Position numbers and translations under genes: made by a program | The notes under the pieces: model-generated | Told to the model about the DNA's origin: nothing | Database searches by the model: none | Seen by the model: the letters and a program-made list of their open reading frames with translations, nothing else | In this document: one piece after another, positions 1 through 64,000 of the stretch | Numbering within the stretch: position 1 is the stretch's first letter | How the letters are laid out: every line of letters starts with the position of its first letter | Origin: Gemmatimonadota bacterium | GTDB lineage: Bacteria; Gemmatimonadota; Gemmatimonadetes; Gemmatimonadales; Gemmatimonadaceae | Direction of reading: 5' to 3' | DNA: 64,000 nucleotides | NCBI GenBank assembly: GCA_021324775.1 | Contig: JAJPIM010000008.1 | Location: 1-64,000, forward strand

Positions 1-3
1 GTC

Positions 4-1839
4 ATGAAGCTTCTCAATCGCCCGATGCGAATCGGTGCGCTGGTCGCAGGATCCTTGGCTGTGGCCTCGGCCGCCATGGCGCAGGATCTGACGACGCTGA
101 CATCAAATCAGAATAACTGGGTGATGACCGGCCGAACGTATGATCTGCAGCGGTTCAGCCCACTGACGCAGATCACGACGGCCAACGTGGCAAAACTCCA
201 CCCCGTGTGGAGCTTCTCGACCGGCACCCTCCGCGGGCACGAAGGCAACCCGCTGGTGATCGGGAACGTGATGTATGTGCAGTCGTCCTTCCCCAACAAG
301 GTCTATGCACTGGACCTGGCCAAGGACGGCGCGCCGCAGATCTGGCAGTACACGCCGGAGCAGGACGCGAACGTGATTCCGATCGCGTGCTGCGACGTCG
401 TCAACCGTGGCGTAGCATGGCATCCGCCGACGGCCGATCACTCGGCAGGTATCATCTACATCGAGCTGCTGCAGGGTGACCTGCTCGCGCTCGACGCCAA
501 GACCGGGAAGAAGGTCTACCAGGTCAAGAGCGCCGATTTCCACAAGGGCGAGACGATGACGAACGCCCCGATGGTGGTCAAGAACGTCGTCCTCACCGGG
601 ATCTCCGGTGGTGAGTTCGGCGTCCGTGGCCGGATCACGGCGTTCGACGCGCTGGACGGCCACGAGCTGTGGCGGACCTACAGCACGGGCCCGGACAAAG
701 ACGTCGGTATCACGGCCAACACGCTGGCGTCGCCGTATCCCTCGGCGCAGGGCAAAGACCTCGGTGTCTCGACCTGGCAGGGTGATGAGTGGATGCGTGG
801 CGGCGGCACGACGTGGGGATGGTACTCCTACGACCCGGAGCTGAATCTGTTCTATCACGGCTCGGGCAACCCCGGCACGTGGAACCCGGACCAACGCCCC
901 GGCGACAACAAGTGGTCGATGTCGATCTGGGCGCAGAACCCGGAGACGGGCGAGGTCAAGTGGGTGTACCAGATGACCCCGCACGACGCCTGGGACTACG
1001 ATGGTGTCAACGAGATGGTGCTCACCGACCAGATGATCGGTGGCAAGATGGTGAAGGCCCTCACCCACTTCGACCGGAACGGCATCGGCTACACGCTCGA
1101 CCGGACGAACGGCAAGGTGCTCGTGGCCAACCCCTACGGCCCGGTGAACTGGGCGAAGAGCATCGACCTCACGACGGGCCGCCCGGTCGAAGACCCGACC
1201 AAGCGGACCACCGCGAAGGGCAACACCGAAGGAATCTGCCCGGCCGCAATCGGCTTCAAGGATCAGCAGCCGTCGGCGTATTCCCCGAAGACCAAGCTGT
1301 TCTACGTCCCCGTCAACAACATCTGCATGGATTACGAGGGCGTGGAAGTGAAGTACACCGCCGGCCAGCCGTACGTCGGCGCGATCGTGCGCATGTTCCC
1401 GGGCCCCGGTGGAAACCGCGGCCGCTTCATCGCCTGGGACGGCGCGACGGGCAAGGTCGTGTGGGAAGACAAGGAGAACCTCGCCGCGTACGGCGGCGCG
1501 CTGGCTACCGCCGGTGACGTCGTCTTCTACGGCACGATGGAAGGCTGGCTGAAGGCCGTGGACGCGAAGACGGGCAAGCTCCTGTGGAGGTACAAGACCC
1601 CATCAGGCATCATCGGCAACCCGATGACGTATGTCGGCCCGGATGGACGGCAGTATGTCGCCGTGCTCTCGGGTATCGGCGGCTGGGCGGGGATCGGGGT
1701 CGCGGCCGGCATTGGCGCGGAAGACCCGACCGCTGGACTGGGCGCCCTCGGGGCGTTCGGCGACGCGGGCAGTTTCACGACGCAGGGCGGCGTGCTCACC
1801 GTGTTCGCAATGGACAAGGCTGGCGCCGCAGGCCAGTAG
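4..1839 (+). CDS. xoxF: Lanthanide-dependent PQQ methanol dehydrogenase XoxF
   Basis: Periplasmic quinoprotein that oxidises methanol to formaldehyde with PQQ and passes electrons to a cytochrome c. The 611-residue chain starts with a signal peptide cut after AMA (about residue 26). It carries the vicinal disulfide pair Cys129-Cys130 and the catalytic region around residues 328-334, where Asp331-Tyr-Asp333 appears. The second Asp is the extra lanthanide ligand typical of XoxF; calcium enzymes (MxaF) have Ala there. The Gly-rich C-terminal stretch ending in GGVLTVFAM is also XoxF-like. No small MxaI subunit gene follows. It is first in an operon with XoxJ-, XoxG- and beta-propeller-like genes. 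The promoter lies outside the window. Family assignment is secure; metal use is inferred from the DYD motif. Confidence 0.97.
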   Translation: MKLLNRPMRIGALVAGSLAVASAAMAQDLTTLTSNQNNWVMTGRTYDLQRFSPLTQITTANVAKLHPVWSFSTGTLRGHEGNPLVIGNVMYVQSSFPNKVYALDLAKDGAPQIWQYTPEQDANVIPIACCDVVNRGVAWHPPTADHSAGIIYIELLQGDLLALDAKTGKKVYQVKSADFHKGETMTNAPMVVKNVVLTGISGGEFGVRGRITAFDALDGHELWRTYSTGPDKDVGITANTLASPYPSAQGKDLGVSTWQGDEWMRGGGTTWGWYSYDPELNLFYHGSGNPGTWNPDQRPGDNKWSMSIWAQNPETGEVKWVYQMTPHDAWDYDGVNEMVLTDQMIGGKMVKALTHFDRNGIGYTLDRTNGKVLVANPYGPVNWAKSIDLTTGRPVEDPTKRTTAKGNTEGICPAAIGFKDQQPSAYSPKTKLFYVPVNNICMDYEGVEVKYTAGQPYVGAIVRMFPGPGGNRGRFIAWDGATGKVVWEDKENLAAYGGALATAGDVVFYGTMEGWLKAVDAKTGKLLWRYKTPSGIIGNPMTYVGPDGRQYVAVLSGIGGWAGIGVAAGIGAEDPTAGLGALGAFGDAGSFTTQGGVLTVFAMDKAGAAGQ

Positions 1840-1841
1840 TC

Positions 1842-1884
1842 CAAGATTCGCCGGGGTCGCTGCGCGAGGACCCCGGCAGTCTTG
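1842..1884 (+). terminator. Strong intercistronic hairpin after xoxF
   Basis: Right after the xoxF stop, arms at 1842-1858 and 1869-1884 form a stem of about 14 pairs (GGGGTC with GACCCC at its core, CAAGA with TCTTG at its base). No long T-run follows, so it is more likely a partial terminator or an mRNA-stabilising element that lets xoxF be expressed above the downstream genes than a full stop. Confidence 0.55.
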
Positions 1885-1988
1885 TTGCTCGACAACAGCA
1901 TGTGATGACCGGGTGTCGCGGAGACCATCCCGCGGCACCCGGTCGGCTGTAGTGGGTCAGTTACATTGCGCTCAGGAGGGCTGAACAG

Positions 1989-2942
1989 ATGGCGGATGGC
2001 ATGTCGCATCGGGTCCCGGGGACGCCGCGAGCGCCCGTCTTTACAACGGCGGTGGCGACGGCGAGCGGGATCGCCCTGTTGACCGCGATGACCGTCGCGG
2101 CGGTCTGGGCGCCGCCCGTGACTGCACAGCAGACGCAGACTCCTGCTGCATCGGCGGCAGGGAGCGCCACGCCACCATCGCACACGCGGCCGCCGCACGC
2201 GTTGCGCGTCTGCGCTGATCCGGACAACATGCCGGCCACGGACGACAAGCTCGAAGGCTTCGACAACAAGATCGCCGCCCTCATGGCCAAGGACCTCGGC
2301 GATTCGGTCACCTACACCTGGTGGCCTACACGCCGTGGCTTCGTGCGCAACACGCTCTCCGCTTCGGACTGCGACGTCGTGTTTGGAGTGCCGAAGGGCT
2401 ACGATCTGGTGCTGGCGACGAAGCCGTACTACCGCTCGGCGTACGTCGCGGTCACGCGGCGTGATCGCCATCTCAAGATCACGTCTCTGGATGACAGTGG
2501 ATTGAAGTCGTTCAAGATCGGCGTCACGCAGTTCGGCGACGACTATACCAACACCCCGCCGGCGCAGGCGCTAGGCGCACGCGGCATCAACCAGAGCGTC
2601 GTCGGGTTTACGTCGTTCTACAACGCTGAGCATCGGCCGAGCGAGATCATCGAGGCGGTGGCGAAGGGCCAGATCGATGCCGCACTCGCCTGGGGACCGT
2701 TGGCGGGATACTTCGCGAAGCACTCGGCGGTTCCGCTCGATCTCACCGTGCTGCCGGACACCGACCGGGCGACTGGCTTCCCCTTTGCGTACGAGCTGAC
2801 CCTGGGCGTACGCCGGGCGGATCGCGGCTTGCGAGATACCCTGAACGCCCTGATCGACCGGCATCGCGCCGACATCGAGGCGATTCTGCGCGACTACGGT
2901 GTGCCATTACTTCCGCTGGCGACGGAATCGGCGTCGCAGTAG
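1989..2942 (+). CDS. xoxJ: XoxJ/MxaJ-like periplasmic substrate-binding protein
   Basis: Family of quinoprotein dehydrogenase-associated solute-binding proteins (type 3 periplasmic binding fold), thought to help activate or assemble the methanol dehydrogenase. The 317-residue protein has a long N-terminal export region (hydrophobic segment about residues 20-45, ending near AQQ). The mature part opens with LRVCADPDNMPATDD, the usual start of this family, followed by GFDNKIAALMAKDLG. It lies 150 bp after xoxF and 128 bp before the cytochrome c gene, the standard xoxFJG-type arrangement. The ligand is unknown for the family. Confidence 0.9.
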   Translation: MADGMSHRVPGTPRAPVFTTAVATASGIALLTAMTVAAVWAPPVTAQQTQTPAASAAGSATPPSHTRPPHALRVCADPDNMPATDDKLEGFDNKIAALMAKDLGDSVTYTWWPTRRGFVRNTLSASDCDVVFGVPKGYDLVLATKPYYRSAYVAVTRRDRHLKITSLDDSGLKSFKIGVTQFGDDYTNTPPAQALGARGINQSVVGFTSFYNAEHRPSEIIEAVAKGQIDAALAWGPLAGYFAKHSAVPLDLTVLPDTDRATGFPFAYELTLGVRRADRGLRDTLNALIDRHRADIEAILRDYGVPLLPLATESASQ

Positions 2943-3070
2943 TCCGTGCGCTCGCCGCCCAGGGGTGCAGCACGGCGGGACTTCTGCGGGTCTTCATACG
3001 TATCGAACTTACGAATCGCCATGACGCACAGTCGCGGCTGGGCGAGCAACCAGGAGACGCGAGAATCCGT

Positions 3071-3619
3071 ATGCAACACTCGAATTCGCCGGCGCGCCGG
3101 GGCCCTGGGTTTCCACGCATCGTAATTGCTGGGGGCGCCATTGTGGCGGTCGCGGTCTTCGCTGCCGCCGTGGCCCCACGCCCGCCGGCGCCGCGTGTAG
3201 CGGAGGCACCGGCCACCGCGATGACCGCACCCGGAGATACGGACCATCTGGCTGTCAACAACGTGGTCTATCAGGGGTGGAAGATGTTCGAGGTCTACTG
3301 CACCAGGTGTCACGGCGAAGACGCAGTGGGCAGCAGCTTTGCTCCTGCACTCAGGAAGTCCGTCGGCCCGTCGGGAACAATCGACCACAAGGCGTTCTTC
3401 CTCACGGTGACGAACGGGCGTCCAGGTAAAGGGATGCCGACGTGGGGCAATACCCTGTCGCCCGAGCAGAAGGAAGACGTCTGGAATTACCTCCGCGCGC
3501 TGGCGGTCGGCGGCCTCGGCAACGGGCGGCCGCATCTCAAGCCCGGCGCCAGCCGTGACTCGACAGTGCTGCCTCCAAAGGTCGGCCAGGACACCACCTG
3601 GCCCGGGCCTACATCCTGA
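3071..3619 (+). CDS. xoxG: XoxG-like cytochrome c, electron acceptor of methanol dehydrogenase
   Basis: Monohaem c-type cytochrome expected to take electrons from XoxF-PQQ. The 182-residue protein has an N-terminal membrane segment or uncleaved signal (about residues 16-36) and one haem motif, Cys77-Thr-Arg-Cys80-His81. The likely distal ligand is Met122 in GKGMPTWG. The single-haem class I fold and position after xoxJ fit XoxG/cytochrome cL. Sequence alone does not prove it is the physiological partner, since similar cytochromes serve other PQQ enzymes. Confidence 0.88.
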   Translation: MQHSNSPARRGPGFPRIVIAGGAIVAVAVFAAAVAPRPPAPRVAEAPATAMTAPGDTDHLAVNNVVYQGWKMFEVYCTRCHGEDAVGSSFAPALRKSVGPSGTIDHKAFFLTVTNGRPGKGMPTWGNTLSPEQKEDVWNYLRALAVGGLGNGRPHLKPGASRDSTVLPPKVGQDTTWPGPTS

Positions 3620-3632
3620 CACGGAACTCGTA

Positions 3633-4754
3633 ATGCGCTCTTCGCGTTTCACGTCGTTGCGGCGTTCTGGCCCGGACATGCCGGGCTCGCGTTCACACTC
3701 CTCTCTCGCCGTCGCGTCCGCCATGGCGCCCGCCGCTGCGATGGTGCTGCTGCTGGTACTGGCAGCGTGCACAGCCGAGCGATCCGGGAATTCGGGGTCG
3801 GCACCGGCTGGGGATTCTTCACCCCCTGCGACGGCCGGCACCGCCGTGATCGCGCCGGTGGAACACGGCACGCTCTTCGTCAGCAACGAGGGCGACAACA
3901 CATTGAGCGTCGTAGACGCGGCCACGGACAGCGTCATTGGGACCGTGCCGGTGGGCAACCGTCCGCGCGGGATGGCCGTGAGCCTGGACGGGAAGACCGT
4001 CTATGTGGCGCTGGGGCGTGACAACGCCGTGGGTGTCGTCGATGTGGCGAGCCGGACGATGACCGACAAAATCCCGTGCGGCACCGACCCTGAACAGGTC
4101 GCGCTCTCACTCGACGGCAAGACCCTCTACGTGTCGAATGAAGAGATCGCGATGGCGACCGCGGTCGACGTCGCGACCAAGAAAACGATCTTCAGCGTGC
4201 CCGTCGGGAAGGAACCGGAGGGCGTGCTCGTGACGCCGGACGGGCAGAAGGTCTATGTGACGAACGAGAGCTCGAGTTCAGTGACCGTCCTCAATGCGAA
4301 GACCGGCAAGCAGCGGGCGCAGTTCCCGGTCGGAGCGCGGCCCCGTTTCGTCGTGTTCTCGCGCGACGGCTCGAAGGCGGTCGTGACGTCGGAGCAAGGC
4401 GGGTCGGTGACGATCGTCGATCTCCCGAAGGACGTGCCGCTCAAGACCGTGCCGGTGGGCGACAGCACGAAACCGACCGGCGTCGCGATCTCACACGATG
4501 GCCTGACCGCCTACTTCGCCAATGGGCGCGCGAACCGCGTCTCGATCTTCAGCATCGCCGCGATGATGGTAACCGACACGATCCCGGTCGGCCAACGGCC
4601 CTGGGGTGTGGCTCTCACGTCCGACGGCAACATCCTGTACACCGCGGACGGCCGGTCTAACCAGGTGTCAGAGGTCGACGTCATTCACAAGCACGTCGTC
4701 CGGACCATCAAGGTCGGCGAACGGCCGTATGGTGTGGTGATCGTGGGAGGGTAG
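3633..4754 (+). CDS. YVTN beta-propeller lipoprotein of PQQ dehydrogenase loci
   Basis: Secreted or outer-surface beta-propeller built from about seven YVTN-type blades with repeating units such as TVYVAL, TLYVSN and KVYVTN. It resembles the PQQ-dependent catabolism-associated beta-propeller family. I chose the ATG at 3633, 13 bp after the cytochrome stop; an ATG at 3678 would also precede the signal. A hydrophobic segment ends in the lipobox LAAC, so the mature protein should be a lipoprotein. A longer frame upstream of 3633 overlaps the cytochrome gene and is not used. Role unknown; a scaffold or binding role near the dehydrogenase is likely. Confidence 0.87.
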   Translation: MRSSRFTSLRRSGPDMPGSRSHSSLAVASAMAPAAAMVLLLVLAACTAERSGNSGSAPAGDSSPPATAGTAVIAPVEHGTLFVSNEGDNTLSVVDAATDSVIGTVPVGNRPRGMAVSLDGKTVYVALGRDNAVGVVDVASRTMTDKIPCGTDPEQVALSLDGKTLYVSNEEIAMATAVDVATKKTIFSVPVGKEPEGVLVTPDGQKVYVTNESSSSVTVLNAKTGKQRAQFPVGARPRFVVFSRDGSKAVVTSEQGGSVTIVDLPKDVPLKTVPVGDSTKPTGVAISHDGLTAYFANGRANRVSIFSIAAMMVTDTIPVGQRPWGVALTSDGNILYTADGRSNQVSEVDVIHKHVVRTIKVGERPYGVVIVGG

Positions 4755-4781
4755 GACGTAGTGCGGACGGGCAAGCGAAGC

Positions 4782-4817
4782 GGGGAGAACAGACCTACTC
4801 TCTGCTCTCCCCTTTTT
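4782..4817 (+). terminator. Intrinsic terminator of the xox operon
   Basis: GGGGAGA at 4782-4788 pairs with TCTCCCC at 4806-4812, with an inner AGA/TCT pair, followed directly by five Ts (4813-4817). It ends the plus-strand operon. The downstream arm doubles as the last codons of the convergent HD-GYP gene, whose stop is at 4795-4797. Confidence 0.85.
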
Positions 4818-5931
4818 CCTGCCGGGCCGCGACAACGGCTTTGAGCGCGGCGAACACTGCGGGATCGAGCAGGCGGCCGACGTACAGGCGCAGGTGGCGC
4901 AGCGCTTCGTTCGTGCTCAGCGGGTCTCGATACGACCGCCGCGATGTGAGCGCCACGAAGGCATCGGCCGCTGACAGGATGCGGCCACCGATCGAGATCG
5001 AGTTGCCTTCGACGGCACGGGGGTACCCGGTGCCATCGAAGTGCTCGTGATGATCGCGCACATATTCGAGCACGGGGCCGAGGTGCTCGAGCGGGCTCAG
5101 GATCTCGAGACCGATGCGTACATGGTCCTGCACATGATCGTATTCGTCCGGCGTGAGTGCGCCGGGTTTGTGCAGCACGGTTTCCCGCGTGCCGATCTTG
5201 CCGACGTCCGCGAGCCGGGCGGCGAGGCGCACCGCATCCACGATGTCGGACTCGAGCCCCATGGTGGTCGCGATGTCGGCGGCCAGTGTCGCCATGCGCT
5301 GTGAATGCCCGCGCAGGAACGTGTCCTTGGCTTCCATCGCGCGCACCAGTGCTTCCGCCATGCTGACGTTCATCGCGCGGAGCGCCGTCTTCTCGTGCTC
5401 GAGTGCGGCGGTCCGGGCCGCGACTGCCTCACGGATCGCGACCGTCGTGCGCTGCTGGGCTGATTCGCGCTCGGCGAGCGCCCGCGCCACCGCCGCCTCG
5501 AGGACCGTGCGCTCGACGGGCTTCGTGAGATAATCGGACGCGCCGGCGCGCAGCGCTGTCGTCGCGGTGGCCGCGTCGTCGACCGCCGACACGACGATCA
5601 GCGCGACTTCGGGATCGACCTCGCGGGCGCGGCGCATGACCGCGAACCCATCCAGCCCCGGCATGCGCACATCGCACAGCACGACCGAGAATTGCTCGCG
5701 GCCCAGGGCCGCGATCGCGTCTTCTCCGGACGCGGCCGTGTCTACCGTATAGTGAGCGTGCGTGAGGATGCCGGCGAATGCCCTCCGCACTCCCTCCTCG
5801 TCATCCACCACCAGCAGTGGCAGCAGGGACTGGGGGGAGGCGACGTCGATGGCGGGAGCACGGCCCGGCTTGGGGGCCGGAGCCGCACCATTCGTCGAGG
5901 GGGCGCGAGAGGGGCGAGTCTGAGTGGGCAT
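4795..5931 (-). CDS. Response regulator with degenerate HD-GYP domain
   Basis: The 378-residue protein has a receiver domain at about residues 36-145 (acidic Asp43/Asp44, phospho-acceptor Asp87, Lys137), a helical linker, then an HD-GYP domain at about 200-365. HD-GYP proteins usually degrade cyclic di-GMP using a metal site. Here GTGYP (300-304), HH at 294-295, His209 and His270 are kept, but the name-giving HD dyad reads Ala241-Asp242, so one metal ligand is missing. Catalysis may be lost or changed. It converges with the xox operon and lies downstream of the minus-strand pterin genes, but a regulatory link to C1 genes is only positional. Confidence 0.88.
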   Translation of the reverse strand: MPTQTRPSRAPSTNGAAPAPKPGRAPAIDVASPQSLLPLLVVDDEEGVRRAFAGILTHAHYTVDTAASGEDAIAALGREQFSVVLCDVRMPGLDGFAVMRRAREVDPEVALIVVSAVDDAATATTALRAGASDYLTKPVERTVLEAAVARALAERESAQQRTTVAIREAVAARTAALEHEKTALRAMNVSMAEALVRAMEAKDTFLRGHSQRMATLAADIATTMGLESDIVDAVRLAARLADVGKIGTRETVLHKPGALTPDEYDHVQDHVRIGLEILSPLEHLGPVLEYVRDHHEHFDGTGYPRAVEGNSISIGGRILSAADAFVALTSRRSYRDPLSTNEALRHLRLYVGRLLDPAVFAALKAVVAARQEKGESRE

Positions 5932-6081
5932 GGGACGGACAAGTCCGCATTACAGGACGACTGACCGCCAAACAGGGGAACAGTTGGCTGCCCGGGGACC
6001 CACTCGACGCCAGCGACGGACGCGGCATCGGTGACGAAAATCGGGACTGGAGACGTGCCGGGCACCACTGGGGCGGGCCGG

Positions 6082-7107
6082 TCAGCCCTCGTCCCAGACC
6101 CGGGCGCCGGTATTGGTGAACGGACCCTCGAAAACGGCCCCCGGAAGCGCACCGGTCTGTGCGGCGGCCTGCGGGCGCAGCTCCGGCCGGTCGCGCATGC
6201 TCTCGGCAAGGGCGGCACCGGCGGCCGCATCCGGGGCCAGGGCGTATACGGCAGGACCCCACGAACTCTGTCCCACACCGGTGGCCCCTGCGGCGACGAG
6301 GCTGGCGATGAGCGTCGCGGGCGCCCCCGTAGCGAACGGTCCGCCCTGCGCGGCCGCAAACCAGCTTCCGTTGATCCGCTGGATCTCGGTGAGGGCGGCG
6401 CCAAAGCCCGCGAAATCCCGCTCGACGAGCGCCGGAAGAAGGGCGACCAGCGCCAGGTGGGCGACCCGCGCCGCCTCGCTCGGAGGCGGCAGTTGCAGCG
6501 TCGCGAACGCGGCGGTTTCGGCGTCGCCACTGACCCCCGGCGGCGCCGCCGGGATCACGACCACACATCGCCACTCAGAGGGGATCGGGATGTGCGCGAG
6601 CAGCGGTGCGGGCAGGTCATGGCCGGGACGCCGGCCGCCTTCGACGATGAACCCGCCGTACGCGAACACATACGTGCCGATCGCCGAGCGCCGGGCCCGG
6701 CCTGTTGCCCGCGCCAAGTCTGCGGCGCTGCGCGGCAGGTCGTAGATCTCGGCGATCGTGCGCGCGGTCGCCAGCGCGATCTGCGTTCCGGATCCCAATC
6801 CCCGATGCGCGGGAATGGTCCGGTGCACCGTTACGTGCGCGCCGCTTGCGACGCCGTAGTGGCTCAGTACGCGCCGCGCCGCATCGTGTGCCGCACCGAC
6901 CTGCTGCGACGTGACATCATCCAGGCGGAGCTGCGCACCAGCTTGCACCGTCAGCGCGGGAGCCGGCGTGGCCGACACGAGCACGGATGGGACGGGGACG
7001 GCCGCGCCGATGCCGCCGAACCGCCGGCCGAGCGACCCGCCGAGGTCGAGCATGCCGAAATGGAGGCGCGCAGCGGCCTCCACGAAGACATGCCTGGATG
7101 CGTTCAC
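6082..7107 (-). CDS. Beta-ribofuranosylaminobenzene 5'-phosphate synthase
   Basis: GHMP-kinase superfamily protein that couples 4-aminobenzoate with PRPP, releasing CO2, the committed step of H4MPT biosynthesis. The 341-residue protein contains the glycine-rich motif HRGLGSGTQIALATA and an N-terminal ARLHFGMLDLGG stretch usual for beta-RFAP synthases. I chose the GTG at 7107 because it overlaps the DUF447 stop by four bases (GTGA). A longer upstream frame overlaps that gene. Its pABA substrate would come from the adjacent PabA/B/C. Confidence 0.93.
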   Translation of the reverse strand: MNASRHVFVEAAARLHFGMLDLGGSLGRRFGGIGAAVPVPSVLVSATPAPALTVQAGAQLRLDDVTSQQVGAAHDAARRVLSHYGVASGAHVTVHRTIPAHRGLGSGTQIALATARTIAEIYDLPRSAADLARATGRARRSAIGTYVFAYGGFIVEGGRRPGHDLPAPLLAHIPIPSEWRCVVVIPAAPPGVSGDAETAAFATLQLPPPSEAARVAHLALVALLPALVERDFAGFGAALTEIQRINGSWFAAAQGGPFATGAPATLIASLVAAGATGVGQSSWGPAVYALAPDAAAGAALAESMRDRPELRPQAAAQTGALPGAVFEGPFTNTGARVWDEG

Positions 7108-7679
7108 GTGCCTCGCGACTGCGGCGGACGGACGCGCGAGGAACGGATGAAATCCGTGAGCAGCTCCATCGCCTCGAACTCGCGCGGACCTGCCGTCTTG
7201 TTGACGATGATCTGCAGCTTCGCGAGCTCCGATTCGATCTCGGCGCGCGGGATCAGGTGCAGCCTCGTCGAAAGGATCGCCGTCTCCAGCACGGCATTGC
7301 GGGCGCGATTGAATCCGAGAAACTCGCGGCGCGCGCCATGATGGACCACCCGGGTCTCGATCCGAGATCGCGGAGGCGTCGCGTCGATGGACCGCACCTC
7401 GAGCTCTCGCCACGAGCATGCGGCGTCGAGCACTGCACCGCGCACCACCGTCGCGGGGCCGGCCGGATACTGGGGGTTGGAAATCGCTGCCTGGGCGAAG
7501 AGGAACACGTCGTCCGTGAGGTTCACGACGGCAGCGCCCGTCGCCTGAATGTTGCGAAACGTCGTCGTCTCGAGGAACGGCTTGACGACGATCACATCGT
7601 CGCCCCATTCGACGCCCATCGGCGCGAAATTGATGGCACCCTGGCTATCGACCGTCGTGATGATCGACTCGATGATCAT
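7104..7679 (-). CDS. DUF447 family protein of the H4MPT gene set
   Basis: 191-residue protein matching DUF447, a flavin-reductase-like split-barrel family that co-occurs with H4MPT-linked C1 metabolism in methanogens and methylotrophs. Visible family features are the N-terminal IIESIITTVDSQGAINFAPMG and the later VVHHGARREFLGFNRARNAV. It starts at an ATG and is coupled by a four-base overlap to beta-RFAP synthase. A role in a pterin or methanofuran step, perhaps flavin-dependent, is inferred from context. Its biochemical function is not established. Confidence 0.85.
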   Translation of the reverse strand: MIIESIITTVDSQGAINFAPMGVEWGDDVIVVKPFLETTTFRNIQATGAAVVNLTDDVFLFAQAAISNPQYPAGPATVVRGAVLDAACSWRELEVRSIDATPPRSRIETRVVHHGARREFLGFNRARNAVLETAILSTRLHLIPRAEIESELAKLQIIVNKTAGPREFEAMELLTDFIRSSRVRPPQSRGT

Positions 7680-7715
7680 GCGGTCGTCAGATGGGGCCAG
7701 TCATCGTGGTGCTCG

Positions 7716-8687
7716 TCACGCCGTGCCATCCAATTCGTCCGCGATCGCGCTGGCCACGAGTCCGCGGTACGCGGCTCTCACGCGGCCAGTCAGTGGTCCG
7801 GGCCGCCCGGATCCGACGCGCCGCTCGCCGATCCGCGTCACTGGGGCGATCTCGCGCACCGAGCTGGTGAGAAAGACTTCGTCTGCGGCATCGAGCTCCC
7901 CAGGAGGGATCGGAGCTTCGTCGGCCGCGATGCCCATCGACTCGAGAATTCCGAGTACCGTTTGGCGTGTGATGCCTGGGAGAATGCCGCAGGAGCGAGG
8001 CGGCGTCCGGACAATACCACCGGCGACCAGAAACAGGTTGCTCGATGTGCCTTCGCACAGATGGCCGGCCGTGTCGAGGAACAACGCATCGTCGGCGCCG
8101 TGATCTCTCGCCTCGGTGAGCGCCAGCACGGTATCGGTGTAGGACAGCGTCTTGAGGCCCGCGGACGGCGCGTATTCATTCCGGCGTCCGGACGCGATGC
8201 GGGCCGTGATTCCGGTGGTGGCGAGTGTGGCGGGAACGGCCGGGAGCCGGCCGATCAGCAGCACGGTCGTGGGGACGACCCCCGATGGCGCGGCCACCCC
8301 CGCCCCGGTGCCGCGGCTCATCGTCAGGCGCACCGACGCATCGGCCCGAGCCGCGCGCAGTTCGCGCGTGGCGGCGGCCACCGTCTGCTCGTGGTGCGGC
8401 GGGACCGGGATCCCCAGCCGCGCCGCGGTCACGGACAGGCGCGCCATGTGGGCGTCGAGACAGAAGATCACGCCGCGGTAGGCGCGCATCGTCTCAAAGC
8501 AGCCGTCCGCGAGCGTGAACCCCCGGTCGGACACCGACAACGCCGGCGCGTCCGGGTTGGCGCGGAGGCCGTTGACCCAGCACATCGCGCGTTCGAGAGT
8601 TGCACCCGCAGGCGGATGCTCGGGCACCGCGCTGCCGGAGGCGCCGGCCAGGGCGTGATGCGGCATTGGCTGAGCCGGCGGCATCAC
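7716..8687 (-). CDS. pabC: Class IV aminotransferase, 4-amino-4-deoxychorismate lyase
   Basis: PLP enzyme of fold type IV. The likely PLP lysine is in GLKTLSYTD, and the N-terminal half has the usual LSVSDRGFTLADGCFETMR start. Directly after PabA (GTGA overlap, GTG start at 8687, ATG one codon later), the best call is aminodeoxychorismate lyase, which makes pABA for the arylamine part of H4MPT. A branched-chain or D-amino acid transaminase is possible by fold but unlikely given PabA and PabB next door. Confidence 0.88.
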   Translation of the reverse strand: MMPPAQPMPHHALAGASGSAVPEHPPAGATLERAMCWVNGLRANPDAPALSVSDRGFTLADGCFETMRAYRGVIFCLDAHMARLSVTAARLGIPVPPHHEQTVAAATRELRAARADASVRLTMSRGTGAGVAAPSGVVPTTVLLIGRLPAVPATLATTGITARIASGRRNEYAPSAGLKTLSYTDTVLALTEARDHGADDALFLDTAGHLCEGTSSNLFLVAGGIVRTPPRSCGILPGITRQTVLGILESMGIAADEAPIPPGELDAADEVFLTSSVREIAPVTRIGERRVGSGRPGPLTGRVRAAYRGLVASAIADELDGTA

Positions 8688-9406
8688 CGGACGACCGAGA
8701 CCGGAGGCGGCGCCTCGTCCAGCGGTGGGCCGCCATCTCCGCCGTACGGCGGATCGCGAGAGACCGCGGCCGCCGCGTCGTACGCCGCGCGCCGTCCATC
8801 GGCGCGATCGGGCAGCGTCGCGCCAGCGCCGTAGTGCGCGCCGGGTCCGTCCAGGAATGCGCCGAGCAGGAAGTACCCGTATTCCGTGAGCGCCGACTCG
8901 GGATGAAACTGCACGCCGATCGTGGGCTGATCCCGGTGCGCGACCGCCATGATCTCTCCGTCCTCGCTGCGGGCGGTCACGCGGAGCGCATCAGGCACGC
9001 TGTCCGGAGCGATCACGAGCGAGTGGTAGCGCGTCGCGTGAAATGGCGAGGGCAGACCGGTGAAGATGCCCAGGCCGTCATGGGTCACCTGCGACACCTT
9101 GCCGTGCATTGGCCTGCCCGCGCGGACGATGCGTGCCCCATAGGCGGCCCCGATACACTGATGTCCGAGGCAGACGCCGAGGATCGGAATCGACGGCCCG
9201 AACCGGCGGACCACATCGGTCGAGATCCCGGCTTCGGCCGGGGTGCACGGCCCGGGCGACAGGATGATGTGCGACGGGGCGAGGCTGGCGATGTCATCCA
9301 GCGCGAGCGCGTCATGCCGCCGCACGATCGCCTCATGGCCCAACTCGCGTACGTAGCGTGCGAGGTTGTAGACGAACGAGTCGTAATTGTCGATGAGGAG
9401 AATCAT
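8684..9406 (-). CDS. pabA: Aminodeoxychorismate synthase glutamine amidotransferase subunit
   Basis: Class I glutamine amidotransferase supplying ammonia to PabB. It opens with MILLIDNYDSFVYNL, has nucleophile Cys79 in GVCLGHQ, and His168/Glu170 in FHPES. The 240 residues exceed the usual 190 or so because of a C-terminal tail rich in Ala, Gly and Pro after GAFLDG. The family is shared with TrpG, but the PIKGT motif in the partner and the H4MPT context favour pABA. It overlaps pabB by ATGA and pabC by GTGA. Confidence 0.92.
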   Translation of the reverse strand: MILLIDNYDSFVYNLARYVRELGHEAIVRRHDALALDDIASLAPSHIILSPGPCTPAEAGISTDVVRRFGPSIPILGVCLGHQCIGAAYGARIVRAGRPMHGKVSQVTHDGLGIFTGLPSPFHATRYHSLVIAPDSVPDALRVTARSEDGEIMAVAHRDQPTIGVQFHPESALTEYGYFLLGAFLDGPGAHYGAGATLPDRADGRRAAYDAAAAVSRDPPYGGDGGPPLDEAPPPVSVVR

Positions 9407-10962
9407 GAGAGCGCCGCGATGAGCGCTCGAGCCTTATCGAGCGTTTCCCGATATTCGGCTTCGGGGTCCGAGTCCGCGACGATGCCGCCGCCAGCCGAAA
9501 AATACACGCGGCCGTGCCGGGCGAGATACGTGCGAATGACGATGCTGCTGTCGGCGGCTCCCGTCAGGCTGACGTATGCGACCGTCCCGCAATAGACCCC
9601 GCGGCGCGAGGGCTCCAGCTCCGCGATGATCTCCATGGCGCGAACCTTGGGGGCGCCCGTGATCGAGCCCCCGGGGAAGGCCGCGCGCAGCAACCCGATC
9701 GCATCCGCCTCGGGACCCAGGTGTCCGATGACCGTCGAGACGAGATGGTGGACGGTGGAGTAGTGCTCCAGTGCGAAGAGCTCCGGCACCCGCACCGAGC
9801 CGGGCACGCACACCCGGGACAGGTCGTTTCGCAGCAGGTCGACGATCATCAGATTCTCGGCGCGGTCCTTCTCGCTCTCGGTGAGCGCGCGCCCGAGGTG
9901 CGCATCGTGCTCCGGCCCGATGCCGCGGGGGCTGGTGCCCTTGATCGGGCGCGTCTCGACTGCGCCATCGACGCCGGCCTGAATGAATCGCTCAGGTGAT
10001 GCACTCACCACGGCGAGGCCCGGTGCCTCGAAGTACGCGGCGAAAGGCGCGGGGTTGATCGCGCGCAGCCGGCGGTAGAGCGACCACGGATCGCCGGTGT
10101 ATTCGGCTTCCAGCCGCTGCGACAGATTCGCCTGGAAGATGTCGCCCGCCACGATGTATTCGCGGACACGTGCGACTGCCGCGAGATAGCCGTCGTGTGG
10201 ATAGGACGACCGGATTCCCGGCTGGCCCGGGACCGGAAACACCGGAGGCGCGGGCCGGCGTGTGTCCCCCGGTCCTGAACCGTCACGCGCCCGCGACGGT
10301 TCGTGCGTGAGCGGCGCCGTGGCCGGAGCATCGGCGCGAAGGCGCCGCCGGATGGCGGCCGCCCGCTCGCGGGCCCGTGATTCCCGCGCGTCCGGCGCCG
10401 CCGCGGGGAGTCCCGTGCTCATGAGCCACGCCCGGCGCAGCTCGTGATCCCATGCGATGACCCAGTCGTATACGCCGAGCACCACATCCGGGATATCCAG
10501 GTCATCGTACAGCGGGCGGGGCAAGCGTTCGAGCGAGGCACCGTAATCGTAGCCGATGTATCCGGCGGCGCCGCCCTGAAACGGAGGCAGGCCCGGGACC
10601 GGATCGGCCGCAAACGGCGCGAGGAGATTCCGCAGCGCGAGGAGCGGGTCGCCGGGCAACGCGGACGGCGTCGCATCCCCGTCCCTGAACAGCGTAGCAC
10701 GGCCGTCCTTCGCGGCGACGACGAGCGGAGGATCCGCAGTCACGAACGAATACCGGCCGAGCCGCTGCGGATCCGTCGCGCTGTCGAGGAGGAGCAGGTA
10801 CGGGAGATCGCGGAGTTGCGCCACGACGGTGAGCGGATCCGGCGCGGGATCCAACGCTTCCACGCGGGGCGGAACGCGCTCCGATTTCAATCCCGGCCCG
10901 CTCTCGATGCCGGAGCGCCGCACAGGATCGTGGCCCTGATCGCGCGCGGGTTCGCGACTCAC
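9403..10962 (-). CDS. pabB: Aminodeoxychorismate synthase component I
   Basis: Converts chorismate plus ammonia to 4-amino-4-deoxychorismate. The 519-residue protein has the chorismate-binding core in its C-terminal half. The decisive motif PIKGT (Lys341) marks PabB; anthranilate synthase TrpE has Ala in place of that Lys. An Arg/Pro-rich linker at about 190-245 separates the N-terminal subdomain from the core. It starts with GTG immediately after the TAA of the dihydropteroate synthase-like gene, so the genes are tightly coupled. Confidence 0.94.
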   Translation of the reverse strand: MSREPARDQGHDPVRRSGIESGPGLKSERVPPRVEALDPAPDPLTVVAQLRDLPYLLLLDSATDPQRLGRYSFVTADPPLVVAAKDGRATLFRDGDATPSALPGDPLLALRNLLAPFAADPVPGLPPFQGGAAGYIGYDYGASLERLPRPLYDDLDIPDVVLGVYDWVIAWDHELRRAWLMSTGLPAAAPDARESRARERAAAIRRRLRADAPATAPLTHEPSRARDGSGPGDTRRPAPPVFPVPGQPGIRSSYPHDGYLAAVARVREYIVAGDIFQANLSQRLEAEYTGDPWSLYRRLRAINPAPFAAYFEAPGLAVVSASPERFIQAGVDGAVETRPIKGTSPRGIGPEHDAHLGRALTESEKDRAENLMIVDLLRNDLSRVCVPGSVRVPELFALEHYSTVHHLVSTVIGHLGPEADAIGLLRAAFPGGSITGAPKVRAMEIIAELEPSRRGVYCGTVAYVSLTGAADSSIVIRTYLARHGRVYFSAGGGIVADSDPEAEYRETLDKARALIAALS

Positions 10963-12489
10963 TTACGGCGCCTTGCGGCCGCCCGCGTCCGGGCTCGCCG
11001 GGAGGTCGTCGTCCGGCTCCTGCCGCTCCGAACGCGTGCGGCGCGCGGTCACCCGCAGGTGCTCGGAGCGGACGTCGTCGGGAGGCGTGAGATACCCCCA
11101 TGAGAGCGACCCTTCCTGCCGGTAGGTCTTTCCCAGCGTGATGGCCAGCTTGGCCTTGGCCAGTTCCTTTCCGAGATAGAAGGCGTGCGTCGCTTCGTTC
11201 ACGCCGAGCTCGCCGAAGATCGCCTGAATGTCCGTGCCGCGGACGAAGCGCTCGCTGTTGAGCACCGTGATGGTGTCGCGATCGGTGAAGATGCGGAAAT
11301 TCGCGTCCGTGATCGACGCCTGCAGCGCGCGAAGCTCCGCCTCCGTGTAGGCGAGGATCCGCGGATCCTTGATCGTGACGAGGCGATCGTCGACATGCTT
11401 GGGCAGTTGCCGCTGCGTGACCGCGTAGTGCATGAGCCGGCGCGCGATGTCGATCTCGCGAATCACCCCGTGGGCCCACGGGATGACCTCGGTGGTGAGA
11501 ACGGCGCGCACGCCCAGCTCCTGGCAGATAGCAATGAGCACCGCGTTCACACCCGTGGAATCGGCGGCCGTCAGCTCCGTGATGTTGCCGATCCCCATCA
11601 ATAGCCCGGCGGCCGGATACTGGCGGTGCACGGCGGCATATCGTTCGAGCGACGCGGCGAACCCGAAACCGATCGGGTCGATCACCGGATCGATGTAGTA
11701 CGGGACGCCCCACGACTCGAGGGCGGCGATCGTCGGGGCGAGTGTCTCGGTCCCGGCGCCGAAATCGGGGATGACGACCACTCGCGTACCGGTCCCCGCC
11801 AACTCGCGGGCCGCCTCGAGGTTGCTGCCGTTGATGCTGAAGACGAGGCGCGCGCCGGCCGCGACCGCGGTGCGGATCTCGGCCGGATCGAATGAATCGA
11901 CGCTCACGCGATAGCCGGCACCGGTGAGTTCCTGGACGACGCCGGCGAGGCTGGGGAACTCCACGCCGGGCGTGCATCCGATATCGATCACATCTGCGCC
12001 CGCCGAGTGGAACTCGTCCGCCGCTCGCCGGATCTCCGCGCGCGTCATCTTCGGAGCGTTGTTGATTTCGGCGACGATCTCGATATCCCACGCGCCGTAA
12101 TCGGGCGCACGGCCCGCGCGGCCGAAAAACTCCGGGATCTCGCGAAGATCCTTGGGTCCGCGCACGACGTCCGCGACGGGACCTGCGCGGTCGCGGAGCG
12201 GCGCGAGGTCGCCTTCGCACAATCCCGGGATCATGACGAGATCGACGTTCGCGGGGACTTCGAGGAACCGGGCGATCCACGGCGTGGTCATCAGCGCCGC
12301 AACGGTGATCTTGAGCGGCGTCACCGTGTACGCAAAGCCGGGTGCCATCCCCGCGAGCGTGGCGCGCAACGCCGGCTCCGCCAGGCGGCCCGTCACGAAT
12401 TGGACGTGCTGTCGCACCTGCTGTGGCACCTGTGCTGCCTGCTCTGGCTGTGTGGCCCCATCCGGGGCCGACTCGGCGGCCGGCGTCAC
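10963..12489 (-). CDS. Dihydropteroate synthase-like protein (H4MPT type, DUF6513)
   Basis: 508-residue protein with an N-terminal DUF6513-like domain (about 25-140, FVTGRLAEPALR) and a dihydropteroate-synthase TIM barrel (about 140-380) containing IVAEINNAPKMT and DIGCTPG. This family sits in H4MPT gene clusters and is proposed to join the pterin diphosphate to beta-RFA-phosphate or a derivative, in place of folate DHPS. Differences from folate DHPS (no standard DVGGEST block, an extra N-terminal domain, a C-terminal segment after about residue 400) support the H4MPT role. Start is GTG at 12489. Confidence 0.9.
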   Translation of the reverse strand: MTPAAESAPDGATQPEQAAQVPQQVRQHVQFVTGRLAEPALRATLAGMAPGFAYTVTPLKITVAALMTTPWIARFLEVPANVDLVMIPGLCEGDLAPLRDRAGPVADVVRGPKDLREIPEFFGRAGRAPDYGAWDIEIVAEINNAPKMTRAEIRRAADEFHSAGADVIDIGCTPGVEFPSLAGVVQELTGAGYRVSVDSFDPAEIRTAVAAGARLVFSINGSNLEAARELAGTGTRVVVIPDFGAGTETLAPTIAALESWGVPYYIDPVIDPIGFGFAASLERYAAVHRQYPAAGLLMGIGNITELTAADSTGVNAVLIAICQELGVRAVLTTEVIPWAHGVIREIDIARRLMHYAVTQRQLPKHVDDRLVTIKDPRILAYTEAELRALQASITDANFRIFTDRDTITVLNSERFVRGTDIQAIFGELGVNEATHAFYLGKELAKAKLAITLGKTYRQEGSLSWGYLTPPDDVRSEHLRVTARRTRSERQEPDDDLPASPDAGGRKAP

Positions 12490-12573
12490 TCAGTGCTCAG
12501 GCGGATTCGGGGCGGCCGCAACCATGCCACGGGGCGAGCGCCGCGCGACGGGGCGGCCGTCTCCGGATATCGG

Positions 12574-12936
12574 CTAACGCCGATCGCCGCTCTGGACGAA
12601 CTTCTTGGGATTGCCTTCGAGCGCCGCGCCCGGCGCGGGGCGCCAGAGCACTGTGTCCTCGATCTGCCGGGCAAGGGAGAAATCCTTGTCCGTGATGCCG
12701 CCCGCACTGTGTGTCTGCAGCTTGACGCCGACCCGCGCCCAGGTGACGCTCAGATCCGGATGGTGATTGGCGGCTTCGGCGACGAATGCGATGGCGTTGA
12801 CCAGCATGAGTGTGACCGGCCAGCCATCGGTCTTGTAGTATCGGCGAACCCAGCCGTCCTCATAGTACCAACCCGGGAGAGCGGACAGCTTCTCCGCGAT
12901 CTCGGCGTCCGTGTACGTGCGCTCGTGTTTGGGCAT
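12574..12936 (-). CDS. Pterin-4a-carbinolamine dehydratase family protein
   Basis: 120-residue protein with the PCD signature EAANHHPDLSVTWARV and downstream THSAGGITDKDF. PCD enzymes dehydrate 4a-hydroxytetrahydropterin. Lying between the DHPS-like gene and an SDR in the cofactor operon, it probably acts on a pterin intermediate or repairs H4MPT, but no phenylalanine hydroxylase is visible to justify the classical role. Length is normal for the family. Confidence 0.9.
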   Translation of the reverse strand: MPKHERTYTDAEIAEKLSALPGWYYEDGWVRRYYKTDGWPVTLMLVNAIAFVAEAANHHPDLSVTWARVGVKLQTHSAGGITDKDFSLARQIEDTVLWRPAPGAALEGNPKKFVQSGDRR

Positions 12937-12960
12937 CGGTCAGTGGTCGGGGGTCGGTGG

Positions 12961-13731
12961 TCATCCCATCACAACGCCGCCATTCACAAAGATAGTCTGG
13001 CCGGTGAGGAAGGCGGCGGCGGGAGACGCGAGATACACCGCGGCAGCGGCCACATCGGCCGGCGTGCCCCATCGCTGGAGCGGCGTGGATTGCGCGACTT
13101 CGCGCCGCCGCTCTGCATCGAGGCCGTCCCCGAACGCCGTTTCGATCCAGCCCGGCGCGAGTGTGTTGACGCGCACGAGCGGTGCGACAGACCGGGCGAG
13201 CGACTTGCTGAAGGCCAGGACGCCGCCTTTGACGGCCGCGAATATCTGCGGATTCCGCCCGGCCATCCCGGTGATGACGTGATCCCAGCTCATGTTGACA
13301 ATCACGCCACCGCGCTCCTGGGTGCGCATCTGTTCCACCGCGGCCCACGAGGCCAGGATCGTCCCGCGGAGGTCGACGGACAGCAGGAGGTCGAGCTTGG
13401 CGGCCGCCGGGAGACCGGCACCGTCTCCGGTGAGGATGTCGGCGCCGGCGTTGTTGATCCAGGCGTCGATGCGGCCAAAAGCCTTGGCTGCGTCGCGCGC
13501 GAGGCCGGCGAGCGTCTTCTCGAGTCCCTCGCGGGCGTTCAGATCGAGGCGATATACGGTGGCCCGCCGCCCAGCGGCGGTCACCTCGCTCGCGGTCTCG
13601 CGGGCCCACTCCTCGTGGTGGGCGTACGTAAGGGCGACGTCCGCGCCGGCTCGCGCGCAGGCGACCGCGATCGCGCGGCCGATGCCGCTCGATCCCCCGG
13701 TGACGAGCACGACCAGGCCGCCGAGTGGCAA
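12961..13731 (-). CDS. SDR-fold oxidoreductase lacking the catalytic tyrosine
   Basis: 256-residue short-chain dehydrogenase fold with nucleotide-binding TGGSSGIGRA, the NNAG motif and a Ser in VNMSWDH. The usual YxxxK is FAAVK here: the codon is TTC (Phe), while Lys is kept. Its place at the head of the pterin operon suggests a pteridine-reductase-like step such as dihydromethanopterin reduction, or a non-reductive role. This is inference. Starts at an ATG, divergent from mfnB with a 54-bp purine-rich gap. Confidence 0.85.
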   Translation of the reverse strand: MPLGGLVVLVTGGSSGIGRAIAVACARAGADVALTYAHHEEWARETASEVTAAGRRATVYRLDLNAREGLEKTLAGLARDAAKAFGRIDAWINNAGADILTGDGAGLPAAAKLDLLLSVDLRGTILASWAAVEQMRTQERGGVIVNMSWDHVITGMAGRNPQIFAAVKGGVLAFSKSLARSVAPLVRVNTLAPGWIETAFGDGLDAERRREVAQSTPLQRWGTPADVAAAAVYLASPAAAFLTGQTIFVNGGVVMG

Positions 13732-13785
13732 GAGACGGAAGGAGAGAGGAGAGAGCGGACGGAAGAAGGAGTAACTTATTGGCCC
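13732..13785. promoter_or_regulatory. Divergent promoter gap between SDR operon and mfnB
   Basis: A 54-bp interval between two divergent starts. On the plus strand it holds a purine-rich Shine-Dalgarno-like run (GGAAGAAGGA, 13761-13770) and TAACTT at 13772-13777, 8 bp before the mfnB ATG. Either the SD or a leaderless -10 element could drive mfnB. Confidence 0.4.
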
Positions 13786-14526
13786 ATGCGACTGCTGGTG
13801 AGTGTGAGCGGGCCGGAGGACGCTGCGGCGGCCATCGAGGGCGGCGCGGACATCGTCGACGCGAAAGACGCATCCCAGGGCGCACTGGGGGCGGTGACGC
13901 CATCGGTGCTGCGCGAGATCATCTCGGCGGTTGGCGGCCGGCGCCCAGTGAGCGCGGCGCTGGGCGAGGCACCGGACTCATCGATACCGACGCGCTTGGC
14001 GGCCCTCGGCGCGGGGGATGTGTCATTCGTCAAGCTAGGGTTCGCGACTGGCGTGAACGGGCATCAGGGGGCCGCGCACGCCCGTTCGCTGGCCAGCGCT
14101 CTGGCGGGAACCGGGACCGCGTTGGTGCTCGCCGCGTACGCCGATGCGGGACGGGACCGCCTCGGGCGAGACGCCGTGATCGAGATCGCCACGTCATGCG
14201 GGGCGACGGGCGTCCTGCTGGATACGCTGGACAAACGTGGTGCCCGGCCGGTGTTCGCGATCCTGGATCCCGGCGACGTCGCGGCATGGGTCGCCGAGGC
14301 ACAGCGCGCCGGGCTGCTGGCCGCGCTCGCGGGATCGATTGGCGCAGATGAGATTGCCATCGCGCGCGATACCGGCGCTGACGTGGCGGGCGTCCGCGGC
14401 GCGGTGTGCGGTGGCGGGCGGACCGGGCGGGTATCAGCCGCGCGCGTTCGCGCGCTCGTCCGCCGAATGCGGGACGCGACCGGTGAGGAGCGCGCGGTGA
14501 CGGGCGGCGAGGCAGCGGTCTCGTAG
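13786..14526 (+). CDS. mfnB: (5-formylfuran-3-yl)methyl phosphate synthase MfnB
   Basis: First committed enzyme of methanofuran biosynthesis; it condenses two glyceraldehyde-3-phosphate molecules to the furan. The 246-residue protein is a DUF556-type TIM barrel. It has MRLLVSVSGPEDA at the start and VDAKDASQGALGAV, which carries the conserved Schiff-base Lys of the family. I chose the ATG at 13786. A much longer open frame upstream is only the shadow of the minus-strand operon. It converges on the Uma2-like gene with a four-base gap. Confidence 0.92.
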   Translation: MRLLVSVSGPEDAAAAIEGGADIVDAKDASQGALGAVTPSVLREIISAVGGRRPVSAALGEAPDSSIPTRLAALGAGDVSFVKLGFATGVNGHQGAAHARSLASALAGTGTALVLAAYADAGRDRLGRDAVIEIATSCGATGVLLDTLDKRGARPVFAILDPGDVAAWVAEAQRAGLLAALAGSIGADEIAIARDTGADVAGVRGAVCGGGRTGRVSAARVRALVRRMRDATGEERAVTGGEAAVS

Positions 14527-14530
14527 GGCG

Positions 14531-15148
14531 TCACCCCAGAACGTCAGCGGCGGCCTCGATGAGCCCGGGCGATGGGACCGGTTCGAGCACGATCGGCCAC
14601 GCCAGCGCCGGCATAAAGAGCGGGCGCACGAATACACTCACCGGCCGGGCGTACGGTGTAATCCGCCAGATGATCTCGCGCCGATGGTGGCGGGTGGTGG
14701 AATCCGACACTCGCGTCACCGTGACGTGGTGCGCGAACGGATCGACGAGCCAATGCTCCTCGATCGACACGCCGGGCAACCGTGATGCGGCCGTCACCGG
14801 AGCCCTCGCCGGTGCACCGGCAGGAAGCACGTCGATCGCCAGACGCAGCGATGTGATGGCCGAGCGGCGGCCATCCAGCGCCGGCGCTGGCGGGATCACG
14901 TAGATGTCGGGATAGGCGGCGGACACACCGGCATCCTGGCCCCGGCTGATGGCACGCGGCGCCGTGAGCAACGAATACGGATCGGCATGCTGGCGGACAT
15001 AGCGGTAGAGCGCCGCCACGAGGCGAACGATCGTCTCTTCGCGCCACCACTCGGGGAGTAATGCCGGTCGCGCCGCGGGGGCGATCGCGGGTGCGCGGCC
15101 GCCGCTCGGTGCCGATCGACCATCCAGCCGTGCCGCCGGTCTGGCCAT
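14531..15148 (-). CDS. Uma2-like putative endonuclease-fold protein
   Basis: 205-residue protein with a region EEHWLVDPFAHHVTVTRV at about 135-152 and a C-terminal PLFMPALAWPIVLEP stretch that resembles Uma2 (DUF820) restriction-endonuclease-like proteins. The catalytic residues are not clear to me and the N-terminal half is divergent (R/A/P-rich start). No partner gene suggests a function and it does not look like part of C1 metabolism. It could be a degraded copy. Moderately uncertain. Confidence 0.55.
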   Translation of the reverse strand: MARPAARLDGRSAPSGGRAPAIAPAARPALLPEWWREETIVRLVAALYRYVRQHADPYSLLTAPRAISRGQDAGVSAAYPDIYVIPPAPALDGRRSAITSLRLAIDVLPAGAPARAPVTAASRLPGVSIEEHWLVDPFAHHVTVTRVSDSTTRHHRREIIWRITPYARPVSVFVRPLFMPALAWPIVLEPVPSPGLIEAAADVLG

Positions 15149-15317
15149 GCGATTATTGAGGTGGCAGAGGTGGCATGAGCCGTGTCCGCGGCCGCATGAA
15201 CTGAGCGTGCCCGACAGCGTTTCGTGGGATCACCATTGTCGGCCGGCGCCACCCATCGTATGCCATCTTTTCACCGCGCGGCCATCGCGACAGCGCGAGC
15301 GGGTGCTGGCGCGAGCG

Positions 15318-16010
15318 CTACCCGCGCCCGCCGCGCCCCGAGCGCGGGATGCTGAGCGAATCGGCGACGGCGCCAAGGGTGCGTGCGGTGCAGATGCTCA
15401 CGAGCGGCGCGGCGGACTTCGCGCTCCCGAGCACGGATGCCAAATGCGCGTCGGTCACGTCGCCCGGCGCACCGGCTGCCGGCTTGAGCAACAGGAGGTG
15501 TGCGGCACCGAGTGTGATCGCGATCCACGCCGCGATGCTGTCGCTCGTCGAATCCCACGAGTGAGAGACGGGGTCGGCGCGGCGGAGCCATCGGTACGGC
15601 GCGAGGACTGGCACGCGGCCGGCCGTGAGAGCGGCACCGATACGTCCGGGATTCTGTATCACGACGGCACCGGGGATCCGCGCCCCAAGCACGCGGGCGT
15701 ATTGATCCATCGCCATCACGGCCATCCAGTGAGCCGCGTCATTGCCGAGTCCGAGCTTGCGATCCGCATCGCGCACGGCGTCGGCGAACGGGCCTCCCCC
15801 CGGCACCAGCACGACGCGCGCATCGCGGCGGATCTGTCCCAACCCGGCGGCCGCGCACCCGAACGCCTCGGGGTCGCGCATCAGTGCTCCGCCGACCTTG
15901 ATCACGACATCGACGATCGCGGCGGGGGGCGCGGCGGCACTCCCGTCTCTCGCCGTGCCGGATGCCGTACGCACATCCCCGCAGCGCGCGGGTGCGGCCG
16001 CACGGGTCAA
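15318..16010 (-). CDS. mfnE: Amino-acid-kinase-fold protein, probable MfnE
   Basis: 230-residue kinase of the aspartate/glutamate/uridylate kinase superfamily: VVIKVGGALM at the N terminus, then VVLVPGGGPFADAVRD. In methanogens the same fold (MfnE) phosphorylates [5-(aminomethyl)furan-3-yl]methyl phosphate to the diphosphate. I chose TTG at 16010 because it overlaps the preceding gene's TGA by four bases (TTGA); GTG at 15974 is the alternative. Frames extending further upstream overlap the neighbour. Function is inferred from fold plus MfnB and MfnF-like neighbours. Confidence 0.83.
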   Translation of the reverse strand: MTRAAAPARCGDVRTASGTARDGSAAAPPAAIVDVVIKVGGALMRDPEAFGCAAAGLGQIRRDARVVLVPGGGPFADAVRDADRKLGLGNDAAHWMAVMAMDQYARVLGARIPGAVVIQNPGRIGAALTAGRVPVLAPYRWLRRADPVSHSWDSTSDSIAAWIAITLGAAHLLLLKPAAGAPGDVTDAHLASVLGSAKSAAPLVSICTARTLGAVADSLSIPRSGRGGRG

Positions 16011-17173
16011 CCGCCCGCCCTCACGTCGTGGGTAACATGAGTTGGCGCGAGGCGCGCCGGCCCGGGGGTGCCTGCGTGTGTACCCGCGACGGGTGAGCGC
16101 ATCGCCGCCGCCAACAGCAGCGCGACGGCGGCCGCCGGCGCCGCCGCCGCTGCATCGGGGCCGAGCTCGCCGGCGAGCCATCGCACGGCAAGACCAGCGC
16201 GAGCGGCAGCGGCGGCGGCGATGAAATCCCCGGCCCCGGTGACGACCACGGTGCCGATCCCGGGATGCCGTGCGTGCACGCGCGCAATCGCGGCGGCCGT
16301 CCGCTCGACCTGAGCAGTCGCGACCGCGTCGGCGATCCGATCCAGCGCCGCCGCATCGATCGACTCACGGTCCGCGCACACCACGCGCGCGAGCCGCTCA
16401 CCGGCGAAGATGCGTGTGGCGGGACGGCCATCCGGTGTCGGCGCCGTGTAGGCCGCGGCGTCGAGCGTACCGCGCCAGAGATGCACATCGCCCGCGAGGG
16501 CGAAGCCTTCGGCGCTCGTGCCCGCGTCACCGTCCCCGAGCGGCACGGTGTGCGTGATCGCCTCGACCGGCGTGCGGACCGCTCCCATGTAGAGCAACTC
16601 GCCGGACGCAAGACGCGCAGGGTCGGTCCACCCGGTTGCTCGGACGATTCCGCCAACAATGGGGATGATGTCCGTTGTCGTCGTCCCGATGTCCACGAGG
16701 ATCGCGTCCGGAATCAGCCGCGCGACCGCCCGCGCGGTCGCCGCCCAGTTCGCCGCGGCAACCGCGAGTGGCACGGCGCGCGCGGCGTCCGGGGACAGGA
16801 ACTCGCCATGCACGGTATACACGCGGACGCTGGCCGCCGGGAATGCGTCGCTCACAGCATCGAGGACGAACGCGACGCCGTCGCGCTTGACTCGAAAGAA
16901 TTGCGAGAGCTCGGCAGTCATGGTCACGGCATGCGCGTCGCCGGGGCTGGCACCCGTCTGCTCGGCGAGTGTGCGAAGTACATCCGGAAGTGCGCCCGGG
17001 TCGCGCTGGATCTCGTAGGCGCGCACGACTGCGCGCATCGGCGTGTCCTGTGCCGTGCGCGGCCAGTCTCCTGACGGAGCGACGCGAGCGACCTTGGTGT
17101 TGGCGCCGCCGATATCCCATCCGACGACCCCGCGCGTCATCTCGCCGGTGCCCCGCTCAGTGGCCCCGCTCAT
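16007..17173 (-). CDS. Hydantoinase/oxoprolinase-like H4MPT-linked protein, MfnF candidate
   Basis: 388-residue ASKHA-fold protein starting VVGWDIGGANTKVA (about 13-26) with VDIGTTTTDIIPI in the middle. It matches the family of hydantoinase-like proteins found only with H4MPT-linked C1 transfer. I recall the archaeal member as MfnF, which joins the furan diphosphate to the tyramine unit, but did not check this. Start ATG at 17173, or ATG at 17140, which removes 11 residues. It is coupled to the MfnE-like kinase downstream, which fits consecutive methanofuran steps. Confidence 0.82.
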   Translation of the reverse strand: MSGATERGTGEMTRGVVGWDIGGANTKVARVAPSGDWPRTAQDTPMRAVVRAYEIQRDPGALPDVLRTLAEQTGASPGDAHAVTMTAELSQFFRVKRDGVAFVLDAVSDAFPAASVRVYTVHGEFLSPDAARAVPLAVAAANWAATARAVARLIPDAILVDIGTTTTDIIPIVGGIVRATGWTDPARLASGELLYMGAVRTPVEAITHTVPLGDGDAGTSAEGFALAGDVHLWRGTLDAAAYTAPTPDGRPATRIFAGERLARVVCADRESIDAAALDRIADAVATAQVERTAAAIARVHARHPGIGTVVVTGAGDFIAAAAAARAGLAVRWLAGELGPDAAAAAPAAAVALLLAAAMRSPVAGTHAGTPGPARLAPTHVTHDVRAGG

Positions 17174-17238
17174 CGTGGCGCGGGTCCCAGCGGCCGGATC
17201 AGGACCGTGATGCCTCGCGCGGGGGGCATATTCATCGG

Positions 17239-17994
17239 ATGCGCGTCATCGGCGTGATCGATCTCAGGGCCGGGTTGGCGGTTCATGCGCGGGGCGGAGA
17301 GCGTGACGCGTACGAGCCGGTGCGGAGCCGGCTAGTGTCGCCGGCACAGGCCGGCGACGCCGCCGCGCTGGCCCGTGCGTACCGCGAGCGGGCCAAGGTC
17401 GCGGAAATATACGTGGCCGACCTCGACGCGATCAGCGGCGCGGCATCCGCTCCGCAGAGCCTGGACGGAATTCTCGCCGCGGGCCTCCCCGTCATGGCCG
17501 ATGCGGGAGCCGCCACTGTCGCCGCCGCGAAGCAGGTGCGCGACATGGGTGCGGCGCGGGTCGTCGTCGGCCTCGAGACGCTGGCATCGTTTGGTGAGCT
17601 TGCCGGCATCGTCGGTGCGATCGGCCAGGAGGCTGTCGTGTTCAGTCTCGATCTCCGGGATGGCCGGCCGGTGACCCGCCCCGGCACGCCCTTCGAGCAG
17701 GATTCGGCGCTCATGCTGGCCCAGAGCGCGGCGGCGGCCGGCGTTCGAAGCATCATTGTCCTCGACCTCGCACGGGTCGGCCGGGCGGCGGGCCCTGGCA
17801 TGGCCACGCTGCAGTGCATCCGCGACGCGTTGCCGGAGACGGAGCTACTGGCTGGCGGCGGGGTTCGGGACGCCGCTGATCTCGCGGATCTTGCCCGGCT
17901 GGGTGTCGCCGGCGTTTTGGTCGGGACGGCGCTCCACGAGGGGCTCGATATGGAAGGGACCGACCCCGGAAACGGTACCGCGGGGGGCGTGTGA
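17239..17994 (+). CDS. HisA-like TIM-barrel protein of the C1 cluster
   Basis: 251-residue (beta/alpha)8 protein related to HisA/HisF: it opens MRVIGVIDLRAGLAVHARGG and has IIVLDLARVGRAAGP and LLAGGGVRDAADL phosphate-binding loops. HisA-like paralogues without other his genes recur in H4MPT clusters, with unknown function. There are no histidine genes around it. ATG at 17239; CATATT at 17227-17232, six bases upstream, may be a -10 of a leaderless promoter. A longer frame upstream overlaps the divergent gene and is rejected. Confidence 0.85.
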   Translation: MRVIGVIDLRAGLAVHARGGERDAYEPVRSRLVSPAQAGDAAALARAYRERAKVAEIYVADLDAISGAASAPQSLDGILAAGLPVMADAGAATVAAAKQVRDMGAARVVVGLETLASFGELAGIVGAIGQEAVVFSLDLRDGRPVTRPGTPFEQDSALMLAQSAAAAGVRSIIVLDLARVGRAAGPGMATLQCIRDALPETELLAGGGVRDAADLADLARLGVAGVLVGTALHEGLDMEGTDPGNGTAGGV

Positions 17995-18037
17995 CGAACG
18001 GCCGCCGGGGTGCTCTGGCGGCCACTCTGGGCCGTAT

Positions 18038-18082
18038 CCGGGCCTCAAGGGTACTGGCACGATTGGCCCGGTTGCCTTTTTT
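18038..18082 (+). terminator. Probable terminator after the HisA-like gene
   Basis: CCGGGCC (18038-18044) and GGCCCGG (18065-18071) form a 7-bp perfect stem with a 20-base loop, followed after five bases by six Ts (18077-18082). The rest of the 17995-18231 gap shows no gene I can support. Confidence 0.55.
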
Positions 18083-18231
18083 GAAATCGGACGGTCGAGG
18101 TACAGAAGGCTCGATCGGCAAATGGTTCAGCCAGCGATGGGTCACAGCACGAAAACTGCGTTTCTCGAGCACGCCGGCGAGAGCGCCGAGGGGACAGGCA
18201 GCACCGGCGGGCGTGCAGATGAGGGGACGCC

Positions 18232-18894
18232 ATGACGTGGACGGTGGGCAGCATGCGATTCGGAGCCCGTGGGCTGATGGCCGTACTGGCGGCCACTACG
18301 GCCGCCCCGCGTGCCGCAACGGGCCAGGCGGTTCGCCTCGGCGTCGTGATGGATCTCCCGCGGCAGACGCTGGAAGCGGCGTGGACCAACGCACCCCAGC
18401 AAGTCGAGCGGGCCTATTGCGTCACCGACTGGTCATACGGCGTCTACCACGTATCGCGAGTCGCACCCATCCAGGACGACACGGTGTTTCGCGTCTTCGC
18501 GATCCGTGATGCGGACGTGAGCAATGCGGGTCCATCGGCGGTGGACTTCGAGTGTCCGGACGGCATGCCCGAACTCCATGTGCACACGCCGACCACGTGC
18601 ATGGGGGACGACGTGACGACATGTGTGAGCGGCGGCCTCAACGCCTATAGTTGCCAGCCGAGCCGCGGCGACCTGGAAAAACTCGTTCGGCGCCGTGATG
18701 CGTTTGCGGTGCTGCAGTGCGACCTGCACGCATTCCGCTTCTATTACGCGTCGGAGTATCCGACCCCGGCGGTGGTGGCCAGCGGTCCGGGGTCGCGACC
18801 GCGGACCGGGAACCTCACGCCCGCGATGCGATACAACGAGCCGGTAACACAGCCGGCCACGGATCCAGGGAGCGGGTCCCGGTCGTCGCCGTAA
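18232..18894 (+). CDS. Secreted JAMM-fold metalloprotease-like protein
   Basis: 220-residue protein with a signal-like N terminus (about 8-32). It has the full JAMM/MPN zinc pattern in order: Glu59, HVH at 116-118, then Ser144-x2-Asp147. Five cysteines around the core (63, 108, 123, 131, 141) suggest disulfides, fitting a periplasmic protein. A Pro/Ser/Thr tail follows residue 175. I recognise the fold, not a named family. It precedes the SoxY-like gene, and a second JAMM protein lies at 21489-22136, so a link to the quinoprotein relay is possible. Confidence 0.72.
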   Translation: MTWTVGSMRFGARGLMAVLAATTAAPRAATGQAVRLGVVMDLPRQTLEAAWTNAPQQVERAYCVTDWSYGVYHVSRVAPIQDDTVFRVFAIRDADVSNAGPSAVDFECPDGMPELHVHTPTTCMGDDVTTCVSGGLNAYSCQPSRGDLEKLVRRRDAFAVLQCDLHAFRFYYASEYPTPAVVASGPGSRPRTGNLTPAMRYNEPVTQPATDPGSGSRSSP

Positions 18895-19024
18895 GCCGCG
18901 GGTACGCCGCGGGTAAGCGGCGGGTAAGCGGCGGCGGATTCGATGGATGCGCGTTCCCGGAGCGGCCCGGGGGCGCGTCGCCCCCTCGCGACTACCGGGC
19001 GCGAACCGCGCGCCGTAGCTTGCG

Positions 19025-19642
19025 ATGACTCACGCGGAGGGGGCTGTGAGCTCAGGCAAGACTTCCCGATACGCGGATCGCGGCGACCGCGGCGATGGTG
19101 ACGCGTCCGGCGATGGGTCCGCGAATGGCGCGATGGGCGGCGCCACGAGTGTAGGACGGCGGGGATTTCTACGTGCCGGTGTCCTCGCGGCAGCGGGGTT
19201 GGCGTTGAGCAGGCCGTTGCTGGCGGAGCCGGCGATGGCGGCGCCCCGGATGGCGGGGAATCGGGGGCCCGACGACGAGATGATCGACGCCGTGCGCCAA
19301 CTACTGAAAGCCAAGTTCGGCGACCGGAAGATCCAGTACGGGCACGTGCAGTTCGACATCCCGACCGATGCGCCGGATGGCCGCGCTGTGCCGGCAATCA
19401 TGGACATCGACCTGCCCATCACGCCGGACTCCTACGTGTCGGCCTACTATCTCATGGTCGACCACAATCCGGACATCTGCCTGGGTACGTATCATCTGAC
19501 GGCTGCCAGCGGCGAGGGGCCGATCGAAACACGCATCAAAATGCGGCGGACGTCGTACGTTCGCGCGATCGCGGAGATGAACACGGGCGAGCTCTGGTCG
19601 GCAGCCGTCAAAGTGTTCGTCGGTCTCAACGGCTGCGGCTGA
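19025..19642 (+). CDS. SoxY-like Tat-exported sulfur carrier of quinoprotein loci
   Basis: 205-residue protein with a Tat signal (RRGFLRAG at about 43-50, then a hydrophobic run to AMA) and a SoxY-like Ig-type domain. The C terminus ends GLNGCG, with Cys204 in the place of the SoxY GGCGG sulfur-carrying Cys. Such SoxYZ-like carriers, without SoxXA, SoxB or SoxCD, co-occur with PQQ alcohol dehydrogenases. Function unknown; a thiol carrier in the periplasm is the best description. TAGCTT lies three bases upstream of the ATG. Confidence 0.85.
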   Translation: MTHAEGAVSSGKTSRYADRGDRGDGDASGDGSANGAMGGATSVGRRGFLRAGVLAAAGLALSRPLLAEPAMAAPRMAGNRGPDDEMIDAVRQLLKAKFGDRKIQYGHVQFDIPTDAPDGRAVPAIMDIDLPITPDSYVSAYYLMVDHNPDICLGTYHLTAASGEGPIETRIKMRRTSYVRAIAEMNTGELWSAAVKVFVGLNGCG

Positions 19643-19658
19643 GCAGCGGGGAGCGACC

Positions 19659-20054
19659 ATGCCATCCACGCATCACCAGATCCCGGCGGACGCCCCAGCG
19701 CTGACGTTTGCGATGCCGGCGTCGCCGCCCACGGTGGGCGATGCCAAGATCCTGCTTCCGCTGTCTGTCGCGCGCAATGCCGTCATCGACGTGCGAGCGC
19801 TCTTGGTGCATCCCATGGACACGGGGTTTTTCCGTGACGCCAGCGGCAATCCGATCCCCGCGTATTTCGTGAACGCCGTCACGGTGATGTACGGCGGCGA
19901 GCAGGTCGCGCGATTCGAATGGACCTCGGGGATCAGTCGCGACCCGTTCGTGCGCTTTCCGCTGCGGGCTTCTCGCGAGGCGCCGGTCCAGGTGGTCTGG
20001 AAAGACAACAAGGGCGGTGTGTACCAACAGTCGGTGGATCTGAAATTCGCGTGA
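19659..20054 (+). CDS. SoxZ-like partner protein
   Basis: 131-residue protein with the SoxZ core RALLVHPMDTGFFRDASGN and a C-terminal beta-sandwich (VQVVWKDNKGG). SoxZ forms a heterodimer with SoxY and is presumably co-exported with the Tat-borne partner, since no signal is visible here. In many quinoprotein loci the two are fused; here they are separate genes 16 bp apart. It overlaps the downstream metallohydrolase by GTGA. Confidence 0.88.
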   Translation: MPSTHHQIPADAPALTFAMPASPPTVGDAKILLPLSVARNAVIDVRALLVHPMDTGFFRDASGNPIPAYFVNAVTVMYGGEQVARFEWTSGISRDPFVRFPLRASREAPVQVVWKDNKGGVYQQSVDLKFA

Positions 20055-21064
20055 TCGCGCGGTGGTGGGGCCTGGCGGCGCTGTTCGCGGGCGCGACCGC
20101 CAGCGCTCCCCGCGCCGCGGCGGCACAGAGCAAGCCGCCGTTCTCCACCGCACCGTATCATGCCGTCCGCCTGGCGGACGGCGTGTTCGTCGTACCAGGG
20201 GACACCGGTCGCGGATCGGAGGGGCGGCCCAACGCGGGCTTCGTCGTCACTGACAGCGGCGTCGCGGTGATCGACGCTCTCGCCAGCCCGCTGGAGGCGC
20301 GCCAGTTCCGGGATGTGATCCGGACGGTGACACCGGCTCCCGTGCGCTGGGTGGTGCTCACGCACCATCACCCCGACCACATGATGGGCACGATCGTCTT
20401 CGCGCGCGAGGGCGCGAAAGTCATCGCGCATCCCGACCGCACGATGCTGACGCGCGAGAACGGCGACGACGGCCTGCTCGCCGACTGGGACCGGATCATC
20501 GGGCTGCACGAGCTGCAGGGGTTCGCGTTCGCCGACACGCCCACGTGGCCCATCACCCACGACACCACGCTGGTCCTCGGCCACACGACCATCGTGTTGT
20601 ACCATCCGCCGGGCGCCGCGCACACACCGGGGGATCTCGCGATCTGGCTTCCCGCCACCCGTGTCCTGTTCGCGGGCGACCTGGTCGTCGAGGACGGCGT
20701 GACCATGGTCGTCGACGGCAACTCCGGCGTCCTCGCGACCGCCCTCGCGCACCTGGACAGTCTGGGCGCGGCGATCGTGGTTCCGGGACACGGACGAATC
20801 GACGGCGATCCCCGCGCGCAGCTCGCAGCCAGCGAGCACTACATCGACTCGCTGCGATCGGCAATGCGCGCGGCGGTCAGGCAGGGGACGCCGATGACGC
20901 GGATCCTCCGCCAGATGCCACGGCCGGACAGCGGGCGCCCGGTGTCCCCGGCCTCGCGCCGGCAGCGCAACGCGGAGCGCGTGTATCTGGAGATGGAACG
21001 CGACCTGATGGGGATGGGCTCGGATTCTCACGGCGGCGGCCCGCATGTGTCCCCGCTGCGCTGA
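20051..21064 (+). CDS. SoxH-like zinc metallohydrolase of the quinoprotein relay
   Basis: 337-residue metallo-beta-lactamase fold protein with a signal peptide (ends about AAAAQ, residue 26) and the zinc motif His105-x-His107-x-Asp109-His110. Later ligands sit in PPGAAHTPGD and the VPGHG loop. It matches the quinoprotein relay system metallohydrolase type next to SoxYZ-like carriers; its substrate is unknown, plausibly a thiol adduct on the carrier. GTG start at 20051 gives the four-base overlap with soxZ; a longer upstream frame is not used. Confidence 0.87.
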   Translation: MIARWWGLAALFAGATASAPRAAAAQSKPPFSTAPYHAVRLADGVFVVPGDTGRGSEGRPNAGFVVTDSGVAVIDALASPLEARQFRDVIRTVTPAPVRWVVLTHHHPDHMMGTIVFAREGAKVIAHPDRTMLTRENGDDGLLADWDRIIGLHELQGFAFADTPTWPITHDTTLVLGHTTIVLYHPPGAAHTPGDLAIWLPATRVLFAGDLVVEDGVTMVVDGNSGVLATALAHLDSLGAAIVVPGHGRIDGDPRAQLAASEHYIDSLRSAMRAAVRQGTPMTRILRQMPRPDSGRPVSPASRRQRNAERVYLEMERDLMGMGSDSHGGGPHVSPLR

Positions 21065-21110
21065 TGGCTCAACTTCCGCTGCGGCCGGGCGACCGGGTTA
21101 GATTCGTGGC

Positions 21111-21389
21111 GTGCGCACCTACCGGGTCGTCGCCGTCGTGGTCATCGGGCTGGCGTTCATCGGGTACCTGCTGTGGTCCACGCTGGCGGCACAGGCGGCA
21201 GAATGCCATGTCTGCGTCGCATTTGGCACGGGGCGAAACTGTGCCACCGCCTCGGCGGCGACCAACACCGCGGCGCGCCGCGCTGCCCAGTCCACCGCAT
21301 GCGGCACGCTCGCGCACGGCATGAACGACGCGATTGCCTGCGAGAATCGGCCCGCGCTGAGCGACGAGTGCAAGAACAAGGATCGTTGA
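21111..21389 (+). CDS. Small secreted Cys-rich protein, unknown function
   Basis: 92-residue protein with an N-terminal hydrophobic segment (about 5-27) and six cysteines (AECHVC, NCATAS, ACGTL, ACENR, DECKN), likely three disulfides outside the cytoplasm. The GTG start at 21111 is six bases after TAGATT (21099-21104), with no Shine-Dalgarno, suggesting a leaderless mRNA. I recognise the pattern (VCVAFGTGRNCATASA) as a recurrent hypothetical family but can give no function. Confidence 0.72.
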   Translation: MRTYRVVAVVVIGLAFIGYLLWSTLAAQAAECHVCVAFGTGRNCATASAATNTAARRAAQSTACGTLAHGMNDAIACENRPALSDECKNKDR

Positions 21390-21446
21390 CGAGCGATCGC
21401 TGATGGGCGGCCGGTGGGCCTGTGGCACGGGCTCAGCGGACTAGCA

Positions 21447-21502
21447 CTAGCGCACCAGCACTAGCGCACCAGCACTAGCGCACCAGCACTAGCGCACCAG
21501 CA
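21447..21502. repeat. 14-bp tandem repeat, four copies
   Basis: The unit CTAGCGCACCAGCA occurs four times head to tail without mismatch, preceded by a partial copy at 21441-21446. Read on the minus strand, each copy begins TGCTGGTGCGCTAG, the last codons plus TAG stop of the JAMM gene ending at 21489. The array looks like tandem duplication of that gene's 3' end. Confidence 0.95.
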
Positions 21503-22136
21503 CGGTCGCAGGGTGAAGCACGGTGCGATCGGCCGCACGGATGGCCGCGTCGATCGAGTCGACATCCCATGCCGCGATTACGGCGCGATCAGCGCCGCCG
21601 GCGAATGTCATGAGATCGTGTGGCGAGAGGCCCGGCTCCTTGAGCGCATGGCCGTCGGGAGCGGCGCGGTACGGATGCGTGTGCCATGTACCGACCATGT
21701 CCGCCACCGAGTCGCAGGAACCCGTCACCGCGAACTGGAACTGCTTGAGGTTACGGGCATGGGCCCAGCTCGTGACCCACACCGTGTCGCCGCTGGCGTG
21801 GCCGACCAGGCACCCGAGATATTCGCGCTGCGTCGGTGGACCGGTGCCGAGCATCTGCGTCAGGGTGTTCGTTTCCGCCAGCTCGTTCCAGTGCGCGTTG
21901 AAGCGAAGGAAAATCGCGTTGATGGAGTCCCGGACCGCCGGAGCCAGTATGAGCACGCCTGCCGGCGGTGGGCGCAGCGGCGCGTCGTGCGGTGATGCTC
22001 GCCTCCCGGCGAGGCCGCCGAGCGCGATGACCGCCAGCGTTGCGATCGAGGCGCGCCTGCGGGCCTGCCGCCACAGGCCGATGGGCGGATCAGCGGGGCA
22101 ATGAGTCAGGGGAGAACTCCTGGAGCCGGCCGGCAA
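21489..22136 (-). CDS. Second secreted JAMM-fold metalloprotease-like protein
   Basis: 215-residue protein with a signal-like region (about 24-44) and the JAMM pattern Glu105, HTH at 152-154 (in GTWHTHPY), Ser171-x2-Asp174. It shares motif layout with the 18232-18894 protein but is otherwise divergent. No ATG is available at the N terminus; TTG at 22136 is the best start, so the exact N terminus is uncertain. Its stop lies inside the fourth unit of the 14-bp repeat. JAMM proteases cut isopeptide or peptide bonds; the substrate here is unknown. Confidence 0.7.
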   Translation of the reverse strand: MPAGSRSSPLTHCPADPPIGLWRQARRRASIATLAVIALGGLAGRRASPHDAPLRPPPAGVLILAPAVRDSINAIFLRFNAHWNELAETNTLTQMLGTGPPTQREYLGCLVGHASGDTVWVTSWAHARNLKQFQFAVTGSCDSVADMVGTWHTHPYRAAPDGHALKEPGLSPHDLMTFAGGADRAVIAAWDVDSIDAAIRAADRTVLHPATVLVR

Positions 22137-22148
22137 GCGCGGCAGGCA

Positions 22149-22688
22149 CTAATGCGTCTCGGTCGGCTCGTTCGCGGCGGGGTCGGGCTGCACGCCGATC
22201 TCTTCGCGATACGCGGCGGATTGTCCGAAGTTCTCTTCGACTTCCACTTCGATCGCGGTGGCGTGGACCGCCGGCGGGAGCTGTGCCAGCATGCGATGAG
22301 TGAGGTACCGCGCGAGCATCTCGACGGTGGTGTTCGGGATGTCGAGCAGGGCGCAATCGTCGAGCGGGAAGACATAGCGCGGGATGCCCTGGTACGCGAC
22401 GGCGACCGTTCCCGACTGCACCTCGACCGTGAGTTTGGGATTGGTCAGGGGGAGCAGCACCTTGTGGTCGATCTCATCACACAGTTTTCTCGCCAGCCGC
22501 TTCAGGACCGAGAAGTCGAGCACATACCAGCTCTCGGCATCGATCGCACCCTCGAGGGCGACACCCACGCGGTAGTTGTGGCCGTGGAGCGACTCGCAGC
22601 GATGTCCGGCGAACGTGATGAAATGCGCGGACGAAAAGACGAGATAGTCCTTCGTGACGTAAACCCGGAAGCCGCCGGACGGGATCAT
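22149..22688 (-). CDS. 6-pyruvoyl-tetrahydropterin synthase/QueD family protein
   Basis: 179-residue T-fold enzyme with zinc histidines in FSSAHF and LHGHNY and the catalytic Cys in CESLHGHNY. Family members act on dihydroneopterin triphosphate. Its position beside a CitG-like gene, an MptN-like ligase and Mch points to a pterin step for H4MPT, but it may instead be the QueD of the queuosine pathway, since queF is present at 62868. The start is ATG at 22688, with TAACTT exactly six bases upstream, a good leaderless-promoter candidate. Confidence 0.87.
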   Translation of the reverse strand: MIPSGGFRVYVTKDYLVFSSAHFITFAGHRCESLHGHNYRVGVALEGAIDAESWYVLDFSVLKRLARKLCDEIDHKVLLPLTNPKLTVEVQSGTVAVAYQGIPRYVFPLDDCALLDIPNTTVEMLARYLTHRMLAQLPPAVHATAIEVEVEENFGQSAAYREEIGVQPDPAANEPTETH

Positions 22689-22697
22689 GAGGGCAAG

Positions 22698-23609
22698 TTA
22701 GGGGCCGGTGGGGCGCAGGTGGTAGCCACCAGCCAGGAGGTAGGCGAACAGCGCGGCGGCCGTCACGTCAGCGGTCGCGCCGGGGTTCCGCGCATTGCGG
22801 GAATCGCGCAGCCGATCGTCGAAGGCATGGAGATGTGAGCGGCCCGCCGGCGTGCGGACACCTCCGGCGGCCACGATCGCGGCAGCTGCCCGAGACACGC
22901 TCTCGGCTTCGGGGGCGCCGAGCTTGCGCGCGATCAGTGTGTCCGGCGCGGCGGCCAGGAGCGCCAGATAGGTCTCGACGACCGCCGAGTCCCACGAGAG
23001 GCCGTCGCTCCTCGCTCGCGACAGCGCGGGGAGGCCTGTGTCGAACGTGGCGGCAAATCCTGTCGCGTATTCGCGGGCGACCGCATCACGTTCCGCGGCG
23101 AGCGTCATCACGACCTGCAGCGTCGCGTCCGGCTCGTCCCGTACATCCTGCGCATCCACGTGTCCCAGTCCGCCAGGCCGCGCGAGGCGGATGGCGGCAT
23201 AGACCGCACGGGCGTCGGCGATCGTGGTCGTGGCGAGGACAGCGCCGACGCCGTCGCGCAGGGCGGCGATGGAAATGCTGCGTGCGGGCTGTGGCCCAGC
23301 CGGACCGGCGGCCATGAGCGATGATTCGATCGCCGCGCGCGCGATCGGCGCGAACAGCAGGATGATGCCGAGGTTCGTGTTGGACGGTGCCCACCGGGCG
23401 GTCGCTTCGACGGCGGCGAGTACGGTGGGGCCGATCGGTCGTTGTCCCGCGAGCGCCATCGCCGGGCCGATCGCGGCGGCGCTGGCAAGGAAGTCTTCGT
23501 AGCGGATGTCGTGAAAGTGGCGGCCCGGCGACACGTTGCCGGGCTTCGGGGCGCTCGCTTCGAGCAAGCACGCGAGCTGGGCGGCGGTGGCGACCGAGTC
23601 GGGAGACAC
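22698..23609 (-). CDS. CitG-like triphosphoribosyl-dephospho-CoA synthase family protein
   Basis: 303-residue all-helical protein of the CitG/MdcB family: LEASAPKPGNVSPGRHFHDIRYEDFLAS near the start (given here as two adjoining motifs, residues about 16-43), then PSNTNLGIILLFAPI. Members in methanogens and H4MPT methylotrophs lack citrate or malonate lyase partners and their role is unresolved; a ribosyl or phosphoribosyl transfer in cofactor synthesis is a reasonable guess. GTG start at 23609. Confidence 0.85.
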   Translation of the reverse strand: MSPDSVATAAQLACLLEASAPKPGNVSPGRHFHDIRYEDFLASAAAIGPAMALAGQRPIGPTVLAAVEATARWAPSNTNLGIILLFAPIARAAIESSLMAAGPAGPQPARSISIAALRDGVGAVLATTTIADARAVYAAIRLARPGGLGHVDAQDVRDEPDATLQVVMTLAAERDAVAREYATGFAATFDTGLPALSRARSDGLSWDSAVVETYLALLAAAPDTLIARKLGAPEAESVSRAAAAIVAAGGVRTPAGRSHLHAFDDRLRDSRNARNPGATADVTAAALFAYLLAGGYHLRPTGP

Positions 23610-23685
23610 GAGTCAGTCAGGAGAAAAGGAGCACGGACCGAGGCCGAAACGCGAAGGCGATGTGAGCCGGCATCGTTCCGGACGG

Positions 23686-24579
23686 CTAGCCACCAACCGC
23701 CAGCCGCGCGAGCTCGTCCGCGACATCGATGCCGGTTGCTTCCTGCACGCCGCGCCACCCCGGGATCGCGTTCACCTCCAGCGCATAGACAGTCCCGTCC
23801 TCGGCCGGCAGGAGGTCGACCCCGGCGTAGTCCGCGCCGACCGCACGTGCAGCGCGCACGGCCAGCTCCGTCCAGCCGGGCGACAGGGTGAGTGCCCGCA
23901 CGGTGCCACCTCGCGAGTAGTTCGTCCGCCACTGGGGACCGGCGTCCGGTGACCGCCGCTCGATCGCGCCGACGACGCGATCGCCTACCACGAATGCACG
24001 GATGTCTCGGCCGCCGTGGCTGATCGTGCGCTGGAGATAGTAGACGCCGCGGATCGCATCGAGCGCGCGGAAGACCCGCCACGCGATCTCCTCATCGTGC
24101 ACGCGCACCATCCCGAGGCCCATCGAGCCGAACAACGGTTTGACGATGACGTCGCCCATCGTGCGGAACGCGGCAATCGCGTCCTCGCTGCGTTCGCACA
24201 CGACGGTGTCCGGCGTCGCGAGGCCCGCCATCTGGAGCAGGGCCGAGGTGTAGAACTTGTCGACCGATCGTTCGATCGCGCGCGGGGAGTTGAGCACGCG
24301 CACGCCCGCGTCCTCCAGCCAGTGCAGCGCGTCGACGCGGTAGATGATCTGTTCCAGCGAGCCGGCCGGGATGATGCGTGCGAGCACAACATCGGCGCCG
24401 ATCGCAAATGGGGCCGCCGGCGCGGCGCCGGCCGGCTCCCTGCCGTGACCGGCCGTGCCGAGGCGCGCCACGAGACCTTCGTACGCGAGCAGCTCCGCCG
24501 TTGCACCCCAGGCGGTGATAGCCCGGCAGAGCTGGTCGGTGTGCCAACCCTTCCTGGCACTGAGTATCGCGACGTGCAT
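23686..24579 (-). CDS. RimK/MptN-like ATP-grasp glutamate ligase
   Basis: 297-residue ATP-grasp protein: DVIVKPLFGSMGLGMVRV is the nucleotide loop and VDLLPAEDGTVYALEVNAIPGW the metal-binding C-terminal strand. In archaea MptN adds L-glutamate to H4MPT to give H4SPT; other RimK relatives modify F420 or ribosomal S6. The C1 context favours a cofactor glutamylation role. Starts at ATG 24579. Confidence 0.86.
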   Translation of the reverse strand: MHVAILSARKGWHTDQLCRAITAWGATAELLAYEGLVARLGTAGHGREPAGAAPAAPFAIGADVVLARIIPAGSLEQIIYRVDALHWLEDAGVRVLNSPRAIERSVDKFYTSALLQMAGLATPDTVVCERSEDAIAAFRTMGDVIVKPLFGSMGLGMVRVHDEEIAWRVFRALDAIRGVYYLQRTISHGGRDIRAFVVGDRVVGAIERRSPDAGPQWRTNYSRGGTVRALTLSPGWTELAVRAARAVGADYAGVDLLPAEDGTVYALEVNAIPGWRGVQEATGIDVADELARLAVGG

Positions 24580-24630
24580 GCGATCGTGAAGACCGCTCGA
24601 AGACCGCGCGGCGGGAATGCCGGGCGGCGG

Positions 24631-24954
24631 TTACTGCCGGTTCGTCTCGTCGCCGACGTACGCCGCGACACCACCAGTGGCGAAGTTCGCGAGGTCGCCG
24701 GCCACTTTCTTGAATCCGTTGGTCGACGTCCCTTTCTTGAGCGCATCCATCGACGCGAACGTGAGCTCGGCCTTCCGGTACAACGCCGGCGCGGATCCAT
24801 CCAGGCCCGTGGTGAACTTCACGAACTCGGCCTTGGTGTACCCGATCTCCGCGGCGTTCGCGTAGAGGAGCGGGAGATGGGTCGCCGCATAGTACCGCTC
24901 GAACGCGGCGGGGTCCTTGGGCGGATTGTAGAGCACAACGACGCGCGCGGGCAT
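24631..24954 (-). CDS. EthD-family ferredoxin-like fold protein
   Basis: 107-residue alpha/beta-barrel protein with YNPPKDPAAFERYYAATHLPL, the EthD family start. EthD proteins often act as small dimeric accessory proteins or monooxygenase-like enzymes. It sits between the MptN-like gene and mch; whether it takes part in C1 metabolism is not clear from the sequence. Confidence 0.83.
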   Translation of the reverse strand: MPARVVVLYNPPKDPAAFERYYAATHLPLLYANAAEIGYTKAEFVKFTTGLDGSAPALYRKAELTFASMDALKKGTSTNGFKKVAGDLANFATGGVAAYVGDETNRQ

Positions 24955-25050
24955 AGAGGTCGGGAGGAAAGAGTGAGAGGGACGGAGAACGGATGCGGGA
25001 ACGACAACACAGCGAAGGGGGCCAACGATGCTGCCGGCGATTTCAGCGCG

Positions 25051-26064
25051 CTAGGAATAGAGCGACTTGGCCAGCACATCCAGATTGAGGTGGCCTGCGT
25101 GGAAGGTCCGCCCGCTCGAAGCGTTCGTCAACCACACCTCGGCCGGACTGAAGAGAAGCGGATCGATCTTGTAGAAGTCGTTGTTATAGCGCTTGAAGGT
25201 GTCGTAGAACGGCGTTCCGTAATCGCGGGAGGCTTCGGCCGGCACCTTCGGCGCGAGCGCCGAGAGCTCGTCGTCACCGGCGTCCACGATATAGCGGGCC
25301 TGGCCGCCGTAAAGGATGCAGTCATTGGTGCGCCCGATGCCGTGCAGGTCTCCGTCGGGGGCCGGCGGGATCGGCGCCGTGCCGATGCCGCTCACGACGC
25401 GCGTGATGTCGAATCCGAGCGTGTCCATCTTGTGCAATCCCGTTTCCAGGATCCGGGCCACGATCTGCACGCACCCGGCGATGCTGGCAGTCGGCGCCAC
25501 GAGAAACGTGAGCTGGGCCGGCGTGAGGTGGGCGCGCTCCGCGACCCAGGCGGCCACGTCGTCGGTCGGGGGTGTGCGCGTCTCCAGTACCAGCACGCCG
25601 TGCGTGGCGACTTCCGCATAATTGAGTTTGGCAAAGAGCTCCGTCTCGACTCGCGCGTGCGCGCGCAGCGGGCCCGAGCCCATGCCGAAGAAGTCGCCGG
25701 TCTTGATCGCCCAGCCGGCGTATTGCGAGGCCATGCAACTGATCGCAGGATGATCGGTCCAGACCTCCACGCCGGGGAACATCGTTCCTCCGATCGGGAT
25801 CGTCTGCAACTGCACGTGACCGAGGCCGCCCATGCAAATCCGGGCCAGGGCGCGGCCGGCCGCGTAACCGCCACGGACGGCAATTCCTGCATCGATGACA
25901 CGAGCGCCGTTCCCGAGGATCGAGGACGCGACGCGGAACTCCGCCGCGTGGGCGATGAGGTCGTCCGCCATGGCGCAGGCGTGTTCATTGAGCGCGAGTG
26001 CCGGGCGGGTGGCGCGGACCGGTGCGGTGTGTCCCTCACGCCGCAGCACCGGCGCTGCCGCCAC
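25051..26064 (-). CDS. mch: Methenyltetrahydromethanopterin cyclohydrolase
   Basis: Hydrolyses methenyl-H4MPT to N5-formyl-H4MPT. The protein shows the family's NEHACAMADDLI start, GLGHVQLQTIPIGG, and a C-terminal HAGHLNLDVLAKSLYS. I chose GTG at 26064 (337 residues, normal length) because GGAGGT on the coding strand (26079-26074) lies nine bases upstream; the frame stays open further to 26214. It is transcribed after the fhc genes, separated by about 146 bp. Confidence 0.95.
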   Translation of the reverse strand: MAAAPVLRREGHTAPVRATRPALALNEHACAMADDLIAHAAEFRVASSILGNGARVIDAGIAVRGGYAAGRALARICMGGLGHVQLQTIPIGGTMFPGVEVWTDHPAISCMASQYAGWAIKTGDFFGMGSGPLRAHARVETELFAKLNYAEVATHGVLVLETRTPPTDDVAAWVAERAHLTPAQLTFLVAPTASIAGCVQIVARILETGLHKMDTLGFDITRVVSGIGTAPIPPAPDGDLHGIGRTNDCILYGGQARYIVDAGDDELSALAPKVPAEASRDYGTPFYDTFKRYNNDFYKIDPLLFSPAEVWLTNASSGRTFHAGHLNLDVLAKSLYS

Positions 26065-26210
26065 GGTGCCAGTACCTCCGGGAGCGGTCACGGACGAGGG
26101 TCCTCCGGTCCTGAGTGACGGGGCCCACGAGCGCCGCCGCGTGACACGAGAATGACATGATAGCCGGCTGTACGGCAGGGGGTGGACGCCCGGTGCCCTG
26201 AGCCCGCCAA

Positions 26211-27101
26211 TCACGCCTCAGTCCACAGCAGCAACTCCCCCTTTCCGGCCTCCGACAGATCGCCGCAATACCGGGCGTACCGCCCATTAATGTATCGGTC
26301 ATCGACCGGGACGCCGTGGGCTCGCCGCAGATAGGCAAATATCAGGCGAAGGTGGGGCGGGTGATATGTGCATGCGTACCGGTAAGCGGCCGGTACGGCC
26401 GCGCCACCGAGGGCGACCACCGTGCCGCGCTTGTTCCACAGGCCAACGGTCCCGGCCGCTTTGCCCATCACCAGCACCGTACCGGCGATCATGGAGCGGG
26501 CGGCCCCGTCCCCGGCGTCGCCGCCCACCACGATGAGACCGCGCCGGACGGCGGTGCCGGCGTCGCGGCCGACATTCCGGCGGACGAAGATCTCGCCGCC
26601 TGTCATGCCGCGGGATGCGCCTGGCAGGGCGCCGCCCACGCGGTCGGCCGCATTGCCCCACACCAGCAGGGCGCCGCCCGCCATGGCAAGGCCGGCATCA
26701 TCTCCCACATTACCGTGGACGGCGATGGTGCCTCCGGTCATGGTGCGGCCCAACTCGCGACCCGCGTTGCCATCGATGCTGATCGTGCCGCCGGACATGG
26801 CCGCGCCGATGGCATCGACGTTGCCGAGATTGCCCTGCATCCGGACGACGGCCGATCGTTCGCCGCGCACCGAGAAGAGATCGCCGAGGTCGACCGAGTG
26901 GTGGTCCGCTTCCCGTCCCCGGTCCGTGTCACACCCAGTCGCATCCGCGAGTGCGGGTGGCGCCGCGTGCCGCGCCAACCAGACAGGCAGATGCGCGATC
27001 TCGGTCGCGGACAGCGTCGCGAACCGGCTGGGAACGATGGCATCCGCCACGACGCGCCCTTCAACGGCATCTTTGAGCGTGAGCGTCACGGTGCTGCTCA
27101 C
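26211..27101 (-). CDS. fhcC: Formyltransferase/hydrolase complex subunit C
   Basis: 296-residue subunit related to FwdC/FmdC. Its central part is a right-handed beta-helix built from GltB-like repeats seen as a series of MSGGTISIDGNAG, MTGGTIAVHGNVG, MAGGALLVWGNAA and MTGGEIFVRRNVG units. It is part of the FhcABCD complex that moves formyl groups from H4MPT to methanofuran and hydrolyses them to formate. GTG at 27101 gives a four-base overlap with fhcD; a longer upstream frame is rejected. Confidence 0.95.
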   Translation of the reverse strand: MSSTVTLTLKDAVEGRVVADAIVPSRFATLSATEIAHLPVWLARHAAPPALADATGCDTDRGREADHHSVDLGDLFSVRGERSAVVRMQGNLGNVDAIGAAMSGGTISIDGNAGRELGRTMTGGTIAVHGNVGDDAGLAMAGGALLVWGNAADRVGGALPGASRGMTGGEIFVRRNVGRDAGTAVRRGLIVVGGDAGDGAARSMIAGTVLVMGKAAGTVGLWNKRGTVVALGGAAVPAAYRYACTYHPPHLRLIFAYLRRAHGVPVDDRYINGRYARYCGDLSEAGKGELLLWTEA

Positions 27102-28081
27102 GACGCCACTCCCGGCGGGTGTGTCGCCGGTGAGGCCGGCTCTCCGGCCGGCTCCGCTCCCGGCGAGCGGTCGCCGCCCAGGATCTTGCGCAGATAGAAG
27201 TGGTGGGGGCCGAGCTTCCCGCCGTAGTTGCCGGCCGTGATGCGGCGCACGCCCGGCCTGCACGCGGCCATGATGCCGATGCGCATCGCGCCCGCGATCG
27301 ATTCGAAGTCGAGGCCATCGAGCACGATCTCGAGTACGCTGTTGACACCATCGCCGAGGTCGCTCGGCGTGATCGGGCGCAGCGTCGGCGCGTAGGCATC
27401 GTTGAGGCTTGCGACCATCGACTTGTACCGCTTCGCTCCCACCTTGCTTCCGCTGCGGACGATTCCGCCTGGGAAGGGCAGGATCACACCGGCGAGCCCC
27501 GCCATCGCGTCGACTGCCGCCTCGGCCGCGGCGAGCGTGGCTTCAGCCGATTCCCCGAGAATCAGGAAATTGCCGCCGCCGATGCCCTTGGTCTTGCCGA
27601 AGTCTTCCTGTACGAGGAACTCACCTTCCATCACCGGAATGCGCCAGTACCGGCGGCCCGCGATCACCTTGCTCGCCTGGAATCCATCGCCAAAGATCCG
27701 TAGCGGTTTTCCGACCGGCATTCGTTCCGGCGCGTCCGGCAGCCCATCGAAGCACGCGGTCGTGGGACATGTGAGCACCGTCTGCCCGATGCGCTCAACG
27801 AGTCGTTTCTGGAGTCCCTCGGAGTCCGTGGCAAAAACGAGGACGCTGACGCCGGGTCTCCCGTCGGGCGTCACGCGCGGGAGCAGCTCACGTTCGATCG
27901 CTGCTTCGCACTTGCACGCGATGACCGACGTCGCGAATCCCGTCATCGTGGTGGCGGCCTGCCGCGCCCAGCGCAGCGTCGCGGCGGTGATGATCACCCG
28001 CGCGCCGCGCATGCCAAACGCTTCGGCGAACGTGTCGTCCACGGGAACGCCGTGGATCGACGCCAGCCGGTCACCCATCAT
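27098..28081 (-). CDS. fhcD: Formylmethanofuran:H4MPT formyltransferase subunit
   Basis: 327-residue homologue of archaeal Ftr; in the bacterial complex it transfers the formyl group from formyl-H4MPT to methanofuran or methylofuran. Signatures include GFATSVIACKCEAAIE, TCPTTACFDGLPD and GGGNFLILGESAEATL. The C terminus has a Pro/Ala-rich tail of about 25 residues after FYLRKIL. ATG at 28081 (a second ATG follows at once). Gene order fhcB-A-D-C on the minus strand. Confidence 0.96.
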   Translation of the reverse strand: MMGDRLASIHGVPVDDTFAEAFGMRGARVIITAATLRWARQAATTMTGFATSVIACKCEAAIERELLPRVTPDGRPGVSVLVFATDSEGLQKRLVERIGQTVLTCPTTACFDGLPDAPERMPVGKPLRIFGDGFQASKVIAGRRYWRIPVMEGEFLVQEDFGKTKGIGGGNFLILGESAEATLAAAEAAVDAMAGLAGVILPFPGGIVRSGSKVGAKRYKSMVASLNDAYAPTLRPITPSDLGDGVNSVLEIVLDGLDFESIAGAMRIGIMAACRPGVRRITAGNYGGKLGPHHFYLRKILGGDRSPGAEPAGEPASPATHPPGVAS

Positions 28082-28108
28082 CGCCTCGCCGAGCGGCGTC
28101 CGGACGGA

Positions 28109-29731
28109 TCATGCGCCGTAGTTCTCGAATGCGACCGAGAGGTAGCGGCCGAAGTACTGCTTGATGTCGCGCTCGACCGCTGGGTCGTAGGCGGGGCTCG
28201 CCTGATGGCGCCGTCCCTGCGGCGCGCGGCGGAGCTGTCCTTCCTCCACCACCATCGTCCCACCCTTGAGCACGTACCGCGGCGTGGCAAACATGCGGGA
28301 CCGGTCCGCATCCCGGGTGTAAATCGTGATGTCGGCGTCCGCGCCGGCGCCCAGGTGGCCCTTGCTGGACAGACCGAGCAGCCGCGCGGGCCCCGCTCGC
28401 GTGATGATCGCGATTTCGTTGAGGGTATACTCGCGCGAGAGGCCGTCGGCGAGTGCACTGCCCGCGAGCATCTTCGGATTGATGCGCTTGATCTGCTCGT
28501 CGCGGAAGGACCGGTCCATGAGGAGGTGGATGAGCTCCGGGTAGCTCATGAACGAGCCGCCGTTCGGATGGTCCGTGGACAGCACCAGGCGCCACGGATC
28601 GCCCGACAACAGAAACAGCTCAAGACCGATGGCCCACTGCAACGACGCCATCGCGGCCTTGTCGCGATAGGTGTACGGCACGACGCCGCACCCCGTCTCG
28701 AGCTCGACGTCGATATTGGCCCACTTGCGGCCCGTGCTCGCGTGGAGGAGGTATTCGACGGCGCCGTCCGCGGTGAGCGTGCACGCTTGGCCGAACATCA
28801 CCTGCCCGACATCGCCGCTGGTTTCGGGATGCGTCGCCATGTACTCGGAGATCTGCCTGGCGCCCGACGCGTACGATTTCCCGCGCTCGCCCGCGTAACT
28901 CTGGAATTGCAGATGCGTGAAATGGGCGCGCCGGCCGCTCAGCGCGCGCATGGTATCGAGCGTGGTGCCGACATTGCCGGCCACACCGAGGTTGTTGCAG
29001 TGGATGTGAACCGGGTGCGGGAGATTGAGCGCGTTGGCGGCGCCGGCCAGCGTTTCGAGAATCGTGCGAGGCGTCACCTTGGGATCACCGGCGGCATCGT
29101 CGAGGGACGTGATCTCGCGGACGTTGCGCTTCCACAATTCGATCCCGCCCGGATTCACGATCTTGACGGCGTATCCTTTGGTGGTGCGGAGCAGCCATGC
29201 CACGTAGTCGCGCGCTCGTTCGTGTTCTCCGCCGGCGATCTGCCGGTGCAGATACGCATCGTTGCCCATCAGTATGTAACACCCAGTGTCGATGATCGGC
29301 GTATCGTCGAACTGGGCGTGCGCATCGCGCGCGCTCACCGGTGCCACTGCGGCATCGAACACCGTCGTGTATCCCAGGCCGGCATAGCGGTAGCCCGTGG
29401 TGAACGTACTGGGCACCGTGCCGCCGCTGCCGGAGCGGGGGATCGTGATGTCCGCGTCGCGGTCGCGGACCAGCAGCGGCGCGCGGGCGGGGTCCATCGC
29501 GTGCTCCTCGGGCAGCATCCGTCGCGCGACGTTGACACTGGCGGAGGCGACGTGGGCGTGGAGATCGATGCCGCCCGGCATTACGACCATGTCCCGGGCA
29601 TCGAGGCGCGGGGCATCGTCCGGGAGCGATGCCACGATGCGTCCGTTGAGGACGCAGATGTCGCGCACCTCGCCATCGATGTTGTTCGCGGGGTCGTGGA
29701 CGGTGCCGCCCGTGATGCGGAGACTGCTCAT
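28109..29731 (-). CDS. fhcA: Formyltransferase/hydrolase complex subunit A
   Basis: 540-residue amidohydrolase-fold subunit that hydrolyses formyl-methanofuran to formate. The binuclear-metal residues can be placed: His58 and His60 (DLHAH), probable carboxylated Lys190 (VKIVNPGG), His242/His244 (HIHCNN), His273 and Asp387 (STDHPNGG). The start is ATG 29731, overlapping the fhcB stop (ATGA); extension upstream would run through fhcB. All ligands appear intact. Confidence 0.96.
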   Translation of the reverse strand: MSSLRITGGTVHDPANNIDGEVRDICVLNGRIVASLPDDAPRLDARDMVVMPGGIDLHAHVASASVNVARRMLPEEHAMDPARAPLLVRDRDADITIPRSGSGGTVPSTFTTGYRYAGLGYTTVFDAAVAPVSARDAHAQFDDTPIIDTGCYILMGNDAYLHRQIAGGEHERARDYVAWLLRTTKGYAVKIVNPGGIELWKRNVREITSLDDAAGDPKVTPRTILETLAGAANALNLPHPVHIHCNNLGVAGNVGTTLDTMRALSGRRAHFTHLQFQSYAGERGKSYASGARQISEYMATHPETSGDVGQVMFGQACTLTADGAVEYLLHASTGRKWANIDVELETGCGVVPYTYRDKAAMASLQWAIGLELFLLSGDPWRLVLSTDHPNGGSFMSYPELIHLLMDRSFRDEQIKRINPKMLAGSALADGLSREYTLNEIAIITRAGPARLLGLSSKGHLGAGADADITIYTRDADRSRMFATPRYVLKGGTMVVEEGQLRRAPQGRRHQASPAYDPAVERDIKQYFGRYLSVAFENYGA

Positions 29732-31212
29732 GCCGCGCCCTCGAGGTGGGCGAGCGTCGCGCCCAGGGCGCGCAGCAGGATGTAGCTGTCCTGCGGGCGG
29801 CCCGCCGCGGCGAGCGCCGCGGCGACCGTGAGTTCGGGACCGGACTCGCGCGCACGATGGCCGGTGGCCGACGCCTCGCCTGTGGCGCCGGACTCCCCCG
29901 CGGCCAGAGCCGCGCAGATGGCTGACACGGTCGCGCGCGCAACGGCTGGCGTGGCTGGTCCCCACAGATCCCGGAACGCCGCGACCTCCGGCGTCTCCAG
30001 CGCGGGGCGGAGTGGTAGCGGGACGTCGTCCAGCCGCACGGCGACTCCGCGCTCGTGCACGCCGGCGCGGCCGGTATCGATCGCGGCGAACGCCGGAAAC
30101 GGGCTCTCGGACGCCGACGGCCCGATGATCGCGCACGAGACGTGAGACAGTCCGTCGCGAATCGAGGCCGGCACCGACGCCGGCGAGCCGACGATCAGGG
30201 CAACCTGAATCTCACCTCGCGCGAGCAGAGCGGCCGCATCGTCTGCGGGGCGGTAGCGCGGCGCGCCGCGCCCGAAATCGACCGCTGCCGGGTAGCCTGT
30301 TTGCCACGTCATGACGGCATCCGCTCCCGACCGATTTCCCCCTGCACGGAGCGTACTGAGGGCGCAGCGCGTGCTGGCATTGAGCGTCTCGGCGAGCGCG
30401 ATGAGCGCTTCGCTCCGCCGCGGATCGCGATGGGGCGCGGGTTCGCCATCGGAGACGATCGCCACGTACGCGCCGGCTCGCAACCGTGTCGCGAGTGTGG
30501 CGGCTCGCGCGTCGAGAGAACCCTCCGGCGCGTTGGGGAGTGAGTGTCCGCGGAGCGCCGCTCGCACCAGACTCAACGCGGCGACCTCCTCATCGGCCGC
30601 GAACGCCACGCGTGTGTCAGCGTCCCCCGGCCCGCGGTCCGCGGCGATGTCCGCGGCGATGACTGTTCGTCCGCGGCGGCCGCCGGTGATGAAGAGTCCT
30701 TCGGGGTCGGGGAGATAGCGCGCCGTGTACCGCGGATATCGCGTCGCCGGATCGAATCCCCAGAACAGGACCACGTCGGCCCGGTTCCGAAGCTCGCCTA
30801 GCGTCGCCGTCGCGCGTCCTCGCCGCTGCGCGGCGAGCAGGCCGGCGGAGGCAGTCGCAGATGTGATGCTGTCGAGGGCCGCGCCGAGGATGTCGGCCAC
30901 CGCGATTGCGGCCCGGTGGGTCTCGCACGGGAGATCAGCGGCCAGGTAGACGAGGGCGCGGTCGGCATCGTGGAGCTTTGCGGCCACCGCGGCCAGCGCG
31001 GCGACCGGGTCTCCCTCGCGCGCGCCAGCGCGGATGCGAGCTGGCAGCCGGCCATCACCGAACCATTGAGTGCCCAGGGCGCAGGCTAGCCGTGTCTCGG
31101 TGATGCGCCCGGCGCGGACGACGACGCCAATGTCATCGCAGGTACATCCGCAGCCGAGGCAGGTCGCGTGCTCAACCGTGAGGTCGGCCGCGGGAGGGGT
31201 AACGTCGGGCAC
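29728..31212 (-). CDS. fhcB: Formyltransferase/hydrolase complex subunit B
   Basis: 494-residue homologue of formylmethanofuran dehydrogenase subunit B. The N terminus has a Cys cluster ATCLGCGCTCDDIG (Cys18, 21, 23, 25). Bacterial FhcB is known not to carry the molybdopterin redox centre of archaeal FwdB/FmdB and acts in a hydrolase complex. I chose GTG at 31212, 15 codons before the Cys cluster; the frame is open further upstream to 31710, but that part overlaps the divergent S8 protease gene and is not conserved-looking. Exact start uncertain. Confidence 0.93.
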   Translation of the reverse strand: MPDVTPPAADLTVEHATCLGCGCTCDDIGVVVRAGRITETRLACALGTQWFGDGRLPARIRAGAREGDPVAALAAVAAKLHDADRALVYLAADLPCETHRAAIAVADILGAALDSITSATASAGLLAAQRRGRATATLGELRNRADVVLFWGFDPATRYPRYTARYLPDPEGLFITGGRRGRTVIAADIAADRGPGDADTRVAFAADEEVAALSLVRAALRGHSLPNAPEGSLDARAATLATRLRAGAYVAIVSDGEPAPHRDPRRSEALIALAETLNASTRCALSTLRAGGNRSGADAVMTWQTGYPAAVDFGRGAPRYRPADDAAALLARGEIQVALIVGSPASVPASIRDGLSHVSCAIIGPSASESPFPAFAAIDTGRAGVHERGVAVRLDDVPLPLRPALETPEVAAFRDLWGPATPAVARATVSAICAALAAGESGATGEASATGHRARESGPELTVAAALAAAGRPQDSYILLRALGATLAHLEGAA

Positions 31213-31375
31213 CGTCGGGCTCGGTTCGGGCCGATCAACAGGGGCGGGGAAGGATACCGATCGCTCTGGTGGCGAAGCAAGAGCACCGTCGCACCGGGTG
31301 GGGCGAACGGCCTCTTGCTTGACGACTGTTTGCTGTGGCGTGACTTTCTCACTCCCCTTCCGCGCGAGGAGTTCT

Positions 31376-32833
31376 ATGAGCCCGAAGCTTGTCGTCCGCT
31401 CGGGGGTGGCAACCATAGCCGCCACCACGCTGTTCGCTGTTGCCTGCACCAGTGATCGCCCATCGCCGTCGGCTCCTGCGATGGCGGAGGCGACACCGCG
31501 AATCGCGACAACACTCGCCGCGATCAACGCCGACCGCCACATCATCCAGCTACGGCCCGGCGGCTCCGTGGACGCGGTGGCAGCTCGCGTGGCGAGCATG
31601 GGCGGACGCGTGGAGCGCTCGCACGCGGGCATGGGGCTCATCGTCACGCACGGGTTGTCCGCGACGGCCGCCACGGCGCTCCGTGCGTCGTCTGACGTGC
31701 TGCATATCACCAGCGACCGGACGGTGCAGTGGATCCCGCCGCTGGCGAAGCAGCATCTCGCGGCGAGCCGGCCGGTGGTCGCGACGTCACGGTTGCCACA
31801 CGTGGACCAGAGCGGCGCGGAGTTCTTTCCGTTTCAGTGGAATCTCGACGTGATCCGCGCGAACACCGCGTGGCTCGTCACGCGTGAAGGCCAGAACACG
31901 ATGGTGTGCGATCTGGACACGGGTGTCGATCCGACGCACATCGATCTCACCGGCAAGATCAATCTCGCGGTGAGCACCTCGTTCGTCGCAACCGAGCCCG
32001 ACATCCTCGACCGCAACACCCACGGCACCTACGTGTCGGCGCTGATCTCGTCCAACGGCATTGGCATGGCGTCAGTCGCGCCGGAGACCGAGTTGTGCCA
32101 GGTCAAGGTCCTCGACCAGACGGGCAGAGGGTCATTCGGTGACGTGATCTCCGGCGTGATTTACGCCGCGGACATCGGCACGGACGTCATCAACATGAGC
32201 CTCGTGGCGGTCCTGTCTCCGCGCGACACGGGCGTCGTCCAGTTGGCCGAGATGTTTCAGGCGGCGGTGGACTTTGCGCTCCGCCACGGCGTGACGATCG
32301 CCGCGGCCGCCGGGAACAACGCGGACAATCTCGCAGCGGTGGACTCGATCGAACTGCCGGGCGAGCTGATCGGCGTGATCGACGCCGGGGCGACTGCCCC
32401 CACCGACCAGATGAACTTCGACCAGATTGCCAGCTACTCCGACTTTGGATTCCCTGGCACGACACTGTTCGCGCCCGGCGGCGACTTCCAGCCGCAGAAT
32501 GGCGGTGTCGTGCAGGACCTGATTCTTTCGGCCTGCAGCAGCTTCGCGGTGCAGCTGCTTCCGGCGATCGATTGCACAGGCCACAACGTCTACATCTTCG
32601 ATGACGGAACCAGCGCCGCATCACCGCACGTCGCGGGCGAGGCGGCCATCCTCAAATCGGACAGGCATCACACGAACCACTCGCACCCGGATATCGTGAC
32701 GCCCGCATGCATCATCAAAGGCACCGATCGCATTCTCACGGGCGGCCGCTATCCCGATCCGCTCTACGGCTTCGGCAGGATCGACATCATCGGAGGCCGC
32801 GATTGCCATCATCCGGTGACGGAGCACCTGTAG
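31376..32833 (+). CDS. Subtilisin-like S8 serine protease lipoprotein
   Basis: 485-residue protein with a lipobox (AVAC at about 21-24). The S8 catalytic domain shows Asp in VCDLDTGVD, His in NTHGTYVSALI, and Ser in DDGTSAASPHVAG, so it is probably active. The N-terminal 120 residues resemble an inhibitor-like propeptide. AGGAG lies five bases before the ATG at 31376. It is divergent from fhcB and has no evident role in C1 oxidation. Confidence 0.92.
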   Translation: MSPKLVVRSGVATIAATTLFAVACTSDRPSPSAPAMAEATPRIATTLAAINADRHIIQLRPGGSVDAVAARVASMGGRVERSHAGMGLIVTHGLSATAATALRASSDVLHITSDRTVQWIPPLAKQHLAASRPVVATSRLPHVDQSGAEFFPFQWNLDVIRANTAWLVTREGQNTMVCDLDTGVDPTHIDLTGKINLAVSTSFVATEPDILDRNTHGTYVSALISSNGIGMASVAPETELCQVKVLDQTGRGSFGDVISGVIYAADIGTDVINMSLVAVLSPRDTGVVQLAEMFQAAVDFALRHGVTIAAAAGNNADNLAAVDSIELPGELIGVIDAGATAPTDQMNFDQIASYSDFGFPGTTLFAPGGDFQPQNGGVVQDLILSACSSFAVQLLPAIDCTGHNVYIFDDGTSAASPHVAGEAAILKSDRHHTNHSHPDIVTPACIIKGTDRILTGGRYPDPLYGFGRIDIIGGRDCHHPVTEHL

Positions 32834-32901
32834 GAGAGTCGTAACAGCCCGCCCGCGGGGGGCGATGCACTGGCAGTGACGGTTGGACATTCGCGATTCG
32901 C

Positions 32902-32937
32902 AAAGACCCGGAGGCGGCACCTCGGCTTCGGGTCTTT
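32902..32937. terminator. Terminator hairpin between convergent genes
   Basis: AAAGACCCG (32902-32910) and CGGGTCTTT (32929-32937) form a 9-bp perfect stem with an inner GC-rich stem possible. It lies between the convergent S8 protease and ATP-grasp genes; A- and T-rich arm ends make it usable in both directions. Confidence 0.8.
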
Positions 32938-32973
32938 GTCGTTTGGCCGTCCCGCGCCAGTTGCGGTTCGAGG

Positions 32974-34176
32974 CTAGTCACTCGCCACTGTTTCGTAGAT
33001 GCGTCGTGCGGCCTGGTTGAGTCGCGCCCGGCAGGCGGCGGTCGTCGGCGCTTCCGCGAAGACGGAGCAGATGGGAGCGCCGGACGCGATCGGACTGCCG
33101 GGCCGAGGAATGTCGCGCACGTGGTCGCCAATCGCCCACCGGCTTGCCGCTCCGCCGGCCGTGAGCGCCTGCCGTGCGAAGACGATCGCCTTGCCCGCGG
33201 CGCCGGCGCCGCGGGCCCGCGCGCGCAACGGTGAGTAGCCGCTCAGGATCTTGGTGCAACCGGCGACATGCGCGCCGAAGATGGAGATGCCATCGCGTCG
33301 TTCGGCCAGCTCCATCGCCGCGGTGAATCGCGGATTGATCTCGATCGGCACCGGGTGTCCGCGGCGCACGATGAAGTCGATACCATTCACCCCTGCCAGT
33401 CCAAATGCCCGGGTTGCGGCGGCGGCGATCGCGACGGCCTCACGCCAGAGCGGGGTTTCGTCACCCCACACCGGATCGCGGGCCGGCGCGAGGATATTGC
33501 CACAGTAGCGGAACGGTGAGGCGCCGAAGGCCTGTTCGCCGATCAGTTGGCGCGTGATCGCGATCGGGACCGCGCGGCGGCCGTCCGCGGCGAACACGAT
33601 CGAACCGGCGGTTCCGGCGATCCGCTCCTGCAGGACATAGCCGCGCGGCACCGGCATCCCGGATTGCCAGGCCTGCACGCCGTGACCGCCGCCCGACCGC
33701 CGCGGCTTGAGCATCCAGCGGGCGCGGTCATCGTCCGTTCCCGGGCGCGGCGCCGCAGTCCGGATGCGCGGCACGGTGATGCCCGCCTCCGCGAGCGCCT
33801 GCGCCCAGCCCTGGGGATTGCGAGCCGACACGATCGTCGCCGGCGAATTCCCCCAGAGCTCGCGGTCCCGGGATAGCTGGCGCAACGCGGCAGGGTGGTT
33901 CTCGAAGTTCGACACATAGCAGACCGCGTCGCGCCCATCGGCATCATGTGGCGCGCCGTTGCGACGGGCCGCGCCGGCCGGCGGACCGGGTGCGGCGCGC
34001 CGCGCCACCGTGGCCGCGGCACGCGCACTGTAAGGCGTGACCTGCCGCGTGTCCGCGATCGCCGCGAGATCGAGATCCGCATACGCGTCGACGGCGACCA
34101 CCGTGTATCCAGCGCGCACGGCGGATTCGGCCATGCCCCGGGCGCTCACGCCGGCGATCACGACTCGCGGCGTCAC
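32974..34176 (-). CDS. ATP-grasp ligase of the C1 cluster, MfnD-like candidate
   Basis: 400-residue ATP-grasp protein: N-terminal VVIAGVSARGMAESAVRAGY, nucleotide loop in WMLKPRRSGGGHGVQAW, and GIDFIVRRGHPVPIEINPRF carrying metal ligands. An ATP-grasp enzyme (MfnD) glutamylates tyramine in archaeal methanofuran synthesis, and ATP-grasp proteins recur next to mch/fae in methylotrophs, so a role in methanofuran side-chain synthesis is plausible but unproven. GTG at 34176 overlaps the upstream gene by GTGA. Confidence 0.82.
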   Translation of the reverse strand: MTPRVVIAGVSARGMAESAVRAGYTVVAVDAYADLDLAAIADTRQVTPYSARAAATVARRAAPGPPAGAARRNGAPHDADGRDAVCYVSNFENHPAALRQLSRDRELWGNSPATIVSARNPQGWAQALAEAGITVPRIRTAAPRPGTDDDRARWMLKPRRSGGGHGVQAWQSGMPVPRGYVLQERIAGTAGSIVFAADGRRAVPIAITRQLIGEQAFGASPFRYCGNILAPARDPVWGDETPLWREAVAIAAAATRAFGLAGVNGIDFIVRRGHPVPIEINPRFTAAMELAERRDGISIFGAHVAGCTKILSGYSPLRARARGAGAAGKAIVFARQALTAGGAASRWAIGDHVRDIPRPGSPIASGAPICSVFAEAPTTAACRARLNQAARRIYETVASD

Positions 34177-35246
34177 AGGCCCAGACGCCGCCGGGCATCG
34201 GCGGGTGACACGACATAGAGGTGGTCCAGCACCGAGCCGGCAGCCTGGCGCAGCGCGAGCACGCCGACGAGCGGTGCGTTGATCCCGCCAGCCAAGCCGT
34301 CGGCAATGAGTGCGGCGCCCTGGGCCGCCGCCTTGGCGATACGCGCGATGCCGCTCGCGCGCCGCACCGGCGCGAGCGTCTCGAGCCGCTCCGCGAAACA
34401 CCCGACCACACGATCCGAACCCGCGAACCGCCCCGACAACACGATCTCAGCGGGTCGCGGTACGGACATCGCGAGCGCGGCGACCGCCTTGCATCCGCCT
34501 TCGAGCCACGCCTCCCAGGCAACACGTTCGCGGGGTGACGACGGGTTCGCGAATGCATCCGGATCACTGGCCGGGACACCCGCGACGGTCGCGGCGCCGC
34601 CGCTGAAGAGGATCGCTTTGGTGATCTCACCGGCGAGAAACGCCACCTCGCCATCCAGCGCGCCGGCCGACCGGATGCCGAGCGGTCCCGACGTCCCACC
34701 GATCCCGTCGACGATCTGGCCGTGCGACACCGCGAGCGCCGCCGTGAACCCTCCTCCGAGTTCCAGGAGAATCAGCGAGACATCCTCGAGCGCGCAGCCA
34801 CGCCGCTGCGCCTGCTGGGCGATCGCGAGCGCGGCCGCGCAGACCTTGTCTGCCGTGCCGAGGTCGGCCCGGTTGATCTTGCGGTGGGCCGGCACCGTCG
34901 AGAGGTGCACCACGCCAGGGGTGAACACTACGGGCAACGGCGACGCCGCGAGTGCGCGGACCAGGGTACTGAGCTTGCCGATGCCGCCCGTGTCGCCTGG
35001 TGCCGCGAGCATAGCCAGGCGCAGAGCCTCATCCGACAACTCGTGACCGCGGACGAGCGGCAGGCCGTAGCCCGAGGGACCGGCCACCAGGCCGAGCGGC
35101 GCCTCCGCCGCGATCCGTGCCACGACCGCGGCCGGATCGGACAGCGCGACAGCGGACGGGATGGACGCATCCAGAAACACGTGACCATCCTCGAGACCGC
35201 ACAGATCGATCGATATGGTCCCGGGATCGATGCCGATGACGCGCAC
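34173..35246 (-). CDS. DUF1464 ASKHA-fold protein
   Basis: 357-residue protein matching DUF1464 (butyrate-kinase-like predicted kinases, mostly archaeal). It opens MRVIGIDPGTISIDLCGLEDG and has ILLELGGGFTAALAVSHG and EIVLSGRFAGS, all ASKHA nucleotide-binding features. Found with H4MPT genes; reaction unknown. It is translationally coupled to the ATP-grasp gene and lies four bases upstream of the mtdB stop side, so it reads after mtdB on the minus strand. Confidence 0.83.
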   Translation of the reverse strand: MRVIGIDPGTISIDLCGLEDGHVFLDASIPSAVALSDPAAVVARIAAEAPLGLVAGPSGYGLPLVRGHELSDEALRLAMLAAPGDTGGIGKLSTLVRALAASPLPVVFTPGVVHLSTVPAHRKINRADLGTADKVCAAALAIAQQAQRRGCALEDVSLILLELGGGFTAALAVSHGQIVDGIGGTSGPLGIRSAGALDGEVAFLAGEITKAILFSGGAATVAGVPASDPDAFANPSSPRERVAWEAWLEGGCKAVAALAMSVPRPAEIVLSGRFAGSDRVVGCFAERLETLAPVRRASGIARIAKAAAQGAALIADGLAGGINAPLVGVLALRQAAGSVLDHLYVVSPADARRRLGL

Positions 35247-35250
35247 GCGG

Positions 35251-36117
35251 CTAGCCGGTTATGGTCTTCGCCAGCTCGTGGATCGACTCCGCATCGAGGA
35301 CGGCGTCCGAACTCTCGAACAGCCGCGCAATCGATGCTTTGTGGATCGCCATCTTGAAGCCGCCGACGCCGAGCGCGCCGAAGCACAGCACGCCATCTCG
35401 CGTCACGCCATCGTCCGGGGGCTCGATCCCCTCGACGCCCTGCGGCGGAACCGCGTTGAGATCGGCCGCGACCTTCAGACCCGCACGATTCGCCCACGCC
35501 GCGCGCGGGACGAGCTGCACACCAGCGGGGCCGCAATTCAGCAGAACGTGTGCGCCCTCGAGACATTCGGCGGCCTGGCCGGCATCGGTCAGGCATACGG
35601 CGTCCACCGTGCCGCCGAAGCGTTTGATGATGGCGGCTTTCGCTCGTTCTCCGTCCGCGGTGCGGCGAGACGTGATCCGGACCTTCGCGCCGGCCTGGGC
35701 CAGGAGGCCTGCGGCACGAAGTCCGACCGGCCCCGTGCCCGCCGTGACGACAACGAGCTGGCCGGCCACACTACCGCCCATCGCCCGAACGATCTTCACG
35801 ACCGCGGCGACGGCCGTGGTATTCGAGCCGTTGGAATCCAGCATGAGAGATACGCGAAACGGCCCGAAGAACGCTTTCTGCGCGGCCGCGAGCAAGGATT
35901 CGCCGGCGCTCATGTCGGAGCCACCGATGAAGACGGCCGTATTCTTCAGATTCTTTGGGCCCCGCGTGAAGATGCAGCCGTGCACGAGATCGCGAACGTC
36001 GGGCGGCGTGACGGTGTGAGCGCTCATGATCTCGTCGGCGCCGGCGTCGTACGCGACGACCTGGTCGAAGACACTCGCGTGGGGCGACGAGTCGAGCTGC
36101 AGGAGAAGTTTTTTCAT
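35251..36117 (-). CDS. mtdB: NAD(P)-dependent methylene-H4MPT dehydrogenase
   Basis: 288-residue protein converting methylene-H4MPT to methenyl-H4MPT. It begins MKKLLLQLDSSPHASVFDQVV, has the family motif AYDAGADEI and a Rossmann loop VVTAGTGPVGLRAAGLLAQAG. ATG at 36117. Cofactor preference (NAD versus NADP) is not decided from sequence. It lies between fae and the DUF1464 gene. Confidence 0.95.
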   Translation of the reverse strand: MKKLLLQLDSSPHASVFDQVVAYDAGADEIMSAHTVTPPDVRDLVHGCIFTRGPKNLKNTAVFIGGSDMSAGESLLAAAQKAFFGPFRVSLMLDSNGSNTTAVAAVVKIVRAMGGSVAGQLVVVTAGTGPVGLRAAGLLAQAGAKVRITSRRTADGERAKAAIIKRFGGTVDAVCLTDAGQAAECLEGAHVLLNCGPAGVQLVPRAAWANRAGLKVAADLNAVPPQGVEGIEPPDDGVTRDGVLCFGALGVGGFKMAIHKASIARLFESSDAVLDAESIHELAKTITG

Positions 36118-36160
36118 GCGGCGCTCAGAGAGCCCGAAGGCGAAATGGGTGGAGAACAGC

Positions 36161-36192
36161 GAGGGCCGGCTGCGGATGTGCAGCCGGCCCTC
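36161..36192. terminator. Perfect 13-bp inverted repeat between fae and mtdB
   Basis: GAGGGCCGGCTGC (36161-36173) and its exact complement (36180-36192) with a six-base loop. No strong T-run follows on either strand; it lies in the 245-bp gap downstream of fae and may attenuate read-through into mtdB or protect fae mRNA. Confidence 0.7.
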
Positions 36193-36362
36193 GTGTGCAA
36201 CCGGCGACCGGTGCGGAGCTCGAGCGGCCCGCGGCATGGCGCCAGGGTGGATCCGTGTCCGGCAGGGTAGCGTCGTGAACGGCGCCTGCTGCGCTCGACG
36301 ACTGGCCTTTGCGAGTTCGCCGGCTTGGCGGGCCCGCCGGAGGGTCGCCCTCTGGTCTTCGG

Positions 36363-36878
36363 TTACTTGTTGTCGGCGCCGCCAGCGAACGGATGGTGCG
36401 CCGTCTTGGCGCCGGCGATGACCGTGTCGATGGTCGGCAGTTTCTTCAGCGCCCGCTCGATCGACTCCTTCGTCGCGCGGTAGTTGAAGTCGAAGATCTT
36501 CTTGTCGTCCTTGGCGTCCCAGTGAATGAACACGCCGACGGTGATGCAGAGCTCATCCACTTTGTCCCGCGCGATCACGCCGCTCGAGACCGAATCGACG
36601 ACGGCCCGGGCCACGGCGGCCTGGGCGGGGCCGAACATCTGGACGGCCTGCTTCGCGCCCTTGATGGTGACCTTGTTGTACAGAATCGTGTCCGGCTTGG
36701 CCGGCAGATTCGGCGCCACGACGGCCAGGAGGGTGGTGAATCCGTCCTTGTTGTTCGTGAGCGCATTCGCGAACGCCGCACCCGCATGCCCCGACTTGGA
36801 CCCGATGATCAGGTCGATGTGGGCGACTTCGTTTCCGTCGCCGACTAGCGACTCGCCGAGAAAGAAATCCGCTGCCAT
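36363..36878 (-). CDS. fae: Formaldehyde-activating enzyme Fae
   Basis: 171-residue enzyme that joins formaldehyde to H4MPT, giving methylene-H4MPT. The conserved [16 protein letters not shown] contains the catalytic His20. The [18 protein letters not shown] and [15 protein letters not shown] blocks are diagnostic. A strong Shine-Dalgarno (GGAGGT on the coding strand) precedes the ATG at 36878. It is the entry enzyme of the cytoplasmic route and probably begins its own transcript. Confidence 0.97.
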
Positions 36879-37253
36879 GGGATCCTACCTCCGTACCGGT
36901 TGGATGGGGAGATCTGTTGCCTATAGATCGGCGCAGGGCACGCGAGGCCGACCCGCCTAGCCAGAGCGGCCCGCCGGGATGCGGGCGCGCACCCCGGTGG
37001 GCAGTCCCGCAGGCAGGCAACACCAAGCGGGTAGCTCGTCGAGCGGGTGAGGATGGGCGAGACCTGCCGGAGTGTCAAGGGGCTTGGCGGCAGAGCTCGG
37101 GTGGTACCAGCCGGAGGCCCTGATCAGGGGTTTCCACAGGCGATCTGGAGGGCCTAGTTAAGTTAGTTCGACGCGGGCCCCTGGCCCGGGTTCTGCGCCC
37201 CGATTCCGGCCCGGGCAGCCCCGGCCGTTCAACCGTCCACCCCGACCCCTGCT
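36879..37253. promoter_or_regulatory. Divergent intergenic region between fae and the M16 operon
   Basis: 375 bp without a supportable gene. On the minus strand a perfect TTGACA (37078-37073) is followed after 17 bp by CATCCT (37055-37050), a plausible promoter giving fae a leader of about 165 nt. In that leader, 36974-36983 and 36988-36997 form a 10-bp stem with one G-U pair and a four-base loop. The 37140-37253 part upstream of the M16 gene is GC-rich with no clear promoter. Confidence 0.4.
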
Positions 37254-38561
37254 GTGCGAATCCCTTACGAGACATTCCGGCTCGCGAACGGGTTGTTCGT
37301 GACCGTGTCGGAGGATCATACCGCCCCATTGGTCGCCGTGAACCTGTGGTACCACGTCGGATCGGCGAACGAACGAGCAGGCCGCACAGGATTCGCCCAC
37401 CTGTTCGAGCACATGCTGTTTCAGGGCTCGGCGCACGTCGGATCCAACGAGCATTTCGAGCTGATTCAACGGGCCGGCGGTACGCTGAACGGCTCGACGT
37501 GGGTCGATCGCACGAACTACTACGAGACCATCCCATCCAACCAGCTCGGCCTCGCGCTCTGGCTCGAAGCGGATCGCATGGGGCAGCTCCTGCCCGCGAT
37601 GACGCAGCAGAAACTCGACACGCAGCGCGACGTCGTGAAGAACGAACGGCGATGGTCGGTCGACAATCAGCCCTACGGGACCGCGTGGGAGAAGCTCCAG
37701 GAGATCGGGTTCCCGCCGGAGCACCCGTTCCACCACTCGATCATCGGCTCGATGGAGGACCTGTCGGCCGCGAGCCTCGATGATATCGCCAGCTTCTTCG
37801 CGACGTACTATACCCCGGACAACGCCGTGCTCTCGATCGCCGGCGACGCCGACCTGACGACCGCCCGCCCCTTAGTCGAGCAGTACTTCGGATCCATTCC
37901 GCGCGGATCGGGCCGCCCGCCCCTTCCACCGATGCACGTGAGCGCGCGTTTCGGATCGCCGCGCCGCCAAGTGGTGCCAGACGACGTCCGCCTCCCGCGA
38001 CTGTATCTCGCGTTTCGCACGCCGGTGTTCGGGAGTGCCGGCTACTACGCCGCGAGCGTGTGTGGGGCGGTGCTCGGATTGCGCCGTGGGAGCCGGCTGC
38101 ATCGCACGCTCGTCCGCGAGCGCCAGATCGCCGCCGACGCGATGGCGTACACGAGCGACCTGGCCAAGGGAAGCGACATTCTCGTCGCGGACGTGACCGC
38201 GCGGCCGGGGATCAGCGCCGAGCGGCTCGAGGACGAGGTGATCGCGGTGGTGGAGCATCTGCGGCGCGACGGGGTGACCGAGGCGGAAGTCTCCCGCGCG
38301 AGCGCGCTGATCGAGACCGGCTACACTGCCGCGCTCCAGGAAGCAGCGGAGCGAGCCGACAAACTCTCGCAGTTCGCGACGTATTTCGGTGACCCCGGCC
38401 TGATCAACGAGCAAGTGCCGCGCTACCGCGCCGTCACGGCCGCACAGGTGACTGCGTTCGCGCACGAATGGCTCGGCGAAGACAATCGGGCAAGCCTGCT
38501 GTATGTGCCGCGCGAGTCGCCGGACGACGGGCCGCCCGGCGCCGGCGCGAACCGCGAATGA
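37254..38561 (+). CDS. M16 family zinc peptidase, active subunit
   Basis: 435-residue pitrilysin/MPP-like metallopeptidase with the inverted zinc motif His49-x2-Glu52-His53 (FAHLFEHMLF). The downstream third-ligand region is DTQRDVVKNERRWSVDNQPY. It pairs with the next gene as an active/inactive subunit set, common in Bacteroidota and Gemmatimonadota-like genomes. No signal peptide is visible, so location is uncertain. Starts at GTG 37254. PqqF is also M16, but there is no pqq gene here. Confidence 0.93.
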   Translation: MRIPYETFRLANGLFVTVSEDHTAPLVAVNLWYHVGSANERAGRTGFAHLFEHMLFQGSAHVGSNEHFELIQRAGGTLNGSTWVDRTNYYETIPSNQLGLALWLEADRMGQLLPAMTQQKLDTQRDVVKNERRWSVDNQPYGTAWEKLQEIGFPPEHPFHHSIIGSMEDLSAASLDDIASFFATYYTPDNAVLSIAGDADLTTARPLVEQYFGSIPRGSGRPPLPPMHVSARFGSPRRQVVPDDVRLPRLYLAFRTPVFGSAGYYAASVCGAVLGLRRGSRLHRTLVRERQIAADAMAYTSDLAKGSDILVADVTARPGISAERLEDEVIAVVEHLRRDGVTEAEVSRASALIETGYTAALQEAAERADKLSQFATYFGDPGLINEQVPRYRAVTAAQVTAFAHEWLGEDNRASLLYVPRESPDDGPPGAGANRE

Positions 38562-39922
38562 CGGCAGCCCGCCCGCTTCCCGGCGAGAGCCGGCCGTACG
38601 CGTTTCCGAGGTTCGAGCGCCGGACACTGAGCAACGGCCTCGGGCTCGTGATCGCGCCCCTCCCGAAACTGCCCGTGGTAACACTGCTGGCCCTCGCCGA
38701 CGCCGGCGCCGTGACCGATCGGCCAGGGGAAGAAGGATTGGCGGTGCTGACAGCGCGAATGCTGTCCGAGGGAGCGGGCGGGCGAGATGGCACCGCACTG
38801 ACCGAGGACGTCGAGCGGCTCGGCACCGCCATCGACGCGAGCGCCGACTGGGATGCAGCGCTGGTCCGTCTCACCGTGCTGTCCTCCCGCCTGCCGGAGG
38901 CGATGGCACTCCTGGCGGATGTGCTCATGGCGCCGGCGCTTCCGGCCCGGGAAGTCGAGCGGCTCAAGGCCGAGCGTCTCGCCGAGCTCCTGCAACTGCG
39001 CGCGGAGCCGCGAGGACTCGCCGACGAGACACTCGACCGTGCCGTCTACGCCGCGGGCGCCAGATATGCACTGCCCGTCGGCGGGACCGAGCACTCCGTC
39101 TCCTCGCTGACACCAGAAGCGGTGGCCGGCTGCTACGCCGCCCGCTATCACCCGGGTGCCGTGACGCTGGTTGTCGCTGGAGACGCCGAGACCGCCGCGG
39201 TCGAACGTCTCGCCGAAACCACGTTCGGGACATGGCGCGGCGTCACTCGCGGCGAGATCGCGAATCCCGATCGGAGGACGCCTGATGGGCGGCGGGTCCA
39301 CGTGGTCACCAAGCCGGGCGCGCCGCAGTCGGAGCTCCGGATCGGCCACGTCGGGATCCCGCGCACGCACCCGGACTACTTCCCGGTCGTCGTCATGAAC
39401 GCGATCCTCGGCGGCGTGTTCTCGTCGAGGATCAACCTCAACCTCCGCGAGGTGCACGGATATACCTATGGTGCGCACTCGGGCTTCGATTGGCGGCGGT
39501 GGGCGGGCCCGTTCGCCGCGGAGACGGCAGTCCAGCAGGACGTCACGGCGGACGCCGTGCGCGAAGTACTGTTCGAGATCGATCGCATGCGCGAGACGCC
39601 CGTCGCGCCGAGCGAGCTGTCGCTGGCCACGAGCTATCTCGACGGGGTATTCCCGATCCGCTTCGAGACGACTGATGCCGTCGCGACTGCCCTGGCCAAC
39701 CTCGTGCTGTACGGATTGCCGGGGGACTACTACGACAGCTACCGCGCGAACGTACGGGCCGTGACCGCCGACCGCGTGCTCGGCGCGGCGCGGGCGCATC
39801 TGCACCCGGACCGGCTCCAGCTCGTCGTCGTCGGCGATGCGGACCGCGTGCGTGCGCCGCTCGAGCGCATGGCGATCGGGCCTGTCACCGTCGCAGACGA
39901 TCGCGGCGAGCCCATCGCGTGA
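38558..39922 (+). CDS. M16 family peptidase, inactive partner subunit
   Basis: 454-residue M16 fold without the HxxEH zinc motif: the equivalent stretch reads GLAVLTARMLSEG. The C-terminal half keeps the substrate-binding Arg/Tyr region (REVHGYTYGAHSGF). It should form a heterodimer with the preceding gene. I chose the ATG at 38558, which overlaps the upstream stop (ATGA), over an earlier frame start. Confidence 0.92.
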   Translation: MTAARPLPGESRPYAFPRFERRTLSNGLGLVIAPLPKLPVVTLLALADAGAVTDRPGEEGLAVLTARMLSEGAGGRDGTALTEDVERLGTAIDASADWDAALVRLTVLSSRLPEAMALLADVLMAPALPAREVERLKAERLAELLQLRAEPRGLADETLDRAVYAAGARYALPVGGTEHSVSSLTPEAVAGCYAARYHPGAVTLVVAGDAETAAVERLAETTFGTWRGVTRGEIANPDRRTPDGRRVHVVTKPGAPQSELRIGHVGIPRTHPDYFPVVVMNAILGGVFSSRINLNLREVHGYTYGAHSGFDWRRWAGPFAAETAVQQDVTADAVREVLFEIDRMRETPVAPSELSLATSYLDGVFPIRFETTDAVATALANLVLYGLPGDYYDSYRANVRAVTADRVLGAARAHLHPDRLQLVVVGDADRVRAPLERMAIGPVTVADDRGEPIA

Positions 39923-39929
39923 AGGGCTC

Positions 39930-40478
39930 ATGACCGGCGCGCAAATCGGCACGCGGCGGATCTACACCGGACGCATCCTCAATCTCGACGTCGATCAGGT
40001 CCGGTATCCGGACGGATCGACGGGTGAGCTCGAGATCATCCGGCATCCTGGCGCGAGCGCGATCGTCCCGTTTCTCACCGATCCGCTCGGCGAAGATCCA
40101 CAGATCCTGCTGCTTCGCCAATACCGGTACGCGGCCGGCGGATACCTCTACGAAGTGCCGGCGGGGCGGCTCGAGCCGGGGGAATCGCCGCTGGAGTGTG
40201 CCCGGCGGGAGCTTCGCGAGGAAACAGGGTGCGCGGCGGAGCGGATCGATGCGCTCATGACCCTCTACACGACGCCGGGCTTCACCGACGAGTTGATCCA
40301 CCTGTTCATGGCGACCGGACTCACGCGAGGCGCCACGGCTCACGAGGCCGACGAGTTCGTCGAAGTCGAGACGCTCACTCTGTCCCGGGCGCTCGAGATG
40401 ATCGAGCGCGGGGAGATCCGCGATTCGAAGACCGTCGTGACGCTGCTGTACGCCGCGGGATTCCGGGGAGGGCGGTAA
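39930..40478 (+). CDS. Nudix hydrolase, ADP-ribose pyrophosphatase type
   Basis: 182-residue protein with a complete Nudix box (GRLEPGESPLECARRELREE followed by TG) and the ADP-ribose pyrophosphatase-like N-terminal swap domain (YTGRILNLDVDQVRYPDG). It follows the M16 pair by seven bases and starts at ATG 39930. Likely removes ADP-ribose or related nucleotide sugars. Confidence 0.92.
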   Translation: MTGAQIGTRRIYTGRILNLDVDQVRYPDGSTGELEIIRHPGASAIVPFLTDPLGEDPQILLLRQYRYAAGGYLYEVPAGRLEPGESPLECARRELREETGCAAERIDALMTLYTTPGFTDELIHLFMATGLTRGATAHEADEFVEVETLTLSRALEMIERGEIRDSKTVVTLLYAAGFRGGR

Positions 40479-40485
40479 CCGGGCG

Positions 40486-41505
40486 GTGGCACCCAGCCGC
40501 CTGCGGGTGCTGCTGATCGGAAGCCACCACACCGAGCGCATCGAGCGCGGCGTGGAGCGGGCGATGCAGCGCGCCGGGCATCGCACGCTGCTGATCGACG
40601 ACCGGCGGCTACGCCGCAACATCGGTCTGGCGCTGACGCAGCGATGGATCCTGGGCGCGACGCGGCGGTTCAATCCCGACTACGTCTTCTTCAGCAAATG
40701 TCTGGGCCTGACGCTGGAGACCGCCGCGGAGCTGGCGCGGGACCGGCCAAGCGCGCTGTGGTATCAGGACCCGCAGTGGTACGGCGACGCCCATCTCCCG
40801 GAGATCGCGCACACGATCGCCGTCGGGCGCCTCGCGGGGACGTTCTTCGTGACCGGCTTCGAGAACGACTGGCGCGCCATGGGGCTCAACGCCAAGCTGC
40901 TGCCCTCGGCCGCCGACCGCGACATCGTCCCCGTCCCAGCGGAGGCGGCGTACGCGGCGGACGTTGCGTTCATCGGCACGGGGCCCGGCGTGTCGCACGG
41001 GGGGGCGGGGTTCGCGCCCGAGCGGGCGGAGTTTCTCGCATCGGTGGCCGCGCAGCTCGGAACCGGCGTACGGGTCCGCGTATGGGGGAGCGGCTGGGAG
41101 AGATGGCAGGACCGGTTCGAATGGGGGGGCCGTCCCGTGTTCGGCCGCGATCTGTCGCGAGTGTGCTCGTCGAGCGCGATCGTGCTGGGCGTCAATCCGT
41201 CGCGGGCTGCGGGGGCGACGTTCTACACCTCCGACCGTCTCTGGATGATGGTCCTCGGCGGCGGGTTCTATCTGGGCCGCCGCAGTCCCGGACTCGATCG
41301 CCTGCTCACCGGCGGCGAGCACTGCGCGTGGTACGATGATGCGGCCGAGTGCGTGGAGCGGGCGCGGTTCTACCTCGCGCATCCCGCCGACCGGGCCCGC
41401 ATCCGGGACGCGGGCGAGCAACTCGTTCGCGCGCGCCATACGTTCGACCAGCGGATCGGCTATCTGCTGACGGGGCGTGAGTGGGATGCCGGCGACGGTG
41501 CGTAG
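40486..41505 (+). CDS. CgeB-like glycosyltransferase
   Basis: 339-residue GT-B fold protein resembling CgeB/spore-maturation glycosyltransferases: LRVLLIGSHHTERIERGVERA at the start (residues about 6-26), LWYQDPQWYGD and a C-terminal GYLLTGR region. It is likely soluble. It faces two GT4 enzymes on the other strand, so the three may work on the same surface polysaccharide. GTG start. Confidence 0.82.
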   Translation: MAPSRLRVLLIGSHHTERIERGVERAMQRAGHRTLLIDDRRLRRNIGLALTQRWILGATRRFNPDYVFFSKCLGLTLETAAELARDRPSALWYQDPQWYGDAHLPEIAHTIAVGRLAGTFFVTGFENDWRAMGLNAKLLPSAADRDIVPVPAEAAYAADVAFIGTGPGVSHGGAGFAPERAEFLASVAAQLGTGVRVRVWGSGWERWQDRFEWGGRPVFGRDLSRVCSSSAIVLGVNPSRAAGATFYTSDRLWMMVLGGGFYLGRRSPGLDRLLTGGEHCAWYDDAAECVERARFYLAHPADRARIRDAGEQLVRARHTFDQRIGYLLTGREWDAGDGA

Positions 41506-41558
41506 TACGGACCGGGCCGCAGCCGCGACGAATCCGGCGCCGGTTCATCCCATCCGGT

Positions 41559-42707
41559 TCACCGGCCGCCACCCAGCACCCAATCGTACACCGACGCCGT
41601 GCGCGCGGCGGTGACCGTCATGGAGAATCGCGCCGCGCGGACGCGGGCCGCGCTGGAGAGTGCCGCGCGCCGATCCGGCGATTCGCAGAGATCCGCGATC
41701 GCGCCGCCAAGTGCAGCGGCGTCGCCGGGCGGCGTGAGGACGCCGGACACGCCGTCTTCGATCACCTCCGGGATGCCGCCCGCCCGTGTGGCGACCACCG
41801 GCTTGCCGAACGCCATGGCGTCGAGCAGCACCGTGCCCATGCCCTCTTCGCGGGAACTCAGCGCGACGACGTCCGCGCTGGCGAGCAGCGCGTCGGCATC
41901 CGTTCGATAGCCGGCGGCGTGCACTACCCCCGCGAGCTGGTGGCGCGCGATCGCGGCGTCGACCGCCTCGCGCAGCGGGCCGTCGCCCGCGAGGATCGCA
42001 TGCAGGGACGGGACGCGCCGGCGCGCCACCGCGATGGCTTCCACGAACGTCACCGGATCCTTGTGGCCGACGAGCTGCGCGACCTGCACGACCACCATCG
42101 CATCGGCGGGGACGCCCAGCGCGGCGAACCGGTCGCGTGACGGCGCGGGAGCGGGCCGTGACAGATCGATGCCGCTCGGGATGACCTCGATCCGTGACGG
42201 GATGACGCCGCCCGCCGCCATGACATCGGCGACCGCGCGGGAGATCGCGATCACACCATCGGCCCGCCGGTACTTCCAGCGGCTGGCCGGATTGCTGCGC
42301 AGCGGGAAGTCGACGCGCCGGGTGACGACCAGCCGCGCCGGGGTCCGGAGCGTCGCGAGGGCAGCGAGTGCGGCCGCATGCGCGGTATGCGCGTGGACGA
42401 TGCGGATGTTGCGCCGGAGAATCGTCCGGCGCAGCGCAGCCGCGGCGATCAATCCGAACTCCGCCCACGGACTCGTCTCGACGACCGGGATGCCGGCGTC
42501 GCGGGCGCGTGCGGCCAGCGGCTGTCCGGGCCGGGCCGCGATCAGCGAGAGGTACCGGTCGCGATCGAGCATTCTCGCGAGCCACAGGACCTGGCGTTCC
42601 CCTCCGCGCCAGCCGCGTTCGGTATCGAGGTGCATCACGATGGGCACGGGCCGGCCGCCGCCCGGCGGTGAGGCGGCATGCGCCCCCGCATCTCGTGGCG
42701 GGGTCAC
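41559..42707 (-). CDS. Family 4 glycosyltransferase
   Basis: 382-residue GT4 retaining glycosyltransferase: MHLDTERGWRGGERQVLWLA in the N domain and the E-x7-E nucleotide-sugar motif region SSREEGMGTVLLDAMAFG near 290-307. Donor and acceptor cannot be told. GTG start at 42707, overlapping the next upstream glycosyltransferase by four bases. Confidence 0.9.
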   Translation of the reverse strand: MTPPRDAGAHAASPPGGGRPVPIVMHLDTERGWRGGERQVLWLARMLDRDRYLSLIAARPGQPLAARARDAGIPVVETSPWAEFGLIAAAALRRTILRRNIRIVHAHTAHAAALAALATLRTPARLVVTRRVDFPLRSNPASRWKYRRADGVIAISRAVADVMAAGGVIPSRIEVIPSGIDLSRPAPAPSRDRFAALGVPADAMVVVQVAQLVGHKDPVTFVEAIAVARRRVPSLHAILAGDGPLREAVDAAIARHQLAGVVHAAGYRTDADALLASADVVALSSREEGMGTVLLDAMAFGKPVVATRAGGIPEVIEDGVSGVLTPPGDAAALGGAIADLCESPDRRAALSSAARVRAARFSMTVTAARTASVYDWVLGGGR

Positions 42708-43687
42708 AGCAGCGCGCTCAACTCGTCATAGAAGCGCTTCGCGGCGGCGTCGATCGTCAGCATCGCAAAGTGCGCCGTGGGTGGCGGTCCCGACGTGCGC
42801 GCCGTCTCGATGGCCGCGACGAGGCTGTCGTCGTCATCGAGCGTGAAGTACTGGGGCGCGTCGCCGAGAAACTCGCGATGCGCGGCGATGTCGGAGGCGA
42901 CTACGGGTGTGCCGCACAGCGCCGCCTCGATGCCCGTGAGACCCAGCCCCTCATAGCGGCTCGGGCAGACCACGACCGACGCCTGCTGATACGCCGCAAC
43001 CACGACGGGCCCGGGAAGGCCACTGCGGATGCGCAGGGGTACACCCAGCCGCGCCGCGAGGAGCCGAATGGGTTCCTGCGACGGTCCCCGGCCGATCAGC
43101 TCCACACGTGCGCCGAGGCGTGCAGCGGCACGCACGACGGCCTCGTGATTCTTGGCCGGCACAAGCCGCGATACGCTCAAGAGCGTCAGCTCGCTGGGGA
43201 CAGTGCGAGGCCCGGGCCGGTGCCGCGCGCACGCGGCGGTGAAGAGGGCGGAATTGTAGCAGTACTGGACGACGGCAGGGACGCGCCCGAAGTGGCGCGA
43301 CACGTCGATCGCGGAGGAGGCGCTCGGCGTCCAGATCGCGCGCGCGCGCGTTGCGACGAACCGCAGGCGGCTGTAGTAGCCGCGCCGCGTCGTGTAGCGC
43401 GGGCCTCCGACGCGAGGCAGCGTGAGCAGCCGGCCGCCGACGGAGAGCACGGGATCATGCTGGCCCGCGCCGATGCGCGACGGCGGGAGGTCCCAGACGT
43501 ACGACACGAACGGGACCCGGTGGCGGTGGCAATACCGCCACACGGCCGGCGCGAGATCGTGATTCATCGCGACCGCGAGTGTGGCGCGATCATCGCCGTC
43601 GACGGCGACATCCAGTCCGAGCCGGCACAGACCCGGAACGACGAGGTGCTCGTAGTCATTGCGGCCGAACCAACGAATGTCAGCCAC
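42704..43687 (-). CDS. Glycosyltransferase, GT4-like
   Basis: 327-residue GT-B protein with LTLLSVSRLVPAKNHEAVVRA and the donor motif CPSRYEGLGLTGIEAALCG. The N terminus is short: GTG at 43687 begins ADIRWFGRNDYEHL, and upstream sequence stays open without a good start, so a few residues could be missing. Coupled to the GT4 gene downstream. Confidence 0.86.
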   Translation of the reverse strand: MADIRWFGRNDYEHLVVPGLCRLGLDVAVDGDDRATLAVAMNHDLAPAVWRYCHRHRVPFVSYVWDLPPSRIGAGQHDPVLSVGGRLLTLPRVGGPRYTTRRGYYSRLRFVATRARAIWTPSASSAIDVSRHFGRVPAVVQYCYNSALFTAACARHRPGPRTVPSELTLLSVSRLVPAKNHEAVVRAAARLGARVELIGRGPSQEPIRLLAARLGVPLRIRSGLPGPVVVAAYQQASVVVCPSRYEGLGLTGIEAALCGTPVVASDIAAHREFLGDAPQYFTLDDDDSLVAAIETARTSGPPPTAHFAMLTIDAAAKRFYDELSALL

Positions 43688-44112
43688 GGAGTACGTCAGA
43701 CTCGAGCGGCGGGACGACGGCCGAGGACGCCATCACCGAATGTCGCATCGTCAACCGAGGCGGGTTCCGGTGTGTCAGACAAGAGAACGGGAGGCCGGAG
43801 GCGCGTTCCGCAGTTCGCTGCGGACCTGCCGCCATGCGCCTCGGACCTGCCGGAAACGGCGGAATAAATGTGCGACGCGGGCGGTCATGATAGGCGCCAG
43901 CTCGCCCGAACTGTCCCACACGGTGTCCCTCGGAGTAGACACTGCTCGGCGGCCTCGATCGCACCGCCGACGGCTGCTCGTTTGTAAATCGTTTGTGGAT
44001 AATAATATAGCTGAATTGCTCTCAGGGGACGTATCGGGCATGCGCCGTGCGTTTCCAGACCGGGCAGTCATAGGTATGGGTTGCGTGATCCTCTTGATGA
44101 CGGGTTGGAAAA
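43688..44112. promoter_or_regulatory. Intergenic region upstream of the ECF sigma gene
   Basis: 425 bp with no supportable gene. An unusually AT-rich patch at 43980-44020 contains TTGTAA (43982-43987) and, after 15 bp, TAATAT (44003-44008), a possible promoter for the sigma factor operon about 100 bp upstream of its ATG. The rest is GC-rich without clear structure. Confidence 0.4.
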
Positions 44113-44799
44113 ATGGCTGACGTCGCGCTGAAGCGGATGTCGTCGCGGGCTCCCAGCGAGGACCGGCCGCGCGGCGCGCGGGCACAGCGGCCGGCGCCGG
44201 CGATGCCGCTCCGGGAGTTGCTGCCGACGCTCGACGATTCTGGCGTCGTGGAGTTGTTCCTCGCCGGGGAGGAACGGGCATTCCAGGCGCTGGTCGACCG
44301 GTACCAGGTGCGGTTGTTGAACTTCGTCTATCGCACGATCGGCGACCGGGAGCGAGCCGAGGATTTGGTGCAGGAAGTGTTCATCCGCGTGTACCGGCAT
44401 CTCCATCGCTTCGACCGCGGGAAGAAGTTCTCGACGTGGGTGTACACGATCGCGTCGAACCTCGCGAAGAACGAGCTGCGCAACCGGTCACGGAATCCGC
44501 TCGTGCTGTTCCAGACGATCAAGAAGAACTGGGACGACGAAGACCGGCCCCTGCAGTTCGAGGACAGCGCGTCGCGTCCCGACGACCTGTACCGTAAGCG
44601 GCATTTGCGAGAATTGGTGGAGGCGTCGGTCGCCCGTCTTCCGGAGCATCACCGGCAGGTGTTCGTGCTGCGCGAACTCGAAGGGAAATCGTACGAGGAG
44701 ATCGCCGAGATCACGGCCTGCAATCTGGGAACGGTGAAGTCCCGGTTGAATCGCGCGCGGAACTCATTCGCCGAGATCATCGCGCCCGCGTTGCAGTAA
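44113..44799 (+). CDS. ECF-type RNA polymerase sigma factor
   Basis: 228-residue sigma-70 family factor: region 2 (ALVDRYQVRLLNFVYRTIG, then RAEDLVQEVFIRVYRHLHRF) and region 4 (LPEHHRQVFVLRELEGKSYE, with GTVKSRLNRAR). About 35 extra residues precede region 2. It is followed by a zinc-finger anti-sigma protein, the usual regulatory pair. The target regulon is unknown. Confidence 0.94.
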   Translation: MADVALKRMSSRAPSEDRPRGARAQRPAPAMPLRELLPTLDDSGVVELFLAGEERAFQALVDRYQVRLLNFVYRTIGDRERAEDLVQEVFIRVYRHLHRFDRGKKFSTWVYTIASNLAKNELRNRSRNPLVLFQTIKKNWDDEDRPLQFEDSASRPDDLYRKRHLRELVEASVARLPEHHRQVFVLRELEGKSYEEIAEITACNLGTVKSRLNRARNSFAEIIAPALQ

Positions 44800-44972
44800 A
44801 CGCGGCGCCCCGGAAAATCGAGAGGAACCCTCCGCGAGGCTGGGCCGCCAGTCCTCCGCAAGCCGATCCGCGGGGCCGGCCAGGTCGTGAGGGGGTGGCC
44901 GGACCGTGCTGGAACCCGCGCCCCGGGGCCGTGTATTGTTCGGCGACCTCAGAGCGGGTGCGCCAGGCCCAA

Positions 44973-45665
44973 ATGGACTGCGGGACGTTTCGCGAGAACC
45001 ACGGGGTATTGCTCGATGAGTCCGTTTCCGACGCGGAGCTCGCCGAGCTGCGGCGCCATCTCGACGAGTGCGCGGCCTGTGCGGCGCACGACACGGCGGT
45101 GCGGCGTGCCTTGCTGCTGTTTCGCAACATGCCGTCCATCGAACCGTCGTCGAATTTTTCGGTGCGGCTGCACGAGCGGCTGCGGAGCATCCGTGCGGAG
45201 ACCGGACCGAGAGCGGGCCGGGGCGACCACCGCGACGCACATCGCTACGTGTATCGGGGCCCCGGCGCGGCTACGTTCGCCGGGCTGGCGGCGGGTGTGA
45301 TCGCGGCGGGCTATCTGATCGTGGCCGCAGCTAGCTGGGCGCCTGTAGGCGGCCCGCTCGCGATGGCACCGGTCGTTGCCCTGGCGCCGGCGACCGATCC
45401 GGCGGCCGATCAAGCCACCGTGATGGCGAACGCGGTGGCGAACGCAGTCGCGAACACCGCGGCGAGTGATGCCGCGAGTGACCTGGCCGATGCGGGGAGA
45501 GAATCCGATACCGGCGCGATTGCGTCGCTGGCGGGGTTGACGGCTCCCGCATTCATGGCATCCGTGCCGGCCGGCAGCCCGGTGTGGCCGGCGACAGTGC
45601 TCGCAGCGCGCGCGCCCGCGCGCCTCGCGACGATGCAGACCAAGCTGACGAGTCTGGGCCGATAG
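44973..45665 (+). CDS. Zinc-finger anti-sigma factor, membrane protein
   Basis: 230-residue protein with a ZAS-type motif (His-x3-Cys-x2-Cys in RRHLDECAACAAH, about residues 27-39), one transmembrane helix (about 108-130) and an Ala-rich periplasmic tail. It probably holds the upstream sigma factor. ATG at 44973 chosen; GTG at 44958 is the alternative. TATTGT near 44934 could be a -10 element. Confidence 0.84.
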   Translation: MDCGTFRENHGVLLDESVSDAELAELRRHLDECAACAAHDTAVRRALLLFRNMPSIEPSSNFSVRLHERLRSIRAETGPRAGRGDHRDAHRYVYRGPGAATFAGLAAGVIAAGYLIVAAASWAPVGGPLAMAPVVALAPATDPAADQATVMANAVANAVANTAASDAASDLADAGRESDTGAIASLAGLTAPAFMASVPAGSPVWPATVLAARAPARLATMQTKLTSLGR

Positions 45666-45697
45666 CGCGACGCCGCGGCCGCCGCGACACCGGCTGG

Positions 45698-45970
45698 GTG
45701 TCGGCCAGCGAGATCGGCACCTACGAATATTGCGCGCGCGCCTATTGGCTCGAGCGCGTCCAGCGCACCGCGCCTGCGGCCGGCACGACCTCCCGGCTCG
45801 CGGACGGAACGGGGCACCATCGGGCGCACGGCCGCCGTGTCGCGTGGCAGCGCCGCCTCGCGGGGGCCGCGGCCGCCCTGATCTGCGCCGGTGTCCTGCT
45901 GCTGCTCGTGCATGCGGCAACCCGGCACGCCAGGGCGGCGGCACATCCCGTTCCGGTGTTCAGCCTATGA
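45698..45970 (+). CDS. N-terminal part of a split membrane Cas4-like nuclease
   Basis: About 90 residues from GTG 45698: SASEIGTYEYCARAYWLERV with Cys12 in the place of the first Fe-S ligand of Cas4/RecB-like nucleases, DGTGHHRAHG giving the motif-I His, then one transmembrane helix (about 54-72) near the C terminus. The nuclease core is absent and is encoded by the next gene, with ATGA overlap. The start is uncertain, because the frame is open back to 45584 inside the anti-sigma gene. Confidence 0.72.
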   Translation: MSASEIGTYEYCARAYWLERVQRTAPAAGTTSRLADGTGHHRAHGRRVAWQRRLAGAAAALICAGVLLLLVHAATRHARAAAHPVPVFSL

Positions 45971-46485
45971 CCGGAGTCGCGGGCGTCCTCATCGCGATGG
46001 GCGTCCTGTCGGTGATCGCGGCATGGCTGCTGTCGCGCACGACCGGCGTGCGCAGCGACGTCACCGTGATCGCGACCGATGCCGGATACCTGTCGCCCGA
46101 AACCCTGAAGGATCCCGCGCTGCGGATTCGTGGCCGTCCGGACTACCTGGTGCGCGACCGATCCACGGGCACGGTCTATCCTATCGAATTGAAGCCGACC
46201 CGGGATGCGGCGGAGCTCCATGAGTCCGATGCGCTGCAGCTCGCCGCGTATATGCTTCTCACCGAGAAGCGGTACGGCGCCGCATTCGCGGGATACGGCG
46301 TGGTGCGCTATCGGTCGGCCGAGTTCCGCGTGCCGCTCACCGCGGAGCTGCGGCGGCGGTGTGTCGCCGCGGCCGAGGCGATTCGGGCGGCGCGAAGGGC
46401 CACGGCGATCCATCGCAGCCACGAGGTGCGGGCGAAATGCTGGGCATGCGGCGTGCGGTCCGTCTGTGATGAGTCGCTGGCCTAG
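45967..46485 (+). CDS. C-terminal part of a split membrane Cas4-like PD-(D/E)XK nuclease
   Basis: 172-residue protein: N-terminal transmembrane helix (about 3-23), then a PD-(D/E)XK core with Asp59 (GRPDYLV), Glu74-x-Lys76 (IELKPTR) and Gln91 (QLAAYMLL), and a C-terminal Cys cluster Cys158, Cys161, Cys167 (KCWACGVRSVC). With Cys12 of the upstream protein this makes the four ligands of a Cas4-type 4Fe-4S site. No CRISPR genes are near, so CRISPR adaptation is unlikely. It lies directly before holA. Confidence 0.82.
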   Translation: MTGVAGVLIAMGVLSVIAAWLLSRTTGVRSDVTVIATDAGYLSPETLKDPALRIRGRPDYLVRDRSTGTVYPIELKPTRDAAELHESDALQLAAYMLLTEKRYGAAFAGYGVVRYRSAEFRVPLTAELRRRCVAAAEAIRAARRATAIHRSHEVRAKCWACGVRSVCDESLA

Positions 46486-46499
46486 GGTATCTTCTCGCT

Positions 46500-47657
46500 A
46501 TGCCCACACTCACCGAGCATGCGTTCCTCAAGGCGGTCTCCGCCGGTGAGTTCGCGCCCGTGTATTACCTCTGGGGCGACGACGATTTCCGGAAAAACGA
46601 AGCCGCGAACCGCGCGATGGATGCAGCGGTGCCGGCGGCCACGCGCGATTTCAACGCCGAAGTACACCGGGGCGGTGAACTGGACGCCGGGACGCTGGAG
46701 TCGGTCCTGGGGACGCCGCCGATGATGGCTGACCGGCGCGTCGTAGTCGTGCGCGATGCCGGCGCACTCAAGAAAGACGCTCGCCGCATCCTCGATCAGT
46801 ACCTCAAGCATCCGGCGGAGAACACCGTCCTGATTCTCGTCGCCGCGGCGGGGGGCAAAGCGGACGCCGTGCTGCGGGCGCACGCCACCGCCGTCGAGTA
46901 CGAGGAGCTGACGGGCGACCGGCTGCCCAGATGGATCGCGCATCGCGCGTCGGAACAGCACGCCACACTGACCCCCGAGGCGGCGGCGCTGTTGCAGCAG
47001 GCCGCCGGCCCGGAGCTCGCGGCGCTCGCGGCGGAGGTCGACAAGCTGGTGAGCTACGCGCGTGGCGCGGCGGGCGCGCCGGGAGTGCCCGTGGAACGGC
47101 CAGCGGGCGGACCCGCGGTGACGATCGATGCGGACGCCGTCGCGGCGGTCGTGGGCGTCCGGCGCGGCGAGACGCTGAGCGATCTGCTCGACCGCATCGC
47201 GGCGCGCGATGCAGCGAGTGCGCTCCCGTTGATCGAGCACGTGCTCTCGCAACCCAAGACCAGCGCGGTAGCGGTCGTGATGGCGCTGTCGGTGCAGACG
47301 CTGGCGATCGCCTGGGGACGGGCGCGCCGGGACGAAGGGCTGCCGCCGGGGCGCCTCGGCGGCGAGTATTTCACATTACTCAAAGAGACGGGCGCGTATC
47401 CTATGCGCCCCTGGGGCGAGGCTGTGGCGACGTGGACGGCGGCGGTGGACCGATGGAGCCCGGCCGCCCTGGACCGCGCGCTCGATGCACTGCTGGCGAC
47501 CGATGTCGCGCTCAAGGACACACGCGTCTCGACCGATGAACAGTTGATCGCCTCGCTCGTCCTCTCGATGTGCGCGAGTGTGGAGCCGGGCGCACGGTCC
47601 GATGACGCGCCGCCGCCCGCCCTCCCGCGCGGAACCCGCCGAGGAGCACCGGTATGA
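46500..47657 (+). CDS. holA: DNA polymerase III delta subunit
   Basis: 385-residue clamp-loader subunit. Features are YYLWGDDDFRKNEAANRAM near the N terminus, the family's degenerate AAA+ domain, and a C-terminal collar domain (TDVALKDTRVSTDEQLIASL). It replaces the sliding clamp on DNA with the other clamp-loader subunits. TATCTT (46488-46493) six bases before the ATG suggests a leaderless start. Confidence 0.92.
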   Translation: MPTLTEHAFLKAVSAGEFAPVYYLWGDDDFRKNEAANRAMDAAVPAATRDFNAEVHRGGELDAGTLESVLGTPPMMADRRVVVVRDAGALKKDARRILDQYLKHPAENTVLILVAAAGGKADAVLRAHATAVEYEELTGDRLPRWIAHRASEQHATLTPEAAALLQQAAGPELAALAAEVDKLVSYARGAAGAPGVPVERPAGGPAVTIDADAVAAVVGVRRGETLSDLLDRIAARDAASALPLIEHVLSQPKTSAVAVVMALSVQTLAIAWGRARRDEGLPPGRLGGEYFTLLKETGAYPMRPWGEAVATWTAAVDRWSPAALDRALDALLATDVALKDTRVSTDEQLIASLVLSMCASVEPGARSDDAPPPALPRGTRRGAPV

Positions 47658-48910
47658 ATGATCTTCGCCCAGCCGAATTGCCCATCAGCCGCGGCATCCG
47701 TGTAGCTGCCCTGGTGAGCGGGATGGTTCTGTGTACGAACGTGGCGGTTCCCGCTCGCGGCAGCGCCCAGGGCACCGACACCACGCACGCGACGCCACCT
47801 GCGGCGCCCGCATCGGCGCCAGTCGTGCCAGCCGTTGACTCGGCGCAACCGGCGCACGACACGGCAACGGTGATGAGTGCGGCAGATTCGGCGATCCAGC
47901 GCGCACAAGCGCTAGTCGCGCAGGGACACACCGACCAGGGCCGGTCGCTCGTCGATTCTATCCTTGGCGTCACGCCGCCGGCGTCGCCGGCGTACGCGTC
48001 CGCGCTCTACGCGCGTGCATCGCTGGCGACCAATGCCGACAGCGCCGAGGATGACTACCGGCGGATCACCGTCGACTACGCCACATCACCGCGGGCGTCC
48101 GACGCGCTGCTCCGGCTGGCGCAACTCGAGCTGGCGCGTGGCGACCGCGCGCCGGCGGCGGATCATCTCGCGCGGCTCACCAGGGAGCAACTTCCCGGAC
48201 AATCGGGCGTCACGTACGCGCGCACCGAGCTGCAGGTGGGTCTCGCGTATTTCGACCTGCAGGACCTCGCGCATGCCTGCGCGGCACTCGTCAGTGCGCG
48301 GACCGCGACGCCTACGACGGACGTCGAGTTGCGGAACCGGATCGACTACAACATTCAGCGGTGCCCTCGCGCGGCGTTCGAGCCTGCGCCGGCCGCGTCG
48401 GCGGCCTCCCTGAGCCCACCGCCGGCGGCGGCCAGTAGTGCGGCGGCACGGGACAGCGCGCGCCGTTCCGCAGCGCGTCTCGCGCGTTCCAAGAACGATA
48501 GTGCGGCGACGCGCAAGGCATCAGCCGCGGCCACCAAACGGCCGGCCGCCAACAGTGCGACACCCGCCACTGCCCGATCCGCCGCGCCGGCGGCACCACC
48601 TGCCGTACCAGCCGCACCACCTGCTACGCCACCGGCTACGCCACCGGCCGCCACATCCTCCGCCGCACGCCGCTCGGCGCCGGCGTTCACCGTGCAAGTC
48701 GCCGCGTATCCCACGCGCGCCGCGGCGGAGTCTCTGGCCGCGCATCTTCGCGAGCGCGGTTACGAGGGCAGAGTGTCCGGAACGGCTGCGCCGTTCCGGG
48801 TCCGGGTGGGACGCTACGCGACCGAAGCAGCCGCCGACGCGGTCGAGCGCGCGTTGAAGGCGAAGGGCATGGAGGGCTTCGTCACGGCAGCGGAGCCGGC
48901 GAGCCCGTAG
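47654..48910 (+). CDS. SPOR-domain periplasmic protein
   Basis: 418-residue protein with a signal-like N terminus (about 15-40), a TPR-like helical region (about 70-230), a Pro/Ala-rich low-complexity linker and a C-terminal SPOR domain (TVQVAAYPTRAAAESLAAHL onward, about 344-415). SPOR domains bind denuded peptidoglycan at septa. It overlaps holA by ATGA and the convergent MFS gene by 29 bp. Confidence 0.9.
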   Translation: MNDLRPAELPISRGIRVAALVSGMVLCTNVAVPARGSAQGTDTTHATPPAAPASAPVVPAVDSAQPAHDTATVMSAADSAIQRAQALVAQGHTDQGRSLVDSILGVTPPASPAYASALYARASLATNADSAEDDYRRITVDYATSPRASDALLRLAQLELARGDRAPAADHLARLTREQLPGQSGVTYARTELQVGLAYFDLQDLAHACAALVSARTATPTTDVELRNRIDYNIQRCPRAAFEPAPAASAASLSPPPAAASSAAARDSARRSAARLARSKNDSAATRKASAAATKRPAANSATPATARSAAPAAPPAVPAAPPATPPATPPAATSSAARRSAPAFTVQVAAYPTRAAAESLAAHLRERGYEGRVSGTAAPFRVRVGRYATEAAADAVERALKAKGMEGFVTAAEPASP

Positions 48911-50210
48911 CCACCGGCGCCTCGCGTCCGGCTAAGCGCTCAGTGGTCTCGCGGCCCCCTCGCCACGCCGCGTAGGTCCAGATCATCCCCGAGACCGCGA
49001 TCGCCACCGGTATGATGAGCACCGCTTCGGCCAGCGACGTGCGCTCCGAGATGCGGCCAAGTATGACCGGGGAGGGCACGTCGCCGAGGAGATGGATCGT
49101 CAGAATCGATCCCGCCATCGCGGCCGCACGCGCCACCTTGGGAACGTGCCCGACGAGCGCCGAGTTGATCGGTCCCGTCGAGACGAACAAGAGAATCTCG
49201 GCCGCGATGAGCGACGCCCAATACACCCTGGGACCCGTCGCGGTCAACGCCACATAGGCGAGCGGCGTCGCGAGCAGCATCGAGACGCCGGAGAGCCACA
49301 GGTAGCCTTCGCCAGTGCGCTTGACGAGGGCATCGCCTATCCAGCCTCCGAGGAACGTCCCGACGAATCCGGTGACGACCACGGCGGCGCCCAGTTGCGA
49401 GTCGGCGACGGCCAGCGAGATGTGGTGGACGCGGACCAGAAACGAAGGCATCCACACCACGATTCCGCCGAGCGCAGACGTATACGCGGCGAAACCGAGC
49501 ACCGTGCGGATATAAGGGCGGTTGAGGAGCATCAGATAGATGCGGACGCCGCTGGCGCCCGTAGTGCCGTCTTCACGCTGGCCGGGGGTGCCGGCGCCGG
49601 CGGCTGACCGTTGCGGATCGGTAAGCCCGAGCACGAGCGCGGCGAGCAGGAGGCCGGGAATGCCGGCGAGCAGAAACGCCGCGCGCCACCCGTAGTGCTG
49701 GTCGATCAGACCACCGAACACGTAGCCGAGCGCACTGCCGACAGGCGTGGCCGCAAAAAACACGGAGAACACCCGGCCGCGGAGCCGTGCAGGAAACGCA
49801 TCGGCAAGCAAAGCCGGCGCGATGGCGGAGTATGCGGCTTCGCCGATTCCGACCGATGCGCGCGCGGTCAGGAGTGCCGGGTAACTGTGCGCGAGGCCCG
49901 CGAGCGCTGTCGCGACGCTCCAGGCCGCGACGCCCGCGGCCACGAGCCGCAACCGCCATCGCCGGTGACCATACGCGCCGAGCACGGGCGCCGCGAACAT
50001 ATATACGAGGAAGAACGCGCTGGTCAGTGCGCCGAACTGCGAATCCGTGAGGTGAAGCTCCGAGTGCTGGAGGCTCTCGCCGACTCCGGGGACCACATAG
50101 CGGTCCATGTAGTTGACGAGATTGACGAGCGTGAGCACCACCAGCGCCACCCAGGCGGTGCGCGCGGCGGGTGCGGGCATCGCCTCGCCGTGTGGCGGTC
50201 GTTCGGTCAT
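48882..50210 (-). CDS. MFS transporter, spinster-like
   Basis: 442-residue membrane protein with about 12 helices, opening ARTAWVALVVLTLVNLVNYM and DRY. MFS signature motifs appear as GAYGHRRWRLR after helix 2 and RASVGIGEAAYSAIAPALLA in helix 4-5. Spinster-type transporters are proton-coupled; the substrate is not evident. ATG at 50210 chosen; upstream open frame is dropped. It is convergent with, and overlaps, the SPOR gene. Confidence 0.9.
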   Translation of the reverse strand: MTERPPHGEAMPAPAARTAWVALVVLTLVNLVNYMDRYVVPGVGESLQHSELHLTDSQFGALTSAFFLVYMFAAPVLGAYGHRRWRLRLVAAGVAAWSVATALAGLAHSYPALLTARASVGIGEAAYSAIAPALLADAFPARLRGRVFSVFFAATPVGSALGYVFGGLIDQHYGWRAAFLLAGIPGLLLAALVLGLTDPQRSAAGAGTPGQREDGTTGASGVRIYLMLLNRPYIRTVLGFAAYTSALGGIVVWMPSFLVRVHHISLAVADSQLGAAVVVTGFVGTFLGGWIGDALVKRTGEGYLWLSGVSMLLATPLAYVALTATGPRVYWASLIAAEILLFVSTGPINSALVGHVPKVARAAAMAGSILTIHLLGDVPSPVILGRISERTSLAEAVLIIPVAIAVSGMIWTYAAWRGGRETTERLAGREAPVATGSPAPLP

Positions 50211-50343
50211 TGTGATTCCCCGGAGACGGCGGGCGATGGCGGGGTATCGCGCAGCATGACCGCGCAAAGGTCGGCGGGGCAGCGCGCCGGCGCAACCGGC
50301 TGCGCTGTCCGCCGGCTCTCAACATTGGGGCGGGGACGCCGGG

Positions 50344-50349
50344 TATACT
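50344..50349 (+). promoter_or_regulatory. -10 element of a likely leaderless promoter
   Basis: TATACT lies five bases before the GTG start of the amidohydrolase, with no Shine-Dalgarno sequence in between. Transcription should start at or next to the start codon. No good -35 element is seen at the expected spacing. Confidence 0.5.
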
Positions 50350-50354
50350 GCGGC

Positions 50355-51320
50355 GTGATCCTCGATTGCCACGTCCACACGGCTGCGCTGCTTCCCGGCC
50401 ACGGATGCGTCTCGGCGCGCACCCGGCGCGGTCTGATGTTCCACTGGATGCGGCACCAGCTCGGCAGTCCATACGGCGTGAGCGACGCGACGATCGAGCG
50501 CGCGCTGGAACAGGCGCTCGCGGCCTCCGTAGCCGGCACACCAGAGCTGGACGCGGTCGTGCTGCTGGCGTTCGACGCGGTGTACACGGCCGAGGGTGTG
50601 ATGGACGAACCGGCGACGCACATGTACGTCTCCAACGACTACATCATGTCGCTGGCGGCCCGGCATCCCCGCGTCCTCTTCGGCGCCTCGATACACCCCT
50701 ACCGGAGGGATGCGGTCGCGGAGGTCGAACGGTGCGTGCGGGCGGGAGCGGTGCTCTGCAAGTGGCTGCCCATCACTCAGCGGATCGACCCCGCGGATCC
50801 CCGCTGCATCCCCATGTACGACGCGCTGGCGCATTTCGGGCTGCCGCTCCTCAGCCACACGGGATGGGAGCACGTGCTGCCGCGACTGGATCCGGCGGTT
50901 GCGTCTCCCGCGCGCCTGGTGCGGGCACTCGAGCGCGGGGTGACCGTGATCGCCGCCCACTGTGGCACCGGTGTGGTCCCGGGCGAAGGCTCGTACCGCG
51001 ACGAGTTCATGCGCCTCGCCCGGGATCACGAGCGTTTGTACGGTGACACCGCGGGAATGAGCCTGCCCAACCGGTGGGGTGACTACGACGCGCTGCTGGC
51101 GGACGACGTGGTGCGGGCGAAGCTCGTGCACGGCAGCGACTGGCCGATTCCCGCCTATCCGCGTCCCTGGCGCCATGGGTGGCGGAACTCCCGCGCGCTG
51201 CTGGGCGAGCGCAACCAGCTCCGCCGCGACGTGCTGATCAAGCGGGCTCTGGGCTTCGACGACGCCTACTGGCGACGGGCGGGCCAGGAAGTGTTACGGG
51301 TGGCAAAAGGGGGCCACTAG
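50355..51320 (+). CDS. Amidohydrolase 2 family metal-dependent hydrolase
   Basis: 321-residue TIM-barrel hydrolase with N-terminal metal motif ILDCHVH, SHTGWEH mid-chain, AAHCGTG and the late Asp in HGSDWPIPAY. The family includes decarboxylases and lactonases; the substrate cannot be named. GTG at 50355; a longer frame back to 49611 runs over the divergent MFS gene and is rejected. Confidence 0.88.
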   Translation: MILDCHVHTAALLPGHGCVSARTRRGLMFHWMRHQLGSPYGVSDATIERALEQALAASVAGTPELDAVVLLAFDAVYTAEGVMDEPATHMYVSNDYIMSLAARHPRVLFGASIHPYRRDAVAEVERCVRAGAVLCKWLPITQRIDPADPRCIPMYDALAHFGLPLLSHTGWEHVLPRLDPAVASPARLVRALERGVTVIAAHCGTGVVPGEGSYRDEFMRLARDHERLYGDTAGMSLPNRWGDYDALLADDVVRAKLVHGSDWPIPAYPRPWRHGWRNSRALLGERNQLRRDVLIKRALGFDDAYWRRAGQEVLRVAKGGH

Positions 51321-51418
51321 GCTCGTTTGCAGGCCCGAGACATCGGATTTCTGGCCATATTGTGCTGTATGCGCCCGTTCCGTGCCGGGTCCCTGCTGTG
51401 CGCCGTCCGGTGACCGCG

Positions 51419-54184
51419 ATGTCCGCGCCCTCCGAGACGCCGCTCATGCAGCAATACCGTGAGATCAAGTCCCGGCACCGGGACGCGATCCTGCTGTTTC
51501 GGATGGGCGACTTCTACGAGATGTTCTATGAAGACGCCGAAGTGGGGTCCCGGGCCCTCGGGCTGACTCTGACGGCGCGGAACAACGGTGGCGCCGCCGC
51601 GGTGCCGCTCGCGGGTGTGCCCGCCAAAGCGGTGAGTGAGTACGTGCGGCGCCTGATCCAGCAGGGCTTCCGCGTCGCGATCTGCGACCAGGTCGAGGAT
51701 CCGAAGTCCGCGAAGGGTGTCGTGCGCCGGGAGGTGACCGAGACGATCACACCCGGTGCCGCGTTCGCGGACGAGCTGCTGGAATCCGTTCGCAACAACT
51801 TCCTGTGCGCCGTGGCGTCCGGTCCTGAGACCGCCGCCGGCGTGAGCGGCAAACCGGTGTCACCGGAGCGCGGCCGGGACGCGGCGCGCGTGCTCGGCAT
51901 TGCGGCGGCCGATGTCTCGACGGGAGAATTCCGGATCGCGACGGTGCCGTGGGCCGATTCCCCGGCGGTTCTCGCGCGTCTCGTGCACCGCGAGCTGCTG
52001 GTGAGCCGGGGCGGCGCACTGCCGCCGGGTCTCCGCATGGACGGCGTGCTGCTGACGGAGCGCGAGGGGTGGGAGTTCGACACCGCGGGCGGGAGCGAGG
52101 AACTCACGCGCCAATACGGGGTCGCCTCCCTCGAGGGGTTCGGCATCGGCGCGGAGGATGCGGTCGCGGTGGGCGCGGCGGGCGCCCTTCTGCGGTACCT
52201 GCGGGAGCTGCAGCCGGCGGGTGTGCCACACCTGGCGCGTCCAGTGGTCGAGCGGCCGTCGGGCACGATCCCGATCGACGACATGACGCGCCGCAATCTG
52301 GAGCTCGTGGAGTCGCTGCGTGGTGGCGACGGGGAGGGCACGCTCATCGATGTCCTCGACCGAACCCAGACGCCGATGGGGGCGCGGCTGCTGCGCCAGT
52401 GGATTCTGGCGCCGCTGGCCGGCCGGGCGGCGATCGAGGAGCGGTTGGACCGCGTGGGGGCGCTGGTCGCGGATTCGCTCGCCCGCCAGGTGCTTCGTGG
52501 TGCCCTCGACGGGGTGCGTGATCTGGAGCGGCTCGCGGTGAAGGCTGCCGCGGGGCGCGCGACGCCGCGCGAGTTGCGGGCGCTGGGCGACACGATCGCA
52601 CGTTTGCCGGCGGTCGCCGCCGCGGTCGCGCGAATCGGCCTCACGGACAGTCTCCCGCGCACGCCGGGCGCTGGTGCCGGGAGCGGCGATGGCGTGCGGC
52701 CGGCGGTGGGCGTCCCCGCCGCGGATCCGTTCGCCCGGCTCAAGGCGAGCTGGGATGGCTGCGGCGATGTCAGCGAGCCGATCCTCCGCCTGCTGGTCGA
52801 GCGGCCACCGGCCGCGGTCGGCGACGAGCCGACGATCGCGGCGGGTGTGGATCCGCTGCTCGACGAGCTCCGCGGACTGCGTGACGGTGGCAAGGACGGG
52901 ATTGCGGAGATCCAGGCGGCCGAGCGCGCGCGCACGGGCATCTCATCGCTCAAGGTCGGGTACAATCGTGTCTTCGGTTACTACATCGAAGTCACGAACA
53001 CGCATCGCGAGGCGATCCCATCCGACTACCAGCGGCGGCAGACGTTGACGGGGGCGGAGCGCTACGTCACGCCGGCGCTCAAGGAATACGAAGAGCGTGT
53101 GTTGTCGGCGGCCGAGCGGATCGAGGTGCGGGAGCGTGCGCTGTTCGAGGCGGCCCGCGCGGCGGCAGGGCGCGAGGCATCCCGGCTCCAGGGCGTGGCG
53201 CGACTGGTCGCGGAGCTCGATGTATTCACCGCGCTCGCGGAGGTCGCCGAGCGCGAGCGGTACACCCGGCCGGTGATGACCGATGACTTCAGCCTCGAGA
53301 TCACGGCGGGGAGGCACCCGGTGGTCGAGCGGATGATGCCGCGGGAGCAATTCATTCCCAACGACGTGCGGCTCACGCCCGCGGCCCGCGTGATCATTTT
53401 GACCGGTCCCAACATGGCAGGAAAGTCCACGATCCTGCGGCAGGTGGGGCTCATCGTGCTGCTCGCGCACATCGGCAGTTACGTGCCCGCTGCGTCCGCG
53501 ACGATCGGCGTGACGGACCGCCTGTTCACGCGCGTCGGCGCCAGCGACAACCTGGTGCGTGGGCAATCCACCTTCATGGTGGAGATGTCCGAGACGAGCG
53601 CGATCCTGCATACGGCCACCGCGCGCAGCCTCGTGCTGCTGGACGAGATCGGACGGGGAACGTCGACATACGATGGCGTGTCGATCGCCTGGGCGGTGAC
53701 CGAGCACCTGCATAGCGTGACCGGGTGCAAAACGGTGTTCGCGACGCACTACCACGAGTTGGCGCAGCTCGCGGACGAGCTGGATGCCGTGCGCAACTTC
53801 AACGTGTCCGTGCGAGAGGTGGCCGACCGCGTGCTGTTCCTCCACCGGATGGAGCCAGGCCGTGCCGACCGGTCGTACGGCATCGAGGTCGGCCGCCTGG
53901 CCGGCTTGCCCGATGCCGTGCTGCGGCGCGCGCGGGAAGTGCTCCGCCAGCTCGAAGGCGAGCAGTGGGCTGCCGCGCTGGGGGCGTCGCGCGGCGGCGG
54001 ACATTCGCCCGAGCGTGCCGCCGCACCAGCCCCACGGGCTGGCCCCGCCGACCAACTGCCGCTGTTTTCGCCCGCCACCGATCCCATCGTGGCGAAGCTC
54101 GCCGCCATCGATCCGAACGCCATGACGCCGCTCGATGCGCTCACCCTGCTGGCAGCGCTCGCGCGCGACGCCCGGATGGCGTGA
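51419..54184 (+). CDS. mutS: DNA mismatch repair protein MutS
   Basis: 921-residue mismatch recognition ATPase. The mismatch-contact Phe32-Tyr33-Glu34 lies in RMGDFYEMFYEDA, Walker A GPNMAGKST begins at Gly663, and Walker B is LVLLDEIGRGTSTYDG. The C-terminal region ends in DALTLLAALA, the MutS helix-turn-helix. ATG at 51419 chosen; GTG at 51410 is possible, and a longer frame to 51179 overlaps the amidohydrolase. No mutL is adjacent. Confidence 0.96.
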   Translation: MSAPSETPLMQQYREIKSRHRDAILLFRMGDFYEMFYEDAEVGSRALGLTLTARNNGGAAAVPLAGVPAKAVSEYVRRLIQQGFRVAICDQVEDPKSAKGVVRREVTETITPGAAFADELLESVRNNFLCAVASGPETAAGVSGKPVSPERGRDAARVLGIAAADVSTGEFRIATVPWADSPAVLARLVHRELLVSRGGALPPGLRMDGVLLTEREGWEFDTAGGSEELTRQYGVASLEGFGIGAEDAVAVGAAGALLRYLRELQPAGVPHLARPVVERPSGTIPIDDMTRRNLELVESLRGGDGEGTLIDVLDRTQTPMGARLLRQWILAPLAGRAAIEERLDRVGALVADSLARQVLRGALDGVRDLERLAVKAAAGRATPRELRALGDTIARLPAVAAAVARIGLTDSLPRTPGAGAGSGDGVRPAVGVPAADPFARLKASWDGCGDVSEPILRLLVERPPAAVGDEPTIAAGVDPLLDELRGLRDGGKDGIAEIQAAERARTGISSLKVGYNRVFGYYIEVTNTHREAIPSDYQRRQTLTGAERYVTPALKEYEERVLSAAERIEVRERALFEAARAAAGREASRLQGVARLVAELDVFTALAEVAERERYTRPVMTDDFSLEITAGRHPVVERMMPREQFIPNDVRLTPAARVIILTGPNMAGKSTILRQVGLIVLLAHIGSYVPAASATIGVTDRLFTRVGASDNLVRGQSTFMVEMSETSAILHTATARSLVLLDEIGRGTSTYDGVSIAWAVTEHLHSVTGCKTVFATHYHELAQLADELDAVRNFNVSVREVADRVLFLHRMEPGRADRSYGIEVGRLAGLPDAVLRRAREVLRQLEGEQWAAALGASRGGGHSPERAAAPAPRAGPADQLPLFSPATDPIVAKLAAIDPNAMTPLDALTLLAALARDARMA

Positions 54185-54325
54185 GGGGCGCGGCCCCGGT
54201 CGCGAACCCCGTGCCCGGGGCGCATATTTCGGGACGGCGCGCGGATACCCGGCGCCGGTGACTCGTTCACACTACCGAATCCACCACGCGGGAGCAGGCG
54301 CAGAGCGCCACCGCGTGCGACGCCG

Positions 54326-55468
54326 ATGTCTGATACGATAGCACAACAATCCGGGCCCGGATCTCCGCCAGTCGTGCCATTGCGGCGGACACCGCTGGCG
54401 GACCGGCACATCGCGCTCGGCGCGAAGATGGTGCCCTTCGCGGGGTATCTGATGCCGGTCCAGTACCCTGGCGGCATCACCGCGGAGCATGCGGCCGTCC
54501 GCGAGCGGTGCGGCCTGTTCGACGTCAGCCATATGGGTGAGTTCGACATCCGCGGGCCGGACGCGGTCGCGTTCGCGGCGTATGTCACCTCCAACGACGT
54601 GCGGGCACTCGCGATCGGGCAGGTGCAATACTCCGCGATCCTGAATGCGCGCGGCACGATCGAGGATGACTGCCTGGTCTACCGGTTCGCCGACCGCATC
54701 ATGCTGGTCGTGAACGCCGCGAATCGCGAAAAGGACTGGCAGGCGCTGCACGCCTCCTTCGCGGCATCCGCGCAGCGCTTCAATTGCACGCTCACGGACG
54801 CCAGCGACTCCATCGCGCTGCTCGCACTCCAGGGACCGCAGGCTCAGCGGATCCTGCAACCGCTGGCCGAGACGGACCTCGCCGCGATCCGCTACTACTG
54901 GTTCGTGGAGACCGTCGTCGCCGGCGTCCCCGTGATTCTCTCGCGCACGGGATACACGGGAGAGGACGGTTTCGAGCTCTACGCAGCGGCTGACGACGCT
55001 GTGCGGCTGTGGGACGCGCTGATGCGGCCGGGTGACGTCACGCCCGCCGGACTCGGAGCGCGGGACAGCCTCCGCCTCGAGATGGGGATGGCGCTCTACG
55101 GCCACGAGATCGACGACACGACGACTCCGCTCGAGGCGAACCTCGGTTGGATCGTCAAGCTGAAGAAGGGAGATTTCGTGGGGCGGGACGCGCTGGTCGC
55201 GCAGAAGGCCGCCGGCATCCGGCGCCGGCTCGTGGGGTTCGCCATGGCCGAGCGTGCGTTCCCCCGGCAGGGGTATCCGGTGTATCACGCGGGCGTGGGC
55301 AGTGGTCTGGTCTGCAGCGGAACCGTCAGCCCGACGCTCGGTTTCGGCATCGGCACGTGTTACGTGCCGGTGGACGCGGCCGTTCCAGGAACCGCCCTGG
55401 AGATCGAGGTGCGCGGCAAACGGATCGGGGCGACGATCGTCCAGTTGCCGTTCTACACGCGAAAGTAA
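54326..55468 (+). CDS. gcvT: Glycine cleavage system T protein
   Basis: 380-residue aminomethyltransferase that takes the methylene group from the lipoyl H protein to tetrahydrofolate. Motifs include FDVSHMGEFDIRGPDA, RTGYTGEDGFELY and GLGARDSLRLEMGM. It is followed after 45 bp by gcvP; no gcvH lies between them. It shows that a folate-based C1 system coexists with the H4MPT route. Confidence 0.95.
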   Translation: MSDTIAQQSGPGSPPVVPLRRTPLADRHIALGAKMVPFAGYLMPVQYPGGITAEHAAVRERCGLFDVSHMGEFDIRGPDAVAFAAYVTSNDVRALAIGQVQYSAILNARGTIEDDCLVYRFADRIMLVVNAANREKDWQALHASFAASAQRFNCTLTDASDSIALLALQGPQAQRILQPLAETDLAAIRYYWFVETVVAGVPVILSRTGYTGEDGFELYAAADDAVRLWDALMRPGDVTPAGLGARDSLRLEMGMALYGHEIDDTTTPLEANLGWIVKLKKGDFVGRDALVAQKAAGIRRRLVGFAMAERAFPRQGYPVYHAGVGSGLVCSGTVSPTLGFGIGTCYVPVDAAVPGTALEIEVRGKRIGATIVQLPFYTRK

Positions 55469-55513
55469 GAACAGACGACGGCGCCGAAGAGTGGAGAGAG
55501 GAGACAGGAGACG

Positions 55514-58500
55514 ATGAGTACCACGATGACCCCCAGTGGCGGCGCGCGAACCGTGCGCGGGCCCGGACCGCTCACCGACGCGGACAGCTTCGTCCCGCGG
55601 CACATCGGGCCGCGGCCCCACGATGTCGAGGCGATGGCGCGGTATCTCGGGTACGACTCGCTCGACGCGCTGATCGACGCGGCGGTACCGGAGACCATCC
55701 GGTTCCGCCGGCCGCTGGGGCTCGGGCGGGGCCGGAGCGAGATCGAGGCGCTGCGATCGTTCCGCCAGGTCGCCGGCCGGAACCAGATCTTCCGCTCGTT
55801 CATCGGGCTGGGCTACTACGCGTGCCTCACGCCGCCCGTCATCCAGCGCAACATCCTCGAGAATCCGGCGTGGTACACGGCGTATACGCCCTATCAGGCG
55901 GAGATCGCTCAGGGCCGCCTGGAAGCGCTGCTGAACTTCCAGACGATGGTGATCGATCTCACCGGGCTGCCGGTGGCCAACGCGTCGCTCCTCGACGAGG
56001 CGACGTCGGCGGCCGAGGCTATGGGCGTCGCGTGGAACACCCGTGGGACTCACGAACGCAACATCTTTTTCGTGTCCCGCGACTGTCACCCGCAGACGAT
56101 CGAAGTGCTCCGGACTCGCGCGAAGGCGCATGGCATCCTCGTGGTGGTGGGCGATTATCGCACCTTCGCGTTCGGACCCGCGGTCTTCGGCGCGCTCGTC
56201 CAGTATCCGGCGAGCGACGGGGCGGTCGCCGACTTCAGCACCTTGCGCGCGACGCTCGATGGCGGAGTCGCGCCGGCGGGCGGGGCCGCGCAACAAGCCA
56301 CGGGAACGGCGGGACGGGATGCCCGGCACGCGGCCGAAGTCCCGCTCCTGGTCGTCGCGGCGGATCTGCTGAGCCTGACGCTCCTCAAGCCTCCGGGCGA
56401 ATGGGGGGCGGACATCGCCGTGGGGAGCACACAGCGGTTCGGCGTGCCGCTCGGGTACGGCGGCCCGCACGCGGCGTACTTCGCATGCCGCGAGAATCTC
56501 ACGCGCCAGATGCCGGGGCGCATCATCGGCGTGTCGCGCGACGCCGACGGCCGTCCCGCGCTGCGCATGGCGCTCCAGACCCGCGAGCAGCATATCCGCC
56601 GCGAGAAGGCGACGAGCAACGTGTGTACCTCGCAGGTGCTGCTCGCGGTCATGGCGAGCATGTACGCCGTCTGGCACGGCCCAGTGGGGCTGCGCCGGAT
56701 CGCCGAGCGCATTCACCGGCTGGCCGTGGCGTTCGCGGAAGGGATGCGCCGGCTCGGCTACGTCGTGACGCACGACGTGTACTTCGACACCGTCCGGGTG
56801 GAGCTGGGCCGCCGCAAGCTGAGCGAGCTGCTTCGCGAGGCGCGCGCCCAGATGATCAACGTGCGCGTGCTGGCCGATGACGATGGGCCGCCGGCGGTGA
56901 GCGTCTCGATTCAGGAGACGACCACGCTCCGCGACATGGCGGATCTCTTCGCGGTGTTCAACGGCGGCCTGCCGGCCTCGTTCACGCCCGACCAGTTAGC
57001 GGATGAAGTCCGGGCCGAGTTGCCTGAGCGCGTCGCGCGCCAGAGCACGTATCTCACGCACCCGGTGTTCAACCGTTACCAGTCGGAGACCGAGATGCTG
57101 CGCTACATCCGGCGCCTCGAATCCCGCGACCTGTCGCTCACGACGTCGATGATCCCGCTCGGCTCCTGCACGATGAAGCTGAACGCCACGGCCGAGATGC
57201 TACCCATCACGTGGCGCGACCTGTCACGCATCCATCCGTTCGCGCCGCGCGAGCAGACCGACGGCTATTCCATCCTGTTCGAGCGGCTCGAGCACGCGCT
57301 GGCCGAGATCACGGGACTGCCGGCGATCTCGCTGCAGCCCAATGCCGGCTCGCAGGGTGAATACGCGGGGCTTCTGGTGATCCGCCGGCATCACGAATCA
57401 CGGGGCGAAGGCCGCACGCGCACGGTGTGCCTGATCCCGCAGTCGGCCCACGGCACCAATCCCGCGAGCGCCGTCATGGCGGGGCTTCGCGTGGTGGTGG
57501 TGAAGACCGACGTGCGCGGCAATGTGGATCTGACCGACCTGCGAGCGAAAGCGACCCTCCACGGTGCGGAACTCGCGGCCCTGATGATCACGTATCCTTC
57601 GACCCACGGCGTATTCGAGGAAGGGATCCGCGAGGTCTGCGACATCGTTCACGCGGCGGGGGGACAGGTGTACCTCGACGGCGCGAACATGAACGCCATG
57701 GTCGGTCTTTGCCGGCCCGGCGACATCGGGGCGGATGTCTGTCATCTCAATCTCCACAAAACATTCTGCATCCCGCATGGCGGCGGCGGCCCGGGGATGG
57801 GGCCGATCGCCGTGGCGGCGCATCTTGCGCCCTATCTCCCCGGGCACCCGCTGGCCGATGTCGGTGGCGTCGAAGGTATCGGTCCGGTCTCTGCCGCTCC
57901 CTGGGGGAGCGCGAGCATCCTGCCGATCTCGTACATGTACATTGATCTCATGGGTGCCGAGGGTCTCGCGCGCGCGACGAAAGTCGCGATCCTCAATGCC
58001 AACTACGTTGCGCGGCGGCTCGAGACGTTCTACCCGGTGCTGTACAAGGGCACCCGCGGGCTGGTGGCGCACGAGTGCATCGTCGACACCCGCCCCTACA
58101 AGGCATCGGCCGGCGTCGACGTCGAGGACATCGCCAAACGCCTCATGGACTACGGATTCCACGCGCCGACCGTGTCGTTCCCGGTGGCTGGCACGCTGAT
58201 GGTCGAGCCGACGGAAAGCGAATCGAAGGAAGAGCTCGACCGCTTTTGCGACGCGATGATCGCGATCCGCGAAGAGATCCGGGAGATCGAGGAAGGACGC
58301 GCGGACCGCCAGCACAATGTGTTGAAGCGGGCGCCGCACACTCTGGAGCAGGTCGTGTCGAGCGGATGGGACCGCCCATATACGCGCGAGAAGGCGGCAT
58401 TTCCGGCGCCGTGGACGCGGCTGCACAAGTTCTGGCCTTCGGTCGCGCGGATCGACAGCGCGTTCGGCGACCGGACGCTGGTGTGTAGCTGCCCTCCGGC

Positions 58501-58567
58501 CGAGGCGTACGCGGAGGAAGCGGCGCCGCCGACGGGACCTTCACGTCCCGTGCCCGCGCCGTCGTGA
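55514..58567 (+). CDS. gcvP: Glycine dehydrogenase (decarboxylating), P protein
   Basis: 1017-residue PLP enzyme in the fused single-chain form (not split alpha/beta). It decarboxylates glycine and passes the aminomethyl group to the H protein. The PLP lysine is Lys749 in [16 protein letters not shown] strong GA-rich Shine-Dalgarno precedes the ATG. The C-terminal tail (about 20 residues, [15 protein letters not shown]) is low-complexity. Confidence 0.96.
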
Positions 58568-58589
58568 CGCCTGTCGTGAGACGCCTGTC

Positions 58590-59123
58590 GTGAGACGCAT
58601 GGTGATGGCTGGAGCACCCCGGCCGATCCGCCGGAGCGGGCGGGTGATCCCGGCCGCGGTCTTGGCCGTTGCGCTGGCCCTCGCGGGCTGTATCACGCAG
58701 GACGACGCCAGGAAACTGGTCTCGGATCTCCAGGAATCGCAGACGTCGCGTCCGGATGTCCCGCCGATGATGCTCACGCGCGATCCGATCCGGTATCCCG
58801 CGTCGATGTACGGGCAGCACGCGCAGGGCAACGTGACGTTGCGCATCTTCATCGACGCGGTCGGGCGGGTGCATCCCGAGTCCACACAGGTCGTCGAGTC
58901 GTCGGGCGTGCCGGCGTTCGATTCCGCGGCCGTCTCGGGCGTGCGCGATCTGCAATTCACGCCTGCGAAACGCAAAGGAACGGCCGTTGCGGTGTCGGTC
59001 CTGTTCCCGGTGTACTTCCGGCATCCGCAAGGGGCGCCTGTCCCGGGCGACAGCGTGTTGCATCGCGGCGAACACCCGGCGGCCGCCCCGGGCGGCGCGG
59101 CCGGCGACACCACGAGGAGGTAG
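58590..59123 (+). CDS. TonB C-terminal domain lipoprotein
   Basis: 177-residue protein with a hydrophobic segment ending in a lipobox (LALAGC) and a TonB-C-like domain (PIRYPASMYGQHAQGNVTLR, then IFIDAVGRVHPES, VRDLQFTPAKRKG). It lacks a TonB membrane helix plus Pro-rich spacer, so it is not a classical TonB. GTG at 58590; an ATG at 58599 would also work. Followed closely by the CBS gene. Confidence 0.86.
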   Translation: MRRMVMAGAPRPIRRSGRVIPAAVLAVALALAGCITQDDARKLVSDLQESQTSRPDVPPMMLTRDPIRYPASMYGQHAQGNVTLRIFIDAVGRVHPESTQVVESSGVPAFDSAAVSGVRDLQFTPAKRKGTAVAVSVLFPVYFRHPQGAPVPGDSVLHRGEHPAAAPGGAAGDTTRR

Positions 59124-59124
59124 C

Positions 59125-60642
59125 GTGGCTCGGCGAAGCGGAGGGGGGCAAGCGACCGGCGGCGATACCGCGGGGCCTCCCGTGGGCCATCCGGCCGGCG
59201 CGACGCGGCGGATCACGCCCACGGGCCGCCAGACCGTGCGCGGCCACGTGGAGCGCAACCGGCGCCCGTACGATACGGTGCTGGAGACCATCGGCTGGAC
59301 ACCGCTCATCAGGCTCAATCGCGTCACGCGGGGCATCGTGACGCCGGTCTACGGCAAGGCCGAGTTCTACAACCCGGGCGGTTCGGTGAAGGACCGCATC
59401 GGCATGCCGATCATCGAGCAGGCCGAGCGGGAGGGCGCGCTCAAGCCGGGCGGGACGATCGTAGAGGGCACGAGCGGCAACACGGGGGTCGGGCTGGCGA
59501 TCGCCGCCGCCCTCAAGGGTTACAAGTGCATCTTCACGATGCCGGACAAGATGTCGCAGGAAAAAGTCCGGCTGCTCAAGGCATTCGGCGCCGAGGTGAT
59601 CGTGACGCCGACGGCGGTTCCCCCGGACCATCCCGACCACTACGTCATCATGGCGCGGCGGATCGCCGCCGAGACGCCGAACGCGATCCTGGCCGACCAG
59701 TTCTACAATCAGGCCAACCCGGACGCGCATTACGCGACGACCGGACCCGAGCTGTGGGAGCAGACCAGCGGCCGCATCACGCATTTCGTGGCGGCCGCGG
59801 GTACGGGCGGGACCATCACAGGCGTGGGGCGATACCTCAAGGAGCAGAACCGCCGCATCCGCGTGATCGCGGGCGATCCGGCCGGCTCGATTCTGGCCGA
59901 GGCGTGGCGAAGCAAGGGCACGAGTGTACCAGAGGGGTCGCCTTACAAAGTCGAAGGCATCGGCCAGGACAAGATTCCAGGCACCCTCGATCTCGGCGTG
60001 ATCGACGAGTTCCACACGGTGAGCGACCGCGAGAGCTTCGCGATGGCGCGGCGGCTGACCCGGGAAGAGGGGTTGTTCGTGGGGGGATCGTCCGGACTGA
60101 TCACGCACGTGGCCCTGCAGATCGCGCGCGAAGTGAACGACCCCGATGCGTGCGTCGTCACCTTCCTGTGCGACACGGGCGAGCGCTATCTGTCGAAGCT
60201 GTACAGCGACGAGTGGATGCGTGAGAACCAGATGCTCGACCCCGATCGCGTAACCCTGGGAGACGTCATGAAGGGCAAGGATGGCGCGCAGCCGCCGGTC
60301 GTGACCGTGGCCCCTGCGACGACGGTGCGGCAGGCGCTCCGGCTCATGAGCCTTCACGATGTGTCGCAGCTTCCCGTCATGGATCGCGAGCGATGCGTCG
60401 GATCGGTGACAGACTGGTCGCTGTCGGCCAAGAGCCTCGCGGACGCCAAGGTGCTCGACGCGACAGTGAGCGACGTCATGGATGCGCCATTCCCGGCAGT
60501 CGACGCCAACCGGCCGGCCGATTCCGTCGTCAAGCTGCTGTCGAAGACCAGTCCGGCCGTGCTCGTGACGAATCCGGGCGGGACGGCGGTGCAGGGCATC
60601 GTGACCCGATCCGACCTCCTGCATTTCCTGATGGCGCGATAG
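59125..60642 (+). CDS. Cystathionine beta-synthase-type PLP enzyme
   Basis: 505-residue protein: fold type II PLP domain with Lys89 in NPGGSVKDRIG and the phosphate loop AAGTGGTITG, followed by two CBS domains (about 375-505, VTVAPATTVRQALRLMS and VMDAPFPAVDANRPAD). The PLP-plus-CBS architecture and GRDPAGS-like IAGDPAGSILAEA favour cystathionine beta-synthase over cysteine synthase. A 45-residue Gly/Arg-rich leader precedes it. GTG start preceded by GAGGAGG. Confidence 0.88.
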   Translation: MARRSGGGQATGGDTAGPPVGHPAGATRRITPTGRQTVRGHVERNRRPYDTVLETIGWTPLIRLNRVTRGIVTPVYGKAEFYNPGGSVKDRIGMPIIEQAEREGALKPGGTIVEGTSGNTGVGLAIAAALKGYKCIFTMPDKMSQEKVRLLKAFGAEVIVTPTAVPPDHPDHYVIMARRIAAETPNAILADQFYNQANPDAHYATTGPELWEQTSGRITHFVAAAGTGGTITGVGRYLKEQNRRIRVIAGDPAGSILAEAWRSKGTSVPEGSPYKVEGIGQDKIPGTLDLGVIDEFHTVSDRESFAMARRLTREEGLFVGGSSGLITHVALQIAREVNDPDACVVTFLCDTGERYLSKLYSDEWMRENQMLDPDRVTLGDVMKGKDGAQPPVVTVAPATTVRQALRLMSLHDVSQLPVMDRERCVGSVTDWSLSAKSLADAKVLDATVSDVMDAPFPAVDANRPADSVVKLLSKTSPAVLVTNPGGTAVQGIVTRSDLLHFLMAR

Positions 60643-60644
60643 CC

Positions 60645-61658
60645 GTGAAGATCACGGTGATTCTGGGAGGCGCCTCATCGGAGCGCGATGTGTCGCTGGC
60701 GTCCGGTTTTCGCGTCATCGATGCGCTGCGGTCGGCCGGGCATCAAGTCTCGGCGCTCGATCCCGTGAGCGGACTCCTTCGTCCGTCGGCGGAGATGGCG
60801 TTGCGCTCGGCGGGAATGAAAACGGAGCCGCCGTCGCTGGCCGAGCTGGCGAAACTCGGCGGTGCACAGCACCGTGAGGTCTCCCCCGAGGTCGTGCTCC
60901 GGAGCGAAGTCCGGGAGGCCGATGTCGTCTTCCTCGCACTGCATGGCGGGCAGGGTGAAGACGGCACCATCCAGGCAATGCTCGATTCCGTGGGCGTGGC
61001 GTACACCGGCAGCGGGCATCTCGCCAGCGCGCTGGCCATGGACAAGGACCTGTCCAAGATCCTGTTTCGCGAGGCGGGAGTCGGGACCGCGGAGTGGCTG
61101 ATGGCGCCTGCCACGGACCACGCGGTGGAGCGGACGCTGGGTTATCCGGTCATCGTCAAGCCGTCCAAGCAGGGATCGACCGTGGGGTTGACCGTCGTGC
61201 GGGAGCGGGCGGCGCTTCAGGGCGCCATCGCCACCGCGTACCAGTACGATGACGAAGTGATGATCGAGCGGTTCATCCCCGGACGTGAGCTGACCGTCGG
61301 CGTGCTTGGCGACGAGGCGCTGCCAGCCGGCGAGATATTCCCAAAGCACGAGATCTACGATTATGAGTGCAAGTACACGACAGGGATGGCGAGCGAGGAG
61401 TTCCCGGCCTGTGTGACAACGGAGGAAGCGGCGGCACTGCGTGACCAGGCGTTGCGGGCGTTTCGCGCGCTCAAACTACGGGGGTATGCCCGGATCGACT
61501 TCCGGCTGGATCCGTCGGGCGGACTGTACTGCCTGGAGGCGAACACGCTCCCGGGCTTGACCGAACTGAGCCTCATGCCACAGGCCGCAGCGGCGCGCGG
61601 ACTGTCATTCGTGCAGTTGTGCGAGCGCATCGTGGCGATCGCGACCGGCGGGCGGTAG
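60645..61658 (+). CDS. ddl: D-alanine--D-alanine ligase
   Basis: 337-residue ATP-grasp ligase for peptidoglycan precursor synthesis. N-terminal ITVILGGASSERDVSLASG, LALHGGQGEDGTIQ, PVIVKPSKQGSTVGLTVV and C-terminal LEANTLPGLTELSLMPQAA are characteristic. GTG at 60645 lies two bases after the CBS gene stop; the longer upstream frame overlaps that gene. It belongs to the same plus-strand run. Confidence 0.95.
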   Translation: MKITVILGGASSERDVSLASGFRVIDALRSAGHQVSALDPVSGLLRPSAEMALRSAGMKTEPPSLAELAKLGGAQHREVSPEVVLRSEVREADVVFLALHGGQGEDGTIQAMLDSVGVAYTGSGHLASALAMDKDLSKILFREAGVGTAEWLMAPATDHAVERTLGYPVIVKPSKQGSTVGLTVVRERAALQGAIATAYQYDDEVMIERFIPGRELTVGVLGDEALPAGEIFPKHEIYDYECKYTTGMASEEFPACVTTEEAAALRDQALRAFRALKLRGYARIDFRLDPSGGLYCLEANTLPGLTELSLMPQAAAARGLSFVQLCERIVAIATGGR

Positions 61659-61886
61659 CCGGCATTCCGCGGTTGGGCGCCAGCGCGCGGCGCCGGCCGG
61701 TCCGGACAGTCTCGCGCCGTGACCGGCCGCGCGCGCGGGTCGTCGCTCCGCGAGTGGTGCGCCGGGACAGGCCAGGCGGCAGGAACGGGCGCGTGGCAAC
61801 CGTGTTACACTACATACGGTCGTTGCCCGAGCGACTCGCGGCCGGCGCCACGACCTTCGCATTCCGACCGCTGACCACGCCCGCCG
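61659..61886. other. Intergenic gap upstream of the rhomboid gene
   Basis: 228 bp. TACACT at 61806-61811 could be a -10 element about 75 bp before the rhomboid ATG, but no matching -35 was found. Nothing else supportable. Confidence 0.25.
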
Positions 61887-62819
61887 ATGTCCTTCTCCGC
61901 CACCGAGGAGTTCGACGAACGCCCGCGGACCACTCCCGCGGTGCAGTGGTTGATCTGGATCAACATCCTGGTCTACCTGCTACAGGTCACGCTGGTGGGC
62001 ACGCCGGACATGGAGCGGTGGCTCGGGTTCGAGGCGCACGATCTCGCCCGCCTGCAGTCACTCTGGACGATCCTCACGTACATGTTCGTGCACGCGAGCT
62101 TGTGGCATCTCGCGGGCAACATGGTCATGCTCTGGGTATTCGGTCCGCGGGTGGAGCGGGCGTGGGGATCCGGCGCGTTCGTGCGGTACTATCTGCTGTG
62201 CGGCTTAGGCGGCTGGCTTGCGCACCTCCTCATCGCGCGCGACTACACGCTCGTCGGCGCGTCCGCCGCGATCTACGGCGTCATGCTCGCCTACGCCGTC
62301 CGCTGGCCGGACGACGAGTTCCAACTGTGGTTCGTGGTTCCGGTGCAGGCCAAGTGGCTGGTCGCGGGATGCGTGGCGATCGATGTCGTGCTGGGCGCGT
62401 CGTCGCTCGACGGTGGCGCTGGCGGCGTCGCCCACTTCGCGCACCTCGGCGGGCTCCTGGCCGGATGGCTCTATCTGCACACGCCGCCCGCGGGACTCGA
62501 CCTGCTGCGGTCACCACGGGTCTCGTCGGCGCCCGATGTGCCGGACGAGCCTCCACGGGCGGTGCCCAGGGCGTTGCCGCGACAGCCACGGGAAACCCGC
62601 GATCGTCATGACACCGACGAAATCGTCGCCAAGAGCAAGGCCGCCGTGGCGAAGCGGCCGGCCCCGGCCCCCGCGCCGCGCGCCGTGCCGCGCGGAAGGC
62701 GCGGCGACGACATCAACGCACTGCTCGACAAGATCTCGCGGCATGGGCTCGACAGCCTGACGAGCGACGAGCGGCGGCTGCTGGAGGAAGCGTCCCGCCG
62801 TCTGCGCGGATCCGAATAG
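61887..62819 (+). CDS. Rhomboid family intramembrane serine protease
   Basis: 310-residue membrane protein with six helices in the first 205 residues. Catalytic Ser126 (VGASAAIYG) and His186 (VAHFAHLGG) are present, as is the HLAGN oxyanion region (Asn78). The C-terminal cytosolic tail is basic and Pro/Ala-rich, ending in a short helical DDINALLDKISRHGLDSL segment that recurs in rhomboids of this type. Substrate unknown. Confidence 0.93.
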   Translation: MSFSATEEFDERPRTTPAVQWLIWINILVYLLQVTLVGTPDMERWLGFEAHDLARLQSLWTILTYMFVHASLWHLAGNMVMLWVFGPRVERAWGSGAFVRYYLLCGLGGWLAHLLIARDYTLVGASAAIYGVMLAYAVRWPDDEFQLWFVVPVQAKWLVAGCVAIDVVLGASSLDGGAGGVAHFAHLGGLLAGWLYLHTPPAGLDLLRSPRVSSAPDVPDEPPRAVPRALPRQPRETRDRHDTDEIVAKSKAAVAKRPAPAPAPRAVPRGRRGDDINALLDKISRHGLDSLTSDERRLLEEASRRLRGSE

Positions 62820-62867
62820 ATCCCGCCAGCTCCAACCCGCCCGGCTACAGCCCGCCAAGCTGCGCCG

Positions 62868-63275
62868 TCAGCGGGTACCGGCGGTGGCCGTGATGACCGA
62901 TTTGATGCCGCCGCGGGTGTTGAAGTCACCGACCACCCGCATCCACCGCGGCGCGACGCTGGCGACGAGATCATCGAGAATGCGATTCACCGCACGCTCG
63001 TAGAAGATCTCATCGTTGCGGTAGCTCCAGAGATACAGTTTCAGGCTCTTGAGCTCGACGCACACCTTGTCGGGCACATACGTGATCGTCATGACGCCGA
63101 AGTCGGGTGCGCCTCCCTTGAGGAGCGACAGATCAGAGGCGTCTCCCTCGATGCCGCCGAGCGGGCAGAGCGACGTGAACTCGGGGCAGGTCATCTCGAT
63201 CTCGTAATTCCGGCCCGGGTGGGGATTCGGAAACGTCTCGAGCAGCTCGGCGCGCGGCATCGGGGAAAAGTACAC
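62868..63275 (-). CDS. queF: PreQ0 reductase QueF
   Basis: 135-residue T-fold NADPH-dependent 7-cyano-7-deazaguanine reductase of queuosine synthesis. It keeps the catalytic Cys in SLCPLGG, PDF and [20 protein letters not shown]. Between the catalytic CP and PDF there are about 14 extra residues compared with the usual CPxTGQPDF. GTG at 63275; an ATG at 63260 would drop five residues. It is convergent with the rhomboid gene. Confidence 0.92.
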
Positions 63276-63642
63276 GGTGCCGCCCGGTTCGCGGGACGGG
63301 CGTCATTGGACTCGTGATTTGACACGTGCGACGCAGGGGCCAACTCGCCGGTGTCACGAAGACGTTGTGCGGGGCGCGGCGGCACGAGCCATGCCCCACG
63401 ATTGCACCGTGCGTGATGGCAGGCCCATCGGCGCCTTCGCGCACCAGTTGGCGTACCGGTTGGCGTACCGGGGCTGACCGGACAGGCGAACGAGCCGGGT
63501 AAAGCGCCAGATTGAACCGCCACGGCACTGGCGGCAACCGCAGCGAGCCACCCGCTAACGAAATGCTGCCATCCGTGGCAAATTCCAGCACGCGGTCATA
63601 CGCGTCACAGCGTACCACTTTCACTGGTCGGAGGCGTGTCTC
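63276..63642. other. Intergenic region between queF and the SodC-like gene
   Basis: 367 bp with no gene I can support. It holds a 12-bp tandem duplication and a Shine-Dalgarno-like GGAGG about eight bases before the next ATG. No clear promoter on either strand. Confidence 0.4.
63447..63470. repeat. 12-bp tandem duplication
   Basis: GTTGGCGTACCG occurs twice head to tail (63447-63458, 63459-63470) without mismatch, upstream of queF on its strand. Confidence 0.9.
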
Positions 63643-64000
63643 ATGGTATCTCGTCTTACCATCGCAACTGTCGCCGTGGCGTTCAGCACAGTCGCGTACG
63701 CACAGAAGGTGAGTCTCCCTGGCCATGGTGCCAACATGTCGTCCGCGACGGTGCCAGCGCGTGCCGCGGTGACCAGCGATGGCCAGGGTATGAAGATGAC
63801 GGCGACTCTGGCCCCGCAGAAAGGCGGAACGATCGCGGGAACAGCGACCGTCCAGCCGGGAACCAGCGCGGGGACGACCGTCGCGACGGTGTCGCTCACC
63901 GGCGCGAAGCCGGGCGCGGTCTATCCGTGGCACGTGCACATCGGCAAGTGCGGGATGACACCGGGTGGCAAGGTGTGGGGCGATCCGTCGGCGTACAAGC
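63643..64000 (+). CDS. Secreted Cu/Zn superoxide dismutase-like protein (truncated by window end)
   Basis: 119 codons are visible. A signal peptide (LTIATVAVAFSTVAYAQ) precedes a beta-sandwich domain that resembles SodC/CHRD proteins. YPWHVHIGKCG carries the His-x-His copper-ligand-like pair and a Cys, but downstream ligands lie beyond the window, so enzymatic activity cannot be judged. ATG at 63643. Confidence 0.68.
   Translation, partial: MVSRLTIATVAVAFSTVAYAQKVSLPGHGANMSSATVPARAAVTSDGQGMKMTATLAPQKGGTIAGTATVQPGTSAGTTVATVSLTGAKPGAVYPWHVHIGKCGMTPGGKVWGDPSAYK

Follow-up and report, generated by a model that had tools for sequence, protein, structure and literature searches.

The SoxY, SoxZ and SoxH genes of a soil Gemmatimonadota genome lie inside a XoxF/H4MPT methylotrophy island and, judged by sequence, this cassette matches the quinoprotein-associated triad of Proteobacteria, here in unfused form. 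It is best read as a periplasmic accessory of XoxF that would handle sulfane sulfur. There is about an even chance that SoxY-SoxZ-SoxH constitutes the Gemmatimonadota form of the quinoprotein SoxYZ/SoxH/rhodanese module and serves lanthanide-type methanol oxidation by XoxF as an accessory, by a mechanism that we infer below. The DNA analyzed here (the window) comprises 64,000 nucleotides of a Gemmatimonadota bacterium of the Gemmatimonadaceae (assembly GCA_021324775.1, contig JAJPIM010000008.1, positions 1–64,000, forward strand). In this window, SoxY, SoxZ and SoxH form a tight operon (Table 1). The neighboring orf92 was rejected as a cassette member because its family is widespread.

Table 1. 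Features of the cassette and of its surroundings in the window
Feature	Positions	Strand	Evidence
XoxF-type PQQ dehydrogenase, vicinal Cys ACCDVVNRG, lanthanide-type WDYDG; presumed client system	4..1839	+	TIGR03075 700 bits; motifs
XoxJ/MoxJ-like quinoprotein-associated binding protein	1989..2942	+	TIGR03871 286 bits, above cut-off
JAMM1, secreted, HxHTP and SxxD, six invariant Cys; neighbor, membership doubtful	18232..18894	+	motif alignment
SoxY-like carrier, Tat signal, Cys204 in C-terminal NGCG; core	19025..19642	+	PF13501 E=2.9e-23; alignment of 11; PDB SoxY matches
SoxZ; core	19659..20054	+	PF08770 E=3e-25; TIGR04490 81.5 bits, cut-off 76
SoxH-like MBL-fold metallo-hydrolase; core; 4-nt overlap with SoxZ stop	20051..21064	+	TIGR04559 E=1.6e-45 (below cut-off); metal ligands invariant in 10 relatives
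Deletion scar, ~1,030 bp absent relative to sister species G170	21041..21082	.	blastn
orf92, small anchored Cys-containing protein; outside cassette, widespread family	21111..21389	+	in 66/246 genomes
JAMM2, secreted JAMM-motif protein; final gene of H4MPT operon; outside cassette	21489..22136	-	motif alignment, strand, co-occurrence
H4MPT C1 genes: PTPS-like, CitG-like, MptN-like, EthD, Mch, FhcC, FhcD, FhcA, FhcB	22149..31710	-	FhcA, EthD assigned by reading only

The first-pass annotation had described a Tat-exported SoxY-like carrier ending in NGCG, with SoxZ and a zinc hydrolase beside it, and had pointed out that the carrier is encoded by two genes instead of a fusion. All of these assignments were confirmed (Table 1). 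SoxY is present in a single copy in the window genome, and both its RRxF Tat motif and its C-terminal LNGC are invariant in 11/11 aligned relatives. For SoxH, the best NCBIfam match by far was quinoprotein relay metallohydrolase 2 (TIGR04559, 155.8 bits, cut-off 280), but the enzyme passed the cut-off of neither this profile nor TIGR04558. It can be seen that the full MBL metal set is kept (HHHPDH, H191, D210, H247). When SoxH was compared with its nearest solved structure (8d2z), the aligned region excluded the HxHxDH site.

The proposed tie of the carrier relay to a PQQ dehydrogenase island was supported by the XoxF-type gene and the H4MPT genes in the window and by co-occurrence across 246 genomes. 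SoxY was detected in 11 of these genomes; ten of them carry H4MPT genes and the eleventh has a lanthanide-type XoxF. Mch was found in 10/11 SoxY-positive genomes compared with 20/246 (p=1e-11), and for the vicinal-Cys PQQ dehydrogenase motif the corresponding frequencies were 10/11 and 65/246 (p=8e-6), both by Fisher tests that take no account of phylogeny. TIGR03075 matches were present in 11/11 SoxY-positive genomes, and in the only one without Mch (G075) XoxF is 78% identical to that of the window. The trio and the XoxF/H4MPT genes lie apart in the f2 genomes and thus, the co-occurrence reflects more than hitch-hiking. Since SoxY is absent from about half of the H4MPT-positive genomes, it should be considered an accessory.

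Next to this tie, the gene neighborhood of the trio points to sulfur. The three genes are constant in 11/11 SoxY-positive genomes and stay together in those Gemmatimonadota loci that are long enough to show it. A two-domain rhodanese comes directly after them in 13 of the 24 relatives' loci, and in two sister species (L086, L088) it is fused to SoxH in one reading frame, which speaks for sulfane-sulfur chemistry and against a carbon carrier. By its match to NF008557 (E=3.9e-34, below cut-off) the rhodanese resembles mercaptopyruvate sulfurtransferases, and its catalytic Cys loop reads YCN in the 12 sequences read by script. The window genome itself lacks this partner. Using blastn, we found that window positions 20000–21040 correspond to positions 10383–11405 of G170 and window positions 21083–21959 to positions 12436–13308, and that a stretch of about 1.03 kb, which encodes the two-domain rhodanese in G170, is missing from the window genome. 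No rhodanese orthologue was found elsewhere in this genome. Relocation of the gene was ruled out, as the best match in the own genome shares only 39% identity, and a similar one (40%) exists in the sister genomes in addition to their SoxH-linked rhodanese. The window genome lost its rhodanese through deletion and forms a natural comparison pair with its rhodanese-bearing sister species. Loci of the NGCV type are also devoid of rhodanese and, taken together with the loss in the window genome, this indicates that sulfur transfer by the rhodanese is not essential.

For the mechanism, we propose the following scenario. In the periplasm, Cys204 of SoxY, located on the short NGCG arm, may become loaded with sulfane sulfur or a different thiol adduct. 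The rhodanese, with the catalytic Cys in its C-terminal domain, would shift sulfane sulfur to or from this arm, and the metallo-hydrolase SoxH would cleave the adduct and reset the cysteine. Such a relay would hold reactive sulfur off PQQ and off the vicinal disulfide of XoxF. In the window genome, the rhodanese step would have to be carried out by another sulfurtransferase, unless it is dispensable.

Similar genes have been described in Proteobacteria. As outlined in section 15 of PMC12997753, the ped cluster involves a rhodanese (PP_2666), a SoxYZ fusion (PP_2677) and a SoxH (PP_2678), which accompany PQQ dehydrogenases with adjacent Cys, and Methylorubrum extorquens carries similar genes (META1p1703-1705) beside xoxFGJ. 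Both sets share with the Gemmatimonadota genes the combination of SoxYZ carrier, SoxH hydrolase and rhodanese, and the link to vicinal-cysteine PQQ dehydrogenases; no thiosulfate-oxidizing Sox enzymes are reported with them. Disulfide or cofactor handling, or guarding PQQ from sulfur nucleophiles, is proposed there as the role of the triad. In contrast to PP_2677, the Gemmatimonadota SoxY and SoxZ are separate genes with scores below the curated cut-offs (62.2 and 58.2 bits, respectively, for the fused SoxYZ carrier, TIGR04557, cut-off 140 bits). An unfused SoxYZ/SoxH version exists outside Proteobacteria. The two-domain Gemmatimonadota rhodanese, which is fusible to SoxH and was deleted in the window genome, may also differ in type from its proteobacterial counterpart.

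CstB and ETHE1-rhodanese are MBL-rhodanese fusions of persulfide metabolism. As in these proteins, MBL and rhodanese domains share one chain in the sister species. However, the MBL domain is here nearest to TIGR04559 and not to persulfide dioxygenase, and it is exported and encoded with SoxYZ.

Alternatively, the cassette might not remove sulfur species but make or repair, in XoxF, the vicinal disulfide or, in its cytochrome, a cysteine. The vicinal Cys of the window XoxF and the association of SoxY with this motif are in line with such a function, which is among those proposed for the proteobacterial triad, and the M. extorquens operon holds a thioredoxin-like gene (PMC12997753). However, 55 genomes carry the vicinal-Cys motif but no SoxY, and no thioredoxin or Dsb gene was seen in the cassette or in the relatives' loci, so that we consider this explanation rather unlikely.

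The position of the trio among XoxF and H4MPT genes and its strict tie to methylotrophy genes would also fit a periplasmic formaldehyde relay, in which the SoxY cysteine takes over formaldehyde, or a formyl thioester, from XoxF and SoxH acts as thioester hydrolase of the glyoxalase II type. SoxH does weakly resemble hydroxyacylglutathione hydrolase (E=7e-8). However, a C1 carrier needs no rhodanese, let alone one fused to SoxH, and half of the H4MPT-positive genomes do without SoxY. Such a relay is therefore quite unlikely.

Still less probable is a remnant of the thiosulfate-oxidizing Sox system (SoxXAYZBCD), in which other enzymes would load and unload SoxYZ for energy. The cassette shares with this system the SoxY and SoxZ folds and, close to the C terminus, a carrier cysteine exposed in the periplasm; SoxZ exceeds the cut-off for true SoxZ (Table 1) and the PDB relatives of the window SoxY are SoxY structures. 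However, SoxY missed the SoxY_true profile (TIGR04488, 72.7 bits, cut-off 125), its tail is NGCG or NGCV instead of GGCGG, and MBL hydrolase and rhodanese take here the place of the oxidizing enzymes. The earlier view of a carrier set without SoxB and SoxA was borne out by a search that covered these two genes of the Sox system. SoxB gave no match in G000, G170 and G176 and nothing above cut-off in the 11 SoxY-positive genomes, with matches below cut-off outside the genus. SoxA never exceeded its cut-off (best match in the own genome 38.3 bits, cut-off 110).

The trio is flanked by JAMM1 and JAMM2, which had been annotated as two secreted proteins with complete JAMM motifs. For JAMM2 the motif was borne out: E..HxHP..SxxD (E105, H152, H154, P155, S171, D174) is invariant in 12 relatives. 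Its only Pfam match is Prok-JAB (PF14464, E=0.11, 12.8 bits, cut-off 25), which matched 6/12 members of the family (best E=0.038), always below cut-off. In JAMM1, HxHTP and SxxD are invariant across 4 relatives, as are the six Cys, but the protein gave no Pfam JAB match and appears JAMM-like by motif only. The HxH and SxxD blocks of the two proteins align in hhalign (E=0.068). Homology of JAMM1 and JAMM2 was not supported, since 722 of the 1386 scored shuffles did at least as well as JAMM1 against the JAMM2 profile. Profile searches of the PDB yielded chance matches only for both proteins, and AlphaFold2 models built from 3-sequence alignments reached pLDDT values of 33 and 38, too low for use.

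Small sulfur-carrier proteins are substrates of other JAMM enzymes (CysO/Mec+). The first-pass annotation had combined both JAMM genes with the trio into a five-gene system, in which the secreted proteases would process or release something from the SoxY cysteine. Indeed, the trio lies between these two genes in each of the three genomes that represent the genus, and the four JAMM1-positive genomes all carry SoxY; three of them represent this one genus and the fourth has JAMM1 and SoxY on separate contigs. However, no JAMM neighbor of SoxYZ was found outside the genus (22/24 loci are without one), and co-occurrence is largely absent there, although the case of JAMM1 is less clear. JAMM2 and SoxY were each missing from 5 of the 11 genomes that carry the other, and within H4MPT-positive genomes they are independent (5/5/5/5, Fisher p=0.67). 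Moreover, JAMM2 is located on the strand opposite to the trio, where it follows the PTPS gene of the H4MPT operon at a distance of 13 bp. On the basis of gene neighborhood, genome co-occurrence and operon strand we rejected the five-gene module, and an action of these proteins on the carrier cysteine is very improbable.

JAMM2 tracks methylotrophy and not SoxYZ; its 11 carriers have H4MPT genes in 10 cases and the vicinal-Cys PQQ dehydrogenase motif in all. A combined proposal, which we regard as rather doubtful, is that JAMM2 might be a periplasmic JAMM peptidase dedicated to lanthanide/XoxF methylotrophy, where it would process an exported methylotrophy protein, and that the SoxH-rhodanese fusion would independently show sulfane sulfur to be what the quinoprotein SoxYZ relay handles. 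For Gemmatimonadetes, neither the SoxYZ/SoxH cassette nor the JAMM genes are mentioned in the excerpted text of Butterfield et al. (2016; PMC5103831). This excerpt describes soil Gemmatimonadetes in which a single contig carries XoxF together with genes of H4MPT biosynthesis and oxidation, as is also the case for XoxF and the H4MPT genes of the window genome.

We found that SoxY, SoxZ and the SoxH-like MBL-fold metallo-hydrolase of the window are co-directional, and the three genes are spaced by a 16-bp gap and then a 4-bp overlap. SoxY carries a Tat motif and ends in LNGCG; its LNGC is invariant across 11 aligned relatives, with G or V at the last position. In SoxH, the MBL metal ligands are all retained, and quinoprotein relay metallohydrolase 2 was by far its top NCBIfam model, although the score remained below the cut-off. 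SoxY and SoxZ both matched the model of the fused quinoprotein SoxYZ carrier, each with a sub-cut-off score. Profile searches yielded no match for SoxB in the window genus and no above-cut-off match for SoxA in any SoxY-positive genome.

Features of the window and of compared loci
Feature	Position (strand)	Remark
PQQ dehydrogenase, XoxF type	4-1839 (+)	TIGR03075, 700 bits
XoxJ/MoxJ-type binding protein	near window start	beside PQQ dehydrogenase
PQQ-associated beta-propeller protein	near window start	with the two preceding genes
H4MPT genes	after PQQ genes	beta-RFAP synthase, MfnF-like, MptN-like, Mch, FhcC, FhcD, FhcB, PTPS-like protein
JAMM1	18232-18894 (+)	secreted
SoxY	19025-19642 (+)	Cys204 in NGCG
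SoxZ	19659-20054 (+)	
SoxH-like	20051-21064 (+)	
Blocks collinear with sister species (G170)	20000-21040, 21083-21959	
Small anchored protein	21111-21389	GMN[DE][AS]IAC
Tandem repeat, 14 bp	21435-21503	AGCGCACCAGCACT, 4.9 copies at 96%; overlaps JAMM2 3' end
JAMM2	21489-22136 (-)	secreted
M16 peptidases, tandem	37254-39922	adjoin methylotrophy island; synteny kept in both sister species
Second vicinal-Cys PQQ dehydrogenase	G000:C45:78398-79954 (L053)	same contig; 50% identity to window XoxF; without WDYDG
MBL-rhodanese fusions, sister species	L033:10302-12422, L035:13263-15317	~690 aa; likely exported; encoded with SoxYZ

The window (G000:C45:1-64000) belongs to a genome of 4.19 Mb (98% complete). 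In a scan of named genomes, its closest relatives were MAGs of soil Gemmatimonadetes, among them palsa_1248 and Centralia_MAG_343. According to passages of Butterfield et al. (PMC5103831), an XoxF/H4MPT island of this kind has already been described in soil Gemmatimonadetes. SoxY was present in 11 of 246 Gemmatimonadota-class genomes, each of which also had SoxZ and SoxH; in G075, one of these genomes, and its kin, SoxH sits a few genes from SoxY/SoxZ. Mch, counted in 20 of the 246 genomes with one chance match left out, occurred in 10 of the 11 SoxY-positive genomes (p=1e-11, a statistic that ignores phylogeny), and a genus-level test gave p=4.6e-5. The eleventh genome, G075, carries a XoxF that is 78% identical to the window enzyme and has the lanthanide-type WDYDG. 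SoxYZH and this XoxF (L069, L040) occur there in a genome in which Mch was not found. The vicinal-cysteine motif CCDxVNRG, searched as a DNA pattern, was detected in 65 of 246 genomes, including 10 of the 11 with SoxY. In family f2 of the compared genomes, heme-synthesis genes adjoin the SoxYZH-rhodanese locus, and XoxF and Mch are on other contigs; thus, the association is more than linkage. The f2 loci (L089, L097, L098, L105-L107) conserve the order, with the operon between an aminotransferase-like/epimerase block and hemB-hemL-hemY.

A SoxH-profile scan of named genomes gave 24 Gemmatimonadota loci, and in 13 of them a two-domain rhodanese follows immediately 3' of SoxH (catalytic cysteine loop confirmed in 12). 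Loci in which SoxY ends in NGCV lacked the adjacent rhodanese (7/7), whereas NGCG-type loci with sufficient sequence had it, a split that may represent one event. In sister-species loci L086 and L088, SoxH and rhodanese share a single reading frame. About 1,030 bp of the sister genome, the rhodanese part, correspond to some 42 bp between the collinear blocks of the window (in the assembly; a probable deletion rather than a mis-assembly), and therefore the window SoxH ends with its MBL domain. A search of the rest of the window genome found no close rhodanese (best match 39%).

Passages of a 2026 review (PMC12997753) place rhodanese PP_2666, SoxYZ fusion PP_2677 and SoxH PP_2678 in the ped cluster, describe the set as conserved among methylotrophs and further Proteobacteria that possess adjacent-cysteine lanthanide/PQQ dehydrogenases, with homologues adjoining xoxFGJ in M. 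extorquens, and propose hypothetical roles for the triad (disulfide, cofactor, or PQQ protection from sulfur nucleophiles). Dahl and colleagues separated the Hyphomicrobium SoxYZ-fusion/SoxH locus, a PQQ alcohol locus, from sulfur oxidation (PMC11582611). The window cassette is probably related to this Proteobacterial module and resembles it in working, but it falls short of what the families strictly require (a fusion, scores over the cut-offs) and is therefore a variant. Partnership with a rhodanese speaks for the handling of sulfane sulfur on SoxY Cys204; the direction in which sulfur moves, the substrate of SoxH and the gain for XoxF are ones that we infer.

The JAMM2 motif E..HxHP..SxxD is invariant in 12 relatives, and Prok-JAB was its sole, sub-threshold Pfam match. 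JAMM2 occurred in 11 of 246 genomes (excluding a twelfth match, E=5.6e-4), 10 with Mch and all 11 with the vicinal-cysteine motif, and was independent of SoxY among Mch-positive genomes (5/5/5/5). It closes the H4MPT operon of the window, separated by 13 bp from the PTPS gene that precedes it; at other loci it adjoins MgtE, YbhB-like or pabAB genes. Profile searches gave no evidence for JAMM1 as a JAMM protein. HxHTP, SxxD and six cysteines are conserved in this protein, which is present in all three genomes of the window genus and, on another contig, in G075. The small anchored protein, for which no Pfam family matched, has conserved cysteines and was found in 66 of 246 genomes.
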